Shown piece by piece: positions 1-64,000 of a stretch of 64,000 nt of DNA. The notes under the pieces were generated by a model, which saw only the letters and a program-made list of their open reading frames with translations, had not been told where the DNA came from and ran no database searches. Position numbers and translations under genes: made by a program. Each line of letters begins with the position of its first letter. The first letter of the stretch is position 1. The stretch is from Microlunatus elymi (lineage in GTDB: Bacteria; Actinomycetota; Actinomycetes; Propionibacteriales; Propionibacteriaceae): NCBI RefSeq assembly GCF_007362775.1, contig NZ_CP041692.1, positions 2,976,001-3,040,000 of the forward strand, written 5' to 3'.

Positions 1-210
1 GATCTGCGGCTGGGTGAGCACCAGCAGGTCGTTGTTGCCCTTCACATCCCGCGGCCAGTCGGCGAACCGGTCGCCGCGGTAGTGCTCCTCCTCGAGCTTG
101 TGCCGCTGCACCATCGTGCCCATCGCCCCGTCCAGCACCAGGATCCGCAGCTGCAGCGCAGCGGTCAGGTCGGCGGTGGCGTCCGGGCGGAGTTCGGCGT
201 TGTCCAGCAC
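1..210 (-). CDS. metH: Cobalamin-dependent methionine synthase MetH, N-terminal fragment
   Basis: Only the first 70 codons lie in the window; the gene continues off the left edge. The encoded start [10 protein letters not shown] leads into [14 protein letters not shown] and a [12 protein letters not shown] segment, the signature of the homocysteine-binding domain at the N-terminus of B12-dependent methionine synthase. The enzyme transfers a methyl group from methyltetrahydrofolate to homocysteine in the cytoplasm. The GTG start at 210 is chosen because a GAAGG sequence lies six bases upstream on the minus strand. It is divergent from the HAD phosphatase gene, an arrangement also seen near metH in other actinobacteria. 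No cobalamin riboswitch was recognised in the 140-bp leader. Confidence 0.9.
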
Positions 211-243
211 TTGCAGCCTTCGATCGGGTTGGCGGGCGTGAGT

Positions 244-322
244 GAACTCTCAGCATAGGGTCTGAGTTCTCGCGCCGATCAGGTCATACCGCACCGCGAA
301 CTGGCGGATTGGCCAGTTCGCG
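244..322. promoter_or_regulatory. Divergent intergenic region with two inverted repeats
   Basis: The gap between metH and the HAD gene holds two dyads. One has arms CGCGAACTGG (295-304) and CCAGTTCGCG (313-322), a perfect 10-bp inverted repeat with an 8-base spacer. The other pairs GAACTC-T-CAG (244-253) with CTGAGTTC (262-269), with one bulged base. Either could be an operator or a leader hairpin of the divergent genes. The binding protein is not known. Confidence 0.45.
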
Positions 323-349
323 ACCGAACCTGGGAGAATCACGAACGCC

Positions 350-1138
350 ATGATCAGCGAATCCGCAGCCAGCCCATCCCGATCGTCGATCCAGCCGTCA
401 ACCTCGTTGGCAGACCCACCACTGCCGGTCGACGCGACCGTCCGACCCGCCGGGCATCCCGGCAGTGGACTGTCCGCTGCGCTGTGGGATTTCGACGGCA
501 CGCTGGCCGACACCGAACCGATCTGGATCGCCGCCGAGTTCGAACTGATCCCCCGACTGGGTGGTCAGTGGAGCCACGAACATGCGCACAAACTCGTCGG
601 CCGATCGCTGCTGGAATCGGCCGGCTACATGGCCGACGTGATCGGCCGCGATGATCTTCGTCCGGAGTGGATCGTTGATCAACTTCTGCAGGTGGTGATC
701 GACTTCTGCCGGCGCGGACCGATCCCGTGGTGTCCCGGTGCCCGGGAACTGCTGGAGTCGCTGCGGCTGGCCGGGGTGCCGTGTGCGCTGGTCTCGGCGT
801 CCTACCGTTCACTGCTCGACGTGATCATCGAGCAGTTGCCGGCGGGCTCGTTCGCGGCCTCCGTCGCCGGTGACGAGGTCAGCCGCGGCAAACCCGATCC
901 GGAGCCGTACCTCACGGCCTGTGGCAAGCTCGGCGTGCAGGCGCAGGATTGTGTGGCGTTCGAGGACAGCCCGCCGGGAGCACGGTCGGCCGGCGACGCC
1001 GGAGCCACTGTGGTGGTGATCGAGAACGTCGTACCGGTGCCTGCGGCGCCCAACCAGGTCAGGGTTTCCTCGCTTGCCGAACTCGACGCCGCAGCGGTGT
1101 TCGGGTTGCTGCGTCGCGACGGTGACGATGCGCACTGA
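350..1138 (+). CDS. HAD-superfamily hydrolase, phosphoglycolate phosphatase / beta-phosphoglucomutase-like
   Basis: This 262-residue protein is a cytoplasmic HAD hydrolase of subfamily IA. Motif I is LWDFDGTLADTE with the nucleophile pair Asp47 and Asp49, motif II is the serine in ALVSAS (about 149), motif III is the lysine of GKPDPEPY (181), and motif IV is FEDSPPG with Glu205-Asp206. A helical cap fills residues 60-130. About 40 residues before motif I look disordered, so the true start could lie later, but no better start with a ribosome site was seen. Substrate cannot be told from sequence. It overlaps the downstream lipoprotein gene by 11 bases, suggesting translational coupling. Confidence 0.85.
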   Translation: MISESAASPSRSSIQPSTSLADPPLPVDATVRPAGHPGSGLSAALWDFDGTLADTEPIWIAAEFELIPRLGGQWSHEHAHKLVGRSLLESAGYMADVIGRDDLRPEWIVDQLLQVVIDFCRRGPIPWCPGARELLESLRLAGVPCALVSASYRSLLDVIIEQLPAGSFAASVAGDEVSRGKPDPEPYLTACGKLGVQAQDCVAFEDSPPGARSAGDAGATVVVIENVVPVPAAPNQVRVSSLAELDAAAVFGLLRRDGDDAH

Positions 1139-2651
1139 GCCATTGAGACCCGGCCGGCGCGGACCGGTCGCGATGATCATGATCATCGCGATGTTGATCA
1201 TGACCAGCGGCTGCACGGGCCATGATCAACAACCCGCGCCATCGCCGTCGGCGACCGCATCGGTGAAGCGAGCGTTCACCGTGATGACCACCGACAAGGA
1301 GATCACCGCGGATCCGGCCGCTGTGCACGACACGGCCTCCACCATGCTGACTCAGAACGTGTTCCAGCGGTTGGTGACCGCGTCGCCGACCGACTCCTAT
1401 CCGGAGCCCGATGCCGCGCAGGAGTGTCGTTTCCCGACCAAGACGAGCTATGTCTGCACGCTGCGGCCGAACCTGAAGTTCAGCAACGGCGATCCGCTCA
1501 CCTCGGCCGATGTGAAGTTCAGCATCGAACGTGCCACCCGGTTGGACGTCGCCGGCTCGTCGGCCCCGCAGCTGTCGTCGCTGCGGCGGATCGAGACACC
1601 GAACCCGACCACGGTGCAATTCGTGCTCAGCCAGGAGGACACCCAGTTCCCGTGGGCGCTCGCCTCGCCGGCGGCCTCGATCGTGGACTCGAAGGTCTAC
1701 AACTCCGATCATGTCCGGCCGATGGACGAGCCGGTGGTCGGCTCCGGCCCGTACGAGGTCAGCAAGATCAGCAAGAACCTGATCGAGTTCACCAGGTACA
1801 CCGACTACATCGGCTATGCGGCCGGCAAGGTCGACACCATCGAACTGCGAACGATGCCCGATTCCGCCAGCATCGAGGAGGCGATGGCCGCGCACGAGGT
1901 CGACGTGGTCTGGCGTGGGCTGAGTGCGGCGGCGCAGCAACGTCTGCACACCCAGATCGGCGCGTCCCGGACCCACACCTCGAAGGCGGGCTTCAGCCAG
2001 ACCGTGCTGCCCGGTGCACGGGTGGAGCAGTTGCTGTGGAACCCCCGCTCCAAGCACGTCTCCTCGACCGCGCTGCGGGACGTGATCGCGGCCGCGCTGC
2101 AGGAGGATCGAACGCTGGACTCGGTGGTGCCCAACGGCGTACCCGGTCATCACTCGTCGTTCCCGCTGGGCGGCAAGGCGAAGATCGACGTCAGCTGGAA
2201 CAGCCGGATCCATCTCACCCTCGGCTACGACCCGACCGCGCCGAACAGCCTGGACCTGGCCACTCAGCTGCGGATCCGGTTGGAGAACACCGGCGGGATG
2301 AGCGTGCTGCTGCGGGCCGATGATCCCGATGCCGACCTGCAACTGGTCGATCGCAAGGCGTGGACGTCGACCGGGATCGCCTGGCTGCAGCCGATCATCG
2401 ACCACCCGTTGAGGGGGGAGGCCAAGCCGATCGACGCGGCGCTGGCCAACACCCGGCAGGCCGGTGTCGGCACCCCGCAGCTGAACACCGCACTGGCCCA
2501 GCTGCAGCAGATCGCAGCCAAGGAGAACCTGGTGCTGCCGATCTCGCAGGCCGGCGAGGACGTCTACTCCGGACCGCGTGCCAGTGTCACACCCGACGCG
2601 TTCGGTCCGGGCTGGCAGCTCGGACTCTGGGGATTGAAGGAAAAGCAATGA
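1128..2651 (+). CDS. ABC transporter solute-binding lipoprotein, family 5 (peptide/nickel type)
   Basis: The product is about 507 residues from the ATG at 1128. The N-terminus has arginines, a short hydrophobic stretch (MIMIIAMLIM) and the lipobox MTSGC with the lipidated Cys at residue 29, so it should be a membrane-anchored extracellular binding protein. Segments such as LKFSNGDPLTSADVKFSIER are typical of DppA/OppA-like proteins. No permease or ATPase gene is adjacent, so the ligand and partner are unknown. An upstream start at 1074 would place the signal peptide too far in and was rejected. It overlaps trmI by four bases (ATGA). Confidence 0.85.
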   Translation: MRTEPLRPGRRGPVAMIMIIAMLIMTSGCTGHDQQPAPSPSATASVKRAFTVMTTDKEITADPAAVHDTASTMLTQNVFQRLVTASPTDSYPEPDAAQECRFPTKTSYVCTLRPNLKFSNGDPLTSADVKFSIERATRLDVAGSSAPQLSSLRRIETPNPTTVQFVLSQEDTQFPWALASPAASIVDSKVYNSDHVRPMDEPVVGSGPYEVSKISKNLIEFTRYTDYIGYAAGKVDTIELRTMPDSASIEEAMAAHEVDVVWRGLSAAAQQRLHTQIGASRTHTSKAGFSQTVLPGARVEQLLWNPRSKHVSSTALRDVIAAALQEDRTLDSVVPNGVPGHHSSFPLGGKAKIDVSWNSRIHLTLGYDPTAPNSLDLATQLRIRLENTGGMSVLLRADDPDADLQLVDRKAWTSTGIAWLQPIIDHPLRGEAKPIDAALANTRQAGVGTPQLNTALAQLQQIAAKENLVLPISQAGEDVYSGPRASVTPDAFGPGWQLGLWGLKEKQ

Positions 2652-3688
2652 GCACAACCAAGCATCCCGAGCCCGTCGAAGGACCGGAAGCCTCGGACCC
2701 GGCAACCTACGCCGGCGTACGCACCGGACCGCTGCGGGCGGGCGAGCGGGTGACCCTCACGGACCCCAAGGGTCGCCGCCACTCCGTCCTGCTGGCCAAC
2801 GGGCAGCGCTTCCACACCGCCAAGGGCGCCATCAATCACGACGAGTTGATCGGCGGCCCGGAGGGGGTGGTGGTGACCTCGGCCGGCGGCGTTCAGTATC
2901 TGGCGCTGCGGCCGCTGCTAGGGGAGTTCAGTACGGGAATGCCGCGCGGAGCCCAGGTCGTCTACCCCAAGGACGCCGCTCAGATCGTGGTCGGCGCCGA
3001 CATCTTCCCCGGCGCCCGGGTGCTCGAGGCCGGTGCCGGATCGGGTGCGCTGAGCCTGGCGCTGCTGCGCGCAATCGGGCCGACCGGCCGGCTCACCTCG
3101 TACGAACGCCGGGAGGACTTCGCCGCCATCGCGGCCAAGAACGTGCGTACCTTCCTCGGGCTGGAGCATCCGGCCTGGGATCTGCGCCTTGGCGACCTGA
3201 CGGTGGCGCTGTCCGACGGCGAGGGCGCCGACCCGGGAGCGCCGGCCGAGGTGGATCGGGTGGTGCTGGACATGCTGGCGCCCTGGGAGTGTGTGGACGT
3301 GATCGCCGAACGGCTGATTCCGGGCGGGGTGATCTGCTGCTACGTCGCCACTACGACCCAACTCGGCCGGATCACCGAGACGCTACGGGTGCACGGCGGT
3401 TTCACCGAACCGGAGGCGGCCGAGTCGATGGTGCGGGGCTGGCACGTCGAGGGACTGTCGATCCGGCCGTCGCATCAGATGGTCGGACACACCGGCTTCC
3501 TGCTCACCGCCCGTCGACTGGCACCTGGCGTCATCGCGCCGGCCCGCAAGCGCCGGCCGGCGCCGGGAGCGTACGGCGAGGACTACACCGGCCCGCGGCG
3601 TCGCGTCGAGCCGGGTGGCGACTCTCCGGTCGGGGACAACGGCGGCAAAACGGCGGGCGGCGATGCCGATGCAGGAACAAAACCGTAA
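2648..3688 (+). CDS. trmI: tRNA (adenine-58-N1)-methyltransferase
   Basis: The product (346 residues) methylates A58 in the T-loop of tRNA using S-adenosylmethionine. The Rossmann SAM-binding loop is [11 protein letters not shown] (about 125-135), preceded by the family block [16 protein letters not shown] (99-114), and a [14 protein letters not shown] beta region lies near the N-terminus. It shares a four-base overlap with the lipoprotein gene upstream and precedes the proteasomal ATPase, the same trmI-mpa neighbourhood known from mycobacteria. Residues 8-13 (PEPVEGP) are encoded by DNA closely matching the REP-like palindrome found elsewhere in the window. The C-terminal 45 residues are low-complexity. 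Confidence 0.92.
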
Positions 3689-3770
3689 CCAAACACGCAT
3701 CCCAGTAAGAGAAAAACTGGCCCGGTTGCGGCATTGGTCACGGGTACTGTTTCGGCATGGAGGTGTCGAG

Positions 3771-5567
3771 ATGACTGAAACACCCGACCGCCGCAGCGCG
3801 AGCGAGGGCTTCAGCGGGCACGATTCCGGGCAGGCCGGGGATCCGCAGCATGATCGTGAAGCCCTGCTGGCCAGGATCGGCCTGCTGAACGACGAGCTTG
3901 ATCGACTTCGCGAACGAGTCTCCTCCCATCCCCATGACCTGGCGGCGCTGGAGCGACGCCTTGCCGACGCCCGCGCCGACGTACGGGCGGCATCGGCCAA
4001 CAACGAGCGTCTGGCCACCACCCTGCGTGAGGCGCGCGAGCAGATCGTCTCCCTGAAGGCCGAGGTCGATCGGCTCGCTCAACCGCCGGCCAGCTTCGGC
4101 GTGTTCCTGGCAACCGTCGATGATCACACCGCCGACATCTGGACCTCCGGCCGGAAGATGCGGGTCAGCGTGAGCCCGGAGATCGAGGCCGATGATCTTG
4201 AACCCGGCCGCGAAGTGATCTTGAACGAGGCGCTGAACGTGGTCGGCGTACTCACCTTCGACGAGGTCGGCGAGGTGGTCAGCCTCAAGGAAGTGATGGC
4301 CGACGGCGAACGCGCCCTGATCGTCGGACACGGCGACGAGGAGAGCGTGGTCCGGCTGGCCGACCGGCTGCGTACCGAACGGTTGCGGTCCGGCGACTCC
4401 CTGCTGGTCGATCGCCGGGTGCATTTCGCCTACGAGCGGGTGCCGAAGATGGACGTCGAAGAACTGGTGCTGGAGGACGTACCCGATATCGGGTACGAGG
4501 AGATCGGCGGCCTGCGTGGCCAGATCGAGGCCATCCGGGACGCGGTCGAGTTGCCGTTCCTGCATCGGGATCTCTTTGCCGAGCACGAATTGAAGGCGCC
4601 GAAGGGGATCCTGCTCTACGGTCCGCCCGGTTGTGGCAAGACCATGATCGCCAAGGCGGTGGCCAACTCGCTGGCCAAGAAGGTGACCGAACGCACCGGC
4701 CGCGAGGGGAGAAGTTTTTTCCTCAACATCAAGGGTCCCGAGCTGCTGAACAAGTACGTCGGTGAGACCGAGCGGCACATCCGGCTGGTTTTCCAGCGGG
4801 CAAGGGAAAAGGCCACCGACGGGATGCCGGTGATCGTCTTCTTCGACGAGATGGACTCGCTGTTCCGGACCCGTGGCAGCGGGGTGTCCTCCGATGTGGA
4901 GAACACCATCGTGCCGCAGCTGTTGAGCGAGATCGACGGTGTCGAGGGCCTGGAGAACGTGATCATCATCGGCGCCTCGAACCGTGAGGACATGATCGAT
5001 CCGGCCATCCTGCGGCCGGGCCGGCTGGACGTCAAGATCAAGATCGAACGCCCCGATGCCGAGGCTGCGCGGGACATCTTCAGCAAGTACCTGACGGCCA
5101 CGCTGCCCTTGCACGAAGAGGATCTGGGCGAGTTCGGCGGCTCGAGGCAGCGGACCGTCGAGGCGATGATCGAACGCACCGTGACCAGGATGTACGAGGA
5201 GTCGGAGGAGAATCAGTTCCTCGAGGTCACCTACGCCGGTGGGGACAAGGAGATCTTGTACTTCAAGGACTTCAACTCCGGCGCGATGATCCAGAACATC
5301 GTCGACCGGGCCAAGAAGATGGCGATCAAGGACGTCCTGGACTCCGGCGTACGGGGCCTGCGGATCGGTCACCTGATGCAGGCCTGCGTGGACGAGTTCG
5401 CCGAGAACGAGGACTTGCCCAACACCACCAACCCCGACGACTGGGCCAAGATCAGCGGCAAGAAGGGCGAACGCATCGTCTTCATCCGCACCCTGATCTC
5501 CTCCAACAAGGGCACCCAGCCCGGCCGATCGATCGACACGGTGAGCAACACCGGGCAGTATTTGTAG
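3771..5567 (+). CDS. mpa: Proteasome-associated AAA ATPase (ARC/Mpa)
   Basis: This 598-residue ring ATPase unfolds pupylated proteins for the actinobacterial 20S proteasome. It has an N-terminal coiled coil (about 28-104), the tandem OB-fold interdomain (about 105-240), and one AAA module with Walker A GPPGCGKT (284-291) and Walker [10 protein letters not shown] (about 354-362). The C-terminus ends GQYL, the penultimate-tyrosine tail that docks on the proteasome core. The ATG at 3771 is preceded by GGAGG seven bases upstream; the open frame before it was discarded. Unlike many actinobacteria, dop, pup and prcBA do not follow; repeats and argG do. Confidence 0.95.
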
Positions 5568-6119
5568 CGCGGTCGAGCCGGGTGCCTGCTGCCGCGATCC
5601 TTGTTGGCGGCTTGCGTTGCGGGGGCAACCCCCGCACCCCTTACCGTCCTGTAGCGCAGTCGAGTTGTTTGCCGCTGCCGCGATCCTGGTTGGCGTTGAG
5701 ACTTCCGGGGACAATCCCCGGACCCCTTACCGGGTTCGCGTTCATAGGTCGGGTTGCCCCGGCGCCTCCGCTGCGCTGCGGTGCCGGTCTCGCGCTGGGG
5801 CGCTCGACGGGCGTGCGAGGTTGCGCTTTCGGCTGGGTGCCGGGTTCCGTTGGGTGCTGACTCGCGTCGAAGGGTCCTGTGCCTGTCGAAGGACCGGGAC
5901 CGCACCCCATCCGCCCGCCCACCCCACGGGTCCTGAGCCTGTCGAAGGACCGAGAACCGCACCGGCGGCGGCGCGGAACCCTGAGAATGAGGCTCCAGAT
6001 CGCGAAAATCGGCTCCAGCGGGCCGGAAGCCGCGACCGGGGCCTCATTTTCAGGGTTTGAACACCTGCTGCCATCACCCGGGCCGAGTCGACTGGACCGA
6101 AGGATGTGGGGCAGCAGCC
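5568..6119. repeat. Repeat-rich intergenic region upstream of argG (two 180-bp-family copies and REP palindromes)
   Basis: No gene is seen here. A short copy (about 5587-5650) and a near-complete copy (about 5670-5827) belong to the same about 180-bp family that recurs three times after argG. Each carries a hairpin core such as GGGGACAATCCCC (5707) and a GC-rich tail with the words CTCCGCTGCGCTGCGG and GCTGGGGCGCTCGACGG. Two REP-like palindromes follow at 5873-5895 and 5929-5951, with outer arms GGTCCT and AAGGACC around GAGCCTGTCG. Confidence 0.8.
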
Positions 6120-7572
<1,453 letters not shown>

Positions 7573-8147
7573 TTGGATTCGCGGTCGGGTGAGTGCCGCT
7601 GCCACGATCTGGTCTGGCGCCGTGCGTCGCGGGGACAATCCCCGCACCCCTTACCCGGTTGCTTCCATAAATGATCTTGCCGCGAGACCTCCGCTGCGCT
7701 GCGGTGTCGGTCTCGCGCTGGGGCGCTCGACGGGCATGCATCGTTGCGTCCTGGTGGTTAGCGGTCGCGTCTCTGCCTGCCGCTGCCGCGACTTGGTCTG
7801 GCGTCTAGCGTCGCGGGGACAATCCCCGCCCTTACCCGCTCGCGTCCATAAATGATCTTGCCCCGACACCTCCGCTTCGCCGCGGTGCCGGTCTCGCGCT
7901 GGGGCGCTCGACGGGCATGCACCGTTGCGTCCTGGTTGGTCAGCGGTCGGGTCTCTGCCTGCCGCTGCCGCGACTGGTCTGGCGTCTTGCGTTGCGGGGA
8001 CAATCCCCGCCCTTACCCGCTCGCGTCCATAAATGATCTTGCCGCGACACCTCCGCTTCGCTGCGGTGCCGGTCTCGCGCTGGGGCGCTCGACGGCTATG
8101 CAACGTTACGATCTCGTCTGGGTGCCCCCGAGGTCCAAGATCAACTT
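7573..8147. repeat. Three tandem copies of the about 180-bp repeat
   Basis: Units begin near 7593, 7778 and 7960 with a TGCCGCTGCC word and contain in order a GGGGACAATCCCC hairpin (7631, 7815, 7996), the phrase CATAAATGATCTTGCC, a CTCCGCT-GCGG hairpin and GCTGGGGCGCTCGACGG. Spacing between the hairpins is 184 and 181 bp. No credible coding sequence spans them; the frame changes between units because the spacings differ modulo three. The same family lies before argG. Confidence 0.85.
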
Positions 8148-8216
8148 GTGGGAGTGAAGCCAACTCGATCCAGCGGGCGCGACTCAGCTGCAGCCGATCC
8201 GCGAGCTCGAGCCCAG

Positions 8217-8320
8217 GGTCCTGAGCTTGCTCGAAGGACCGCGAACACAACCCCAGGGGTCCTGAGCTTGCTCGAAGTACGGCCAACGCAACCCCAGGGT
8301 CCTGAGCTTGTCGAAGGACC
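8217..8320. repeat. Three REP-like palindromes in tandem
   Basis: Copies lie at 8217-8240, 8258-8281 and 8298-8320, spaced about 41 bp. Each has outer arms GGTCCT and AAGGACC around GAGCTTG(C)TCG; the middle copy is degenerate at its right end. The same element occurs at 5873, 5929 and, in the opposite orientation, at 32874. A short open frame running through them is not credible as a gene. Confidence 0.8.
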
Positions 8321-8412
8321 GGCAACGCAAACCCAGGGGTTCTTGATCGAGGCGCGGGGGACCTGGGCCCGACGGCAGGTCGAGATCAAGTGTGTTGCTG
8401 ATCTTGGAATCG

Positions 8413-8853
8413 TTACTGCGGCACCGGGATTGACCTGCGGGCAGTGCGGCGCTGACTCACGTACCAGATGACGAACCCGACGACGAGCGTCGCTGCTGCG
8501 ACGGCGCCCAGCTCGCCGGCCAGCAGCCAGAGGTAGCCGAGAACTGCGGTCGAGCTGACCGAGAGTCTGACCGAGATGGACGTGATCACGCCAAGGATCC
8601 CGCAGGCCATTGCGTAACCGGTAGCGGTCCGGACGACCAACCTGGACCCTCTGAAGATCAACATCACCGCGGCCGCGATCAGATTCGGCAGACCGAGCAG
8701 GGCCGACGAGATCAGCAACACGCCCAGGGAAGCCGCGGTGATCGGCTCGCCGGGCTCGTGCGAATCGAACCAGTTCTGGACCAACGTGGCCGCGAAGAAC
8801 ACCGCGGGGATGATCAGCAGCAGCCTGTCGTGCGTCCTTACCACTGCGTGCAT
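8413..8853 (-). CDS. Small multi-pass membrane protein of unknown function
   Basis: The 146-residue product has about four hydrophobic helices: around 10-25 (LLLIIPAVFFAA), 42-62 (AASLGVLLISSALLG), 78-98 and 112-136 (VAAATLVVGFVIWYV). The C-terminus is basic (SQRRTARRS). The ATG at 8853 is preferred because a GGGGTGG sequence lies just upstream and the longer frame would add a non-hydrophobic leader. I do not recognise the family. It is divergent from ruvC. Confidence 0.6.
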   Translation of the reverse strand: MHAVVRTHDRLLLIIPAVFFAATLVQNWFDSHEPGEPITAASLGVLLISSALLGLPNLIAAAVMLIFRGSRLVVRTATGYAMACGILGVITSISVRLSVSSTAVLGYLWLLAGELGAVAAATLVVGFVIWYVSQRRTARRSIPVPQ

Positions 8854-8982
8854 CGAGCCACCCCATGCTGATCCTTGGGCAAAGCTATCTCGGCACGAGG
8901 TCGGCGGCGCCAAATCAAGCAACGTGGAGTGGCCCGACACGCCGACGTCCTCGCGCCGACGTGTGGGCGCCCTGGGATAGGG

Positions 8983-9000
8983 TCCGAACGTCTGTTCGGA
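8983..9000 (+). promoter_or_regulatory. LexA (SOS) box upstream of ruvC
   Basis: TCCGAACGTCTGTTCGGA is an 18-bp perfect dyad around the core CGAAC-N4-GTTCG, matching the actinobacterial / Gram-positive LexA box. It sits 19 bases before the ruvC start and overlaps a TAGGGT sequence that could serve as -10. It should place ruvC-ruvA, and perhaps later genes, under DNA-damage control. Confidence 0.85.
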
Positions 9001-9018
9001 TCATCTTCAGGAGGCGTC

Positions 9019-9603
9019 GTGCGGGTCCTCGGAATCGACCCCGGCCTGACCCGGTGCGGGTTCGGCGTCGTCGACGGGGCGCCGGGCCACAGCCCGCAGT
9101 TGGTCGCCGTCGACGTCGTACGCACTGACGCCGGCACCGAGATCGCCTATCGACTGCTCCGGCTGGAACATGCCTTCGAGGACTGGATCACCGAGCACCG
9201 CCCGGACGTCGTCGCGGTCGAGCGCGTCTTCGCCCAGCACAACGTGCAGACCGTGATGGGGACCGCTCAGGCCGCCGGGGTGGCGATGTTGGTCGCGGCC
9301 CGGCACCAGCTTCCGGTCGCCCTGCACACGCCGAGCGAGGTGAAGGCGGCGATCACCGGCTCCGGTCGCGCGGACAAGGCCCAGGTCGGGCAGATGGTCA
9401 CCCGGATCCTCAGACTGGACGTGACGCCGAAGCCGGCCGACGCGGCCGACGCGCTGGCGCTGGCCATCTGCCACGTCTGGCGCGGCTCGGCCTCCGATCG
9501 CATCACCCGCGCCACTGCGGCCAGCGCCGAACAAGCTGCCCGGCAGCGCAGGGCGTACGCACTGGCCCGGCAGCAGTTGCCCGCACCGGGAGCACCGGCG
9601 TGA
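9019..9603 (+). CDS. ruvC: Holliday junction resolvase RuvC
   Basis: RuvC cuts Holliday junctions bound by RuvAB. The 194-residue product has the RNase H-like acidic set: Asp7 in LGIDPG, Glu69 in AVERVF, and Asp141/Asp144 in DAADALALA. The GTG start at 9019 has AGGAGG four to five bases upstream; a longer open frame upstream would run through the SOS box. Its stop overlaps the ruvA start (GTGA). yebC, usually before ruvC, is not adjacent here. Confidence 0.95.
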
Positions 9604-10214
9604 TCGCCCTACTCAGCGGCACCGTGGTCGCCCTCGGGGCGACCTGGGCGGTGATCGACGTCAACGGGGTCGGTCTGAAGGCGTTCTGCGGCCCGAACAC
9701 CACCGCCGAACTGCGGCACGGCCAGCAGGCGACCCTGGCGACGTCGCTGGTGGTCCGCGAGGACTCGCTCACCCTCTACGGCTTCGGCACGTCCGAAGAA
9801 CGCGACTTCTTCGAACTGTTGATGACGGCCTCCGGCGTCGGCCCCAAGCTCGCCCAGGCCGCGCTTGCGGTGCTGACCCCGGACGAGCTGCGGACCGCGA
9901 TCGTCACCGAGAACCTGGTCGCGCTGACCAAGGTGCCCGGCGTCGGCCGCAAGGGCGCGCAACGGATCGTGATCGAGCTCAAGGACAAGGTCAACGCGCT
10001 GACCCCGTCAACGTCCGGGACCGCAGGGCTCGCTCCGATGCCCACCCAGCAGGAGGAGTGGCGCGATCAGGTCAGCCAGGGACTGCAAGGGCTCGGCTGG
10101 TCGGCCAAGGATGCCGATGCCGCCTGCGGCCGGGTGGAACATCTGGCCGCCGACGATCCGGCGATCAGCATCGCCGAGTTGATGCGAGCGGCGCTGCGTA
10201 CGTTGGCGAAGTGA
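9600..10214 (+). CDS. ruvA: Holliday junction branch-migration protein RuvA
   Basis: The 204-residue protein binds four-way junctions as a tetramer and loads RuvB. It has the N-terminal OB fold ([13 protein letters not shown], about 1-64), helix-hairpin-helix motifs ([13 protein letters not shown] about 74-86 and [17 protein letters not shown] about 112-128) and a C-terminal three-helix domain that contacts RuvB (about 155-204). GTG start overlaps the ruvC stop by four bases, so the two are co-translated. Confidence 0.95.
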
Positions 10215-10233
10215 CTGTGGCAATCTGCCGAGG

Positions 10234-11052
10234 GTGAGCTATGACTGGATCTCGCTGCTGACCGACTTCGGCACGTACGACGGCTTCGTGGCGCAGTGCA
10301 AGGGATCGATCGCGCGGATCGCTCCCGCGGTCCGGTGGATCGACGTCACCCACGAGATTCCGGCACAAGACGTACGACGTGGCGCGGCCGTGCTGTCGCA
10401 GATCGTCGGTCAACTGCCTCCCGCGGTGCATCTGGCGGTGGTCGATCCGGGTGTCGGCACCGACCGCCGCGGGGTCGCGCTGCAGACACCCGGCGGTGTC
10501 CTGGTCGGTCCGGACAACGGCCTGCTGGGCTGGGCGGCCGACGTCCTGGGCGGCGTACGGAAGGCCGTAGCGCTGACCAACACCGACTACCACCTCGGCA
10601 CGTCCAACACCTTCCACGGCCGCGACATCTTCTCCCCGGTCGCGGCGCACACCGCCGTCGGCGTCTCCCTCGATGATCTGGGTGATCCGGTGGATCCGGC
10701 CGAGTTGGTACGGCTGCCCGATCCGGTGCTGAGCGTCGGCTCCGGACAGCTCGACTGCGAAGTGCTGACCATCGACCACTACGGCAATCTTCAGACCTCG
10801 GCGTCCGCGGCGGCGCTGACTCGGGCCGGGTTCGAGCGCGGCGATCGACTCGAATGGGCGATCGGCGATCACCGGCTGACAGTCTTGTTCGGCCGGACCT
10901 ACGGCGAAGTGCCGCCGGGCGATGCGCTCGCCTACCTTGACTCCGCCGCGTTCCTCAGCCTCGGCGTCAACGGCGCCAACGCTGCGGCCCGCCTGGGCAT
11001 CCCGCCCGGCACCCCGATCACGATCAGCGGCGCGGCGCTGGGCCGCGACTGA
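10234..11052 (+). CDS. S-adenosyl-L-methionine hydroxide adenosyltransferase (SAM hydrolase)
   Basis: The 272-residue product belongs to the DUF62 / SAM hydroxide adenosyltransferase family, which splits SAM to adenosine and methionine and is related to fluorinase and SalL. Visible motifs are SLLTDFGTYDGFVAQCKG (8-25, with Asp11), VDPGVGTDR, VGPDNGLL, FHGRDIFSPVAAH and the C-terminal-domain IDHYGNLQT. It starts 20 bases after ruvA and lies between ruvA and ruvB, an unusual position, so it may share the SOS-controlled transcript. Its physiological role in this family is not well established. Confidence 0.88.
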   Translation: MSYDWISLLTDFGTYDGFVAQCKGSIARIAPAVRWIDVTHEIPAQDVRRGAAVLSQIVGQLPPAVHLAVVDPGVGTDRRGVALQTPGGVLVGPDNGLLGWAADVLGGVRKAVALTNTDYHLGTSNTFHGRDIFSPVAAHTAVGVSLDDLGDPVDPAELVRLPDPVLSVGSGQLDCEVLTIDHYGNLQTSASAAALTRAGFERGDRLEWAIGDHRLTVLFGRTYGEVPPGDALAYLDSAAFLSLGVNGANAAARLGIPPGTPITISGAALGRD

Positions 11053-11060
11053 CCCAACCA

Positions 11061-11243
11061 CCCGAAGTCGCGAACACACGACTTCCGGCGCTGCTGCCGT
11101 ACTGATAGACCACCCGAAGTCGCGAACACACGACTTCCGGCGCTGCTGCCGTACTGATAGACCACCCGAAGTCGCGACAACACGACTTCCGGCGCTGCTG
11201 CCGTACTGATGGACCACCCGTAGTCGCGACAACGCGACTTTGG
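11061..11243. repeat. 52-bp tandem repeat, three and a half copies
   Basis: Units start at 11061, 11113 and 11165, with a partial fourth at 11217, exactly 52 bp apart. Each contains the dyad GAAGTCG-N8-CGACTTC and a GGCGCTGCTGCCGTACTGAT tail. Copies differ by only a few bases. The array, plus about 160 bp without recognisable features, fills the 352-bp gap between the SAM hydrolase gene and ruvB. Confidence 0.9.
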
Positions 11244-11404
11244 TGACCGGCCGATGGACGGAGCCGGGGATGGTGGGCTCGCGGACCTGGGGACGAGGAC
11301 CATCGCACGCGTCGCTGCGAGCCTGCCGGACCTGGGCGCCGGTTGCAGGACCAGCCGGGGCGGTTGCGCCGAGTGTCGGCGGGATCGGCAAAGATGGGCC
11401 CACC

Positions 11405-12499
11405 ATGGTTGAACGAGAAGACGCCTTCGAACGGGAAGACGGGGCTGGGCACGACGCCGGCATCGATCTGGTCGATCCGCACCCGGACCCGGAGGAGTCG
11501 GCGGCCGAATCGGCGTTGCGGCCGACCACGCTGGCCGAGTTCGAGGGGCAGCCGCGGGTCAGTGATCAGCTCGGGTTGGTGCTGGAGGCGGCGCGGGCCA
11601 GGGCAGCGGTGCCCGATCACGTACTGCTGTCCGGACCGCCCGGACTCGGCAAGACCACGCTGGCCGGCATCATCGCCGCCGAGATGGGCGCGCCGCTGCG
11701 GATCTCCAGCGGTCCGGCGATCCAGCACGCCGGCGACTTGGCGGCGATCCTGTCCGGGCTGACCGAGGGCGAGGTCTTCTTCCTGGACGAGATTCACCGG
11801 ATGTCCCGGCCGGCCGAGGAGATGCTCTATCTGGCGATGGAGGATTTCCGGGTCGACGTGGTCGTCGGCAAGGGGCCGGGCGCTACTGCGATCCCGCTGG
11901 ACATTCCACGCTTCACCCTGGTCGGCGCGACCACCCGATCGGGCCTGCTGCCCGGGCCGCTGCGCGACCGGTTCGGCTTCACCGCCCAACTGGACTTCTA
12001 CGACGCCGAGGACCTGGAGCACATCGTTCGGCGGTCGGCCGCGCTGATCGGTGCCGAACTCGATCCGGACGGAGCGGCCGAGATCGCCGGCCGTTCCCGC
12101 GGCACTCCGCGGATCGCGAACCGGCTGCTGCGCCGGGTCCGTGATTACGCGCTGGTCCGTGCCGACGGACGGATCAGCGCCGGTGTCGCCCGCGCAGCCC
12201 TCGACCTGTACGAGGTGGACGCGCTGGGCCTGGACCGGCTCGATCGCGGCGTACTGGAGGCGATCTGCAACCGCTTCGGCGGCGGCCCGGTCGGGCTGAG
12301 CACGCTGGCGATCTCGGTCGGCGAGGAGGCCGAGACGGTGGAGGAGGTGGCCGAACCGTTCCTGGTCCGGCTCGGCTTCCTGATGCGTACGCCGCGGGGC
12401 CGGGTCGCGACCGCCGCCGGTTGGCGACATCTCGGCCTGAACCCGCCCCGCTCGGTGATGGCCGACGTGACGCCGGACGAGCCCGACCTGTTCAGCTGA
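11405..12499 (+). CDS. ruvB: Holliday junction branch-migration helicase RuvB
   Basis: RuvB is the hexameric AAA+ motor that drives branch migration. The 364-residue product has Walker A GPPGLGKT (77-84), Walker [10 protein letters not shown], sensor 1 (GATTRSG), arginine finger region (PLRDRFGF) and a C-terminal winged helix ending near [15 protein letters not shown]. The ATG at 11405 is chosen because the family N-terminus fits and the upstream extension is rich in W and R. It is separated from ruvA by the SAM hydrolase gene and a 52-bp repeat array. Confidence 0.95.
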
Positions 12500-12872
12500 C
12501 GCCTGGATCCAGGTCGGGGCGCATCGGTCGCTTCACCGGGCGAGCTCGGCCGCGAACCGGTCCGTGAGCCGGCCCGACCGGCGATCCTGTCAGCAGCCGA
12601 GCAGCCGGCTGTCGAAGAACTGTCGATCCGACGACTTCGATGTCGGCGGCGAGTGAGAGTCTGGGTTTCAACAACTCTCTGGGTAGAGTACGGCGGTCGA
12701 TGTAGGTCGGTCCGGCCACGGCCCGGCCATGCGACCATGACCGTCAACGGTCAGTCCGCTTGGTTGCTGAAACGGTGCCTGTCGGTGCTGATTCAGGGGC
12801 CGTGGTGCTGAGTCAATGAATTGCAAGAACCAGAACGGCGCAACCGGCGCCGACGATTGGACGTGAATCCGA
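12500..12872. other. Intergenic region before yajC with one inverted repeat
   Basis: No gene is seen in these 373 bases. TGACCGTCAACGGTCA (12738-12753) is a dyad with 7-bp arms, about 120 bases before yajC, and could be an operator. CCTGGATCCAGG just after the ruvB stop is a 12-bp palindrome, too tight for a normal terminator. A TAGAGT sequence near 12684 is a possible -10. Confidence 0.4.
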
Positions 12873-13529
12873 GTGCCAAGCTACACATCGATCCTTTTGA
12901 TCGTGGTGATGATCATCGCGTTCTACTTCCTGATCATGCGGCCGCAGCGGAAGCGCCAGCAGCAGCAGCAGGACATGATGAAGAAGCTCGAACCCGGTAC
13001 GAGGGTGGTCACCACCACCGGTATCTACGCCACCATCATCGCGATGGGGGACAAGCAGGTCGTGCTCGAGACCTCTCCCGGCTCGCGGGTCACCATGCTG
13101 AAGCAGGCCATCGGCCGGGTGGTCGGCGATGAGGAGGAGGATCCGGAGCTCGGCAGCTACCGTTCGGGGGGCGCGGGCACAACCGGCGTACCGACCGGGC
13201 CGACCGCAGCGGCCGATGACGGCTTCGACGAGGCGACCGCACCGGGTGCGTACTCCCAGGAGCCCACCGAGCAGGGTTCGGCTTCGGCCAGCGGCCTGGC
13301 CGGCGGCGCGCCGATCCAGGAGTACACGCCGGGCAACCTGCCCGAGTTCACGCCGGCCGACGAGAAGAACCAGCACGAGACGGCGCCGTGGCCGCCCGTC
13401 GGCGCCGCCGACCCGGGTGCCGAGGACCGGACCTCGTCGTTGGGCAGCTCGGCGCTCGGGGAGTCGTACGGCCACTCCGGCGAGAGCGGCGACGAAGCGG
13501 GGGACAAGAAGGACGAATCCGGCCGATGA
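12873..13529 (+). CDS. yajC: Preprotein translocase subunit YajC with long acidic tail
   Basis: YajC is the small accessory of SecDF in protein export. The 218-residue product starts with a single membrane helix (SILLIVVMIIAFYFLIM, 6-22), then the conserved RPQRKRQQQQQDMMKKLEPG stretch and a beta domain (GTRVVTTTGIYATI) to about residue 88. The remaining 130 residues are acidic and rich in G, E, D, S and P, an extension well beyond the usual roughly 100-residue family. The GTG start is close to the membrane helix as expected. secD follows 95 bases later. Confidence 0.9.
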   Translation: MPSYTSILLIVVMIIAFYFLIMRPQRKRQQQQQDMMKKLEPGTRVVTTTGIYATIIAMGDKQVVLETSPGSRVTMLKQAIGRVVGDEEEDPELGSYRSGGAGTTGVPTGPTAAADDGFDEATAPGAYSQEPTEQGSASASGLAGGAPIQEYTPGNLPEFTPADEKNQHETAPWPPVGAADPGAEDRTSSLGSSALGESYGHSGESGDEAGDKKDESGR

Positions 13530-13624
13530 TCGTCCGGCCGTGCGCCGGGCCGATCGCGGCCGGGACCGAATCCATCCGTCGGCCCCATCCCGGGACCGAC
13601 TAAACCCCAAGGACCGATCGAACT

Positions 13625-15355
13625 GTGGCATCCAAGGTCGGCCATCCGCTCCGTACGCTGGTGGCCTTCTTCATCGTGATCGCGGCCCTCTACGGGCTGA
13701 TGGCGATCACCAAGAACTGGACTCCCCGGCTGGGGCTCGACCTCAGCGGTGGAACGACGATCACGCTGACCGCTCGGAACACCACCGGCAAGGGCGGCGT
13801 GAGCGCAACCAGCCTGGAGCAGGCGCGCACCATCATCCAGCAGCGGGTGGACGGCCTGGGTGTCGGAGAGAGTCAGGTCACCACCTCCGGTGGCAATCAG
13901 ATCATCGTCAGCGCGCCGAACGTGCAGCGCGACGAGCTGATCCAGCAGGTCGGCCAGACCGCCGAACTGCGGTTCCGAGCGGTCTACCAGCAGGAGAGCA
14001 CCACGCCGACGTCGCAGCCGGGCAACTCCGCGACCGCCGGCACCGGCAACGCGCAGGGCGGCAGCACACCGTCGGCGAAGGCGAGCGCGGGGACCGGTTC
14101 GGCAAGCGCAGGCGCGACGGCGTCGAGCACGGCCAAGGGCAACGGCCGCCCCGGTCCGGCGCTGCCGACCGAACCGCCGGCACCACCGTCGCCGCGGCCG
14201 ACCGCTCCGGGCAAGGGCACCCCGGAGAACAAGGCCGTCGAGTGGCAACCGTCGCAGCAGGACATCACCGATTTCGCTAGCTTCACCTGCCCCCGCGACA
14301 CCCAGTACTACCCCGACGTCTCTGATCAGCCGCTGTTCACCTGCAACGAGGCAGGCACCCAGAAGTACCTCCTCGGGCCGACGATCATCGAGGGCACCCA
14401 CGTCACCGACGCCAACGCGAGCATCGGCCAGAGCGGTCTGGGCTGGCAGGTCAACCTGAGCTTCGACTCGACCGGCAGCAAGCAGTTCGAGGACGCCACC
14501 CGGGCGCTCAGCCAGAAGCAGTCGCCGGAGAACGCCTTCGCGATCGTGCTGGACGGCACTGCGGTCTCGGTCGCCTCGGTCGATCAGGCGATCGCCGGCG
14601 GTTCGGCGATGATCAGCGGCGGTGGCATCAACCAGCAGAGCGCCCAGCAGTTGGCGAACGTGCTGAAGTACGGGTCGCTGCCGCTGGCCTTCGAGATCTC
14701 CAGCGTGGACACGGTCTCGGCGACGCTGGGCGGTGAGCAGTTGCAGGCCGGCCTGATCGCGGGTGCGGTCGGTCTGGCGTTGGTGATCTTGTTCTGTTTC
14801 GCCTACTACCGCGGGCTGGGCGTCGTCGTGGTCGCCTCGCTGACGGTCGCCTTCGCCACCACGTACGCGATGGTGGTACTGCTCGGCGCCTCGGTCGGCT
14901 TCGCGTTGAGCCTGGCCGGCATCGCCGGTGCGATCGTGGCGATCGGCATCACTGCGGACAGTTTCGTCATCTACTTCGCCCGGATCCGGGACGAGGTCGG
15001 TGAGGGCCGCGGCATCCGGACCGCGGTCGAGACCGGCTGGCGGCGGGCCCGGCAGACGATCCTGGTTGCCGATGCGGTGTCGTTGTTGTCGGCGCTGATC
15101 CTGTTCATCCTGGCGATCGGTTCGGTGAAGGGCTTCGCCTTCACCCTCGGTCTGACCACGTTGATCGACATCGTGGTGGTGTTCTTCTTCACCAAGCCGC
15201 TGGTCACCCTGCTCAGCCGGACCAAGTTCTACGGCAACGGGCACAAGTTCTCCGGGCTGGACGCCACCCACCTCGGCGTGACCGCCCTGCCCGGCGGCCG
15301 ACGCAGAGCCGGAACCGCTACCCGCGCCGCGACGCAGACCGGAGGGGAAGCCTGA
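13625..15355 (+). CDS. secD: Protein translocase subunit SecD
   Basis: SecD is an RND-type membrane protein that uses the proton gradient to assist late export. The 576-residue product has an N-terminal helix (TLVAFFIVIAALYGLMAI), the signature LGLDLSGGTT (36-45), a periplasmic-side domain, and five C-terminal helices including GIAGAIVAIGITADSFVIYFARIRDE. Residues about 122-208 are an Ala/Ser/Thr/Pro-rich insertion within the extracellular domain. GTG start. Its stop overlaps the secF start by one base (TGATG). Confidence 0.95.
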   Translation: MASKVGHPLRTLVAFFIVIAALYGLMAITKNWTPRLGLDLSGGTTITLTARNTTGKGGVSATSLEQARTIIQQRVDGLGVGESQVTTSGGNQIIVSAPNVQRDELIQQVGQTAELRFRAVYQQESTTPTSQPGNSATAGTGNAQGGSTPSAKASAGTGSASAGATASSTAKGNGRPGPALPTEPPAPPSPRPTAPGKGTPENKAVEWQPSQQDITDFASFTCPRDTQYYPDVSDQPLFTCNEAGTQKYLLGPTIIEGTHVTDANASIGQSGLGWQVNLSFDSTGSKQFEDATRALSQKQSPENAFAIVLDGTAVSVASVDQAIAGGSAMISGGGINQQSAQQLANVLKYGSLPLAFEISSVDTVSATLGGEQLQAGLIAGAVGLALVILFCFAYYRGLGVVVVASLTVAFATTYAMVVLLGASVGFALSLAGIAGAIVAIGITADSFVIYFARIRDEVGEGRGIRTAVETGWRRARQTILVADAVSLLSALILFILAIGSVKGFAFTLGLTTLIDIVVVFFFTKPLVTLLSRTKFYGNGHKFSGLDATHLGVTALPGGRRRAGTATRAATQTGGEA

Positions 15356-16713
15356 TGTCCAAGTTGGGACAGTTCGGCCACCGGCTCTACACCGGCGAGG
15401 TCTCCTACGACTTCGTCGGCAAGCGGCGGCGCTGGTTCATCATCTCCGCCGTCGCGCTGCTGATCGTGATCATCGGTTTCGCCTTCCGCGGCCTGAATCT
15501 TGGCATCGAGTTCACCGGCGGCGCCGAATTCCAGGTGCCGGTCGCCTCCGCCAATCAGCAGACCGTGCAAAAGGTCGAGACGGCGCTCGACGACTCCGGC
15601 ATCGCGGCAGTCTCCGATGCCACCGTCACCCAGGTCGGTAAGTCCACCATCCGGGTGGAGACCGAGGCGCTGAACTCTGAGTCCGAGGTACCGCAGGTCA
15701 AGAAGGTCCTGGCCGACGCCACCGGGGCCAACCCCAACGACATCAACTACAGCCTGATCGGCGCCTCCTGGGGCAGTCAGATCACCGAACGCGGCATCAT
15801 CGCGCTGGTCGTGTTCCTTGTCCTGGTCAGCGTCCTGCTGTGGGCGTACATGCGGAACGCGAAGATGGCCGCAGCCGCACTGGTCGCCCTGCTGCACGAC
15901 CTGGTGATCACCATCGGGGTGTACGCGGTGGTCGGCTTCAGTTTCACGCCGGAGTCGCTGATCGGCATGCTCACCATCCTCGGCTACTCGCTGTACGACA
16001 CCGTGGTGGTCTTCGACAAGGTCCGGGAGAACACCCGCAACCTGACCGGGAGCTCGCGCAGCACGTACTCCGAGGCGGCCAACCTGGCCGTGAACCAGAC
16101 CCTGGTCCGGTCGATCAACACCACCATCATCGGCGTGCTGCCGGTGGCGGCGCTGCTGTTCGCCGGCGGCGTGATCCTGCACACCGGCCCGCTGAAGGAC
16201 CTGTCGTTGGCGCTGTTCGTCGGCATGATCAGCGGCGCGTACTCGTCGATCTTCATCGCCACCCCGCTGCTGGCGGCCTGGAAGGAACGCGAGCCGGACA
16301 TGATCCGGCAGCGCAAGCGGGTTGCCGCCCGCCGAGCCCGGGACGAGGAGCGGGCCGGCGAGAACGTGCCGGCCGGCGCCCGCCGTTCGGCCGCTCGTCG
16401 TCGGGCAGCCGCTGTGGTCGCCGATCAGGAGGACACCGACGTCGAGGTCGCCGGGCGCAAGGCCGGGTCGGACAGCGCCCAGCACGCCGACTCCGAGGAC
16501 ACGCAAGCCGAGGAGCGGCGATCCACGCAGTCGCGTTCCCAGGAACCGGGGCTGCCGGCCGATGGTGAGGTCGCGGTCGGCAACTCCCGGATCACCCTGT
16601 CTGTTCGCGGCGCGGATGCCGATCAGTCCGACGCCCGCCGTGACAGACTCTCCGAGGGCTCGGCGAAGCGTCCGCAGCCCCAACGCAAGCCCCGCAGTGA
16701 ACGGAAGAAGTAG
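15355..16713 (+). CDS. secF: Protein translocase subunit SecF
   Basis: SecF pairs with SecD in the translocase. The 452-residue product has six membrane helices; GLNLGIEFTGGAEFQV (47-62) is the family signature and LGYSLYDTVVVFDKVREN lies in the RND core. Residues about 309-452 form a long cytoplasmic tail, first Arg-rich (RQRKRVAARRARDEER) then acidic and Ser-rich, absent from short SecF proteins. It starts inside the secD stop and ends immediately before apt, which begins on the next base. Confidence 0.95.
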   Translation: MSKLGQFGHRLYTGEVSYDFVGKRRRWFIISAVALLIVIIGFAFRGLNLGIEFTGGAEFQVPVASANQQTVQKVETALDDSGIAAVSDATVTQVGKSTIRVETEALNSESEVPQVKKVLADATGANPNDINYSLIGASWGSQITERGIIALVVFLVLVSVLLWAYMRNAKMAAAALVALLHDLVITIGVYAVVGFSFTPESLIGMLTILGYSLYDTVVVFDKVRENTRNLTGSSRSTYSEAANLAVNQTLVRSINTTIIGVLPVAALLFAGGVILHTGPLKDLSLALFVGMISGAYSSIFIATPLLAAWKEREPDMIRQRKRVAARRARDEERAGENVPAGARRSAARRRAAAVVADQEDTDVEVAGRKAGSDSAQHADSEDTQAEERRSTQSRSQEPGLPADGEVAVGNSRITLSVRGADADQSDARRDRLSEGSAKRPQPQRKPRSERKK

Positions 16714-17250
16714 ATGAACAACCAGAACTGGGTCGATCTGATCCGCGACATCCCGGACTTTCCCGAGCCCGGTGTGGTGTTCAAGGACATCACGCCGCTG
16801 ATCGGGTCGCCCGGCGGTTTCTCTGCGGTGATCACCGAGTTGGTCCAGCGGACGCCCAAGGATATCGACGTCGTGGTGGGCATGGAGGCGCGCGGGTTCA
16901 TCTTCGGCGCACCGGTTGCGCTGGCGCTGGGCACCGGTTTCGTCCCGGTGCGCAAGCCCGGCAAGCTGCCGGGGGAGACGATCACCACCGAGTACGAGCT
17001 GGAGTACGGGACCAACGCGCTGAGCGTGCACAAGGACGCGATCGGCAACGGTGCCCGGGTGCTCATCGTCGACGACGTGCTGGCCACCGGCGGCACCGTC
17101 GCGGCCACCGCCCGGCTGATCAAGGAACTCGGCGCCGATCTGGTCGCGGTCGCCGTGGTGATGGAGCTCGGCTTCCTCGACGGCCGCAAGAACCTCAGCG
17201 AACAGGGCATCGACGAGGTCATCTCGCTGACCCACGTCGACGCTCCCTGA
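16714..17250 (+). CDS. apt: Adenine phosphoribosyltransferase
   Basis: The 178-residue enzyme salvages adenine by making AMP from adenine and PRPP. Family motifs are PDFPEPGVVFKDITPL, GMEARGFIFG (57-66), VPVRKPGKLPGET and the PRPP-binding loop VLIVDDVLATGGT (116-128). The ATG directly follows the secF stop, so it belongs to the yajC-secD-secF transcript, as in other actinobacteria where apt precedes relA. Confidence 0.95.
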   Translation: MNNQNWVDLIRDIPDFPEPGVVFKDITPLIGSPGGFSAVITELVQRTPKDIDVVVGMEARGFIFGAPVALALGTGFVPVRKPGKLPGETITTEYELEYGTNALSVHKDAIGNGARVLIVDDVLATGGTVAATARLIKELGADLVAVAVVMELGFLDGRKNLSEQGIDEVISLTHVDAP

Positions 17251-17280
17251 CGCCGAACAGTCACCGGCCAGGTCCGCGCG

Positions 17281-18417
17281 ATGTTCGAGAGCTACCGCCC
17301 CGACGCCCCCAATTTCGCTGACGCCCCCGACTGGCCCGGTGAACACGGGGCGGCCGCGCGGCGTCGTCGTGCCGGCTGGAGCAACCCGATCCTGGTTCGG
17401 CTGCCGGAGCGGCAGATCTCTCCCGGCCGGCAGCTGGCGCTGCGCGGGTTGCTGGCGCTGTCGCTGCTGGCGGTCGTGGTCGTGCTGGTCTACGTCGACC
17501 GGGACGCGTACAGCGACACCGCCGACGGCTCGGTGTCGCTGGTGGACGCGATCTACTACGCCACCGTCACCCTGACCACCACCGGGTACGGCGACATCAC
17601 GCCGGTCGCGCCGCATGCCCGGATCATCAACGCCGCCCTGATCACACCGTTGCGGATCGCGTTCCTGGTGTTGTTGGTCGGCACCACCCTGGAGGTGCTC
17701 GCCACCCAGGGCCGGCGGATCTTGCTGGATTCTCGTTGGAGGAAGAGGATGCGCAACCACGTCGTGGTGATCGGGTTCGGCACCAAGGGCCGCAGCGCCG
17801 TACAGACCCTGACCGACAGCACGGTGGACGCCAGCCAGGTGGTGGTGATCGACGGCCGGCCGGCGGTGATCGCCGAGGCCAACCTGCAGGGGTACGCCGC
17901 GATCCAGGGCGACGCCACCCGCCGCGACATCCTCCGCCGGGCCGAGATCAGCAAGGCGCGCGAGGTGATCATCACCCTGGACCGGGACGACTCGGCGATC
18001 CTGGTCACGTTGACCACCCGGCAGATGAATCCGGGTGCGCACATCGTGGTCGCGGTCCGCGAGGAGGAGAACGCGCTGCTGCTGCGCCAGTCCGGCGCCG
18101 ACTCGGTGATCACTTCCTCCGAGGCGGTCGGCAGGGTGGTCGGGCTGAGTTCGATCAGCCCGAACCTCGGCACGGTGATCGAGGACCTACTCGCCGCCGA
18201 GGCCGGACTCGAGATCGTCGAACGCCAGGTGACCGCCGACGAGGTCGGCCGCAGCCCGTCGGAGATCACCGACGAACGTGTGCTCGGCGTCGTACGCAAC
18301 AAGACCCTGCGCCGCTATTACGACCCGACCGTGAGCAAGCTGGAGACCGGAGATCGGCTGGTGGTCGTACGGCAGTCCGCCGGCGAACACGAGCGCAGCC
18401 GAACCGCAGCGTCCTAG
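17281..18417 (+). CDS. Two-helix potassium channel with RCK (TrkA-N) domain
   Basis: The 378-residue product has a membrane helix (about 54-72), a pore loop with the K+ selectivity filter TTTGYGD (99-105), a second helix (about 118-140) and a cytosolic NAD-binding RCK domain starting VVVIGFGTKG (161-170), with a further RCK C-terminal half to about 365. This is the bacterial MthK/Kch-like plan. It stands where relA would normally follow apt, 30 bases after apt, and is followed by the 104-bp repeat array. Gating ligand is unknown. Confidence 0.88.
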   Translation: MFESYRPDAPNFADAPDWPGEHGAAARRRRAGWSNPILVRLPERQISPGRQLALRGLLALSLLAVVVVLVYVDRDAYSDTADGSVSLVDAIYYATVTLTTTGYGDITPVAPHARIINAALITPLRIAFLVLLVGTTLEVLATQGRRILLDSRWRKRMRNHVVVIGFGTKGRSAVQTLTDSTVDASQVVVIDGRPAVIAEANLQGYAAIQGDATRRDILRRAEISKAREVIITLDRDDSAILVTLTTRQMNPGAHIVVAVREEENALLLRQSGADSVITSSEAVGRVVGLSSISPNLGTVIEDLLAAEAGLEIVERQVTADEVGRSPSEITDERVLGVVRNKTLRRYYDPTVSKLETGDRLVVVRQSAGEHERSRTAAS

Positions 18418-18434
18418 TGCACCCCGATTCAGAT

Positions 18435-19225
18435 CAGGAGGGTGCGCACCCCTAGCCGACCCGGTACGAGCGGAACCGCTGGGATTCTTCCTGCAAGCCG
18501 GCTCCGAGCCCGGCTAAGCGCGCCGCGAGCAGGATTCCAGGAGGGTATGCACCCATACCGGGCCCGACATGACCGGAACCTCCTGGAACTGTCCTGGACG
18601 CGAGGGCCCAACTCATCCAGCGAGCCCCGGGCGTCGGATTGCAGGAGGGTGTGCACCCCATACCCGGCCCCACATGATCGGAACCTCCTGAAATCCGTCC
18701 TGGAAGCTGGCCCCATGCCCGGCCAAGCGCGCCGCGAGCCGGATTCCAGGAGGGTACGCACCCATACCCGGCCCGACATGACCGGAACCTCCTGAAATCC
18801 GTTCTGGAAGCCACGTGCCAGCCCGGTCCAGCGCACCCCGGGCAGGATTGCAGGAGGGTACGCACCCATGCCGGGCCCCACATGATCGGAACCTCCTGAA
18901 ATCCGTCCTGGAAGCTGGCCCCATGCCCCGGCCAAGCGCGCCGCGAGCGGGATGGCAGGAGGGTGTGCACCCATAACCCAGCTCCGTACGAGCGGAACCT
19001 CCTGATACGCGTGCTGGAAGCCTGGGACCAGGCCCTGTCCAACGCACCCGGGCAGGATTGCAGGAGGGTACGCACCCATACCGGGCCCGACATGACTGGA
19101 ACCTCCTGGAACTGTCCTGGACGCGAGGGTTCAATTCGTCCGGCGAGCCCCAGGCGCGGATTGCAGGAGGGTGTGCACCCATACCCCGACCCGTTAGAGC
19201 GGAACCTCCTGAAATCCGTCCTCGA
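18435..19225. repeat. Array of eight about 104-bp repeats with foldback arms
   Basis: Conserved cores start with CAGGAGGGT at 18435, 18538, 18642, 18747, 18851, 18956, 19061 and 19164, giving spacings of 103-105 bp. Each core runs about 48 bp to GGAACCTCCTG, so CAGGAGG and CCTCCTG can pair over an inner GGGTNNGCACCC hairpin; the first core is a degenerate copy at its right end. The 55-58 bp between cores fall into three related sequence types (after cores 1, 3, 5; after 2, 7; after 4, 6). Spacings vary modulo three, so it is not a protein repeat. It resembles MIRU-type intergenic minisatellites. Confidence 0.9.
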
Positions 19226-19499
19226 TGCGGGCCTGGGCCGAGCTGAGGGGGCTCGGAGGACGGGTGAGAGGGCACCGGATGACGGCGGCTGTGGCGGGGA
19301 ATTAGACTCACCGTCAATCGTGTTGGAACTGTCGAGTGAACCAGTGCCCGACAGCCGGTGACCGACCCCAGAATTGGGACGGATCGCCGACCGGGAGGAT
19401 GCCGAGGACGTCGCCCGCCGCGAGGTGGAGCCGAGCGTTCGGCATGTTGCTGAGTTCTGGCGAAAGACACATCCGGTCGAGGCGTCGAAGGGGTCGGAA
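19226..19499. other. Leader region upstream of relA
   Basis: No gene is assigned here. TAGACT at 19303-19308 could be a -10 element. The relA frame is open from a TTG at 19374, but that start has no ribosome site and adds a non-conserved stretch. Confidence 0.35.
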
Positions 19500-22100
19500 T
19501 TGAACGAGCCTGCAACCGCCGTCGGATCACAACAGGGCGACCAGACGCCTGATCCGGCGATTGACCGGCCGGCCGCAGCTGCGGGCCGGCCGGAGGGTAC
19601 GGCTGCGCCCGAACCTGGTGCCCAGCCGCAGGACAGCAGGCCGCAGAACCCGACCGACTCCGCAGCCCAGCGCGGCGCAGCGCTCGACCACGACGGCGCG
19701 GCCGCCCCCGGCAACCGCGCCGCGTCGGACACCGGCACGATGCACGCCAGCAGCTCCGATTCCGACAGCACCGGGTCGCCGGACAAACCCAACAGCTCAC
19801 CCGACAACGGCAGCGTGGCGGTACCGGTCCGGCTGGCGACCGGGCCGGAACATCCCCGCGTACGGATGCGGCAGCGGATCGCCCGATTCGGCAGCGGCCG
19901 GCCACAGACTCCCGTACTGGACCCGCTGTTCCGTACGGTTCGCGCCAACCATCCCAAGGCCGACACCGCGTTGCTGGCCCGTGCCTACGCCACCGCCGAG
20001 AAGCTGCACCGCGGGCAACTGCGCAAGAGCGGCGACGCCTACATCACCCACCCGCTGGCGGTCACCCAGATCCTGGCCGAGCTCGGCATGACCGAGGCGA
20101 CGCTGTGTGCCGCGCTGCTGCACGACACGGTCGAGGACACCCCGTACACGCTGAGTCAGCTGAGCCGCGACTTCGGCGAGGAGGTCGCGCTGCTCGTCGA
20201 CGGCGTGACCAAGCTGGACAAGGTCAAGTACGGCGAGAGCGCGCAGTCGGAGACCATCCGCAAGATGATCGTGGCGATGAGCCGCGACATCCGGGTGCTG
20301 GTGATCAAGCTCGCCGACCGGCTGCACAACATGCGGACACTGCATCACCTGCGGCCGGACAAGCAGAACCGGATCGCCACCGAGACGCTGGAGATCTACG
20401 CACCGCTGGCCCATCGGCTGGGCATGAACACGATCAAGTGGGAGCTGGAGGACCTGTGTTTCTCCACCATTCATCCCAAGGTGTACGACGAGATCGTCCG
20501 GCTGGTCGCCGAGGCCGCGCCGAAGCGGGACGAATTCCTCAGCAAGGTGATCAACGAGGTCACCGCGGATCTCAAGGCGGCCAAGATCAAGGCCACCGTC
20601 ACCGGCCGGCCGAAGCACTACTACTCGATCTACCAGAAGATGGTGGTCCGGGGCCGCGAGTTCAACGAGATCTACGACCTCGTCGCCCTGCGGATCCTGG
20701 TCGAGACTCCCCGTGACTGCTATGCCGCCCTCGGCGTGATGCATGTCCGCTGGAACCCGCTGCCCGGCCGGTTCAAGGACTACATCGCGATGCCGAAGTT
20801 CAACATGTACCAGTCCCTGCACACCACCGTGCTGGGGCCGGGCGGCAAGCCGGTCGAGTTGCAGATCCGGACCGAGGATATGCACCGGCGGGCCGAGTAC
20901 GGCGTGGCTGCCCACTGGAAGTACAAGCAGGGCGGCAAGGGCGCGCCGACGCCGGCGAAGTCGAACGGTCCGGGGGGCAACAGCAACGACCTGGTCTGGG
21001 TGCGTCAGCTCCTCGACTGGCAACGTGAGACCGCCGATCCGGGGGAGTTCCTGGACTCGCTGCGGTTCGAGATCAACTCCTCCGAGGTGTTCTGCTTCAC
21101 GCCGAAGGGTGACGTGATCTCGATGCCGTCCGGCGCGACCCCGGTCGACTTCGCGTACGCGATCCACACCGAGGTCGGGCACCGTTGTGTCGGCGCCCGG
21201 GTGAACGGCCGGCTGGTGCCACTGGAGTCGGTGCTGTCCAACGGCGACGTGGTGGAGGTGTTCACCTCCAAGGCCGAGGGTGCCGGGCCGAGCCGGGACT
21301 GGCTCTCGTTCGTGAAGAGCCCGCGGGCCCGGAACAAGATCCGGCACTACTTCACCAAGGAACGTCGCGAGGAGTCGATCGAGCAGGGCAAGGACATCCT
21401 GGCCCGGCACCTGCGCAAGGCGGGGCTGCCGATGCAGCGGCTGCTCACCGTCGAGCACCTGACCTCGGTGGCCAACCACTTCCGGCTGGCCGACGTGGAC
21501 GCGCTGTACGCGGCGATCGGGGAAGGTAACGTCGGCGCCGCGGCCGCGGTGAACCGGTTGATCAGCGTCGAGGGCGGCGAGGAGTCCGCGGTCGACGAGA
21601 CCAGCGAGGACCGGGTCGCCACCGGCCGGCGTCGGCGCAAGAGCGGCGGCAGTGAGGCCGGCATCGAGGTGGTCGGCGCGACCGATCTGTGGGTCAAGCT
21701 GGCCAAGTGTTGTACGCCGGTGCCGGGCGACGACATCATGGGTTTCATCACCCGCGGCTCCGGTGTCTCGGTGCACCGTACGGACTGCGTGAACGCGGCC
21801 AACCTGAAGCAGCAGGCCGAGCGGCTGGTCGACGTGGTCTGGACCCCGGGGTCGCAAAGTGCTTACCTGGTGGCGATCCAGGTCGAGGCGCTGGATCGCA
21901 ACCGGCTGCTCTCCGACATCACCCGGGTGCTGTCGGACCAGCATGTCAACATCCTGTCAGCGGCGCTGAACACCTCGAAGGATCGCATCTGCAAGGCGAA
22001 GTTCACCTTCGAGACCGCCGACCCGACCCATCTTGATCATGTGATGCAGGCGGTCCGCGGCATCCCCGGAGTCTTCGACGCGTATCGGATCAGCCAGTAA
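19500..22100 (+). CDS. relA: Bifunctional (p)ppGpp synthetase/hydrolase
   Basis: This is the Rel enzyme of the stringent response. From the TTG at 19500 it has 866 residues: a disordered N-terminus of about 120 residues, an HD hydrolase domain with HDTVED (208-213) indicating intact ppGpp hydrolysis, a synthetase domain with [13 protein letters not shown] and [10 protein letters not shown] (about 424), a TGS domain (from about 530), a zinc-finger-like CCTPVPGD region and a C-terminal ACT domain (about 785-864). The TTG is preferred for the AAGGGG eight bases upstream; 19374 is an alternative. It lies downstream of the 104-bp array. Confidence 0.93.
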
Positions 22101-22207
22101 CCTCGGCGCCCGCGCTCCAACTCCCGCGGCACACGTGCGTCCGGCAGACTCCAGGTCCACCGTCCAGGTTCCGCTCCGCTGCATTCGTCCCGTTCGCACA
22201 TCCGGGT

Positions 22208-22345
22208 CCGGATTTTCCGGCACGTGGGGGATTTTCGGGTGTTTGGTAGTGGGTCGGGTCTAGATTTGCCGGCACGTGGGGGATTTTCGGGCGCGGGGTA
22301 GCGGGTCGTGCCTGGATTTTCCGGCACATGCGGGATTTTCGGGCG
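22208..22345. repeat. 52-bp tandem repeat, three copies (left of the DUF559 gene)
   Basis: The word CCGGCAC(G/A)TG-N2-GGGATTTTCGGG occurs with its CACGTG at 22221 and 22273 and CACATG at 22325, exactly 52 bp apart. The same family occurs in the same orientation on the far side of the neighbouring gene. The 354-bp gap from 22101 to 22454 holds nothing else I recognise. Confidence 0.88.
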
Positions 22346-22454
22346 TTGACGGCAGAGGTGGGCCTGCTGCGAGGATGAAGCGACCAGTCGATAAGCGGTA
22401 GGCCGATCGACGGCGCGACCGGACCAAGGTTGGACGACGCGCGGCGAGAACCCT

Positions 22455-23390
22455 TCAAGCGGCGAATTCGGTCATCCAGCGCGGACGTATCCGACACCTT
22501 GAACTGGGCAGGCCGCGATCGAGAAGGGCTTGGCGGATTCTGGTGACTACCTGCTCGGGAGCCTGGTACAGGTGATTCTTCTGGATCACGATGATGCGCC
22601 ACCCCAATCGCTCGAGGTACTCACGCCGCTCGAGATCGCGGGCCCATTGGCGCGGATCGGTGTTGTGGTGTTCGCCGTCGTACTCGACCAAGATCATGAG
22701 TTCCGGGTAGCACAGATCGAATCGCAGCTTCCAATCGCCGTTCTCGTGTCGGATGATGTAGTTCACGACCGGCTCCGGAAGTCCGGCCAGCACGATCAGC
22801 ATGCGAAGCTTCGATTCCGGAGGCGAATCGGTGCCGGCTCGAACCATGCGGGCTGCTCGGCTGGCGGTCCTCGCACCCCGTCCTGGCCAGGAGTCAGCCA
22901 TCTTGATCAACTCGTCACTCGTAACGACTTCGGCCGCAACCAGCGAGTCCCCGAGTACGGCCAGGTCCACCAAGCTCAATCCATTCGTCGCGAGCTCACA
23001 GAAGCATTGTGCTGGCGAGGAGATCCGAATCTTCGCCACGGTACGAACGTCCGCATCGAGTTCGCGATACTGATGCACGACCACCCCGCGCCGTTGATTG
23101 CGGTAGCCGTCGGCAGGCACCGTGATGTGGATGCGAGACTCCGACGGTGTGATCCCGCCCCAGATGCTGGCGGCAGTGTGGTGACTCACATATGCACCGG
23201 GCGCGGCAACGTGCAGCGCGGCCCGGGCACGCTCGCGCAAGTTGTTCTGGACGGCCGATGTGACGTAGACGCCGTGGAGCACCCGTCTGTATGCAGGGCC
23301 GGACAAGTCCTCGTCCGACACTCCATCCAGAATGGCTTCGGCTCGTCGAAAAGGATGCCTGCCGTCGGGGTGAATTGGTCGAAGACGCAC
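22455..23390 (-). CDS. DUF559-type endonuclease-fold protein with AbiEi-like N-terminus
   Basis: The product is about 311 residues from the GTG at 23390. An N-terminal region (HPFRRAEAILDGVSDEDL...YRRVLHGVYV) resembles the winged-helix / AbiEi antitoxin-like start common in actinobacterial DUF559 proteins. The C-terminal part has ILVEYDGEHHNTDPRQWARD, an ERREYLERLGWRIIVI stretch and a terminal helix, the Vsr-like PD-(D/E)XK arrangement of DUF559. Function is not established; a DNA nuclease or defence role is inference. The start is uncertain because the frame runs on into the adjacent repeat array. Repeats of one family flank it on both sides. Confidence 0.7.
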   Translation of the reverse strand: MRLRPIHPDGRHPFRRAEAILDGVSDEDLSGPAYRRVLHGVYVTSAVQNNLRERARAALHVAAPGAYVSHHTAASIWGGITPSESRIHITVPADGYRNQRRGVVVHQYRELDADVRTVAKIRISSPAQCFCELATNGLSLVDLAVLGDSLVAAEVVTSDELIKMADSWPGRGARTASRAARMVRAGTDSPPESKLRMLIVLAGLPEPVVNYIIRHENGDWKLRFDLCYPELMILVEYDGEHHNTDPRQWARDLERREYLERLGWRIIVIQKNHLYQAPEQVVTRIRQALLDRGLPSSRCRIRPRWMTEFAA

Positions 23391-23512
23391 TCCGTCAGCA
23401 TGGGCCGCCAGACCTGATGGCGCAGCCCCAACAGGGCAACGGACGACACCTGCCCCGTACGGACAACACCTCGCCACTTCGGGAGACACCCTGCGCTGCA
23501 ATCGCTGGGCGG

Positions 23513-23742
23513 AAACTTCCGGCACGTGCGGGATTTTCGGGCGTCGGCAGCACGTTCAGGTCCGGAATTTCCAGCACGTGCCGGGTTTTCGGGTGTCGAC
23601 AGGAGGGTCCTCCGGAGATTCCAGCACCTGCCGGATTTTCGGGCGTCGGCAGCACGTCAGGTCCGGAATTTCCGGTACGTGCCGGATTTTGGGCGTCCGC
23701 AGCACGATCCGGCCCGGAATTTCCAGCACGTGCGGGAATTTC
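23513..23742. repeat. 50-52-bp tandem repeat, five copies (right of the DUF559 gene)
   Basis: Cores lie at 23523, 23575, 23625, 23676 and 23727 (CACGTG or one-base variants), spaced 52, 50, 51 and 51 bp, each followed by GGGATTTTCGGG or a close variant. The family matches that at 22208-22345. The rest of the gap between 23391 and 23822 shows nothing recognisable. Confidence 0.85.
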
Positions 23743-23822
23743 GAGGAGGGCGGTCGGTGGCGGCGAGGCGCTCCCGGGCGCGACGGGATCGTGCGGTTCT
23801 GAATTCGGCGCGTGGAGTCGGC

Positions 23823-25601
23823 TCAGTCGTAGCGCAGGCCGTGGCCGAAGCGGAAGATCGGATCCTCGGTGGCGAAGGGGGCGTCGGGGTCGCTGTTCTC
23901 GACCGCGGCCATCGAGCGGGGAAGGTCGAAGGGCAGCCGTCCCTGCGGCTGGGCGGCCCCGGTGATCACGTCCAGTACGGCCGCGTCACTGGCGCCGTAG
24001 TCGGCGACCACCGCTGCGGCGGCGTCGATGATCTCACCCATCACGGCCGGTCGGTCGAGGTGGATGATCACGATCGTCGGCACGGTGCGGCAGAGGTCCG
24101 TGATCCGGTCGCGTTCATGATCATCGAAGGCCAACGAGCCGGCGTGGAAGAACGACTCGAAGCCGCCGGTCCGCGGCTCGTACGGTGCGCTCAGTCGGAT
24201 CAGCGCGACGTCGGCATCCTGCGGCGCGTCCACCGGGGTGCCGTAGCCGGATGCCAACTCCGGATCGACACCCTCCAAGTAAAGGTTGTGTCCCGGCTTC
24301 AGCGGCAGAATCGGAGCCGAGTCGAGGTCGTGATTCGTCAACAGGGTAAGGGATCTGCGCTGGGCGCCGTCGCCGGCCGTACGGAAGTCGTCTCGACCGA
24401 CGACGCTGGCAGCGGCCTCGGCATCGACAAAGCGGCGGTCGTCGAACAGGCCGAGCCGGAACTTCTCCAGCAGCAGTCGGCGGACCGAGATGTCGAGACG
24501 ATCTTCACCGAGTCGGCCGGACCGGACCAGATTGATGATCAACTCCGGGCAGGCCTCGCCACCGAATTGATCAACACCCGCGTTCATGATCATCAAAGCG
24601 CGGTCTTCGCAGCTCAGGTGCTCCACGCCCCAGGCCCGTGCGGGCATCGGCTGACCCATGATCTCGTCGTCGGTGAGCAGGCCCCAGTCGGTGCAGACGA
24701 TGCCGTCGAAACCCAGCTCCGTACGGAGAATGCCGGTCACCACCGACTTGTTGAAGGAGAAGCCGACTTCCGGATGGTCGGTTCCGACCGGCATCGCGTA
24801 GTAGGGCATCACCTGCGACGCACCGGCGGCGAGCACCTCCCGGAACGGGCGCAGGTGATAGTCGAAGTTGCCGGACGGATAGACCTGTTCGCGGCCGTAG
24901 CTGAAGTGCGGGTCCTCGCCGTCCAGCTGCGGCCCACCGCCCGGGAAGTGTTTGATCATGGTGGATACGGAATCGGGACCGAGCCGTTCGCCCTGGAAAC
25001 CGCGGACGTAGGCGGCTCCGAGCTCGCCGGTCAGTGCCGCGTCCTCGCCGAAGGTGCCGGAGATCCGGGCCCAGCGCGGCTCGGTGGCGAGGTCGATCTG
25101 CGGATGCAGCGCCACCCGGAGCCCGACCGCGAGATACTCCTGCCGCGCGATGTCGGCAAAACGCCGTACCAGTTCGGGATCGCCGATCGCTGCCAGACCG
25201 ATCGGTTCGGGCCACTGACTGAACGGGCCGCTCATCATCGCGGCGCCCGGATTGTCGGTGAACGCGTGCCGCGGATCGGTGGAGAAGGTGATCGGGATGC
25301 CGAGACCGACCTCGGCCGCGAGCCGTTGCGCGGCGTTGTGCCACTGGGCCAGTTCGCGGGCCGAGCCGGCGGCACCGAGCAGGTTGAAGTGGTTCATCCG
25401 GCGCTCGCGGAGCAGAGTGGCCGGCGACGGCAGTCCGAAGTCGTCGTCGGCTGCCAGGGAATCGGGGGAGCCCGGTCGGACCATGGTGTGGAAGAGCAGC
25501 CCGGCCTTGTCCTCCAAGGTCATCCGCTCCAGCAGATCGCCGATCCGCTGCCGTACCGGCAACGCCGGATCCTGATACGGAAACTGAACATCGTTGTCCA
25601 T
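23823..25601 (-). CDS. Glycoside hydrolase family 3 protein
   Basis: The 592-residue product has the GH3 N-terminal barrel, with RIGDLLERMTLEDKAGLL at the start, a KHFPGGGP loop (about 217-224) and GFDGIVCTDWG (about 293-303) holding the aspartate nucleophile, then a C-terminal alpha/beta sandwich ending in QPQGRLPFDLPRSM and FRFGHGLRYD. Such enzymes are usually beta-glucosidases or related exo-hydrolases. No signal peptide is visible, so it should act in the cytoplasm on imported oligosaccharides. No sugar transporter or regulator is adjacent. A terminator-like hairpin lies just upstream. Confidence 0.88.
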   Translation of the reverse strand: MDNDVQFPYQDPALPVRQRIGDLLERMTLEDKAGLLFHTMVRPGSPDSLAADDDFGLPSPATLLRERRMNHFNLLGAAGSARELAQWHNAAQRLAAEVGLGIPITFSTDPRHAFTDNPGAAMMSGPFSQWPEPIGLAAIGDPELVRRFADIARQEYLAVGLRVALHPQIDLATEPRWARISGTFGEDAALTGELGAAYVRGFQGERLGPDSVSTMIKHFPGGGPQLDGEDPHFSYGREQVYPSGNFDYHLRPFREVLAAGASQVMPYYAMPVGTDHPEVGFSFNKSVVTGILRTELGFDGIVCTDWGLLTDDEIMGQPMPARAWGVEHLSCEDRALMIMNAGVDQFGGEACPELIINLVRSGRLGEDRLDISVRRLLLEKFRLGLFDDRRFVDAEAAASVVGRDDFRTAGDGAQRRSLTLLTNHDLDSAPILPLKPGHNLYLEGVDPELASGYGTPVDAPQDADVALIRLSAPYEPRTGGFESFFHAGSLAFDDHERDRITDLCRTVPTIVIIHLDRPAVMGEIIDAAAAVVADYGASDAAVLDVITGAAQPQGRLPFDLPRSMAAVENSDPDAPFATEDPIFRFGHGLRYD

Positions 25602-25619
25602 GTGTCCTCCTCCACCGAG

Positions 25620-25663
25620 TTGTCAGCGACAGGACGCGCTATAGCGCCCTCTGACGCTGACAA
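25620..25663. terminator. Terminator-like hairpin after the DUF349 gene
   Basis: Arms TTGTCAGCG (25620-25628) and CGCTGACAA (25655-25663) enclose an inner GCGCTATAGCGC palindrome. It begins ten bases past the minus-strand DUF349 stop. A closely related hairpin follows the giant surface-protein gene at 55687-55732. Confidence 0.65.
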
Positions 25664-25672
25664 GTCGGGGTG

Positions 25673-26938
25673 TTAGTCGGGTCGAAACTCACTGGCAGTC
25701 TGTTCGGCCTGTTCCAGCCACTGCCGGTAGGTGGCCGCACTGTCCCGGGCGTCCCTGGCGGCGCGCTGGTCGCCGCGGGCCTCGGCCTTGTCGGCCTTCT
25801 CCTCCAGGGAGGAGATCTGATCCTGTAGCTTCGCCGCGGTGTCCTCGGCCCGGGCCCTGGCCTCGGGATTGGTACGCCGCCAACGCTCGTCCTCGGCGTC
25901 GCGAATGGCCTTCTCCACCGCACGCATCCGGTTGTCCAGCGGCCGCATCGCCTCCCGCGGCACCTTGCCGATCTCGGCCCAGCGGTCCAGGAAATCGCGG
26001 AAGCCGGCCTTCGCCGCGTTCAGGTCGGTCACCGGAAGCAGCTTCTCCGCCTCGTCCAGCAAAGCCTCCTTGGCCTGCTGATTGTCCCGGAATTCGGCGT
26101 CCTGCTCGCTCAGCGCCTGCTGCTTGGCGGCGAAGAACTGGTCCTGGATGCCGCGGAAGCGCTGCCACAACTCCTCTTCCACCTCACGCGGAGCCGGGCC
26201 GGCCGCCTTCCAGCGCGACATCAGGTTGCGGAAGGCACCGGTGGTCGGCCCCCATTCGGTGGAGTCGGCGAGCTTCTCCGCCTCGGCGATGATCTCCTCC
26301 TTGGCGGCCTTGGCCGCCTCCCGGCGTTCGGCCTGCTGGGCGAATTGCGCCTTGCGCCGACGGGTGTACGTGGTCCGGGCACTGGAGAAGCGGTGCCAGA
26401 GCGCGTCGTCGGTGGCCCGGTCCAGCCGAGGCAATTGCTTCCACTGGTCCAGCAGTGACCGGAACCGGTTCACGCCGCCGCGCCAGTCGTTGCTCTGTGC
26501 CAACCGCTCGGCCTCCGCCACAAAGCGTTCCTTGGCCGCCAACGTCTCGTCGTGCTGGCGGCTGCGTTCGGCCTTGCGAGCGGCGCGCTGTTCCTCCAAC
26601 AGCGGCGAGAGCCCGTCCAGCCGACCGGTCAACCGGTCCAGATCGCCGACCGCGTTGGCCGTCTGGACGGTTTCGCGCACCGTACGGATCGAGGCTGCTG
26701 CATCGTCGGGGGACAGATTGCCTCCACGGACGCGGCGCTCGAGCAGGGAGACCTCGAGTTCGAGCGCGGTGTACCGGCGTACGTAAAAGGCCAATGCCTC
26801 GTCGGCACTGACATCCGGCACCTGGCCGACGGCACGCTCACCATCGCTGGTGCGGACGTACACCGTTCCATCGGCGTCAACACGGCCGAAAGAGGCAGGG
26901 GGAACCGCTGCGGCGGCGCCCTGTGCGTCTTCGCTCAT
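25673..26938 (-). CDS. DUF349 coiled-coil protein
   Basis: The 421-residue product starts with a short beta segment (ASFGRVDADGTVYVRTSDGE) and then contains repeated helical DUF349 modules, each about 75 residues with a DWRGGVNRFRSLLDQWKQL-like pattern (W-x-W spacing), at about 130-200, 205-280 and 285-355, and ends in a long coiled coil. It is cytoplasmic and highly charged. DUF349 proteins are widespread in actinobacteria but their role is not established. The ATG at 26938 is preferred because AGGATGG lies five bases upstream. It is divergent from hisS. Confidence 0.85.
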   Translation of the reverse strand: MSEDAQGAAAAVPPASFGRVDADGTVYVRTSDGERAVGQVPDVSADEALAFYVRRYTALELEVSLLERRVRGGNLSPDDAAASIRTVRETVQTANAVGDLDRLTGRLDGLSPLLEEQRAARKAERSRQHDETLAAKERFVAEAERLAQSNDWRGGVNRFRSLLDQWKQLPRLDRATDDALWHRFSSARTTYTRRRKAQFAQQAERREAAKAAKEEIIAEAEKLADSTEWGPTTGAFRNLMSRWKAAGPAPREVEEELWQRFRGIQDQFFAAKQQALSEQDAEFRDNQQAKEALLDEAEKLLPVTDLNAAKAGFRDFLDRWAEIGKVPREAMRPLDNRMRAVEKAIRDAEDERWRRTNPEARARAEDTAAKLQDQISSLEEKADKAEARGDQRAARDARDSAATYRQWLEQAEQTASEFRPD

Positions 26939-27129
26939 GGGGACCATCCTGCCCGATAGTCCGACCGGCTGGGGAAGTGCATCCGATCCGATCACGGTCG
27001 ACCCTCCTGCCCGGGCTCAGGTCCGGCTCGTCGTCGCCGCCCAACCGGTTGGTGGTCAGGCCGCCGGACAACGTACGCTCAGCGGCAACAACAGCTCAGA
27101 TGATGATCAGAAAGTGAGCCGGAGTCGTC

Positions 27130-28482
27130 GTGCCGCGTCCCAAACCGCTGTCCGGATTTCCCGAGTTCCTGCCCGAGGCTCGGATCGTGGAGCAGCATGT
27201 GCTGCAACAGCTGCAGCGGACGTTCGAGTTGCATGGCTTCGCGTCGATCGAGACCCGCGCGGTCGAGCCGCTGGATCGGCTGAACAAGGGCGGCGAGGAG
27301 ATCGACAAGGAGGTCTACGTCGTACGCCGGCTGCACGCCGCAGATGATGCGACCGACGAGCTGGGTATGCACTTCGACCTGACGGTGCCGTTCGCCCGTT
27401 ACGTGCTGGAGAATTCCGGCCATCTGCAGTTCCCGTTCCGCCGCTACCAGATCCAGAAGGTGTGGCGCGGCGAACGGCCGCAGGAGGGCCGCTATCGCGA
27501 GTTCACCCAGGCCGACATCGACATCGTCGGCAACGGCGCGCTGGCCGACCACCACGACGTCGAGCTGCCGCTGGTGCTGCTGGACGCGCTCGAGCGGCTG
27601 CATCGTGATCTTGGTCTGCCGCCGGTGCTGATGCGGGCGAACAACCGCCGATTGGCGCAGGGTTTCTATCTGGGCTTGGAGATCAGCGACATCGCCGGTG
27701 TGCTGCGGATCGTCGACAAGTACGACAAGATCGGGCCGGACTCGGTCCGCGAGCTGTTGATCGCCGAGCTCGGGCTGTCCGACGCCCAGGCCAAGTCGTG
27801 TACGGCGCTGGCCGAGATCAGCACCGCCGACGAGTCGTTCGTCGACCGGGTCCGTGCCCTCGGTGTGCGCAACGAATTGCTGGAGACCGGCCTGGAGCAG
27901 TTGGCAGCCGTGGTCCGGGCAGCGGCCGAGCAGGTGCCCGGCCGGATGGTCGCCGATCTGAAGATCGCCCGCGGCCTGGACTACTACACCGGCACCGTGT
28001 ACGAGACCGAGCTGGTCGGCTACGAGTCGCTCGGCTCGATCGCCTCCGGCGGCCGCTACGACGCGCTGGCCAGCGACGGCAGGACCACTTATCCCGGGGT
28101 CGGGATCAGCTTCGGGGTGACCCGGACGCTTGTTCCCCTGCTGGCCAAGGGACATCTGACCGCCAGTCGGCCGGTGCCGACCTGTGTGCTGGTCGCGGTG
28201 GAGTCGGAGGAGACCCGCGGACAGGCGATCAGCGTCGCCGGCAAACTCCGCAAACGGGGCATCTCCGCCGAGGTCGCGCCGAAGGCGGACAAGTTCGGCA
28301 AGCAGATCCGCTATGCCGACCGGCGCTCGATTCCGTACGTCTGGTTCACCTCGGCCGACGCGGGCGGCGAGGTCAAGGACATCCGTACCGGTGAACAGTT
28401 GCCGGCCGACCCGGCCCGTTGGCAGCCGGACGATCAGGACCTGCATCCGCGGATCATCTCGGTCTGGTCCGAACGATCCTGA
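27130..28482 (+). CDS. hisS: Histidine-tRNA ligase
   Basis: HisRS charges tRNA-His. The 450-residue class II synthetase shows motif 2 (PFRRYQIQKVWRGERPQEGRYREF, about 97-120), the histidine-binding blocks FDLTVPFARY and LDYYTGTVYE (about 284-293), motif 3 (GGRYDAL and PGVGISFGVTR) and the anticodon-binding domain from about residue 345. GTG start. In mycobacteria hisS also lies downstream of relA; here repeats, a nuclease-like gene, GH3 and DUF349 have come between. Confidence 0.95.
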   Translation: MPRPKPLSGFPEFLPEARIVEQHVLQQLQRTFELHGFASIETRAVEPLDRLNKGGEEIDKEVYVVRRLHAADDATDELGMHFDLTVPFARYVLENSGHLQFPFRRYQIQKVWRGERPQEGRYREFTQADIDIVGNGALADHHDVELPLVLLDALERLHRDLGLPPVLMRANNRRLAQGFYLGLEISDIAGVLRIVDKYDKIGPDSVRELLIAELGLSDAQAKSCTALAEISTADESFVDRVRALGVRNELLETGLEQLAAVVRAAAEQVPGRMVADLKIARGLDYYTGTVYETELVGYESLGSIASGGRYDALASDGRTTYPGVGISFGVTRTLVPLLAKGHLTASRPVPTCVLVAVESEETRGQAISVAGKLRKRGISAEVAPKADKFGKQIRYADRRSIPYVWFTSADAGGEVKDIRTGEQLPADPARWQPDDQDLHPRIISVWSERS

Positions 28483-28577
28483 TCATGGCGGCTCGGTGGC
28501 TCGGCGCCTCACCGCTGATCATGGTCCTGGACGGAACCGAACCGGCGGTGATCATGGTCAGTTGTTGATCATGATCA
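28480..28577. repeat. Cluster of five TGATCA palindromes
   Basis: TGATCA occurs at 28480, 28516, 28549, 28566 and 28572, the last two abutting as a 12-bp palindrome, and three are followed by TGG. The cluster begins at the hisS stop and fills most of the gap to the next gene. Its function is unknown. Confidence 0.6.
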
Positions 28578-28693
28578 CCGGCGGATGGTTGCGGCGGCAC
28601 GTTCGAGGATAGAGTCAGGCCCGTAATCCCATCGGCGCAGCATCCGGGCCCAGCATTCCGAGGGCCCAGCATCCCCGCGGCAAAGGAGTCGAC

Positions 28694-29188
28694 ATGCGGC
28701 AGGCCATGATCAGGACGATGTCGGAGGCGGAGCGCCAGCTGCTCGCCGAGACCGAGCGAGACCAGTTGTCGGGGCTGGATGAAGATGATCTTCTCGAGCT
28801 GCATGCACGCGTCCGCCGCGCCCGCAACAAGTACAGCAAGCTCTATCGCCGGCGGGCCGCCGAGAAGGTGGGCGAGGTCGGCGGCCGGGGTAAGGCGTAC
28901 GGACAGAACCAGCGCGACCGGGACAAGGCCGAGGTGTTCGAGGACGCGCTGGCACGGGTGAGTCGCCAGGTCGCGGCAGCGGCGAAGCAGGCCGCAGCTG
29001 AGCTGAAGGCTGAGCGGATCGAAGCCGCGCGCAGCAACGGTTCGGGCCCGGCCGCGCCGCCGCCGAAACAGCCCGCCACGCCGAAGGGGCGGGCCCGAGT
29101 TCACCAGAAGACCACCGGCGGGCTGAAGAAGGACGCCGATTCCCGGGCCAAGGGTGTCCGCCGGCAGGCCAAGCGCGACAATCGTTGA
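28694..29188 (+). CDS. Conserved actinobacterial small basic protein
   Basis: The 164-residue product has a helical N-terminal half (SEAERQLLAETERDQLSGLDEDDLLELHARVRRARNKYSKLYRRRA) and a C-terminal tail rich in Lys, Arg, Ala and Pro that ends KGVRRQAKRDNR. No membrane segment or signal is seen. I recognise the pattern as a conserved hypothetical of actinobacteria, without known function; the charge suggests nucleic-acid binding, which is inference. It lies between hisS and the DUF2252 gene, 46 bases before the latter. Confidence 0.75.
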   Translation: MRQAMIRTMSEAERQLLAETERDQLSGLDEDDLLELHARVRRARNKYSKLYRRRAAEKVGEVGGRGKAYGQNQRDRDKAEVFEDALARVSRQVAAAAKQAAAELKAERIEAARSNGSGPAAPPPKQPATPKGRARVHQKTTGGLKKDADSRAKGVRRQAKRDNR

Positions 29189-29234
29189 GTGAGCGGGCGA
29201 TCACACCGCCGAGCCGAGCCTGTTGGAGGTCGAC

Positions 29235-30686
29235 GTGGTGAAGGCGGCACGCAGGCATGTGGTGCTGCCGTCGGTGCAGAGCGAGTCGTTCTTCTCGCTG
29301 CGGCAGCGGCCCACCTCGCGCAGGGAACGCTACGCCATCGGCCGTGGTCTGCGATCTGCCGTACCGCGCTCAGCGCTCGGTGAATGGCAGCCGCCGGCCG
29401 ATCGTGCCGATCCGATTTCCTTGATCAACTTGTCGCATCAGGGCCGGGTCGCCGAGTTGATCCCGATCCGGGTCGGCCGGATGATCTCTTCTCCGTACGG
29501 GTTCTTGCGCGGCACCGCGATCGTGATGGCCGCCGACGTCGCCGCGCTGCCGGCGACCGGGATCATGCCGGTGATCGGCGGCGACGCGCACCTGGGCAAC
29601 TTCGGCTTCTACGCCTCGCCCGAGGGTGAACTGGTGATCGACCTGAACGACTTCGACGAGGCCCATCCGGGCTGCTGGGAGTGGGATCTGCGTCGACTGG
29701 TGGCCAGCATCTGGGTGGCCGGCCGGGAAAACGGCGCCCGCGAGGACCAGTGCGCCGACGCGGTCCGATCCTGTGTTGCGGCCTACCGGAACGAGGTCCG
29801 GTTCCTGGCCGACGAGCCGTTGATGAAGCGCGCTTACAGTCGGCTGGATGTCGAACGCCTGCAGGACACCGCCAATGAGGCGAGTCTGCAGGCCGAGATC
29901 GACCGTGCCGTCCGACGGGCTCGGCGCCGTACCAGTGACCGGGCGCTGCCGCGCTTCACCCGCGAACACCATGGTCACCGGCAGATCGTCGAGGAGCCGC
30001 CGTTGATCACTCGGCTGCCGGCCGAGGAGTACGAGGCGGTGGCCGAGGCTCTCGACGACTACCTGGACACGATTCCGCCGCAGTGGCGCCGTACCCTCGG
30101 CGGTTACACCTTGATCGACGTCGCACACAAGGTGGTGGGCGTGGGCAGCGTCGGACTTCGCGCCTATATCGCTTTGCTGGAAGGAAGTTCTCCCGGCGAT
30201 GTGGTCTTCCTGCAGCTGAAACAGGCGCGCCGGTCGGTGCTGGCGCCCTACGTACACGGTGATTCGGCCTGGCATGATCATCAAGGTCAGCGGGTGGCCG
30301 AATACCAGCAGGCGCTGCAGACTGTCAGCGATCCCTTGCTGGGTTGGACATCGGTGGGGCAGCGGCAGTACTACGTACGCCAGTTCCGGAACATGAAGGG
30401 GAGCATCGGACTGGACTCGATCGACGTGCCGGCGCTGACTGACTACGCCGGCATCGTCGGGCACCTGCTCGCCAAGGGGCACGCGCGGACGAGCGGCGCA
30501 TCGATGATCGCCGGCTACGTCGGCTCCAGCGACAAACTCGACCATGCGCTGAGTCGGTTCGCCGCGGCGTACGCGGATCAGACGGAGGCTGATCATGCTC
30601 GGCTGCTGCAGGCCGTACGCCGTGGCGAGCTGCCCGCGCCCGAGGGCGCCCTCGACGCCGACGCATCCGCTTTCCGACCCCGCTGA
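29235..30686 (+). CDS. DUF2252 family protein (kinase-like motifs)
   Basis: The product is about 483 residues. It carries GGDAHLGNFGFY (about 115-126) and VIDLNDFDEA (about 134-143), which resemble the catalytic HxxN and metal-binding DFD motifs of aminoglycoside phosphotransferase / protein-kinase-like folds, a comparison from motif inspection only. RPTSRRERYAIGR and QYYVRQFRNMKGS are other family blocks. GTG at 29235 is chosen because GGAGG lies five bases upstream; GTG 29238 is equally possible. Function is unknown. It converges on the XRE regulator gene. Confidence 0.82.
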   Translation: MVKAARRHVVLPSVQSESFFSLRQRPTSRRERYAIGRGLRSAVPRSALGEWQPPADRADPISLINLSHQGRVAELIPIRVGRMISSPYGFLRGTAIVMAADVAALPATGIMPVIGGDAHLGNFGFYASPEGELVIDLNDFDEAHPGCWEWDLRRLVASIWVAGRENGAREDQCADAVRSCVAAYRNEVRFLADEPLMKRAYSRLDVERLQDTANEASLQAEIDRAVRRARRRTSDRALPRFTREHHGHRQIVEEPPLITRLPAEEYEAVAEALDDYLDTIPPQWRRTLGGYTLIDVAHKVVGVGSVGLRAYIALLEGSSPGDVVFLQLKQARRSVLAPYVHGDSAWHDHQGQRVAEYQQALQTVSDPLLGWTSVGQRQYYVRQFRNMKGSIGLDSIDVPALTDYAGIVGHLLAKGHARTSGASMIAGYVGSSDKLDHALSRFAAAYADQTEADHARLLQAVRRGELPAPEGALDADASAFRPR

Positions 30687-30696
30687 CTCGTTCCCT

Positions 30697-31317
30697 TCAG
30701 GTCGGCTGGGAGATGATCACCACCACGGCCTCGGCGGGACCGTCCGGGGCGCGGTAGCGATGTGCGCGATCGCTCAGCCAGCTTCTGGTCCGGCCGGCCG
30801 TGACCGAGCGGAGCCGGCCGATGGGACCGACGCGCAACGTACCCCGGCTGACCGTGAGGGTCTCGCGAACCCCGGGGCCGTGGGCGGGGGACTCGTGCTC
30901 GCAGCCGTCCGGGAACTCGAGTCGGAACACCTCGACCACGCTGCCGTCCGGCTGATGGCGTACGTCGAGAGTGATGGCGATCATGCCGGAATCCGCGATG
31001 ATCACCGGGCCCTCGTCGTGCCCGGAGACGTTTGATCGGCCGGTCTCACCGACCAACGCAGTGATCGGCAACTGCAGCGGCAAACTCAACGCATACAGGG
31101 TTTCCAGGGTCGGATTGCGCCCTCCGGCCTCGATCTCGGACAGCGAGCCCTTGCCGATCCCGGCTCGCCGCGCCAGCTCGGACAGCGACAATCCGCGTCG
31201 GGTTCGTGCTTGCTGCAGCCGCCGCCCGACCGCCGATGCGGTTCCCGCCATCGCGCCCGCGCGTCGGGTTCGTGCTTGCTGCAGCCGCCGCCCGACCGCC
31301 GATGCGGTTCCCGCCAT
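30697..31317 (-). CDS. XRE-family regulator with cupin domain and duplicated N-terminus
   Basis: The 206-residue product has a Cro/C1 helix-turn-helix (RGLSLSELARRAGIGKGSLSEIEAG, about 43-67) and a C-terminal cupin sensor domain (about 125-200). A 66-bp exact-frame tandem duplication (31195-31260 and 31261-31326) repeats the first 22 codons, so MAGTASAVGRRLQQARTRR occurs twice before the HTH. The start at 31317 keeps the GGGAGGG ribosome site; the inner ATG at 31251 lacks one. It is divergent from the benE-like gene, a pairing common for this regulator type, and probably controls it. Confidence 0.82.
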   Translation of the reverse strand: MAGTASAVGRRLQQARTRRAGAMAGTASAVGRRLQQARTRRGLSLSELARRAGIGKGSLSEIEAGGRNPTLETLYALSLPLQLPITALVGETGRSNVSGHDEGPVIIADSGMIAITLDVRHQPDGSVVEVFRLEFPDGCEHESPAHGPGVRETLTVSRGTLRVGPIGRLRSVTAGRTRSWLSDRAHRYRAPDGPAEAVVVIISQPT

Positions 31318-31326
31318 CGCGCCCAC
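31195..31326. repeat. 66-bp tandem duplication inside the XRE regulator gene
   Basis: Two nearly identical 66-bp units abut at 31260/31261. The length equals 22 codons, so the frame is kept and an extra N-terminal copy is added to the protein. The near identity suggests a recent event. Confidence 0.92.
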
Positions 31327-31398
31327 CCTCCCGCTGATCCGCCGGCGGTCGAGGCATCTCGTCGACCTGAATTCCGGCATCGCTGCAACCTGTTGTAG

Positions 31399-31430
31399 GT
31401 TCCGTTCGCAGAACGTTCTGTTCACGGAAC
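31399..31430. promoter_or_regulatory. Candidate operator between the XRE regulator and benE
   Basis: Arms GTTCCGT (31399-31405) and ACGGAAC (31424-31430) form an inverted repeat enclosing two further GTTC and GAAC words. It lies just before the benE ribosome site (ACGGAG) and about 80 bases upstream of the regulator start. It is a likely binding site for the XRE protein, by inference. Confidence 0.55.
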
Positions 31431-31439
31431 GGAGATGAA

Positions 31440-32639
31440 ATGAGTCTAACCCGTACCGACGTACCGATCGCGGTCCCGATCGGCGCCGGTGTGGTCACCG
31501 TCCTGGTGGGTTTCAGCAGTTCCTTCGCGGTCGTGCTGTCCGGACTGCGCGCGGTGGGTGCGACGCCGGGCCAGGCCGCATCCGGTTTGCTGGCGCTCAC
31601 CGTGCTGTAGGGGCTGGCGACGATGCTGCTGGCACGCCGATTCCGGATGCCGATCACCATCGCCTGGTCGACACCGGGTGCCGCCTTGTTGGCCGGCAGC
31701 GGCGCGATCAGCGGTGGTTGGTCGGCCGCGGTCGGGGCGTTCGCGGTGACCGGCGTCCTGATCATGATCACCGGCTTGTGGCCGCGGCTGTCCGAACTGA
31801 TCGGCCGGATCCCGACCTCGGTCGCGCAGGCGATGCTGGCCGGCGTACTGCTGCCGTTGTGCCTGGAGCCGATCACCGCGGTCGTTCGACAACCGCTGGC
31901 GGTGGGGCCGGTGCTGCTGTGCTGGTTGATCATGCTCAAACTCGCGCCACGCTGGGCCGTGCCGGCATCGTTCGCGACCGCTGCGGTGGTGATCATGATC
32001 AGCCTGCTCGACCACGGCACGATGCCGTCGGTGAGCCGGCTGTTCCCGCACCCGGAGCTGACCCTGCCGCACTTCGGCACGCCGGCGATGATCGGGATTG
32101 CGGTGCCGCTCTACATCGTCACCATGGCGTCGCAGAATCTGCCCGGCGTTGCGGTGATGCGCTCGTACGACTACCAGGTGCCGTGGCGACCGTCGATGTT
32201 GATCACCGGAGCCAGTACCATCGTCGCCGCTCCGTTCGGCGGGCACGCGATCAACCTGGCGGCGATCAGTGCCGCGCTGGCTGCTGCACCCGAAGCCGAC
32301 CCGAATCCGAATCGTCGCTGGGTGGCCGCCTACTCCGCCGGCGTGAGCTATCTGGTGCTCGGCCTCTGCTCGGCCGCTTTCGCCACCCTGGTCACGCTGG
32401 CCCCAGCCGGTGTGGTCGCCGCGGTCGCCGGCATCGCTCTGATCCCCACCCTGGCATCCTCGATCGCGTCCGCGCTGGAACGTGCCGACGAACGACTTCC
32501 GGCCGCCATCACCTTCCTGGTGGCGGCATCCGGTGTCACCGTGCTCGGCATCAGCTCCGCCTTCTGGGCCCTGGTCGCGGGCCTCCTGCTTCGGCTGCTG
32601 CTCCGCACGCGTACCCCGGGCCGCCGCCGTACGAGCTGA
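31440..32639 (+). pseudogene. benE-like benzoate/H+ symporter gene interrupted by an amber codon
   Basis: From the ATG at 31440, five bases after GGAG, the frame reads a BenE-like N-terminus (IAVPIGAGVVTVLVGFSSSF...AASGLLALTVL) and then TAG at 31608-31610 (codon 57). The same frame continues without further stops through GLATMLLARRFRMP, ITIAWSTPGAAL and about ten membrane segments to 32639, 399 codons in all. A single base change from CAG or TGG would explain it. A restart at ATG 31623 could give a 338-residue protein lacking the first two helices. BenE proteins import aromatic acids; the substrate here is not shown. Confidence 0.85.
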
Positions 32640-33057
32640 GCCCACCACCGTTCGTTCCCACCCAGCGACGAGAACGGGGCGCGTCCGGGTGCTGTCCGGC
32701 GTTCGTTTTCCACCCAGCGACGAGAACGGGCGCGGTCCGGGTGCTGTCCGGCGTTCGTTTTCCACCCAGCGACGAGAACGGGCGCGGTCCGGGTGCTGTG
32801 GGGCGTTCGTTCCCACCGCGGTTGGGAGAGGAAGTACGTCAGGGATGCGGCCGGTCGCACCCGCGCGAGTCTCGGTCCTTCGACAAGCTCAGGACCCCGG
32901 TTGCTTGATCATCCGCTGTCGGACGATGAGCAAGGCACCAACCGCCTAATGTCCACCCGATCAGAATTGGACTGCTCCTGGGTATCCAATTCCCGCGCAG
33001 GTGGGACAAGACTGCAGGTGTCAGGACCAGACGGACAGATCAGCAGCAGGAGACGAG
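32640..33057. repeat. 52-bp tandem repeats and a REP palindrome downstream of benE
   Basis: Three 52-bp units (CCCAGCGACGAGAACGGG at 32661, 32713 and 32765, array about 32651-32815) are followed by one REP-like palindrome at 32874-32896 with arms GGTCCTT and AGGACC, in the opposite orientation to those near 8.2 kb. The remaining bases before pdxS hold no recognisable gene. AGGAGACGAG just before 33058 contains the pdxS ribosome site. Confidence 0.85.
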
Positions 33058-33966
33058 ATGACCGACACCGTTCAATCGACCGGGCAGCGCACCGGGACCA
33101 CACCGGTCAAGCGCGGCATGGCGGAGATGCTGAAGGGCGGCGTGATCATGGACGTGGTCACCGCCGATCAGGCCAAGATCGCCGAGGACGCCGGGGCGGT
33201 CGCGGTGATGGCGTTGGAACGGGTGCCGGCCGACATCCGCGCGCAGGGCGGGGTCGCCAGGATGAGCGACCCGGACCTGATCGACCAGATCATCGCTGCG
33301 GTTTCCATCCCGGTGATGGCCAAGGCCCGGATCGGGCACTTCGTCGAGGCGCAGGTGCTGCAGTCGCTGGGGGTGGACTACGTCGACGAGTCCGAGGTGC
33401 TGACCCCGGCCGACTATGCCAACCACATCGACAAGTGGGCTTTCCGGGTGCCGTTCGTCTGCGGCGCGACCAACCTCGGCGAGGCGCTGCGGCGGATCAC
33501 CGAGGGCGCGGCCATGATCCGGTCCAAGGGCGAAGCCGGCACCGGTGACGTGTCCAACGCGACCACCCACATGCGCCAGATCCGGGCCGAGATCAATCGG
33601 CTCCGATCGATGTCACCCGACGAGCTTTACGTTGCTGCCAAGGAACTTCAGGCCCCGTACGATCTGGTCCGCGAGATCGCCGAGAACGGCAAGCTTCCGG
33701 TCGTACTCTTCACCGCCGGCGGCATCGCCACTCCCGCCGACGCGGCCATGATGATGCAACTCGGCGCCGAAGGGGTGTTCGTCGGATCCGGCATCTTCAA
33801 GTCTGGAAACCCGGCCCAGCGTGCCGCCGCGATCGTCAAGGCGACCACGTTCCACGACGACCCCGACATGATCGCCAAGGTCTCCCGTGGTCTCGGTGAC
33901 GCGATGGTCGGCATCAACGTGGACGACATCCCGCAGCCGCACCGGTTGGCCGAACGCGGCTGGTGA
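33058..33966 (+). CDS. pdxS: Pyridoxal 5'-phosphate synthase lyase subunit PdxS
   Basis: PdxS builds PLP from ribose 5-phosphate, glyceraldehyde 3-phosphate and ammonia supplied by PdxT. The 302-residue barrel shows [44 protein letters not shown] in segments, the catalytic-lysine region [10 protein letters not shown] and [16 protein letters not shown]. Start ATG 33058 follows an AGGAG site. The partner pdxT is 460 bases downstream with an antisense arr gene between them, so the usual tight pdxS-pdxT unit is interrupted. Confidence 0.95.
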
Positions 33967-33976
33967 GCGTGGCGGA

Positions 33977-34390
33977 TCAGTTGATGATCTCGCCGCGCTC
34001 CTGTGCGATCGTGGCCAGTCGGTCGCGCCATTGCTGAAGGGCTTCGGGAGTCAGTCGGGTCCAGTCGTGCACTTCGCCGACGATGCGGATCGGGTGCACG
34101 CTGCGGTAGGAGCGGGTGGGATTGCCGGGAAACTTCTTGTCGGTGACGTTCGGGTCGTCCTCGAACGAGCCCGTCGGTTCGACCACGTACACCCGCGGTT
34201 CGCCGTCGCCGGCAGCGATTTCGGCGGCCAGACCGGCGCCGTCGCGGAGCGCCGTGAAGTAGATGTGGTTCATCACCACCTCGGGCCGGTAGTTGGATCG
34301 GAAACCCGCGGTGAGCAGGTCTCCGATCTGCAGATCGGCCTTCGTACCGTGAAAGAACGGACCCGGGTCCAGTGGCTCGCTCACCGTCAC
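33977..34390 (-). CDS. arr: Rifamycin ADP-ribosyltransferase (Arr)
   Basis: Arr inactivates rifampicin by NAD-dependent ADP-ribosylation. The 137-residue length and the blocks [36 protein letters not shown] and [20 protein letters not shown] followed by [11 protein letters not shown] match the family closely. It lies on the minus strand, ten bases after the pdxS stop and 36 bases before the pdxT start. The GTG start at 34390 has an alternative GTG two codons later. Environmental actinobacteria often carry arr on the chromosome; the position between pdxS and pdxT is unusual. Confidence 0.92.
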
Positions 34391-34426
34391 AGGCTATCTG
34401 CTCGCGCCGCGGACTATCGTGACGTC

Positions 34427-35044
34427 ATGCTCATCACGGCACGGATCGGGGTGCTCGCGCTGCAGGGCGATGTCCGCGAACACCTTCAGGCGTTGACATC
34501 CCTGGGTGCGACAGGTGTCCCGGTACGCCGGCCGGAGGAGCTTGATCAACTCGACGGCATCATCATCCCCGGCGGCGAATCGACCACCATCGACAAGCTG
34601 TCACGGATCTTCGGACTCCGCGAACCGCTGATCGCGGCTCTGCGCAGCGGTCTGCCCGCCTACGGTTCCTGTGCCGGGATGATCATGCTCGCCGATCGGA
34701 TCCTGGACGGCGTTGATGATCAACAGACCTTCGGCGGACTGGACATCACCGTCCGGCGCAACGCCTTCGGCCGGCAACTGGACTCGTTCGAGGCAGACAT
34801 CCCGCTCGACCTCGGCGATGATCATGATCGGCCCTTCCACGCGGTGTTCATCCGGGCACCCTGGGTCGAGAAGGTCGGCAGCACCGTCACCGTGCTCGGC
34901 CGGGTCCCGCACCAGCACGACACCACCGGCGAGGGCGCCATCGTCGCCGTCCGCCAGGACAACCTGCTGGCCACCTCGTTCCACCCGGAGGTGGCCGATG
35001 ATCTGCGACTGCACGCCTACTTCTTGCGAATGTGTAGTGGGTAA
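34427..35044 (+). CDS. pdxT: Pyridoxal 5'-phosphate synthase glutaminase subunit PdxT
   Basis: PdxT hydrolyses glutamine and passes ammonia to PdxS. The 205-residue class I amidotransferase shows [28 protein letters not shown], the nucleophile loop [10 protein letters not shown] with the catalytic Cys (about 86), and the His-Glu pair in TSFHPEV. A long open frame extends upstream, but the ATG at 34427 fits the family start. A strong hairpin begins four bases after the stop. Confidence 0.94.
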
Positions 35045-35047
35045 AAC

Positions 35048-35105
35048 GTCGGAGCAGATGAGCTCTACCCGGAGATAACCGGGGGTGAGTGCAATCTGCT
35101 CCGAC
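35048..35105. terminator. Long inverted repeat after pdxT
   Basis: Arms GTCGGAGCAGAT (35048-35059) and ATCTGCTCCGAC (35094-35105) are a perfect 12-bp pair, enclosing a smaller CCCGG-AGATAA-CCGGG hairpin. It may terminate pdxT transcription, though no T-run follows; a mobile-element remnant is another possibility. Confidence 0.55.
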
Positions 35106-35125
35106 ATTCTTACCGCTGGACCGAC

Positions 35126-35160
35126 TTGACTCATACGAAGTTGCGTTCGAATATGGAGGG
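35126..35160 (+). promoter_or_regulatory. LexA-type promoter of the imuA'-like gene
   Basis: TTGACT (35126-35131) and a weak -10, GAATAT (35149-35154), are 17 bases apart, and ACGAAG-TTGC-GTTCGA (35135-35150) lies between and over them, one mismatch from the CGAAC-N4-GTTCG LexA core. Transcription would start close to the GTG at 35161. Confidence 0.6.
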
Positions 35161-35853
35161 GTGACCGTCACCTCCCTGTCCACCGCCCAGAGTGCCGAGC
35201 AGAAGCTCGCGCACATCCAGGAGCTGCGGCAGCGGATGCACCGGATGCAGGGCACCTCGGTCTCCCAGCCGTTGCCGACGGTGCCGGCGCTGGCCGAGTT
35301 GCTCCGGCTCCGGACCGGGGCCAGCTATGCGGTGGACCGGCCGGTGCTGGCGATGCTCGCGATGGCGGGACCGTCCGGAGCCGGAGCCTGGTCCGCAGTG
35401 ATCGGGATGCCGGATTTCGGCCTGGAGGCAGCGGCCGAGCTGGGTGTCGAGCTGGAGCGTACGGTGCTGGTGCCCGAGCCGGGGGAAGCGTGGCTGGAAG
35501 TCACCGCGGCGTTGGCGGACGTGCTGGGAGTGATCGTGGTCCGAGCACCGCAGCAGGTCACCCAGCATCAGGCCTCCAGGTTGGCGTCCCGGCTCCGCCA
35601 GCATGAAGCGGTGCTGATCTCGGTGGGGGACTGGCCGCGAGCCGAAGCCCGGTTGAGCATTCGTGGCTCGCAGTGGACCGGGATCGGCCGCGGGCACGGC
35701 CGGCTGACCGGGCACCGCGTTCGGGTGGTGGCCGAGCTGTCCACCGGCCAGGTCCGCCAGGCCGACCTGATGCTGCCGGGTGATGATCATCAGGTACGCG
35801 TGGTCGAGCAGCCCGAGCAGACGCCCGGCCTCTATGCCGTACGAGCCGGGTGA
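35161..35853 (+). CDS. ImuA'-like protein of the damage-tolerance mutasome
   Basis: The 230-residue product has a RecA-like core without a clear P-loop: LRTGASYAVDRPVLAMLAMAG, AWSAVIGMPDFGLEAAAELGV, ERTVLVPEPGEAWLEVTAALAD, RLASRLRQHEAVLISVGDW and GSQWTGIGRGHGRL. This pattern is that of the protein usually encoded immediately before imuB and dnaE2 in actinobacteria. Here no imuB follows; the next gene is an opposite-strand DUF1232. The GTG start is inferred to be leaderless; a GTG at 35089 is possible but would place the SOS box within the gene. Confidence 0.72.
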   Translation: MTVTSLSTAQSAEQKLAHIQELRQRMHRMQGTSVSQPLPTVPALAELLRLRTGASYAVDRPVLAMLAMAGPSGAGAWSAVIGMPDFGLEAAAELGVELERTVLVPEPGEAWLEVTAALADVLGVIVVRAPQQVTQHQASRLASRLRQHEAVLISVGDWPRAEARLSIRGSQWTGIGRGHGRLTGHRVRVVAELSTGQVRQADLMLPGDDHQVRVVEQPEQTPGLYAVRAG

Positions 35854-35869
35854 TCGGACGGCGTCACCG

Positions 35870-36283
35870 TCAACCGGCCGGCAGCCCGGCGAAGCGACGT
35901 ACCGCCGCGAGGCCCTCGGGAGTGCCCGGCCAATGCCGGTCCAGCGCGTCGGGACCGGCCCGGCGGGTCACCGAACGCAGTGCGATCAGGACGACGATTG
36001 CGTCATCGGCATAGCCGAGCACCGGGACGAAGTCGGGCACCAGATCGATCGGGCAGAGCAGGTAGGCCAGCAACAGGACCAGGCGCACCCGGACGCCGGT
36101 CGGCAGGTCCGGGTCTGCGGCCAGTCGGCGCAGCAGCCGGATCAGATCCGGCAACAGCCGAAGGCCCTCGCGCAGGCGTACCCGATCGCCGGACCGGCGC
36201 GCACTCCACCAGAGCAGGCCGAGCAGCAGCAGATAGACGACAGCCAGCCCGGCCGCCACCGAGATGATCAGCTGCCACCACAT
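35870..36283 (-). CDS. DUF1232 (YkvA-like) membrane protein
   Basis: The 137-residue product begins with a membrane helix (WWQLIISVAAGLAVVYLLLLGLLWW) and carries the DUF1232 signature LLLAYLLCPIDLVPDFVPVL followed by GYADDAIVV (about 70-100). The family is widespread and of unknown function. It converges with the imuA'-like gene (16 bases apart). Confidence 0.85.
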   Translation of the reverse strand: MWWQLIISVAAGLAVVYLLLLGLLWWSARRSGDRVRLREGLRLLPDLIRLLRRLAADPDLPTGVRVRLVLLLAYLLCPIDLVPDFVPVLGYADDAIVVLIALRSVTRRAGPDALDRHWPGTPEGLAAVRRFAGLPAG

Positions 36284-36422
36284 CGCGCTCCTTCACGTGC
36301 CACGCCCAGCGACAATTCAAGCGAGTTGCCGGCCCGTCAACAAGCTCAGAGCCTGGTGCGGCTGCTGGAATCGGTACTCGACAGCGCCCCTTGCGCCGTG
36401 CTCGGCCCGGTGAGATTCACGA

Positions 36423-37016
36423 TCATCTTCGGTGGGAGCGGGGGAGCAGGTAGCGCGCGAGGTGATCCTTGATGATCTTGAGCACCAGTGCGTGCGACAG
36501 GCCGCTGGGGTCGGTGAGCAGCTGCACCAGCAGGCCGTCCACCAGGGCGACGGTGGTTGCTGCGGCGCGGACCGGATCGAGCCCGGGCTGCGCCTGGCCG
36601 CGGTCGACGGCTATCCGGAACCCCTGTGCACACGCCGTCCGCTGCGCTGCCAGGAAGCGTTGCTGGACAGCCGCCAGTCGCGGATCGACGGCCGCGCGGG
36701 CGAGGAATGCGATGTAGACGCGACCTTCACGGGCTCGTTCCTCGTCCAACGGCAGGTTCGCCATGATCGCGTCCCGGAGTGCGACCGCTACCTTCCCCTT
36801 CGCCGCCTCGGCGGACCAGCGGGTGCCGATGGTCTCGACGACGTCCTCGAAGGCAGCAACGAGCAGATCGTCCTTGCTGCGGCCGTAGTACTGCACGGTG
36901 CCGATCGACACACCGGCGGCCCCGGCGACCTCGCGGATGCTGACGCCGTCCAGGCCCCGTTCGGCGATGATCCTGATCACCGCGTCCAGTACGGACCGGT
37001 GGGTCGTCGTGGTCAT
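36423..37016 (-). CDS. TetR-family transcriptional regulator
   Basis: The 197-residue product has an N-terminal TetR HTH (AVIRIIAERGLDGVSIREVAG followed by AAGVSIGTVQYYGRSKDDLL, about 10-52) and a helical ligand domain with C-terminal TetR_C features (AATTVALVDGLLVQLL). The ATG at 37016 with an upstream TAGGA fits. A GTG at 37046 is a leaderless alternative, since TATTAG lies six bases before it. It is divergent from the membrane-protein gene at 37076 and likely regulates it. Confidence 0.85.
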   Translation of the reverse strand: MTTTTHRSVLDAVIRIIAERGLDGVSIREVAGAAGVSIGTVQYYGRSKDDLLVAAFEDVVETIGTRWSAEAAKGKVAVALRDAIMANLPLDEERAREGRVYIAFLARAAVDPRLAAVQQRFLAAQRTACAQGFRIAVDRGQAQPGLDPVRAAATTVALVDGLLVQLLTDPSGLSHALVLKIIKDHLARYLLPRSHRR

Positions 37017-37046
37017 GGCGATCATCCTACCGAAAAACTCATACAC

Positions 37047-37075
37047 ACGTACTAATACAGTCGTATGATATCGGC
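37047..37075. promoter_or_regulatory. AT-rich divergent promoter region
   Basis: TATGAT (37064-37069) is a near-consensus -10 for the plus-strand gene and would start transcription at its ATG, 37076. On the minus strand TATTAG (37057-37052) could drive the TetR gene. An imperfect dyad (ACGTACT and AGTCGT) overlaps both and is a possible TetR operator. Confidence 0.5.
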
Positions 37076-38104
37076 ATGACTCGGCTCGACACCTCGGCCG
37101 GTGGTCCGGTCAGGACAACCACAAAACACCGGCGACGAACCATCATGATCATCGCGGCCTGCTGGCTGTGCCTGAACGGCGTCGTGCTGCTGCTCGGTTC
37201 CGGACACCTTCCCTTTCGGGCGTCCTCGCTGGCCGAGCCACCGACCGCCCAGACCTTGCTGCGGCCCAATCTGATGCTGCTGGAGGTCTTCGGCCTGATG
37301 GTGGTCGTGCGGCTGATGACCCGGCACCGAACCGTTCCCGATCTTGCCGGCAGAGCACCGGACAGATCTCGAGCTGCCCGCGAAACCTTTGCCCTGCTGG
37401 GTTATGGCGTGCTCGCTCAGCTCGGTGGCCTGGTCGTCGGCCGCTCGCTGGGGTGGCATGCCTTCGGCTTCCATCTGGACGGCATGGTGATCAGGACCGG
37501 GCAGCCGGTGGTGCCGGCCGAGGCGATCGGCTGGTCGGTCTACAACCTGATCTGCTATGCGCTGATCCCGTTGATCATCTTTCGACGGCGTTACTCCACA
37601 ACTCAACTCGGCTTGCGATCCAGCGATCGCCGGGCCGATCTGCGGTTGATCGTGGTGATCTTGGTGCTGGAGTCGGCGGTCCAGTTGTTGACCGCATCAC
37701 AGTCAGTTCTTGATCTTGATCCGCGGCAGATCCTGCTCGGCGCTCCGCTCACGTTCGCCCTGTGCTTCGCCGGCACGGTGGCCCCGACGATGATCTTCGT
37801 GTACGCGATCCTGTTGCCGCGCTACCTCAAGCTCACCGGTTCGCTGCCGGCGACGGTGGCACTGGGCGGCCTGACTTACGCCGGACTGCATGTGATGGAC
37901 GGTTGGACGAACTTCGCCACGGCGTCCGACGCCGTCCTGTCACTGCTGTTCGCGATCTTGTTCTACGGCGGACCGGGGATGTTCAAGGCGTACATCACCA
38001 TCCGTACCGCCAACGCCTGGACCCATGTCTGGGCCTACCACGCCATCGCTCCGCACACCCTGCTGGACACCCCGATGTTCGTCCGCATCTTCGGCATCCG
38101 CTGA
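37076..38104 (+). CDS. Multi-pass membrane protein, CPBP-like without clear catalytic motif
   Basis: The 342-residue product has about eight hydrophobic helices. The region GGLTYAGLHVMDGW and the later WAYHAIAPHTLLDTP recall the histidine motifs of CPBP (CAAX-like) intramembrane proteases, but no EExxxR pair is present where it would be expected (TVAPTMIFVYAILLPRYLKL). I therefore leave the function open. The likely transcript is leaderless. It is divergent from the TetR gene, which suggests ligand-induced expression. Confidence 0.65.
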   Translation: MTRLDTSAGGPVRTTTKHRRRTIMIIAACWLCLNGVVLLLGSGHLPFRASSLAEPPTAQTLLRPNLMLLEVFGLMVVVRLMTRHRTVPDLAGRAPDRSRAARETFALLGYGVLAQLGGLVVGRSLGWHAFGFHLDGMVIRTGQPVVPAEAIGWSVYNLICYALIPLIIFRRRYSTTQLGLRSSDRRADLRLIVVILVLESAVQLLTASQSVLDLDPRQILLGAPLTFALCFAGTVAPTMIFVYAILLPRYLKLTGSLPATVALGGLTYAGLHVMDGWTNFATASDAVLSLLFAILFYGGPGMFKAYITIRTANAWTHVWAYHAIAPHTLLDTPMFVRIFGIR

Positions 38105-38109
38105 GCGCG

Positions 38110-40863
38110 TCACAACAGGTGCAGGCCTCTCGCGATGCTCAGGGCCTCGCTGCGGCGGGAAGCACCGAGTTTGCCGTACAGGTTGGAGACGTGGGTCTTC
38201 ACCGTGTTCTCGGAGACGAACAGCTCGGCGCCGATGTCGGCGTAGGTGGCACCCCGGGCCAGCTCACGCAGCACGTCCCGTTCCCGGGCGCTGAGGGTGG
38301 GCCGGACCGGTACCTCGGTGGCGCTCGCCCGTTCCCGGGGGGTCGCGGTCCGCGATGCCGTCCGCACCGTCAGATCGGGTAGTCCGGCGAGGGCGTCGGC
38401 CAGTTCGTCGACCCACGGCAGCGACGTACGCTGCCGCAAGGCTGCGAGCAGGTCCTGCATCGGCGTGCCCTGACGACACCAGCCCATGAAGGGGAGTGCG
38501 TTGCGACGTACGGCCGTCTCGGTCGCCGCTCGGCGCAGCCACTCGAACGCCCGTTCCGATTCGCCCAGTTCGTCCAGCAGCTGGGCCGAACAGACCATCG
38601 CGATCGCCCGGGTGTTACGGGTCCCGGACGCCGAGTCGACACAGGTTTCGAAGGCGTCCACCGCGGCCCGCCGATCGCCGGCCAGGTCGGCGCGGAAGCC
38701 GCTCATCAGTGCGGCCTCGCCGTCCAACCCCAGCCCGCGGAGCTTCGACTCGCCCTGCCGGAGCCAATCGCCGTCGCCGGCCAAACAGGCCAGGCAGCCG
38801 CGCTCGATCAGGGTCACGGCGCGCAGATGCAGCGGCAGTTCGTCGGCTACCGGCAGTGGCAACGGTTGAGCGAGCAACTCCTCGGCCGCCGTCAGCGAGG
38901 TCGCTGAGGCACGAATCCTGGACTCGTAGATCCGGGCCCAGAACAAGGCGCACAGATCCGCCGGGTGCTGCCGTCCGAGCGGCGGTTCGCCGTCGACCGG
39001 ATCACGCAACCAGGCGACGTCGGCCGACCGAGCCAGTCGCACCGCGAGTGCCGCCCGGGTGGAGCTGACCTCGTCCGGTTGGTACGGATGATCCGCGTTG
39101 ATCTCGGCGGCCAGTTCGCCGCAGGTGTGTTCGCGACCCAGCATGTAGTGGGTGAGCGCCAGCATGCTCTTGGCCGCCGCCGTCAGCGGGAACAGCCGGC
39201 TGCTGGTGCGGCACAGCCCGATCGCCGCCGTCAGATTGAGCTCCGCCCGGTCCAGGTCACCGAGCCAGTTCTGGGTGGCCCCGAGTTCGATCAGTAGCAC
39301 GGCCAGTGACGCGGTCCGGGCAACGTCGTTGCGCTCGGCACCGGGTTCGATCCAGGACACCAGCTGCTGACCGGCGGCGACGGCCTGCTGCATCGATTCC
39401 AGCCCGAGCCGCGCGCGCATCAGCCGTGCCGAGGCCGTCTCCACAACGCCTGCCCGATCGGACGCTTCGGCGATGATGCGGTCCAGCCAGTGCCTGGCGG
39501 CATCGACGTCGCCGGCCGCCCAGCGCTCCAAGGCGATCGGGAACCAGGTCCGCGGATCGACGTCCACCAGCTCCGGATGGCGGCGGACGAACCGTGCGAT
39601 GGCCCGGCCCTGTCCGCAGGCCACCATGCTCACGCCGTCGGCCGCGAGCAGTTCGGCCGCCTGCTCGATCCGATTGATCAGCACCAGCCGCTCGAAGGCC
39701 CGGTCGGTGATGTCCCGGGCCAGATCGAGAGAGACCGCGCGGGCCACCGTGCCACGTGCCTGTTCCACGTCGACGCCGCCGACGGCCAGCCGACGGCGTA
39801 CGACCTCGGCCAGCAGCGGGTGGATCCGATACCAGGCGTTGTCCAGCGCGTCGTCCGAGGACGCGGCCGTGCCGGCCGGCCGGCTGACCCGGGTGACCAA
39901 CAATCCGTCGGCGGCCAGGTCGGCCATCAGTTCGCCGGCGCGCTGATCGCGCGACAGGTGGCACGCCGTCTCGCCGCTGACCAGCCGTTCACCGGCAACA
40001 CAGAGCAACAGATGCCGTTGACGCGTTGACAGCGAGGACAGCACCTCGCTGGCCGCACGATCGGCGAATCGGGCGTCGCCGCGGGCGAACTGGTGAGCTG
40101 CCTCGAGCGGATCGGGCATGGTCCGGACTGCGCGGGCAGCGAGTACGACCGCCGCACACCAGCCGTCGGCGCGACCGATGATCGCGCGGGCGACCTCGGC
40201 GTCGGAGGTGCCGGCATGCTGGCTGATCAAGGACGTCGCCTCGTCGTCGTTGAGCCGCAGCGCGTCGCCGCGCAGGATCGTCAGGTCGCCCATCAACTCC
40301 GGCACCAGGCTGGTCTGCAGCAGGTCCCACCGACTGAGCAACATGATGCGCAAGGAACCTGGGTCGCGATTGAGCCGATCCTCGATCAGCCGGACACCGG
40401 CCGACGGAAGCTTCTGCGCCTCGTCGATGACCACCAGGGTCGGTGGTTGATCCGATCGGGTCGCCGATCGCATCGCCACCGTCGAGATCTCGTCGGCGCC
40501 CTCGGTCTGCCGCAGACCGGCCAATCCGCGATCGATCACCGCTGCCAGTCGCTGCGGACCCCAGCTGAGCCCGCCGTCGATCCAGATGACCTGTGACGGA
40601 GCCCGCGAATCCTCCGCGACACCAGAATCCTCAACCGTTCCGAACCGGCGCCGGACCCAGCCGGCGACGCCCAGGGTCTTGCCGGATCCGCCCGGCGCGA
40701 CCAGCACGGTGACCGCGGACTCGCTTGCCCGGTCGAGTTGCTGCCAGAGGAAGTCGCGGGGCACATAGGCACGCGGCAGGCGCGGCGGCGTCCCCGGCTC
40801 CAGTCGGAGACTGTGGCTGAAATGTACCGAGTCCGCCCCGAGCGGGTCCGGGTCGAAAGTCAT
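38110..40863 (-). CDS. Large MalT-like LuxR-family regulator
   Basis: The 917-residue product has an N-terminal STAND ATPase with Walker A APGGSGKT (56-63) and a QVIWIDGG / PTLVVIDEAQKL Walker B region, a long helical TPR-like middle and a C-terminal LuxR HTH (LSARERDVLRELARGATYAD and ENTVKTHVSNLYGKLGASRR, about 853-905). It should act as an ATP- and ligand-dependent activator. ATG 40863 has GGGGGA eight bases upstream. It marks the left edge of the SulP block and has a counterpart, also minus strand, at the right edge. Confidence 0.88.
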   Translation of the reverse strand: MTFDPDPLGADSVHFSHSLRLEPGTPPRLPRAYVPRDFLWQQLDRASESAVTVLVAPGGSGKTLGVAGWVRRRFGTVEDSGVAEDSRAPSQVIWIDGGLSWGPQRLAAVIDRGLAGLRQTEGADEISTVAMRSATRSDQPPTLVVIDEAQKLPSAGVRLIEDRLNRDPGSLRIMLLSRWDLLQTSLVPELMGDLTILRGDALRLNDDEATSLISQHAGTSDAEVARAIIGRADGWCAAVVLAARAVRTMPDPLEAAHQFARGDARFADRAASEVLSSLSTRQRHLLLCVAGERLVSGETACHLSRDQRAGELMADLAADGLLVTRVSRPAGTAASSDDALDNAWYRIHPLLAEVVRRRLAVGGVDVEQARGTVARAVSLDLARDITDRAFERLVLINRIEQAAELLAADGVSMVACGQGRAIARFVRRHPELVDVDPRTWFPIALERWAAGDVDAARHWLDRIIAEASDRAGVVETASARLMRARLGLESMQQAVAAGQQLVSWIEPGAERNDVARTASLAVLLIELGATQNWLGDLDRAELNLTAAIGLCRTSSRLFPLTAAAKSMLALTHYMLGREHTCGELAAEINADHPYQPDEVSSTRAALAVRLARSADVAWLRDPVDGEPPLGRQHPADLCALFWARIYESRIRASATSLTAAEELLAQPLPLPVADELPLHLRAVTLIERGCLACLAGDGDWLRQGESKLRGLGLDGEAALMSGFRADLAGDRRAAVDAFETCVDSASGTRNTRAIAMVCSAQLLDELGESERAFEWLRRAATETAVRRNALPFMGWCRQGTPMQDLLAALRQRTSLPWVDELADALAGLPDLTVRTASRTATPRERASATEVPVRPTLSARERDVLRELARGATYADIGAELFVSENTVKTHVSNLYGKLGASRRSEALSIARGLHLL

Positions 40864-41115
40864 TCGGATTTCCCCCGTTTCATCGGGCCGCCGCATCAGA
40901 TCGTGCTGCCGGTAACGGGACAAGAGAATTGGCCACCAGGCGAGTCGACAGCCTGATCTGCATGGCCGGGGACATGGTTCAGACTATAAAGCAGGCGGCC
41001 CGGAATGGCTTGGGAGCCCGCTGCCTACGGCAAGACTCGAATCGTCCGTACTGGGTGAAAGTGCCCACGACATTTCTGTTTGTGTACGGGTATTTCGGCC
41101 CTTGCGCTGCAATGT
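40864..41115. other. Intergenic region between LuxR and SulP genes
   Basis: These 252 bases hold no convincing gene, RNA or terminator. A stretch at 41030-41052 with CTCGAAT vaguely recalls a tRNA T-loop, but no full tRNA fold could be built. Confidence 0.4.
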
Positions 41116-42909
41116 TTATCCTGCGTCGCGCTGTTGGTCCTCGGCCGCGGCGTCGGTCAGTTGCTGGGCCGGACCGCCCGCAGCGGCCAACCGGATCGCG
41201 GCGTCGACAGTGGGCACGACCAGGCCGCTGCGTTCGGTTTGGGTGAACCACTGCGACCGCGACATCGTCGCCCGGACTTGTGCCCCGAGGCCGGCCAGGA
41301 TCAGCGTGCTGCCGTCCCGTTCGAGATCCTCGGCGACATCACGGAGGATGTCCACCATCGGCACCGTGACGGCATGGACGGCCACGCACTCCAGCACCAC
41401 CCACCGGATGTCGTCCGAGGTCCGAGCAGCCCGCAGGATCGCATCGGCGGTGATCTGGGTGTTGCCGGCGTACAGCGCACCGTCGAGATGAAGCAGCACG
41501 ACCTCCGGCGGCACTCGCCTCTGATGATCATCCTCGGGCTGGTCGGGCGGCTCGGTGATCGTCCAGCCCCCGTTCGCGGCGGGATAGAGCGGCCGGACTC
41601 GGGCGCGGTTCACCTGACGCACCACCAGTGCCAGGGTGAGGATGACACCGACCGCGACCCCGAGCAGCATGCCGCCGGTCAGCCCGATCGCGCCGACCAC
41701 GATCGCCACCCACAACTCTGCCTTGTCGATGCGGGCGTACCGGAAGAAGTCGGCCGGACTGAGCAGCCCGATCACCGCCACGATCACCATCGCGGCCAGG
41801 ATCGCCTTGGGCAGATCGTCCAGCAGCGGCGCCAGGAACAACGCGACCAAGATCGCCAGCGCAGCGGTGATCAATTGGGCCAGCTGGGTGCGCGCGCCCG
41901 CCCGGAGATTGACCGCCGACTGGGAGAAGCCCCCGGCCGGTGGCAACGACTGCGTCAGCCCGCCGCCCAGCGAGGCCACCCCGGTGGCCGTCAACTCCTG
42001 GCCGACGTTGATCTGCGGCTCGTCGCGGCGCCGATTCGTGCGCGCGACCAGAACGGTCTCCATGAAGGCCATCACCGCAATGGCCATCGCGCCCGGCATC
42101 AGACTGACGACGTCTCCGGGCACCGGGATCGACGGCGTCGGCAGGCCTGTCGGTACGTGGTCGATCAGGATCAGGCCGTGTCCGTCGCTGCGGTCGGCGA
42201 TCGAGGTGGTGGCCACCAACAGGATGCCGGCCGCCACAACAACCAGCGGACCGGGCACCGTCGGTGCCAGCCGACGCAGCAGGAGCAGTACGGCGATGGC
42301 CGCCGCGGCGACCAGCACCGTGGTCAGGTCGGCCTGGGGCAGGTGATCGATCGCGTGGGCGACCTTGCCGAAGAAGCCGCTGTCGCTCGGCGGCGAGGCG
42401 ATGCCGAGCAGCGCCGGCAACTGACTGGCGGCCACCGTGAGCCCGACACCGACTCGGATGCCGGTCAGGGTGGCCGGGGAGATCATCTCGATCAGCGAAC
42501 CGAGCCGCAGCAGCCGCATCAACAGCAGGCAGATGCCCACCATGAAGGTCAGCGTGAACGCCGCCCGCTGCAGGTCCTCGGCCGAACGATGGGCCGCGTC
42601 CGGCAATCCGGCGATGGTGCTGGCGACCAGCACCGCGATGGTCGAGGTGGTGGAGACGCTGAGCGCCCGGGCGCCACCGAGCAGGGCGTAGATGATCATC
42701 GGCGCCATGCAGGTGTACAGACCGATCTGCACCGGCAGCCCGGCGATCGTGGAGTACGCCATGGCTTGCGGGATGACGACCGTTCCGGCCGCCAGGCCGC
42801 CGATCACGTCGCCGCGGAGCCAGCGCCTCTGGTAGCCCCGTACCGAGGGCAGAAGCCAGGACATCGGCGCCACGGACCGGGACACGGAACCGGTGTCAGG
42901 ATTGGCCAC
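41116..42909 (-). CDS. SulP-family anion permease with STAS domain (first of three)
   Basis: The 597-residue product has the SulP transport domain (GDVIGGLAAGTVVIPQAMAY at the start, about 12 helices) and a C-terminal STAS domain (PEVVLLHLDGALYAGNTQI..., about 465-570). SulP proteins move sulfate, bicarbonate or other anions; the substrate cannot be read from sequence. A perfect CTCACCCG-tct-CGGGTGAG palindrome lies 34 bases upstream of its start. Confidence 0.88.
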   Translation of the reverse strand: MANPDTGSVSRSVAPMSWLLPSVRGYQRRWLRGDVIGGLAAGTVVIPQAMAYSTIAGLPVQIGLYTCMAPMIIYALLGGARALSVSTTSTIAVLVASTIAGLPDAAHRSAEDLQRAAFTLTFMVGICLLLMRLLRLGSLIEMISPATLTGIRVGVGLTVAASQLPALLGIASPPSDSGFFGKVAHAIDHLPQADLTTVLVAAAAIAVLLLLRRLAPTVPGPLVVVAAGILLVATTSIADRSDGHGLILIDHVPTGLPTPSIPVPGDVVSLMPGAMAIAVMAFMETVLVARTNRRRDEPQINVGQELTATGVASLGGGLTQSLPPAGGFSQSAVNLRAGARTQLAQLITAALAILVALFLAPLLDDLPKAILAAMVIVAVIGLLSPADFFRYARIDKAELWVAIVVGAIGLTGGMLLGVAVGVILTLALVVRQVNRARVRPLYPAANGGWTITEPPDQPEDDHQRRVPPEVVLLHLDGALYAGNTQITADAILRAARTSDDIRWVVLECVAVHAVTVPMVDILRDVAEDLERDGSTLILAGLGAQVRATMSRSQWFTQTERSGLVVPTVDAAIRLAAAGGPAQQLTDAAAEDQQRDAG

Positions 42910-42942
42910 ACCTCAGCACACAGCATCGACCGGCTCGCCAAC

Positions 42943-42961
42943 CTCACCCGTCTCGGGTGAG
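42943..42961. promoter_or_regulatory. Palindromic operator site 1 (TCACCCG-N3-CGGGTGA)
   Basis: CTCACCCGTCTCGGGTGAG is a perfect dyad with 8-bp arms and a 3-base centre, 34-52 bases upstream of the minus-strand SulP gene start. Three other sites with the same 7-3-7 plan occur at 43944, 48749 and 48870. Confidence 0.65.
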
Positions 42962-42998
42962 ACCGCCGAAGAGGTACCAGGATCGGGCCGGAACGGCC

Positions 42999-43193
42999 TT
43001 ACTTCAGGAAGTGATCGAGCAGCTTCATGATCGCATAGGCGGCACCGCCGAAGACGCCGGCGACGACGGCCAAGGTGATGGCGATCGCGAGCAGCCCTTC
43101 AAGAGTGGTGACGGCTGCCCGCGGACCCGGACGATACCGGCGAGACTCCGGACGGAGTGGCTGCCCGTCATCGGTGCTCGAAACCTGTGACAT
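42999..43193 (-). CDS. Single-span membrane peptide
   Basis: The 64-residue product has a hydrophilic, Arg/Pro-rich N-terminal half and one membrane helix (LLAIAITLAVVAGVFGGAAYAIM, about 34-56). No family recognised. Its size and place between the DUF1269 and SulP genes on the same strand make it plausible, but coding evidence is limited. Confidence 0.55.
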   Translation of the reverse strand: MSQVSSTDDGQPLRPESRRYRPGPRAAVTTLEGLLAIAITLAVVAGVFGGAAYAIMKLLDHFLK

Positions 43194-43327
43194 CGCGAAT
43201 TACCCCTTCCTGGTCGTGGCCGCTTCGGTGTCTGCTACCGCACAGCTGATCTTGTCCCGGACTTCTGATCTTGGCCCGGCGTTGGCTCAACCGGATTCAG
43301 ACCAAGTCAATTGTTGCCGAAATGACA

Positions 43328-43361
43328 AGATCGCCGGCCGAGTTTCCTCGACCGGCGATCT
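43328..43361. terminator. Terminator hairpin after the DUF1269 gene
   Basis: AGATCGCCGG-C-CGAG (43328-43342) pairs with CTCG-A-CCGGCGATCT (43347-43361) around a four-base loop, with one mismatch. It lies 18 bases past the minus-strand stop and is followed there by TTGTCATTT. Confidence 0.7.
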
Positions 43362-43378
43362 CATCGTTCAGGGGCAAC

Positions 43379-43873
43379 TCAGTCCTGGAAGACCTGCCGC
43401 AGCGCGGCTTCCTGCTCGTCGCTCATGTTGGTGAAGATCAGGTCGGTCGGAGCATGTCCGGCGAAAGCGTCTTTCACCTTGTCCATCACGGCATCCGAGC
43501 TCATCACGAACAGCGCGGAGGTGCCGGGGGTGATCTGATCACGGACGCGATTGATGAAGCCGTCGTCGATGCCGACGTCGGTCAAGGCGCCGCTGAGTGC
43601 ACCGGTAGCGGCGCCGATCGCGGCACCCAACAGCGGTACAAAGAAGATCAACCCGAACAGCAGCCCCCAGAAGGTGCCGCCCAGTGCACCGGCACCCTTG
43701 GTCGAGTTGAGCTGCCGCGTCTTCGGCTTCTTGGCGCCCGGCTCCCAGGAGACGGTCGCCGCGTCGTGCAGGGTGATCAGGTTCTCCCGCGCGAGCTGCT
43801 TCAGGGTCTCCTCGGCCTGGTCGGCGCCCTCCGGCGTGTCGAACTTCCACGCGGTCAATGTGGCTTGTGCCAT
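43379..43873 (-). CDS. DUF1269 family membrane-associated protein
   Basis: The 164-residue product has an alpha/beta N-terminal domain (AQATLTAWKFDTPEGADQAEETL), a glycine-zipper hydrophobic stretch (about 62-95, WGLLFGLIFFVPLLGAAIGAA and ATGALSGAL) and a C-terminal domain (TSALFVMSSDAVMDKVKDAF). DUF1269 proteins are common in stress-related actinobacterial clusters; function is not established. Operator site 2 lies about 70 bases upstream, and a terminator follows. Confidence 0.85.
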   Translation of the reverse strand: MAQATLTAWKFDTPEGADQAEETLKQLARENLITLHDAATVSWEPGAKKPKTRQLNSTKGAGALGGTFWGLLFGLIFFVPLLGAAIGAATGALSGALTDVGIDDGFINRVRDQITPGTSALFVMSSDAVMDKVKDAFAGHAPTDLIFTNMSDEQEAALRQVFQD

Positions 43874-43943
43874 GGGTTCTCCCTCATTCGAACGAACATC
43901 GGACTGGAGGTCCCATCCTGACCAGCCAACCGCCGTAGGCGGG

Positions 43944-43960
43944 TCACCCGTTCTCGGTGA
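43944..43960. promoter_or_regulatory. Operator site 2, degenerate
   Basis: TCACCCG-ttc-TCGGTGA matches the 7-3-7 palindrome with two mismatches in the right half. It is about 71 bases upstream of the DUF1269 start. Confidence 0.5.
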
Positions 43961-44033
43961 ACCGACGTTCGGCCGACGCCGCCACTCAGGCTCAGGCTCA
44001 GGTTCGGGATCAGTCGGGCCGGGCTCGGCCGAT

Positions 44034-45710
44034 TCAGGACTTCGCGGTCAGCTCGCTGGCGTGCTTCCACGCGTCGTCGAGTGCACGGGTGACGTCCGCG
44101 CCCGCCGGGAACAGGTTGTCCGCGCCGATCCGCCGCTCCAGTCCGACCCGCCGGATCGCATCGACGACGCCCGAAGCGATGCCGGTCAGGATCAACGTGT
44201 TGCCGGTGTCGGCCAGTTGCTGGTGGTAATCGTCCAGGGCGCGCAGGCCGGTGTCCTCGATGGTGGGGATGTCGCGGATCCGCAGGATCACCACCGCGCC
44301 CGTCGCTCCGTCGGGCTGCGGCAGCCTGCGGGTCAGCCGCGGCACCTCGGCGAAGAAACGCCAGTGCGCCAGGTCGATGATCAGGATCTGACCCGAGGTC
44401 AGCTTGTCCGGGGAGTCGTGTTCGCTCCAGTAGCCGTCATCACTGCGTCTGAGCTCCTTCAGCGAGCCCGCCCGCGAGGAGGAGGCGATGAAGATCAACA
44501 GCGACAGCCCGGCGCCGAGGAAGATCGTCCACTGCAGCGGGATGAAGAGTGCGGCGGCGAAGGTCAGCACCATCGCCGCGGTGGATCCCCAGTTGCTGCG
44601 GAAGGCCAGCAGCGCATTGCCGGCCCGGCCGACGATGAGCTCGCCGGCGATGACGAACAGCAGCGCGGCGATCACCGACAGCGGAACCTTCTCGGCGACG
44701 CTGCCGAACAGCAGCACCATCACGCCCAGCCAGAGGGTGGCGAAGATGCCGCCCCAGCGGGACTTTGCGCCGCCGCCGACCGAGACACCGGTACGCGACA
44801 GCGAACCGCCGGTCGGCATCGACTGGAAGAACGAGCCCGCGATGTTGCCGAGGCCCTGGCCGATGAAGTCACGATTGGCCGAGGCCCGGGATCCGTCCGG
44901 GTTGGGGTAGGCGGAGCTGATCCCGGCGCCCTGGACCAGCGCCACGATCGCGACCGATAGCGAACCCAACGCCAGCTCCGGCACGTCACCGAAGGCGGGC
45001 AGGTCGGGATGAGGCAGCCCGCTGGGGATCTTGGCGATGTCGGCGACCGTGGCCACCGACTTCAGCTGCAACACTGCGACAGCCACCGTCATGATCACCA
45101 GCACGATCACCGGGGCGAGTTTGGCGACCGGTTTGATGCGTTTGCCGATCAGCATCAGCGCCATGGTGATCAGCGCGATCAAGGTGGTGGTGAGATCCCA
45201 GTCGCCGATGTGGGCGAACCAGTTCACCAGCTCGCTGATCTTGTTCGAGCCCTTCGGGTCGTAGCCGGAGAAGTCGCCGATCTCGCCGATGATGATCAAC
45301 ACGGCGGCACCGGCGACGAAGCCGGTCATCACCGCGTTGGAGACGAAACTGACCAGGCTGCCCAGCCGCAACAGCCCGAGGACGAACATGATCGCGCCGG
45401 TCAGCAACGTGATCGTGAAGAGTGCGCCGGGCATGTCGCCCTTGTCGATGCCGGCCACCTGCAGGACGCTGCCGGTCGACAGCGCGATCGCGCTGGTCAG
45501 CGTGGACACCATCAGCACCGTGCCGGTGCTCAGCGAAGCCACCAGCGTCGCGACCAGGCCCGAGTACAGGCCGTACAGCGGGTTCACCCCGGCCAACTGC
45601 GCGTACGCCATCCCCTCGGGGATCGAGAACACGCCGGTGACGAATCCGGCCATCGCGCCGGAGGCGATGGTGTTCGGTTCCAACCCGTTGATCGGCACGC
45701 GTTTCAGCAC
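44034..45710 (-). CDS. SulP-family anion permease with STAS domain (second of three)
   Basis: The 558-residue product starts IASGAMAGFVTGVFSIPEGMAYAQLAGV, has the SulP helices with PTGGSLSRTGVSVGGGAKSR, and a C-terminal STAS domain (ILIIDLAHWRFFAEVPRL and VVILRIRDIPTIEDTGL) to residue 540. Substrate unknown. It differs strongly from the first copy and resembles the third more in overall plan. No 7-3-7 operator was found just upstream. Confidence 0.88.
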   Translation of the reverse strand: MLKRVPINGLEPNTIASGAMAGFVTGVFSIPEGMAYAQLAGVNPLYGLYSGLVATLVASLSTGTVLMVSTLTSAIALSTGSVLQVAGIDKGDMPGALFTITLLTGAIMFVLGLLRLGSLVSFVSNAVMTGFVAGAAVLIIIGEIGDFSGYDPKGSNKISELVNWFAHIGDWDLTTTLIALITMALMLIGKRIKPVAKLAPVIVLVIMTVAVAVLQLKSVATVADIAKIPSGLPHPDLPAFGDVPELALGSLSVAIVALVQGAGISSAYPNPDGSRASANRDFIGQGLGNIAGSFFQSMPTGGSLSRTGVSVGGGAKSRWGGIFATLWLGVMVLLFGSVAEKVPLSVIAALLFVIAGELIVGRAGNALLAFRSNWGSTAAMVLTFAAALFIPLQWTIFLGAGLSLLIFIASSSRAGSLKELRRSDDGYWSEHDSPDKLTSGQILIIDLAHWRFFAEVPRLTRRLPQPDGATGAVVILRIRDIPTIEDTGLRALDDYHQQLADTGNTLILTGIASGVVDAIRRVGLERRIGADNLFPAGADVTRALDDAWKHASELTAKS

Positions 45711-45788
45711 GGCGGCGACGCTAACATGATGGACTCCCGGCGGGCTGGCACAAATCGGGGGATGCCGTGATCAGCTCGGTCACTGCTG

Positions 45789-46364
45789 TCACTCCTTGAC
45801 GGCGGCCTTCTGGTTCTTGCGGCGCGAGGTCTGGTACTGCACGCCGTGGCCGATCACCGTCAGCACGATCCAGCCGACGGCCAGGATGATCGCGCCGAGG
45901 GCGGACTCCGGCCGCCACAGGTTGCGGAAGAAGTCGGGCCCGATCCGGCCCAGACCGGACAGCACCAACGCGGCGCCGGCGAAGGCGGTGGCCCAGCGCA
46001 GGAAACGGCGCCGCCAGTGGTTGGCGAGGAAGCCGCCGATCAGCCCGGCGATCGGCACCACGATCACCGCCAGCAGCCAGCCGGAGCCGGGGCCGTTGAA
46101 CAGGACGAAGGCCTTGGCACCGATGATCGCGCCGGCGCAGACGCCGCCGATGAAGAACAGGAAGTGGGTCATCAGCATCGTGCAGATCAGAGCCGCCGCG
46201 GCGCCGGCGCAGGCGACGACGACGGTCCAGGTCGAGCTGGCACCGAGCGCGTCGGCGAGCAGCCAGGCGGCACCGAAGCCGGCCAGTGCGATTCCCAGCC
46301 GGATCGAGACGACGCCGAAGAAGCACAGCGCCAGACCGATGACCAGCAACACGATTCCCGACAT
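45789..46364 (-). CDS. DUF4203-like multi-pass membrane protein
   Basis: The 191-residue product has about six helices (GIVLLVIGLALCFFGVVSIRL, WTVVVACAGAAAALICTMLM, FLFFIGGVCAGAIIGAKAF, LLAVIVVPIAGLIGGFLAN and others) and a basic tail (QTSRRKNQKAAVKE). The spacing of helices and Gly-rich faces resembles DUF4203 / TM7SF3-like proteins. ATG 46364 with AAAGAG upstream is preferred over a longer frame that lacks signal features. Function unknown. Confidence 0.7.
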   Translation of the reverse strand: MSGIVLLVIGLALCFFGVVSIRLGIALAGFGAAWLLADALGASSTWTVVVACAGAAAALICTMLMTHFLFFIGGVCAGAIIGAKAFVLFNGPGSGWLLAVIVVPIAGLIGGFLANHWRRRFLRWATAFAGAALVLSGLGRIGPDFFRNLWRPESALGAIILAVGWIVLTVIGHGVQYQTSRRKNQKAAVKE

Positions 46365-46555
46365 CTGAACTCTTTCGACGTGACGGACAGCAGTGATGCA
46401 CACCGCGCAGCGCCAGCATTCGTGCCGTGGCGCCGCGCCGCTTCGCCCGATTCCGGTGAGGGCGGCGAGGTACGCCGAACCGTAGCGTGATTCTGAGCCG
46501 GTGTTGAGATCCGGCCGAGGTTGATCTTGCGCGAGTCGAGTCCTGGGAGGAACGA

Positions 46556-47227
46556 ATGGGTCAGGCCATCGGGGACATCCTGCCGATCGCACTGGGTGTG
46601 GCGATCTCACCGATGCCGATCATGGCGGTGATCTTGATGCTGATGTCTCCGCGCGGCCGGGGAGCATCGGTCACCTTCCTGCTCGGCTGGGTGCTCGGCA
46701 TCGCCGTGGTGCTGACCGTGGTCACGTTGGTGATCGGCCCGGCCAGCGGTTCCGATTCGTCCGGGCCGTCTCCGGTGGCGTCGATCATCAAGATCGTTCT
46801 TGGTGTGCTCGCGTTGTTCCTGGCGTTTCGGCAGTGGCGCGGCCGGCCGAAACCCGGTCAGACACCGCAGTTGCCGAAGTGGATGGCTGCCATCGACAAG
46901 GTGACGCCGGCCAAGGCGTTCGGCCTGGGCGCGTTGCTGTCCGGGATCAACCCGAAGAACCTGACCCTGTGTCTGGCCGGCGGGGTCGCAATCGGATCGG
47001 TCGGTCTGGATGCCGGCCAGGCTGCCGTCGTGATCGTGATCTTCGTGCTGATCGGCAGTTGCACGGTGGCGATCCCGGTGATCGCGTTTCTGGCCGCGCA
47101 GAAGGCGGTCCAGCCGAAACTGGACGAGTTGCGCGGCTGGCTGGGCGCTCACAACGCCGCGGTGATGTCGGTGCTGCTGTTGGTGATCGGAGTCACCATC
47201 ATCGGCAAGGGCGTAGCGGGGCTGTGA
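46556..47227 (+). CDS. GAP-family (Sap / LysE-like) membrane protein
   Basis: The 223-residue product has six helices beginning DILPIALGVAISPMPIMAVILMLMS, the pattern GVAxSPxPI with GINPKNLTLCLAGG (about 135-148), which matches the GAP (GPL-addressing / sulfolipid-addressing) family related to LysE exporters. It may export small molecules or lipids; the substrate is unknown. ATG 46556 follows GGGAGGAACGA. Confidence 0.82.
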   Translation: MGQAIGDILPIALGVAISPMPIMAVILMLMSPRGRGASVTFLLGWVLGIAVVLTVVTLVIGPASGSDSSGPSPVASIIKIVLGVLALFLAFRQWRGRPKPGQTPQLPKWMAAIDKVTPAKAFGLGALLSGINPKNLTLCLAGGVAIGSVGLDAGQAAVVIVIFVLIGSCTVAIPVIAFLAAQKAVQPKLDELRGWLGAHNAAVMSVLLLVIGVTIIGKGVAGL

Positions 47228-47303
47228 TGGCCAGACCGGAATGGAAGCGGTACGGCGGGCCGACGACGCAGAGTCGGCCCCGAAAGTGAGGCAGGTGTAG
47301 GTC

Positions 47304-47510
47304 ATGTCGAAGATGCTGATCCGCGTCGACGCAGAGCTGACCGACGAACTGGCCGGCGCGTACCCGTACCTGACCGCCAGGCATCAACGCGCATCGACGA
47401 CGCTGACCGGCGATGTTGCCGACCAACAGGAGCTGCAGGGACTGCTGTCGCTGTTGAACTCGCTGGGCATCTCGGTGCTCGAGGTGGTCACCATCCCCGA
47501 CGACGACTAG
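47304..47510 (+). CDS. Small protein of unknown function
   Basis: The 68-residue product (MSKMLIRVDAELTDELAGAY ...) has a beta-alpha-beta-like pattern, ending in LLSLLNSLGISVLEVVTIPD, which is suggestive of a compact ACT- or BON-like fold, though not enough to assign. ATG 47304 follows AGGTGTAGG. Its last four bases overlap the convergent AI-2E exporter gene. Confidence 0.65.
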   Translation: MSKMLIRVDAELTDELAGAYPYLTARHQRASTTLTGDVADQQELQGLLSLLNSLGISVLEVVTIPDDD

Positions 47511-48649
47511 CCGTCGACCGCCCCGCGGCCGTCTTCAGCCTCCGTCGTCTCGGTCTCCGTACCGGCATCGGCCCGGCCACTGGCCGACTTCGCCTTCTTT
47601 CCCTCGGAGTTGGCCACCAGCGGCACCATCCACTTCGCGTCCGGGTCGGCGTCGACCAGGATCGCCCGGACCAGCAGGCTGAGCGGAATGGCCAGGATGG
47701 CGCCGATCGGACCGAGCACCCAGGCCCAGAAGATCAAGGACAGGAAGGTCAGCGTGGTGGACAGGCCGACCGCGTCCCCGACCACCTTCGGTTGGATCAC
47801 CGACTGAATGATCACGTTGATCACGCAGTAGACGATGACCACGGCGAGCATCAGACCGGGTCCGCCGGCCAGCAGGCCCAGGATCGCCGGCGGGACCAAC
47901 CCGATCACGAAGCCGACGTTCGGGATGTAGTTGGTGAGAAAGGCCAGCAGGCCCCACAACAGCGGAGCCGGGATGTCCATCACCAGCAGGGCAATGGTGT
48001 CGATCACCGCGACGATCGCGCCGAAGATCGTGGACACCAGCAGATAACGGTTGGAGGCGCGGGCAAAGTTCAGCAGCGCGTTGATGATCGTCGGCCGGGT
48101 ACCGGCCGCGCGCACCATGTGCCGGGGGAACGACGAACCGTCCACGGTCATGAACAGCAGCAGCGTGATGATGAAGACCAGGTTGGACACCACTCCCAGC
48201 ACACCGGACAGCGCCGAGGTGAGGATCTTGGTCAGCTTGGACAGATCCAACTGCGCGGTCACCGCGTGGAGTTGATCTTCCTTGATTCCCAGCGCGGCCA
48301 GTTGATCGCTGAGTTGTCCGACCAGGTTGTCGAACTGATCTTCGTACTGTGGCAGCAGGCCGGCGAACTGGGCCGCCGAGACGAACATCAGGGACGCCAG
48401 GCCGAGGATGCCGAGATAGACGACGATCAGGCAGATCAGGGTCGCCAGCCACGGCGGGATGTGTCGGGCCAGCACCCGTTGCAGCGGGTGCACCGCGATG
48501 GTCAGAACCAGGGTCAGGAACACCACGCTGAGGATGTCGGCGGCGCCCTTCATGCCGGCCACGATGACCACCGCGGCGGCGAGTCCGAGGAGCACCAGCA
48601 GCCCGCGTGGCATCGACCGGGCCGGGCGCGGCGAGACGACTTCGGACAT
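47507..48649 (-). CDS. AI-2E family transporter
   Basis: The 380-residue product has about eight helices with the family blocks AADILSVVFLTLVLTIAVHPLQ and NYIPNVGFVIGLVPPAILGLL followed by IQSVIQPKVVGDAVGLS. The AI-2E/PerM family covers exporters of autoinducer-like and other solutes. An acidic C-terminal tail follows. Operator site 3 is a perfect 19-bp palindrome 99 bases upstream of its start. Confidence 0.88.
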   Translation of the reverse strand: MSEVVSPRPARSMPRGLLVLLGLAAAVVIVAGMKGAADILSVVFLTLVLTIAVHPLQRVLARHIPPWLATLICLIVVYLGILGLASLMFVSAAQFAGLLPQYEDQFDNLVGQLSDQLAALGIKEDQLHAVTAQLDLSKLTKILTSALSGVLGVVSNLVFIITLLLFMTVDGSSFPRHMVRAAGTRPTIINALLNFARASNRYLLVSTIFGAIVAVIDTIALLVMDIPAPLLWGLLAFLTNYIPNVGFVIGLVPPAILGLLAGGPGLMLAVVIVYCVINVIIQSVIQPKVVGDAVGLSTTLTFLSLIFWAWVLGPIGAILAIPLSLLVRAILVDADPDAKWMVPLVANSEGKKAKSASGRADAGTETETTEAEDGRGAVDG

Positions 48650-48747
48650 GTGGACTGCCTTCCTGTACGACGATCAAGGCCCACGACGATTCAGGACGTA
48701 CGACGGATCAGCGCCCTCGTAGGCTTTCAGCGCCAGCAACTCAACGA

Positions 48748-48766
48748 GTCACCCGAGTCGGGTGAC
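48748..48766. promoter_or_regulatory. Operator site 3, perfect 19-bp palindrome
   Basis: GTCACCCGAGTCGGGTGAC has 9-bp arms around a single G, equal to the TCACCCG-N3-CGGGTGA plan. It lies in the 296-bp divergent gap between the AI-2E gene (99 bases upstream of its start) and the DUF6325 gene. Confidence 0.7.
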
Positions 48767-48869
48767 CCGGCAGCCGTTGACGATACTGTGCGAGCCAGGA
48801 CCGTCGTGGGACGGTCGTCCGGGTGTCCGGTTTCAGTCGCTGAATCCGGATTCGAGCAGGCATGCGGCA

Positions 48870-48886
48870 TCACCCGAACAGGGTGA
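48870..48886. promoter_or_regulatory. Operator site 4
   Basis: TCACCCG-aac-AGGGTGA matches the 7-3-7 plan with one mismatch and lies 60 bases upstream of the DUF6325 start, where a promoter would be expected. Confidence 0.65.
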
Positions 48887-48945
48887 GGACATCGCTCTCG
48901 GATGGCTGAAAGGCTCGGACTCTGACAGACAGTGAAGGGAGCCAG

Positions 48946-49392
48946 ATGAGTGCAGTAGCGGCACCGATCGGACCTGTGGACGTGGCGGTCGTGGTGTTTC
49001 CCGAGGCAGAACTCAGCGAGAAAGTGACTGCCGCGGTCGCCGACGCCATCGCGTCGGGTGCTGTACGCCTGCTGGATGCGCTGATCGTGCAGAAGAGCAC
49101 GGACGGCGAGGTCACCATCATCGATGTTGACGACGAAGGCGACATCTTCGCCGTCCTGCCCGTACCCGGTGATCACCAAGGGTTGCTCAGCGAAGCCGAC
49201 GCCAACGAGGTCGGCGACGGCCTGGAGCCGGGTTCGTCGGCAGTCGTCGTCGCCTGGGAGAACATGTGGGCGGTTCGGCTGCGCAGCGCGATCTTCGAGG
49301 CTGGCGGCGTGATCGTCGCTCACGAGCGCATTGCCGACGACAGCATCGAGGCGGCGTACGCCGCGCTGGACACCGCCGAGGAAGGGAACTGA
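48946..49392 (+). CDS. DUF6325 family protein (DUF1269-like)
   Basis: The 148-residue product (GPVDVAVVVFPEAELSEKVTAAVADAIASGAVRLLDALIVQK...) is typical of the small acidic DUF6325 family, usually found before a SHOCT-domain gene, as here. ATG 48946 follows GAAGGGAG seven bases upstream. Function unknown; frequent association with stress-type clusters is family knowledge. Confidence 0.82.
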   Translation: MSAVAAPIGPVDVAVVVFPEAELSEKVTAAVADAIASGAVRLLDALIVQKSTDGEVTIIDVDDEGDIFAVLPVPGDHQGLLSEADANEVGDGLEPGSSAVVVAWENMWAVRLRSAIFEAGGVIVAHERIADDSIEAAYAALDTAEEGN

Positions 49393-49394
49393 TC

Positions 49395-49757
49395 ATGCTT
49401 GCACGTCGATTCGGACGACCCGGACTGGTCGGCCTTGCTGCTCGTACGGCGGTCGTCGCCGGCACAGCCAGTGCGGTCTCCGGCGGGATGGCACGGCACC
49501 AGCAGCAGCGGGCGGCCGAGCAGCAGGAGATGCAGGCCTACGAGCAGCAGCAGCAGCAGGCTCAGATGATGGCCGCGGCTCAGGCCGCGCAGCAGCAGGC
49601 TGCGGTGCAGGCGGCACCGGTGGCACCCGCCGCCCAGCAGTCGGTCTCGGTGGACGACACGGTCACCCAGCTGGAGCGGCTGGCGGCGCTGAAGGAACAG
49701 GGGATCCTGACTGACGCGGAATTCGCCGCGCAGAAGGCCAAGATCCTGGGCGCGTGA
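49395..49757 (+). CDS. SHOCT-domain protein with Gln/Ala-rich linker
   Basis: The 120-residue product has a short hydrophobic N-terminus (VGLAARTAVVAGTASAVSGG), a Gln/Ala-rich linker (about 33-80) and a C-terminal SHOCT motif (QLERLAALKEQGILTDAEF followed by AAQKAKILGA). SHOCT modules are thought to serve in oligomer formation. It begins two bases after the DUF6325 stop, so the two are probably co-translated. Confidence 0.88.
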   Translation: MLARRFGRPGLVGLAARTAVVAGTASAVSGGMARHQQQRAAEQQEMQAYEQQQQQAQMMAAAQAAQQQAAVQAAPVAPAAQQSVSVDDTVTQLERLAALKEQGILTDAEFAAQKAKILGA

Positions 49758-49761
49758 TCCG

Positions 49762-51171
49762 ATGGTGCCTGAGTCGCCGACCACCGACGAACTGAGATCG
49801 AGGATTGCCCAGCTCGAGGCCGAGAACCGACAGCTGCGGGATCAGGGTGCGCCGCCCGTGCCGCCGCAGCCGTCGGCGGTCCGTCCCGGGCCGCGGCGCG
49901 GTCGGGGCTGGACGGTGTTGTCGGTGTGTCTGATCGTGATCGGGTGCATTCTGGCGCCGTTGTCGGTGGTCACCGTCTGGGCCAAGGCGACCCTGGTCGA
50001 CACCGACCAGTTCGTGGCCACGTACGCACCGCTGGCGCAGAACCGGGCCGTGCAGGACTACGTCATCGACCAGTCGATGGTGGCGATCAACAACAACGTC
50101 GACATCGACCAACTGACCAAGGACCTGATCGACGGGATCAAGCAGCTCGGCACCGGACCGCGCGCCAACACCGCACTGGATGCCCTGCAGGGTGCGGCCG
50201 CGCGCGGGATGGAGAGCCTGATCCAGAGCGGCGTGACCCAGTTCGTCCGCTCGGACGCCTTTGCGGCGGCCTGGGAGGACGCCCTGCGGATCAGTCACAC
50301 CCAGATCATGGCCACCCTGAGCGATGATCCGAACGCGATCCTGAAGGCGCAGCAGAACGGCACCATCGGCATCCAACTCGGTCCCATCATCGACAAGATC
50401 AAGCAGGCGTTGATCGACAAGGGCATCGGCATCGCCTCGAGGATTCCGTCGGTGAACAAGACGATTCCGATCGCTCAGGCCGATCAGATTTCCAACGTCC
50501 AGGCCGGCTACCGGGCGGTGATCGCGCTGGGCACCTGGCTGCCGTGGGTGTGCCTGCTGTTCCTGGTCGCCGGGGTGGTGGTGGCTCGCCGACGGGTCCG
50601 GACGCTGACCGCAACCGGCGTCGGCTTCGCCATCGCGATGGCGGTGCTGCTGCTCGGCTTCGTGATCGGCCGGGCGATCCTGAAGACCGCGGTGCCGCCC
50701 TCGTTGGCGCCGGCCAACGTGACCGATCTGATGTACAACACCGCCACGGCCGCGATGCGCAGTACTGCCGTGGCCGGGCTGGTGCTCGGCATCGCGGTGG
50801 CACTGGTGGCCTGGTTCGCCGGTCCCTTCCGCAGTTCGACCCGGATCCGGGGCGCGTACGGCAGTGGAGTTGATCATGTCCGGCGGAGTGCCGAGCAGCG
50901 TGGTGTCAGCACCGGCAAGGTGGGTGTGTGGATCTACAACCAACGCTTGTTGATCAGGATCGTGATCGCCCTCGCGGTGGCCGCGATCATCATCCTGAAT
51001 CGGCCGCTGGCGGTATCCACCATCGTGATCACCGGCGTGGTGGCGATCGTGGTGTTGATCATCCTCAGCTTCGTCGAACGTCCGCCGAGTTCGGTCGCGG
51101 CATCGGCACCGACTCCGGTGGACATCGACGACGACCACGAGCCGACCGTCAGCCTGCCGCCGCAAGCGTGA
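49762..51171 (+). CDS. Membrane protein of unknown function with large extracytoplasmic domain
   Basis: The 469-residue product starts with a short coiled coil (RSRIAQLEAENRQLRD), a proline-rich linker and a helix (about 50-72), followed by an extracytoplasmic domain to about 250 and about five further helices (LPWVCLLFLVAGVVVA, GVGFAIAMAVLLLGFVIG and others). It continues the DUF6325-SHOCT unit (4-base gap) and overlaps the third SulP gene by four bases, so all four genes form one operon. Confidence 0.8.
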   Translation: MVPESPTTDELRSRIAQLEAENRQLRDQGAPPVPPQPSAVRPGPRRGRGWTVLSVCLIVIGCILAPLSVVTVWAKATLVDTDQFVATYAPLAQNRAVQDYVIDQSMVAINNNVDIDQLTKDLIDGIKQLGTGPRANTALDALQGAAARGMESLIQSGVTQFVRSDAFAAAWEDALRISHTQIMATLSDDPNAILKAQQNGTIGIQLGPIIDKIKQALIDKGIGIASRIPSVNKTIPIAQADQISNVQAGYRAVIALGTWLPWVCLLFLVAGVVVARRRVRTLTATGVGFAIAMAVLLLGFVIGRAILKTAVPPSLAPANVTDLMYNTATAAMRSTAVAGLVLGIAVALVAWFAGPFRSSTRIRGAYGSGVDHVRRSAEQRGVSTGKVGVWIYNQRLLIRIVIALAVAAIIILNRPLAVSTIVITGVVAIVVLIILSFVERPPSSVAASAPTPVDIDDDHEPTVSLPPQA

Positions 51172-52943
51172 TCAACCTGCGGCCGGTCCGCGGCTGGCTG
51201 TCGTGGTTTTCCCTGCGTACGTGGAAGAAGGACGTGCCGGCGGGGTTGGTCCTGGGCATCGAGAGCGTACCGGACGGCCTGGCCCAGGGGTTGCTGGCCG
51301 GGGTGAATCCGGTCTTCGGTCTGTACGGCTACGTCTTCGGCACCATCTTCGGCGCACTGGCAACCAGTTCGGCGTTCATGACGATCCAGGCCACCGGCGC
51401 GATGTCGGTGGTCGTGTCGGACGTCACCCAGGTGCACGGCAACTCCGAGGACGCGCATCGGGCGCTGTTCACGCTCACGCTGCTGACCGGTTTGATCATG
51501 CTCGGCCTGGGCATCGCCCGGCTCGGCTGGATCGTCCGCTGGGTGCCCAATGCCGTGCTGACCGGATTCGTCAACGCGGTCGCGGTGAACATCGTGCTCG
51601 GCCAGCTGGACAACCTGACCGGCTACGACAGCTCCGGCGCCAACCGGTTGCTGAAGGCGCTGGATTCGGTCATCCACCTGCCCGGCTGGTCCTGGCCCGA
51701 CGTCGCCGTCGGCGTGCTGACCATGATCATCATCGTGGCCACCGGCCGGACCCGGATCGGCGCGTTGGGCATGGTGCTGGCCATCGTCGTCGGCTCCGCG
51801 GTCGCTGCCGTCCCCGGCATGAAGGTGCATCAGCTGCAGGACATCACCGACGTGCCGGCCGGGTTGCCGGCCCCGGTGCTGCCGGACCTCGGCGCGGTGC
51901 CGGCGTTGATCGTGCCGGCTGTCGCGCTCGCCTTCGTCGGGTTGGTCCAGGGCGCGGCGATCAGCCGGTCGGTGCCGAACCCGGACGGGAGCTATCCCGA
52001 TCCGTCCGGCGACTTCCGCGGGCAGGGGATCGCCAACATCGCCACCGGTCTGCTGCAAGGGATGCCGGTCGGCGGGTCGATGTCGGCGACGGCGATCATC
52101 ACCAACTCCGGTGCCCGCAGCCGGATCGCCCAGCTGGTCGCCGGCGTCACCATGATCATCGTGATCGTCACCCTGAGCGGCCTGGTCGGCTACGTGGCCA
52201 TGCCGGCGCTGGCCGGATTGCTGATCGTGGTCGGGGTGCAGACGCTGAAACCGCATCAGGTGCTGATGGTCTGGCGAACCGGCGCCGTCCAGGCCAGCGT
52301 GATGGCGGCCACCTTCATCCTGACCCTGGTGATTCCGCTGCAGTACGCGGTGCTGGCCGGGATCGCGATCTCGATCATCCTGCACGTGGCACAGCAGTCG
52401 AACCGGGTTGCCGTACGCCGTTGGTCGATCACCGACGACGGCGCCATCGAGGAGACCGAACCGCCGGCGACCCTCGGTGTCGACGAGGTCGTCGTGCTGC
52501 GCCCGTACGGCAGTCTCTTCTTCGCCTCGGCGGGGACGTTCGAGGACGCGTTGCCGGGGATCGATCCGGCGTCGCACAACTCGGTGGTGATCATCACCCT
52601 GCGGGGCAAGGAAGATCTCGGCAGCACGTTCATCAACGTGATCACCCGGTACGCGACCCGACTCGCCGACGCGGGCTGCCTGCTCAAGATCAGCGGGACT
52701 TCGGAGTCGGTCCGCCGGCAGCTGGTGTCGACCCGGGCGATCAGCACCCTCGGCCCGGCCAACGTGTACGCGATGACGTCAACACTGACCGAATCGACGA
52801 TGGCTGCCAAGCACGATGCCGCGGAGTGGATCAACGGCAACATCGAGCCGGCGGCAGAGGAGTCGGCCGAGCACGGCGGGGGACCAGGATGGTTCCACGA
52901 CGCCGTCCGCTGGGGCAAGGTCCACCTGCTCCGTCGGCACTGA
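51168..52943 (+). CDS. SulP-family anion permease with STAS domain (third of three)
   Basis: The 591-residue product starts from GTG 51168 inside the previous stop (GTGA). It shows KKDVPAGLVLGIESVPDGLA, about ten to twelve helices with GMPVGGSMSATAIITNSGARSR, and a C-terminal STAS-like domain (DEVVVLRPYGSLFFASAGTF, about 440-555). Substrate unknown. It lies at the end of the DUF6325-SHOCT-membrane protein operon controlled, by position, through operator site 4. Confidence 0.88.
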   Translation: MINLRPVRGWLSWFSLRTWKKDVPAGLVLGIESVPDGLAQGLLAGVNPVFGLYGYVFGTIFGALATSSAFMTIQATGAMSVVVSDVTQVHGNSEDAHRALFTLTLLTGLIMLGLGIARLGWIVRWVPNAVLTGFVNAVAVNIVLGQLDNLTGYDSSGANRLLKALDSVIHLPGWSWPDVAVGVLTMIIIVATGRTRIGALGMVLAIVVGSAVAAVPGMKVHQLQDITDVPAGLPAPVLPDLGAVPALIVPAVALAFVGLVQGAAISRSVPNPDGSYPDPSGDFRGQGIANIATGLLQGMPVGGSMSATAIITNSGARSRIAQLVAGVTMIIVIVTLSGLVGYVAMPALAGLLIVVGVQTLKPHQVLMVWRTGAVQASVMAATFILTLVIPLQYAVLAGIAISIILHVAQQSNRVAVRRWSITDDGAIEETEPPATLGVDEVVVLRPYGSLFFASAGTFEDALPGIDPASHNSVVIITLRGKEDLGSTFINVITRYATRLADAGCLLKISGTSESVRRQLVSTRAISTLGPANVYAMTSTLTESTMAAKHDAAEWINGNIEPAAEESAEHGGGPGWFHDAVRWGKVHLLRRH

Positions 52944-52956
52944 TCGCCGGCGCCCT

Positions 52957-55629
52957 CTACAACAGGCCCCGGGCGCGGGCGACCTGGATCGCCTCGCTGC
53001 GGCTGGAGACGCCGAGTTTGCGGTAGATCGCCCGCAGATGGGTCCGGGTGGTGTTCACGCTGACACCGCGGCTCTCGGCCAGCTGACGCACCGGCAGCAC
53101 CGCCTGCAGATCGCGCAGCAGTTCCAACTGCTTGGGACTGAGCAGCCGCGGGCCGATCGGCTCCTGGTCGGGCCAGGTCCGCTCCAGCAGCGCCGTGACG
53201 AACTGGTTCGCGGTGCCGAACTGGCCGGCGTGGTTGATGATCAGCGGCTTGATCCGCGGCCAGGCGTCGATGAACGGCCGCTGCAGATTCTGCGGCGCGG
53301 CCGCCTCGACGGCGCGTTGCAGAGCGGCCAGGGCGCGGGTGGGGTTCCCGCGATCTTGTTCCAGGTGGGCAGTCATCACCTGAGCGACCACCAACGACGC
53401 CGGCAGGTGCGCGATCAGTTTTCCGTCGACGGCGGGCGCGAGCAGCTCGAGCGCTTGACCCGGCCGGCCCAGCGCCAGCAACACCTCGGCGTTCATCACC
53501 GCTGCCTCGACGCTGCCCGGCAGCCGCCGCCTGGTCCGTTGCACAGCGGCCGCGGCCCAGCCGGACTCGCCGACCGCCAATGCCATCCGCACTTCCTGGG
53601 CGCCGGCGTGGCCCGTCAGCGCCGGGGACGCCTCCGCGGCCTGGGGATCGGACCACATCCGGTGGAAGTCTCGTGCTGCCCGCCGCTTGTCGTCGCCCGC
53701 CGATGCCTCGAACCGGGCCAGCGCACCCATACTCCGTACGCCGAGCGCAATCTCTACGTTGTTGACCCCGTCGAGCGACTGCATGCCCAGCTCGGCCAGC
53801 CGGTGTTGCCCGGCGATATCGCCGGTCTGGAACGCGGTCCAGGCCGCCAGCAGGTAGGCGTAGGCCAGCCGCGGCGACTGCGACCAACCGCGCGGGGCGG
53901 CGAAACTGATCGCCTCGTCGGCCCAGCGCCGGCTCTGGACCAGGTCGCACATCGCGCCGGTCACTCCGGACAGCTGGGACAGCGTCCACAACTCGAACTG
54001 GTTGTACCGGCCGGCGCGGGCCAGCGCGAGCGCACGGCGCAGATCGTCCACCGCACCCGGGTAGTCCCCGATGCGCAGCCGGGCCGGTGCCCGATAGGCC
54101 AACAGCATCAGGTCGACATCACCGTCACCGGTCGGCTCGACGCCGAGGATTCCGGTCCGCTCGATCGCCTCGGCGACATCGCCGCCGGGCAGGGCTCGCT
54201 GGATCTCGACCGACGCGATCAAGGGGCCCGATTTCGGGTCGGGTCGTTCCAGGCCGGCCGGCCGGTGCAGGTGGCGCCGGGCGCCGAGCCAGTAGTCGGC
54301 TCGCGCGAGATCGCCGACGTCGAGGGCAGCCAACGCGGCGGTGACGCCGACGCCAGGTTCCTTGGCGATACCGGTCGAAGCATCGAGGCCGACCGGTTCG
54401 GCGATGGCGGCATCTGCCGTGCCGAGCACATGAGCCGCCTGCCCGGACAGGATCAGGCGCAGCCCGTGCCGGCGGATCAGTTCCGTCAGCAACTTGTCGT
54501 CGCCGGCCGCGAGGGCGTGCGAGAGCGCGATCGCCGGTTCGCCGTGCCGGTCGTACCAGCGGGCGGTCGCCGCATGCTGGCGCGGCGGGGCGCCGACATC
54601 TCGCCGGTGCAGGGACGCCAGCAACGACTCCCGCAGCAGGCTGTGGTAGCGATAGCCGGACGAGTCCCCGGACTGCACGACCAGCGCATTGGACCGGCAC
54701 AAGTCGTCCAGCAATCGGCCGGCGTCGGGGCGGCCCGACAATTCGGCGGCCAAGCTGATCGGGAGTTGCTCGGGGGCGCAGGTGTCGTGCAGAAATTGAT
54801 CAAGGTCCGGCGGCAGCTGGCCGACGATCTCCTCCGACAGGTAGTCGCCGACGGCCCGCTGATCACCTGCGAAACCGGCCACCACCACGCTGGGATCGTC
54901 TGCCCTGCTGAGACTCAGCGCGGCCAGCCGCAGTCCGGCCACCCAGCCTTCGGTCCGCGTGACCAGCCGTCCAAGATCATCTTCGCCGAGCTGCAGTCCC
55001 AGAGCGGCGAAGAAGTCGGCCGCCTCCGAGGCGGTGAAGGCGAGATCGCTGCCGGCGACGGTTTGCAGGCGATCATCAAGCCGTAGTTTGTGCAACGCCA
55101 GCTCCGGCTCGCGCCTGCTGACCAAGATCATCGTGACATTGCCGGGCAGCTGCGCCAGCAGGTAGTCGATGCCTGCCATCACATCCGGATGGCCGACCTC
55201 ATGAAGATCATCGAGAACCAGCCAGATCGGCCGACCAGCGTCCTGGAGGATGTTCAGGATGGTCGCCGCGAACCCGGACTCGAAGCCTTCTCGCGGTGGG
55301 CTGAGGGAACTGAGCGCGCCGGCCACCGGCTCGTCGCAGGCCAAGCGCAACGCTTCCAGCAACGCGGACCAGAACTCGTACGGCTTGTCGTCGGCGGGTT
55401 CGAGGGCCAGCCAGGCAACGCCCGTACCCTGCAGTCGTGCTGTTCTGGCCCACTCTGCGACCAGCAGCGTCTTCCCAGACCCGGCGGCCGCGCAGACGAG
55501 CGTGACCGGGCGTCGGGTGCGCTCGTCGCGGCCCAATCGTGCGCGACGGATCGCCCAGTCCGGCAGCCGCGGGACCTGGACCCGGGCCATCGCCACCGTT
55601 GACCGAGTGCCGAGCTCGCCCGCAGCCAT
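52957..55629 (-). CDS. Large MalT-like LuxR-family regulator (right edge of the block)
   Basis: The 890-residue product has Walker A AAAGSGKT (47-54), Walker B PIWLVLDDLHEV, a TPR-like middle and a C-terminal LuxR HTH (LSPKQLELLRDLQAVLPVRQ and NTTRTHLRAIYRKLGVSSRS, about 828-880). Its stop is 13 bases from the stop of the third SulP gene, which it faces. Together with the homologue at 38110-40863 it brackets the transporter block and is a candidate regulator of it, by position only. Confidence 0.88.
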   Translation of the reverse strand: MAAGELGTRSTVAMARVQVPRLPDWAIRRARLGRDERTRRPVTLVCAAAGSGKTLLVAEWARTARLQGTGVAWLALEPADDKPYEFWSALLEALRLACDEPVAGALSSLSPPREGFESGFAATILNILQDAGRPIWLVLDDLHEVGHPDVMAGIDYLLAQLPGNVTMILVSRREPELALHKLRLDDRLQTVAGSDLAFTASEAADFFAALGLQLGEDDLGRLVTRTEGWVAGLRLAALSLSRADDPSVVVAGFAGDQRAVGDYLSEEIVGQLPPDLDQFLHDTCAPEQLPISLAAELSGRPDAGRLLDDLCRSNALVVQSGDSSGYRYHSLLRESLLASLHRRDVGAPPRQHAATARWYDRHGEPAIALSHALAAGDDKLLTELIRRHGLRLILSGQAAHVLGTADAAIAEPVGLDASTGIAKEPGVGVTAALAALDVGDLARADYWLGARRHLHRPAGLERPDPKSGPLIASVEIQRALPGGDVAEAIERTGILGVEPTGDGDVDLMLLAYRAPARLRIGDYPGAVDDLRRALALARAGRYNQFELWTLSQLSGVTGAMCDLVQSRRWADEAISFAAPRGWSQSPRLAYAYLLAAWTAFQTGDIAGQHRLAELGMQSLDGVNNVEIALGVRSMGALARFEASAGDDKRRAARDFHRMWSDPQAAEASPALTGHAGAQEVRMALAVGESGWAAAAVQRTRRRLPGSVEAAVMNAEVLLALGRPGQALELLAPAVDGKLIAHLPASLVVAQVMTAHLEQDRGNPTRALAALQRAVEAAAPQNLQRPFIDAWPRIKPLIINHAGQFGTANQFVTALLERTWPDQEPIGPRLLSPKQLELLRDLQAVLPVRQLAESRGVSVNTTRTHLRAIYRKLGVSSRSEAIQVARARGLL

Positions 55630-55686
55630 CCTGATTGAAGCCCTCCGTCGTACAACGTCAGGCTGCAGATTATCGCCAACCGCCTA

Positions 55687-55732
55687 CTTGTCAGCGCGAG
55701 GTGACGCCGGAGCGCTTCCTCACGCTGACAAG
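55687..55732. terminator. Terminator-like hairpin after the giant surface-protein gene
   Basis: CTTGTCAGCG-C-GAGG (55687-55701) pairs with CCTC-A-CGCTGACAAG (55718-55732), with one mismatch. It begins 14 bases past the minus-strand stop. The outer arms are shared with the hairpin at 25620-25663. Confidence 0.65.
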
Positions 55733-55745
55733 TTGGGGCCGTTCG

Positions 55746-58700
55746 TCACCCTCGGCGCCTGCGGGACAGGGCCACCACGAACACGCCCGCTGCCAGCAGC
55801 ATCCCGCCCAGGACCAACAGTCCGAGCGACGGGCCGCCGGTGTTCGGCAGACCACCCTGGGCCGGGCCCGAGCTCGGCGGTGTCGACGGCGGTGCCGCGT
55901 TGGTCGGCGACTGCGACGGGCTCGGCGACGGCGGTACGGCGTTGAAGGTGTTGGTCACCTCGAACGAGGCCGGTTCACTGTCGTCGGTGCCGACCGTCAC
56001 CGATTCCGGGCTGACCGTCGACGCGTCGGCGCCACCGTTGTCGGTCTCCTGGACGGCACACTTCGCGCCGACCGGGATGTCGGTGTAGTCGGCTTCCAGG
56101 CCCGTCTTCTTGGACAGGGTCTGTACGCCGTCGTCGGGCAGGGTGACCGGGACGGTCTTGCCGTTGACCTGCTGGGTGCAGGTCAGCTGGACGGTGAACT
56201 CGGTGGTCGGCTTGACCCGATCGGTCCCGTCGCCGGCGATCTTCTTGATCACCGAGACCTGACCGACCTGGTAGTCGTTGGTCGCCGTCACCGTGATCGG
56301 ATCGGTCTGCGAGTCGACGGCGAAGGTGCCCGCCGGATCGATGGTGGTGCTGTTCGCACCGCCGTTCGCCGTCTCCTTGGCCTGACACTCGGCACCCAAC
56401 GGAATGTCGGTGTAGTCGGCCTCCATGCCGTTGGCCTTGGACAGCGTCTTGACGCCGTCGTCGGGCAGCGGCACCGGGACCGGATCACCGCCGTAGCGGG
56501 TGGTGCAGGTCAGCTGGACGGTGAACTGGGTGTCGTCGGAAACCTGGTCCGCGCCGTCGCCGGTCAGCTTCTTGATCAGGTGCACCGAGCCGACGGGGTA
56601 GTCGTTGGTGGCAGTGACCGTGATCGGGTTCTGCTGCGACTCGGGTGTCACGATGAATGACCCGTCGGTCTGGGTGCCGTCCGGCATCGTGATCGAGATC
56701 GAGCTCGTGGTAGCGCTGCCGGTGGTCAGCTCCTCAGCCTGGCACTCGGCACCAACAGGTACCGCCGGCCAGCTGCCCTTCAGACCGTTCGCCTTGGTCA
56801 GCGTGATCACACCGGCATCCGGCAGATCGACGGGCTCAAGCGTCCCGTCACCGTCGAAGTCGGTGGTGCAGGTCAACTGCACGCTGAACTCGGTGTCATC
56901 GGGCACCTGCGAGGCACCACCGCCGGTGATCTCCTTGATCACGTTGACCGGAGCAACGGGGTAGTCGTTGGTCGCGGTGACCCTGAACGCCTCGGCGTTG
57001 GACGTGACCGTGAAGTCATCGGCCGGGCTGATCGTCGAGGTGGTCGCCCCGGAGGAATCGGTCTCGGCCACCGAGCAGGTGGCACCCAGCGGAATGCCGA
57101 TGAAAAGGGCATTCGGGTGGGCCTTGGTGATGGTCTTCACGCCGTTGTTCTGCAGCGGGAAGTTGACCGGTACCGTCTCGCCGTTGATCACTTGCGTACA
57201 GGTCAGTTGCACAGTGAACTCGGTGTCGTCGGGGACCTGGCCGGCCGCACCTCCGGTCACGTCCTTGTGCACCAGCACCGCACCCGCTTGGTAGGTGTTG
57301 GTGACGTTGACCACCGCGGTCGGTCGATTGTTCTCGTCGCGCGGGGTGACGGTGAACGAGCCGCTCGGGTCGATGGTGCTGAACGTCGCATCACCGGTGT
57401 CGGTCTCGGCCAGCTGGCAGGTCGCACCGACCGGCAGCCCGCGGTACAGCACGGTCATCTGGCTGCGGTAGGTGAGCGTACGAGTCGCGCCGCCCGGGAT
57501 GTCGACCGGCACCGTCTCGCCGTTGACCTGACGCGTACAGGTCAACTCGACCTCGTAGGTGGTGCCCCTCGGGACTCGGATCCGTCCGAAGCCGGCGAGT
57601 TCCTTGGTCACCTCGACCGGGGCCACCTCGAAGCTGTTGTCCACCGTGACGGTGACCGGGTTGTCCGCGTCGTCACCGGTGACCGTGAACGGACCGTCCG
57701 GGTCGATCGTGGTCGAGTTGGCGCCACCGTTGGCGGTCTCGGTCACCTGACAGCTCGCACCGTCGTACAGATCGGTGACCGTCTTGCTGAGCGGCTCGTC
57801 ACCACCGAGCACGATGTCGTCGTCGTAGACCACGGCATCGTTGTTCGGGTTGATGCAGTGCAGATGCACGGTGAACGGACCAGCGCCGTAACGGCTCGCG
57901 CCCGGACCGGTGACGTCCTTCTTGATCAACAACTGGGTGACCGGGAAGTCGTTGCGGAAGCTGACCTCGTTGGTCACCGCGCCGCCGTCACCGTTCGGAT
58001 CCAGCGTGAGCTTGGCGGTGTCGCCGTCGGTGTAATCGTTGCCGTTCAGCGACCACTCGGTGCTCGAAGCGCCGCCATTGTCGGTCTCGGTCGCAGTACA
58101 TTCCGAGCCGGCCGGCAGCCCGGTGAACGTAACCGTCTCGCCGGCGTTGAAGGTGGCCGTCATCGGCTTGTCGGCGCTGTAGCCGGTCGCATAGACCGGA
58201 TCACCGAGGAACGTGCAGTCCACGTCGAAGCTGAACGGTCCGTAGCTGACCGCATTACCGTCCTGGTCGACAGCGTGATCGCCGATCGCCTTGGTCAGCG
58301 ACAACTGCGCATTCTCATACGTGTTGGTCGCCACGATGATCGGTACGGTCTGATCCGCCCGTTGCACCGTCACGGTGGTGGCACTGAAGCCGGAGGCGCC
58401 CGAATCGGGGTCCTCGGTCACGGTGCAGTCCGAACCCCACGGCAGGTCGTCTACCTCGACCGGCTGGTTCGGCGTCACGGTGACGTCGGCCTTGTCGCCA
58501 AGATCGACATTTTCGCCCACCGACGTGCACTTCAGATTCAGGTGGAACTCCGCCGGTGCGTACTTCGCGGCCGGACCGGTGACCACCTTCTCGATCTGCA
58601 GCGGCCCGGTCGCCAGCGCGACACCGACCTTGTTGCCCTCGGACTTCGGCGCCAGACCCTTCGTACCCTCGTCGTCGGTCTCGGCGGCGGCCGCGACGGT

Positions 58701-61700
58701 GTTCCAGGCGATGGTGTCCTCACCCGCGGTCTCGGACTGGGCCGGTGCCCGAGTCTGCGCCTCGAAGCTCAGTACGCCGGTCGGATCGAACATGTCGTCG
58801 GCGGCGAAGTCCGTCTCGACCTTGACCGCGGTCGCGTTGGGCGGCACGTGCACGGCATCGCCCGGTTGTGGGTTGTCGATCGTGTCGATCAAGGTCCAGG
58901 CGCCGCCGGGGCAGCCCTGCAGGTTGTCCAGATCGTCGGTACACAGGTCCTGATCGGTGTCGAAGTAGACCCGCCACTGGCTGACGGTGCCTTCGCTGGT
59001 GCCGGCGAACGTGATGTCGACCGGTTCCGGCGTCCACTGCGATCCGCGTTCCAGCGAGGTGATCGCGCCGGTGTCACCCGGAGTGGGCAGCCGGTCGATC
59101 GCGTACACCTTGTCCTGCGGCAGGTTGCCGGTGTTGGTGAACTCGAACCGCCAGGTGTCGGTCCCGCCGGGCTTGGTCACCGGTACACAGCCGCCGACGT
59201 AGAAGCCCTCGTCGTTGGGCTGGCAGCCGTTCGGATCATTACGGGTGTTGTTAACACCGAGTTCGTCGTCGTCGGCCTTCACCATCTTCACGCCCTTGAG
59301 CGCACCGGCCCGGATCGGGTAGACGGTCGTACTGGCCTGACACTCGCCGGTGTCGGTGTCCAGCTTCTGCGAACACTGGTCCCAGGGCCGGTCACCGGTG
59401 ATGCCGGTGGTGTTGGTGACGTCGGTGTTGCCCGGCAGCCCGGTGCGGAACTGCAACGCGGTGGTGATCGTGTAGGTCTGACCGACCTCCAGCACGGTTC
59501 CCTTCGGGAAGGTGAACCTCAGCTGGGTCGGCGTCTCGTCGACACTCACGTCACCGGCGGTGCCGGCCGAATCGGTCGGCATCGGGCTGCCGTTCGGCGG
59601 GGTCGGCGCAGCGCCGTCCAGGGCATAGGTGTAGCCGGAATCGCCCGCCGCGAGGTCCGGGTCCTTGACCAGCAACGGACCATCCGCATCAGACGGAATG
59701 TGATCGGTGATCACCGGGTTGGTGATCGGCGTGTCACCGGTGTTCTTGAACGTCAGCGTGTACGGGATGTCCTCCGCCGGTGCCTGGGCGCCCTCCGGCG
59801 TCTTGTTCACGGTGACGGCGTTCAGCGAGTGCTTGTAGAGGATGGTGTCGGTGGCGTCGTCGGTGGCGCTGATCTGCTCGCCGCCGACGGTGTCCTTGGC
59901 CCAGGTCTGGCCGTGCAGGTCATCGCTGGACACACCCGGATCGTCCTCACCGGGCATGGGGTCGTTGCCCTGCAGGTCGGACGTCACCGGCTTGCCGCTG
60001 CGCAGATCGGTCCGGCGTTGCATCTGCAGTAGGACGGTCTGCTTCGGGGTGGCCGGGTTCTCCCAGATCGCCCCGTCGGCCCGGGTGAAGGTGAACCGCA
60101 GCCCCTGTACCTGGTCGGCGGTGACACCGTCGGGCAGGGTCAGGGCGGTGCCCGGCGAGCCTTCCACCCACTGGCCACCGGTGCGGACCAGGTTGCGGCC
60201 CGCCGCGGTGAAGGTGCCGCCGACGTACGCATCGACCTGCACCCGATTGATCGGCGAGGTGAAGCTGAAGTTGCCGAAGCCGATGAAGTCGTACGCGTTG
60301 AAGAAGGTGGTGTCGTCGTCGGTCAGCGTCATCTTGTACGACCGCGACGGGCCGGATGGCTGCCCGGTCAGGGTGACGGTGACGGGGGAGTCATCGGGCT
60401 CGGTCTGCGATGCCGGGGTGATGTCCTTGGTGACGTCCAGTCCGATGCCTTGCGGCCGCAGGGTGATTTCGGCCGGGTCAGTGTCGGTGTTGGTCCGCGG
60501 TTCGACGCCGGGGTAGTTGTCCAGGTCGCTGGCCGTGGCCGAGGCGAGGTCGTTGACCGGGCTGTCGTCGGCCGCGGTCACGTTGGTCCCGTCAGACCGA
60601 TGGGTCGGACGCAGCCGGGTGTCGAAGACGACCTTCGCGGTGCCCTCGGACAGGATCCGACCGGTGTACTTGATGCTGAACCCGACCACGTCGGTCAGGT
60701 CCGACTCGGCCGCATTCAGCGCCTGATCCCTGGTCATCGTTCGGGTGCCGCCGCCGGCCAGCTCGAGGGTGACCGTGACATCGGTGGCGCCGATGTCACC
60801 CGGTGCGGAGATCGTACGGAAGCCCTGCAGGTTGAACACATCGAACGGATCGGTCGGCGAGACCGGCTCGTTGATGGTCAGGCTGTCCACCTTGCGCGGG
60901 GTGGTGTTCTCCGCCGACAGGCTGACCCGCCCGGTCGGATACTCATCCGGGAAATTCGCCGTACCCGGCGCGGGAACACCCAGCGGGCCACCGGACCAGT
61001 CCTTGGTGATTTTGGCCGTGACGTTGACCGGGGTGATGGCGATGATGTCGGACGCCTCGTCATGGGCGTACGCCTTACCATTGATGATCACGTCGGACCC
61101 GGCCGTGTTACGCACCTCGCCGGTTTCACCGGCCACGTTGTAGACGTCCTCGGCCAACACCGGATCCTGCGGGTTCGACCGCAGCTCATCGCGGATCTGG
61201 AAGACCGGATGGATCCCCCGGTCGTTGCCCGAGGAGCGCGCCACACCGCTGCCGACCGGCGGCGCCTCCGGATTGCCGTTGATTCGCTCGGACCGGGTCG
61301 GACTCTCCTGGTAGGTCAACCGGAACGCGATGGTGTCGGCCTGGCTGCCGGCACCGGTACCCGTGTCCAGGGTGTAGCCGGGGAAGGTACCGTCGCAGGC
61401 ACCGGGGCACGGGTCGTTCGGTGCCTCGATCCACTGGTCCTGGCTAAGGCTGTACAGGTCGACCTCGGTCACCTGGTCATAGGTCAGGTGTGGATCCATG
61501 GCCGCGGTGATCGGGTCAATCCGCAACAGGTCGAAGCTGTCGAACACGGTGCTGCTCAGGTTGGCCGCGCTCGGGTTCGGAACATCCGAGATCTGCATCT
61601 CCGGGATGTTGCTGGCGCCGCTGGTCGACCAGTTGATGGTCGCACCGGCCTCCTCCTGGGTCCGCTCACCGACGGCCTTCGGGTCGTCCCAGGACTTGGC

Positions 61701-63905
61701 GATGAAGTCGGCATTGCCGCCGTTGGCCGGGTTCAGCTTGATGTCGTCGCAGGCCACGTTCGAGTCCGCATCCGGAACATCCGGCTGCGCCGACAACGCG
61801 TGGGACTGCTGGCAGTCGTCGACGGTGATGTCCTCACCGGCCGCGCTCGGCTTCAGCTTGTAGCCGATGTTGGGATTGACCTCGGTGCCCGGCGGGAAGC
61901 CGTCATCGGAGTGGTAGTCGAAGCGGATGCCTTGGGCATTGGCCTGCACATCCGGCGGGAAGTCACCGCTGAACGTGTCCGGACCGGGGATGTCTTCCAT
62001 CCCCGGGACGGGCACCCACTCGGTGCCGTTGTAGTACTCAACCGTCAGGGTCGCGTTGGCCGGGATCGGCGTCTCGACCACACCGGTCGGTGTGAAGGAG
62101 TCGTACCACGCGTCGTTGGACAGGTCCGCCGGGTCCTGGACGATGATGTCGTTGGCATCGGTGGTCGAGTCGGGGAAGTCGGTGACCTTGCCGGACAACT
62201 CGACCAGCGCGGTCTGGCCCGGGATGGAGAAGATCGACGACGGGACGATCTTCTTGTCGGCATGGATGTTGATCCGCTTGACGAGCGTGGTCAGGGTGTC
62301 GTTGGCCGTGGCGTGGCCGTGATAGCCGCCGGGCGCGGTCGAGTCGGCGTCGATGGTGTTCTTGTGGTCGACCGAGTCCTGGGTCTGGTCGTCAGCTGCC
62401 GTCACGGTGAACGGAAGGGACGCCTCGGCACCGGGCTCGATGTCGCCGGTGAACTCGATGGTGAAGCCGGTCACCGTCTTGCCAGCCGTCGGATCGGGCA
62501 ACGTGTTGGCCGTCGTCGTGCTGTCGGTGCTGGTGGTGCCGTCGGCGTAGGTGTAGGTGACCGTTGCCTTGGTCGCTCCGGCCGGCCACTGAACTCCGTC
62601 GCCCCAGCCGTCGAAGGTGAGTACGGGATCGGTGGTGAAGATGTTGTTGGTGCCGTCGACCGGCTCGGTGATGGTCAGCGAGTCCAGGGTGCGGTTGCTG
62701 GTGTTGGTGGCGCCGATGGTGACGGTGCTGTCGCTGCCGGCCGCGATGGTGTCGGGATCGAAGCTCTTGGACGCGTCCAAGTCGATGTCGGACGACTGGA
62801 CGTCGTAGCTCGCGTCGGCCGTCTTCGGTTCGGACTTGTCGCCGTCGCGGGTGACGGTGGTGGAGACCTCGTTGTTCAGCGGTCCGGTGCCGGCGTCGGC
62901 GATGTTGTCGCGTTGTTCCATCGGCACGTCGACGCTGCCGGAGGCGCCCGGCGCGATGTTGGCGCCGTCGGTGCTGATGAAGTGGATCCGGATGCCCTGG
63001 CAGTCGGCCGGGTCGACGCCCGTCGGGAGTTGGGCCGGCGGCGCCGATGCGTCGCCGTTGACCCAGTCGCCGCCGGTGTAGCAGTCCACCTGGACCTGCT
63101 CGGCACCGTCGGGCAGCGTGACATCGGGTGCGCCGGTAACCGCCAGGTAGGTGAACGCGTCGTTCGGCGGGTTCACCGGGTCGGTGATGGTGATCTCGTC
63201 CACCGGCACGTTCGAGTCGTTGCCGCCGGACAGCGACATCGTGGTTTCGGTGCCGGGGTTGGCGATGCCGCTGTCGGGATCGAACGACTTGTCGGTACTG
63301 GCCGCCAGGTTGATCGGCACATGCACCGTTACGTCGGCCGTATCGGACTTCGGATCCGCGTTGGTGGCGTCCGCGGTCGCCTTGTTGGTCAGTGTCTGCC
63401 CGTCCTGGGTCGGGTCGATGTCCGCGTCCACCTTGACCGGAACGGTGATGGTTGCAGTCGAGCCGTCATCCAACCCTTGGGCACCCGGGGGATCGGACAA
63501 GGTGTCGGTGAAGTCGATGTGGAAGCCGTCGCTGGTTCCACTCGCATTGCCGTCGGCACCGGTGATCGAGATCGCCGAGGCATCAGGGTTGAGGGAGATG
63601 CCGTCGGGCAGGGTGTCGTCGACGGTGGCGCTCGTGCAGCCACCGGAGCCGATGTTCGTACAGGTGACGACGATGGTGTAGGTGAAGGTGTCGCCGGGGT
63701 TGACGTCGGTCGCCGACGCCGTCTTGTTGATCGTCAGCTCAGCCGGGTCCTCGGCGTAGGCAGGCTTGACCACCAGGAAGCTGATCAGCAGCGCGAAGCT
63801 GAGGGCGCCGGCAACGACCCGGCGACCGCCGCGGACTCCGCGACGCAGGCGCCGCCCGAGTCTGGCAATCGGCAGCAGGATTCGTGGGTGCCGGCGGCGG
63901 CCCAT
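55746..63905 (-). CDS. Giant LPXTG-anchored surface protein with DUF11- and DUF5979-like repeats
   Basis: The 2719-residue product has a basic signal peptide with hydrophobic core FALLISFLVV and likely cleavage after AYA (51). Residues 52 to about 1765 hold DUF11 / isopeptide-type beta domains (NKTASATDVNPGDTFTYTIV is the first). From about 1770 to 2640 there are eight tandem DUF5979-like units of about 100-120 residues, each starting like VxVIKEITGxG and ending VTATNDY. The C-terminus has LPNTG (2686-2690), a helix and RRRRG, a sortase signal. It is an adhesin or stalk-like wall protein by family; ligand unknown. ATG 63905 has GGAG five bases upstream. Confidence 0.9.
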   Translation of the reverse strand: MGRRRHPRILLPIARLGRRLRRGVRGGRRVVAGALSFALLISFLVVKPAYAEDPAELTINKTASATDVNPGDTFTYTIVVTCTNIGSGGCTSATVDDTLPDGISLNPDASAISITGADGNASGTSDGFHIDFTDTLSDPPGAQGLDDGSTATITVPVKVDADIDPTQDGQTLTNKATADATNADPKSDTADVTVHVPINLAASTDKSFDPDSGIANPGTETTMSLSGGNDSNVPVDEITITDPVNPPNDAFTYLAVTGAPDVTLPDGAEQVQVDCYTGGDWVNGDASAPPAQLPTGVDPADCQGIRIHFISTDGANIAPGASGSVDVPMEQRDNIADAGTGPLNNEVSTTVTRDGDKSEPKTADASYDVQSSDIDLDASKSFDPDTIAAGSDSTVTIGATNTSNRTLDSLTITEPVDGTNNIFTTDPVLTFDGWGDGVQWPAGATKATVTYTYADGTTSTDSTTTANTLPDPTAGKTVTGFTIEFTGDIEPGAEASLPFTVTAADDQTQDSVDHKNTIDADSTAPGGYHGHATANDTLTTLVKRINIHADKKIVPSSIFSIPGQTALVELSGKVTDFPDSTTDANDIIVQDPADLSNDAWYDSFTPTGVVETPIPANATLTVEYYNGTEWVPVPGMEDIPGPDTFSGDFPPDVQANAQGIRFDYHSDDGFPPGTEVNPNIGYKLKPSAAGEDITVDDCQQSHALSAQPDVPDADSNVACDDIKLNPANGGNADFIAKSWDDPKAVGERTQEEAGATINWSTSGASNIPEMQISDVPNPSAANLSSTVFDSFDLLRIDPITAAMDPHLTYDQVTEVDLYSLSQDQWIEAPNDPCPGACDGTFPGYTLDTGTGAGSQADTIAFRLTYQESPTRSERINGNPEAPPVGSGVARSSGNDRGIHPVFQIRDELRSNPQDPVLAEDVYNVAGETGEVRNTAGSDVIINGKAYAHDEASDIIAITPVNVTAKITKDWSGGPLGVPAPGTANFPDEYPTGRVSLSAENTTPRKVDSLTINEPVSPTDPFDVFNLQGFRTISAPGDIGATDVTVTLELAGGGTRTMTRDQALNAAESDLTDVVGFSIKYTGRILSEGTAKVVFDTRLRPTHRSDGTNVTAADDSPVNDLASATASDLDNYPGVEPRTNTDTDPAEITLRPQGIGLDVTKDITPASQTEPDDSPVTVTLTGQPSGPSRSYKMTLTDDDTTFFNAYDFIGFGNFSFTSPINRVQVDAYVGGTFTAAGRNLVRTGGQWVEGSPGTALTLPDGVTADQVQGLRFTFTRADGAIWENPATPKQTVLLQMQRRTDLRSGKPVTSDLQGNDPMPGEDDPGVSSDDLHGQTWAKDTVGGEQISATDDATDTILYKHSLNAVTVNKTPEGAQAPAEDIPYTLTFKNTGDTPITNPVITDHIPSDADGPLLVKDPDLAAGDSGYTYALDGAAPTPPNGSPMPTDSAGTAGDVSVDETPTQLRFTFPKGTVLEVGQTYTITTALQFRTGLPGNTDVTNTTGITGDRPWDQCSQKLDTDTGECQASTTVYPIRAGALKGVKMVKADDDELGVNNTRNDPNGCQPNDEGFYVGGCVPVTKPGGTDTWRFEFTNTGNLPQDKVYAIDRLPTPGDTGAITSLERGSQWTPEPVDITFAGTSEGTVSQWRVYFDTDQDLCTDDLDNLQGCPGGAWTLIDTIDNPQPGDAVHVPPNATAVKVETDFAADDMFDPTGVLSFEAQTRAPAQSETAGEDTIAWNTVAAAAETDDEGTKGLAPKSEGNKVGVALATGPLQIEKVVTGPAAKYAPAEFHLNLKCTSVGENVDLGDKADVTVTPNQPVEVDDLPWGSDCTVTEDPDSGASGFSATTVTVQRADQTVPIIVATNTYENAQLSLTKAIGDHAVDQDGNAVSYGPFSFDVDCTFLGDPVYATGYSADKPMTATFNAGETVTFTGLPAGSECTATETDNGGASSTEWSLNGNDYTDGDTAKLTLDPNGDGGAVTNEVSFRNDFPVTQLLIKKDVTGPGASRYGAGPFTVHLHCINPNNDAVVYDDDIVLGGDEPLSKTVTDLYDGASCQVTETANGGANSTTIDPDGPFTVTGDDADNPVTVTVDNSFEVAPVEVTKELAGFGRIRVPRGTTYEVELTCTRQVNGETVPVDIPGGATRTLTYRSQMTVLYRGLPVGATCQLAETDTGDATFSTIDPSGSFTVTPRDENNRPTAVVNVTNTYQAGAVLVHKDVTGGAAGQVPDDTEFTVQLTCTQVINGETVPVNFPLQNNGVKTITKAHPNALFIGIPLGATCSVAETDSSGATTSTISPADDFTVTSNAEAFRVTATNDYPVAPVNVIKEITGGGASQVPDDTEFSVQLTCTTDFDGDGTLEPVDLPDAGVITLTKANGLKGSWPAVPVGAECQAEELTTGSATTSSISITMPDGTQTDGSFIVTPESQQNPITVTATNDYPVGSVHLIKKLTGDGADQVSDDTQFTVQLTCTTRYGGDPVPVPLPDDGVKTLSKANGMEADYTDIPLGAECQAKETANGGANSTTIDPAGTFAVDSQTDPITVTATNDYQVGQVSVIKKIAGDGTDRVKPTTEFTVQLTCTQQVNGKTVPVTLPDDGVQTLSKKTGLEADYTDIPVGAKCAVQETDNGGADASTVSPESVTVGTDDSEPASFEVTNTFNAVPPSPSPSQSPTNAAPPSTPPSSGPAQGGLPNTGGPSLGLLVLGGMLLAAGVFVVALSRRRRG

Positions 63906-64000
63906 ACACACTCCGTTCATCGGTACGATGCCTCACCGCCGCACCCCGTTGCCGCGGTAATTCTGTAGCTTTGCGTTGTTGGTGTGTTCAGTCAAGCTCA

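Follow-up and report, generated by a model that had tools for sequence, protein, structure and literature searches.

What might be the function of the short inverted repeats that recur between genes in a 64-kb stretch of the Microlunatus elymi genome (the window, that is, the whole stretch of DNA that was analysed), and which regulator would recognize them? An earlier note on this DNA had read four of them as copies of one 7-3-7 palindrome, TCACCCG-N3-CGGGTGA, and as the mark of a candidate undescribed regulon. As far as sequence can tell, all four palindromes are genuine control sites, and the regulon to which they belong is found again in many actinobacteria; by analogy with Actinoplanes, large LuxR activators resembling MalT probably switch it on. 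The genes of the window that enter the argument are the following:

38110–40896, minus strand: LAL (MalT-like) LuxR protein with C-terminal GerE domain (Pfam); relatives occur near DUF1269; first candidate activator
41116–42909, minus strand: SulP-1 (Sulfate_transp, STAS; Pfam)
43379–43873, minus strand: DUF1269 protein (Pfam)
45789–46364, minus strand: TM7S3/TM198-like membrane protein (Pfam)
46556–47227, plus strand: SfLAP (Sap) membrane protein (Pfam)
47507–48649, minus strand: AI-2E family transporter (Pfam)
48946–49392, plus strand: DUF6325 protein (Pfam)
49395–49757, plus strand: SHOCT protein (Pfam)
51168–52943, plus strand: SulP-3 (Sulfate_transp, STAS), last gene of the DUF6325 row
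52957–55629, minus strand: second LAL protein (TPR_MalT, AAA_16, GerE; Pfam), a paralogous candidate

The boxes in the same stretch are:

41042–41058, minus strand: weak copy, three mismatches, out of register; the LAL start at 40863 lies 178 bp downstream
42944–42960, minus strand: SulP-1 box, TCACCCGTCTCGGGTGA, perfect; −10-like element at 42920–42915, offset 24
43944–43960, minus strand: DUF1269 box, two mismatches; −10-like element at 43920–43915, offset 24
46443–46459, between TM198 (minus strand) and SfLAP (plus strand): fifth box, TCGCCCGATTCCGGTGA, two mismatches
48749–48765, minus strand: AI-2E family transporter box, perfect; −10-like element at 48726–48721, offset 23
48870–48886, plus strand: box of the DUF6325-SHOCT-SulP-3 row, one mismatch; −10-like element at 48910–48915, offset 24

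The four palindromes first described lie at the positions given for them, with the numbers of mismatches claimed (none at 42944, two at 43944, none at 48749 and one at 48870), and the extension to 8-bp arms at 42944 is confirmed, as is the 19-bp palindrome at 48749. Distances to the start codon of 34 and 99 bases are correct, and those given as 71 and 60 become 70 and 59 on recounting. The statement that the window holds no equally good copy elsewhere fails, the two-mismatch copy at 46443–46459, where the TM198 and SfLAP genes diverge, having been overlooked. This fifth box has a −10-like element in register in both directions, TAGCGT at 46483–46488 towards SfLAP and another at 46420–46415 towards TM198. 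The box at 48749–48765 is not in register in the DUF6325 direction, and that at 48870–48886 is not in register in the AI-2E direction. For SulP-1, transcription is predicted to start at about 42909–42910, coinciding with the GTG start codon. When up to three mismatches are allowed, the window contains nine matches against 9.76 expected by chance, which is chance level, so that the signal is carried by the better copies only.

Across the whole genome (5.12 Mb, one contig), the 7-3-7 pattern has five perfect and five one-mismatch copies, and with up to two mismatches 76 copies are found versus 11 for the reversed control pattern. The earlier note had named two outcomes that would refute a regulon, many matches inside genes at chance frequency and loss of the sites in relatives that keep the genes, and neither came about. 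Eight of the ten best copies are intergenic and upstream of a gene, and two lie inside genes (2443376 and 3280930), the former perfect yet intragenic, in a gene that we take, by eye, to be dprA. Outside the window, copies in promoters stand before two sulfatase genes, a second SfLAP gene, a BrkB/YihY gene and an HtrA-DUF308(HdeD) pair. The score bands of the weight matrix in this genome, which assume 12% noncoding sequence, are partly circular because the matrix was partly trained on sites of the same genome; the count of eight intergenic copies in ten and the exact-pattern tests are free of this circularity.

The inverted repeat is real, and is better described as a 6-5-6 arrangement with the core TCAYCC-N5-GGRTGA than as a 7-3-7 plan, because positions 7 and 11 vary. 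In 80 actinobacterial loci around DUF1269 (the best 80 of 503, with the near-duplicates L322 and L323 included), there are 117 exact boxes with the N5 spacer versus 0–3 at each of the other spacers from 0 to 11, and 110 of the 117 are intergenic, in loci with a coding fraction of 0.88. Within these best 80 of 503 loci, the form TCACCC/GGGTGA accounts for 66 exact boxes versus 12 for TCATCC/GGATGA. Control permutations that merely move the Y score 85, 67 and 66 versus 117 in the 80 loci, and permutations of this kind also score nearly as high in the class-level exact-box test, in both cases as expected. Comparison with orthologous promoters, one of the checks proposed earlier, finds the box kept, at up to two mismatches, upstream of DUF6325 in 15 of 30 loci and upstream of DUF1269 in 12 of 30; at the class level, an exact box is present upstream in 9 of 30. 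The SfLAP promoters of relatives, where the box is weak (2 of 30 at up to two mismatches, and 7 of 30 at three mismatches, with a permutation mean of 0.8 and maximum of 9), were dropped as a test of conservation. In a genome-level test, the statistics of which ignore relatedness, 57 of the 78 DUF6325 genomes have fewer than eight boxes.

The position of the box relative to the promoter is equally constrained. The start of a −10-like element falls 23 or 24 nucleotides past the box in 214 of the 268 sequences read from site to gene, versus 7–41 for other adjacent pairs of offsets, and all five main sites of the window keep this register. Of the 16 site-gene pairs chosen in the M. elymi genome, 13 are in register, a count that leaves out four pairs, among which TM198 and HAD are in register by eye and two are not. 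The list of sites in this genome covers 50 of 64 places, up to 3.55 Mb; among the matches listed, when each intergenic site is read both ways, the register is kept in 19 of 36 site-gene directions and towards at least one gene at 17 of 23 sites, the six without one being those at 700619, 710603, 1100988, 1661000, 3017042 and 3325089. The sites look like activator sites placed over the −35 position. Box, spacer, conservation, intergenic placement, −10 register and the neighbouring LAL genes were all established by computation, and the claim of a shared regulon receives strong support from the upstream conservation, the intergenic placement of the exact boxes and the fixed −10 register.

The reading as a regulon is supported; to call it undescribed was too strong, because a near-identical box of the same geometry, controlled by MalT, was reported in 2020 for Actinoplanes sp. 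SE50/110 (TCATCC-N5-GGATGA; PMC7567727). There, the box overlaps the −35 position with its 3' end 34.4 ± 1.0 nt from the transcription start, control by MalT (LAL/LuxR) was established by deletion and overexpression of malT, and the regulon is a maltose-regulated large genomic region that contains LAL/LuxR regulators and no maltose genes (PMC7567727). The two systems have in common the 6-5-6 inverted repeat, with letters equal except at position 4, a −35-overlapping box about 34 nt from the start (here, starts predicted from the −10-like register), and LAL/LuxR genes in the cluster, of which the window has two. An arginine deiminase-OTC-carbamate kinase set, part of the Actinoplanes system, is also found beside a box and DUF6325 in one of the related loci (L149). 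In contrast to Actinoplanes, the half-site here is mostly TCACCC, the sites are scattered over several genome regions, and the targets include SulP, sulfatases, DUF1269 and AI-2E. The terms "SulP", "sulfatase", "sulfate" and "DUF" are absent from the main text of PMC7567727, its supplementary gene tables lying outside the search; relative to that main text and for those terms, the TCACCC form, the wide spread and the SulP, sulfatase and DUF1269 targets are new here. In E. coli, the MalT box is GGGGA(T/G)GAGG (cited in PMC7567727); regulator family (LAL/STAND), half-site (GGRTGA(GG) compared with GGATGAGG) and a near −35 position are shared, whereas the repeats are arranged differently and maltose genes are the targets in E. 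coli. No maltose or maltodextrin gene is among the targets in the window, and the 25 commonest families of 136 genes downstream of sites include GH15/TREH_N (4) and no mal gene family.

The flanking LuxR proteins, proposed earlier as regulators only by position, are still candidates, now with a conserved neighbourhood, promoter geometry and the Actinoplanes precedent behind them. Besides the two LAL genes of the window, the genome has a third at about 2.89 Mb. Of the 69 long loci that surround DUF1269, 48 encode an LAL protein of at least 600 amino acids, a relative of the second LAL protein of the window (897 bits) adjoins DUF1269 in locus L264, and 24 of 30 LAL loci hold a site with a matrix (PWM) score of at least 16, versus 0–4 for 12 permuted matrices. 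Among eight distinct LAL promoters (L159, which repeats L260, being counted once with it), four have a box in register together with a full TAnnnT (two in A. massiliense and one each in N. guangzhouensis and N. sediminis; Aeromicrobium and Nocardioides), three have a box out of register (L286, L338, L183) and one has no box. Autoregulation of the LAL gene of the window itself is unsupported, its upstream copy being weak and out of register.

Three other explanations were weighed. That a different dimeric regulator, encoded elsewhere, binds the box, the LAL genes being mere members or neighbours of the regulon, is unlikely. It would fit the lack of association, in the long loci, between the number of boxes and the presence of an LAL gene within one 20-kb stretch (Fisher test, p = 0.79; Mann-Whitney test, p = 0.41) and the equal frequency of GerE in 5 of the 136 site-downstream genes versus 5 of 131 other genes of the same loci. 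The GerE proteins of these genomes also include non-LAL ones, and the GerE helix is not diagnostic by itself. The census is itself only partly discriminating (SulP 14 versus 6, DUF7144 8 versus 5), since regulon genes are clustered in these loci. Against such a regulator, promoters of Actinoplanes with this box at an equal distance from the start depend on an LAL protein (PMC7567727), and GerE is the sole DNA-binding regulator family among the 25 commonest in both Pfam censuses (71 and 153 families matched in all), barring sigma-70 region 4 models that overlap it. Binding by a BldM-type orphan response regulator (NarL/FixJ family) appears less probable still: BldM of Streptomyces venezuelae is likewise an activator with a LuxR-type DNA-binding domain in an actinobacterium, and its Group I box, TCACcCgnncGgGTGA, has the identical half-site TCACCCG, but it is not an LAL protein, its targets as published are developmental genes and its spacer is 2 (PMC4125116), compared with 25 N3 versus 2 N2 copies of TCACCCG/CGGGTGA in the best 80 of 503 loci and two versus none in the window. 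Matches produced by chance or by codon bias in a genome rich in G+C, to which the chance-level window count and the intragenic perfect copy would be congenial, are refuted for the good copies by spacer specificity, intergenic placement, conservation and the fixed −10 register, and merit hardly any credence.

We consider it likely, with good confidence, that the sites are operators of a MalT-kind activator, an LAL protein acting at TCAYCC-N5-GGRTGA over the −35 position. A large ATP-binding (LAL/STAND) LuxR protein would bind the inverted repeat over the −35 position, and RNA polymerase would use the −10 element beginning 23 or 24 nt beyond the box, with control presumably positive in sign; the likely activator would be the LAL protein encoded at 38110–40896 or one of its paralogues. 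The regulon would comprise envelope, transport and sulfur genes (SulP, AI-2E, SfLAP, TM198, DUF1269, DUF6325-SHOCT, sulfatases, BrkB/YihY and HtrA-HdeD), and may have a role related to membrane stress or to organosulfates. A broader proposal, for which we see even chances, is that paralogous MalT-like STAND regulators throughout the class use TCACCC-type boxes, strictly in register with −35, to run an old envelope and organosulfate regulon whose gene order has been shuffled and which unites SulP transporters, aryl- and alkyl-sulfatases together with their formylglycine-generating enzyme, as well as small membrane proteins (DUF1269, DUF6325, SHOCT, DUF7144, HdeD), with autoregulation in some genera and maltose not its usual business.

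The regulon, known so far from one Actinoplanes region and four relatives (PMC7567727), is hereby widened to many genera. Families without known function (DUF1269, DUF6325, the SHOCT partners and DUF7144) acquire a common operator, and poorly known membrane and sulfur genes gain a shared, testable candidate class of regulator. Any genome of an actinobacterium can be scanned for the promoter geometry, and which signal these LAL proteins sense becomes a question that can be tested directly.

The four intergenic palindromes TCACCCG-N3-CGGGTGA (7-3-7 form) that an earlier note had reported at promoters of the window were all found as described, and they are listed here with a fifth site:

42944-42960, upstream of SulP-1
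43944-43960, upstream of DUF1269
46443-46459, fifth site, between TM198 and SfLAP
48749-48765, upstream of AI-2E
48870-48886, upstream of DUF6325-SHOCT-SulP-3

With up to three mismatches allowed, the 64-kb window contains nine matches against 9.76 expected, which is the chance level, and the evidence must therefore rest on good copies. The whole genome (5.12 Mb, one contig) holds five perfect copies and five with one mismatch. The genome scan proposed in the note bears out placement upstream of genes: eight of these ten best copies are intergenic and precede a gene (SulP-1, AI-2E, DUF6325, two sulfatases, a second SfLAP, BrkB/YihY and HtrA-DUF308), and two lie inside genes. Weaker promoter copies were found as follows:

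before the second DUF1269 gene
before a LURP-one gene, behind which a DUF6325-like protein is encoded (by eye; without Pfam match)
before the third sulfatase
before the fourth sulfatase

DUF6325 is encoded in 28 of the 147 genomes of the order. In the suggested comparison of orthologous promoters, the palindrome (up to two mismatches, within 250 bp upstream) precedes DUF6325 in 15 of 30 fetched loci, against 0.06 loci on average and at most 3 for 149 permuted half-sites, and 0–2 loci for spacers of 0–8 other than 3. It also precedes close DUF1269 relatives in 12 of 30 (100 permutations: mean 0.11, maximum 3) and SfLAP relatives in 2 of 30, although the loci of these three families are not independent because several come from one genus. 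Since positions 7 and 11 of the aligned sites are variable and position 4 carries either C or T, the box is defined as TCAYCC-N5-GGRTGA. At the class level, an exact box is present within 300 bp upstream in 9 of 30 DUF6325 loci (60 permutations: mean 0.3), and DUF6325 occurs in 21 of the 22 genomes with at least eight exact boxes versus 78 of all 296 (uncorrected for relatedness).

With an alignment of 12 DUF1269 proteins as the query, 503 loci were obtained from named actinobacteria, and the best 80 (1,503,889 bases) were used; their genera include Promicromonospora, Aeromicrobium, Nocardioides, Pseudonocardia, Geodermatophilus and Rhodococcus. At spacer 5 these best 80 contain 117 exact boxes, as against 0–3 at every other spacer from 0 to 11; an exact spacer-5 box lies within 300 bp upstream of DUF1269 in 21 of the 80, and none with any other spacer does. 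Although the sequence is 88% coding, 110 of the 117 boxes are outside genes, at a median of 78 bp from the gene start. The 136 distinct downstream genes include DUF1269 (19), SulP (14), AI-2E (8), DUF7144 (8), SfLAP (6), GerE (5), DUF6325, SHOCT and PLDc_N (4 each), and sulfatase, DUF308 and TM198 (3 each). The same families, mostly rarer, recur among 131 other genes of these loci (SulP 6, DUF7144 5, GerE 5, DUF6325 3), where AI-2E and SfLAP are not among the 25 commonest families listed. The BldM Group I box, TCACcCgnncGgGTGA, has a half-site in common with the window box but a spacer of 2 (PMC4125116); in the best 80 of 503 loci the spacer-3 form has 25 copies versus 2 of the spacer-2 form.

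Promoter register was analyzed in 268 non-redundant intergenic site-to-gene sequences, oriented to the gene, from the M. elymi genome, relatives' islands and the 80 loci (exact box, or a score of at least 20 with a weight matrix trained partly on M. elymi sites; gene start 35–250 bp away). A TAnnnT element starts 23 nt after the box in 10 and 24 nt after it in 18, and at any other offset in at most 2. Two or more of T1, A2 and T6 are present in 122 at offset 23 and 96 at offset 24, compared with 2–24 at the other 47 offsets of 1–49; in all, 214 of 268 are in register (offset 23 or 24), against 7–41 for other adjacent offset pairs. In M. elymi, the register is kept in 13 of the 16 site-gene pairs chosen, including SulP-1, DUF1269, SfLAP, AI-2E and DUF6325 of the window; the boxes of sulfatase 4, DUF1254 and the window LAL (large MalT-like LuxR protein with a GerE C-terminus) are out of register. 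Of the intergenic M. elymi sites examined, 17 of 23 have a gene in register. Site 48749 is in register towards AI-2E only, site 48870 towards DUF6325 only, and site 46443 in both directions. Judged from sequence, the layout is that of an activator on the -35 position, and the predicted transcription start of SulP-1 would coincide with its GTG start codon. The reading of the sites as a shared regulon, as the note had it, is strongly supported.

Elsewhere in the genome, two boxes 76 bp apart (3041021 and 3041114, locus L139) separate a HAD-like gene from a sulfatase, each in register with one of these divergent genes. Region 3162001-3180000 (L207), with TCATCC-type boxes at 3165444 and 3174411, is a further regulon cluster with Actinoplanes-type box letters; the latter box is in register upstream of a cydA-like gene, with genes resembling those of glucoamylase and G6PDH and a LAL-like fragment nearby (all by eye). 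A second DUF6325-SHOCT pair (4838700-4839400; L054, L138) has a near box upstream, CACCCGGCTCGGGGTG, whose spacer looks one base longer, and a LAL-like gene upstream. DUF1254/DUF1214 proteins follow a box in two unrelated genomes (L193 658-1974, L342 8300-9676); the M. elymi DUF1254 box is just 13 bp from the start.

The note's label 'undescribed' for its candidate regulon is not supported, since a MalT-type regulon is already known from Actinoplanes sp. SE50/110. There a region of 51 genes is under positive control of the LAL/LuxR protein MalT (ACSP50_3915), and 17 starts are preceded by the palindrome TCATCC-5nt-GGATGA, with 34.4 ± 1.0 nt between its 3' end and the start; malT deletion lowered 42 of the 51 genes, overexpression raised 39 of 51, and maltose genes were unaffected (PMC7567727). 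The main text of that paper, to which the comparison of gene content is limited, does not contain the words sulfate, sulfatase, SulP or DUF. An arginine deiminase set is found both in the Actinoplanes MalT region and, beside a box and DUF6325, in fetched locus L149, where (3283-9331) arginine deiminase, carbamate kinase and OTC genes come after a P-type ATPase-like gene pointing away from the DUF6325 box. With boxes rich in TCACCC and a wide taxonomic spread, the regulon of the window sites is probably one of the MalT type described in Actinoplanes.

Two LAL proteins are encoded in the window and a third beside the BrkB box:

38110-40896 (-), LAL
52957-55629 (-), LAL

Of the 147 genomes of the order, 29 encode homologues of the first that score at least 85 bits, and in 22 of these 29 a LAL homologue lies no more than 3 kb from a DUF1269-type gene (two listings compared). 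Matrix sites scoring at least 16 are present in 24 of 30 LAL loci versus 0–4 for 12 permuted matrices. A LAL of at least 600 aa is encoded in 48 of 69 DUF1269 loci of at least 15 kb; in loci of that length, box number showed no dependence on whether the same stretch encodes a LAL (p = 0.79), a result that argues against a simple local rule. In-register boxes with a full TAnnnT precede LAL genes in Aeromicrobium massiliense (two genes), Nocardioides guangzhouensis and N. sediminis; those upstream of the LAL genes of loci L286, L338 and L183 are out of register. The GerE recognition region resembles that of E. coli MalT, although helices of this kind are common among LuxR proteins.

A 66-73-aa protein of one recognizable kind (by eye) adjoins SfLAP in most islands carrying it, with a conserved VVEVVTIP-like tail in several copies:

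window 47304-47510 (+), without Pfam match
L142 13133-13336, by eye
L145 10058-10261, by eye
L148 6517-6717, by eye
L213 3717-3938, by eye
L214 2413-2634, by eye

A surface-like protein of 2724 aa is also encoded in the window (55746-63920, -); it contains DUF7601, DUF11 and eight stretches of DUF5979, and matches an LPXTG anchor weakly.

Genes for sulfatases, for an alkyl sulfatase and for a formylglycine-generating enzyme occur in or near regulons with SulP transporters, at these places:

L150 946-1872
L339 17602-19494
L140 6647-8989
L139 1247-3568
L137 10523-12022
L189 60-1514

The LAL that would act on the box, the signal it would sense and the role the regulon would play are matters that we infer; the combination of sulfatases and formylglycine-generating enzyme with SulP hints at organosulfate use.
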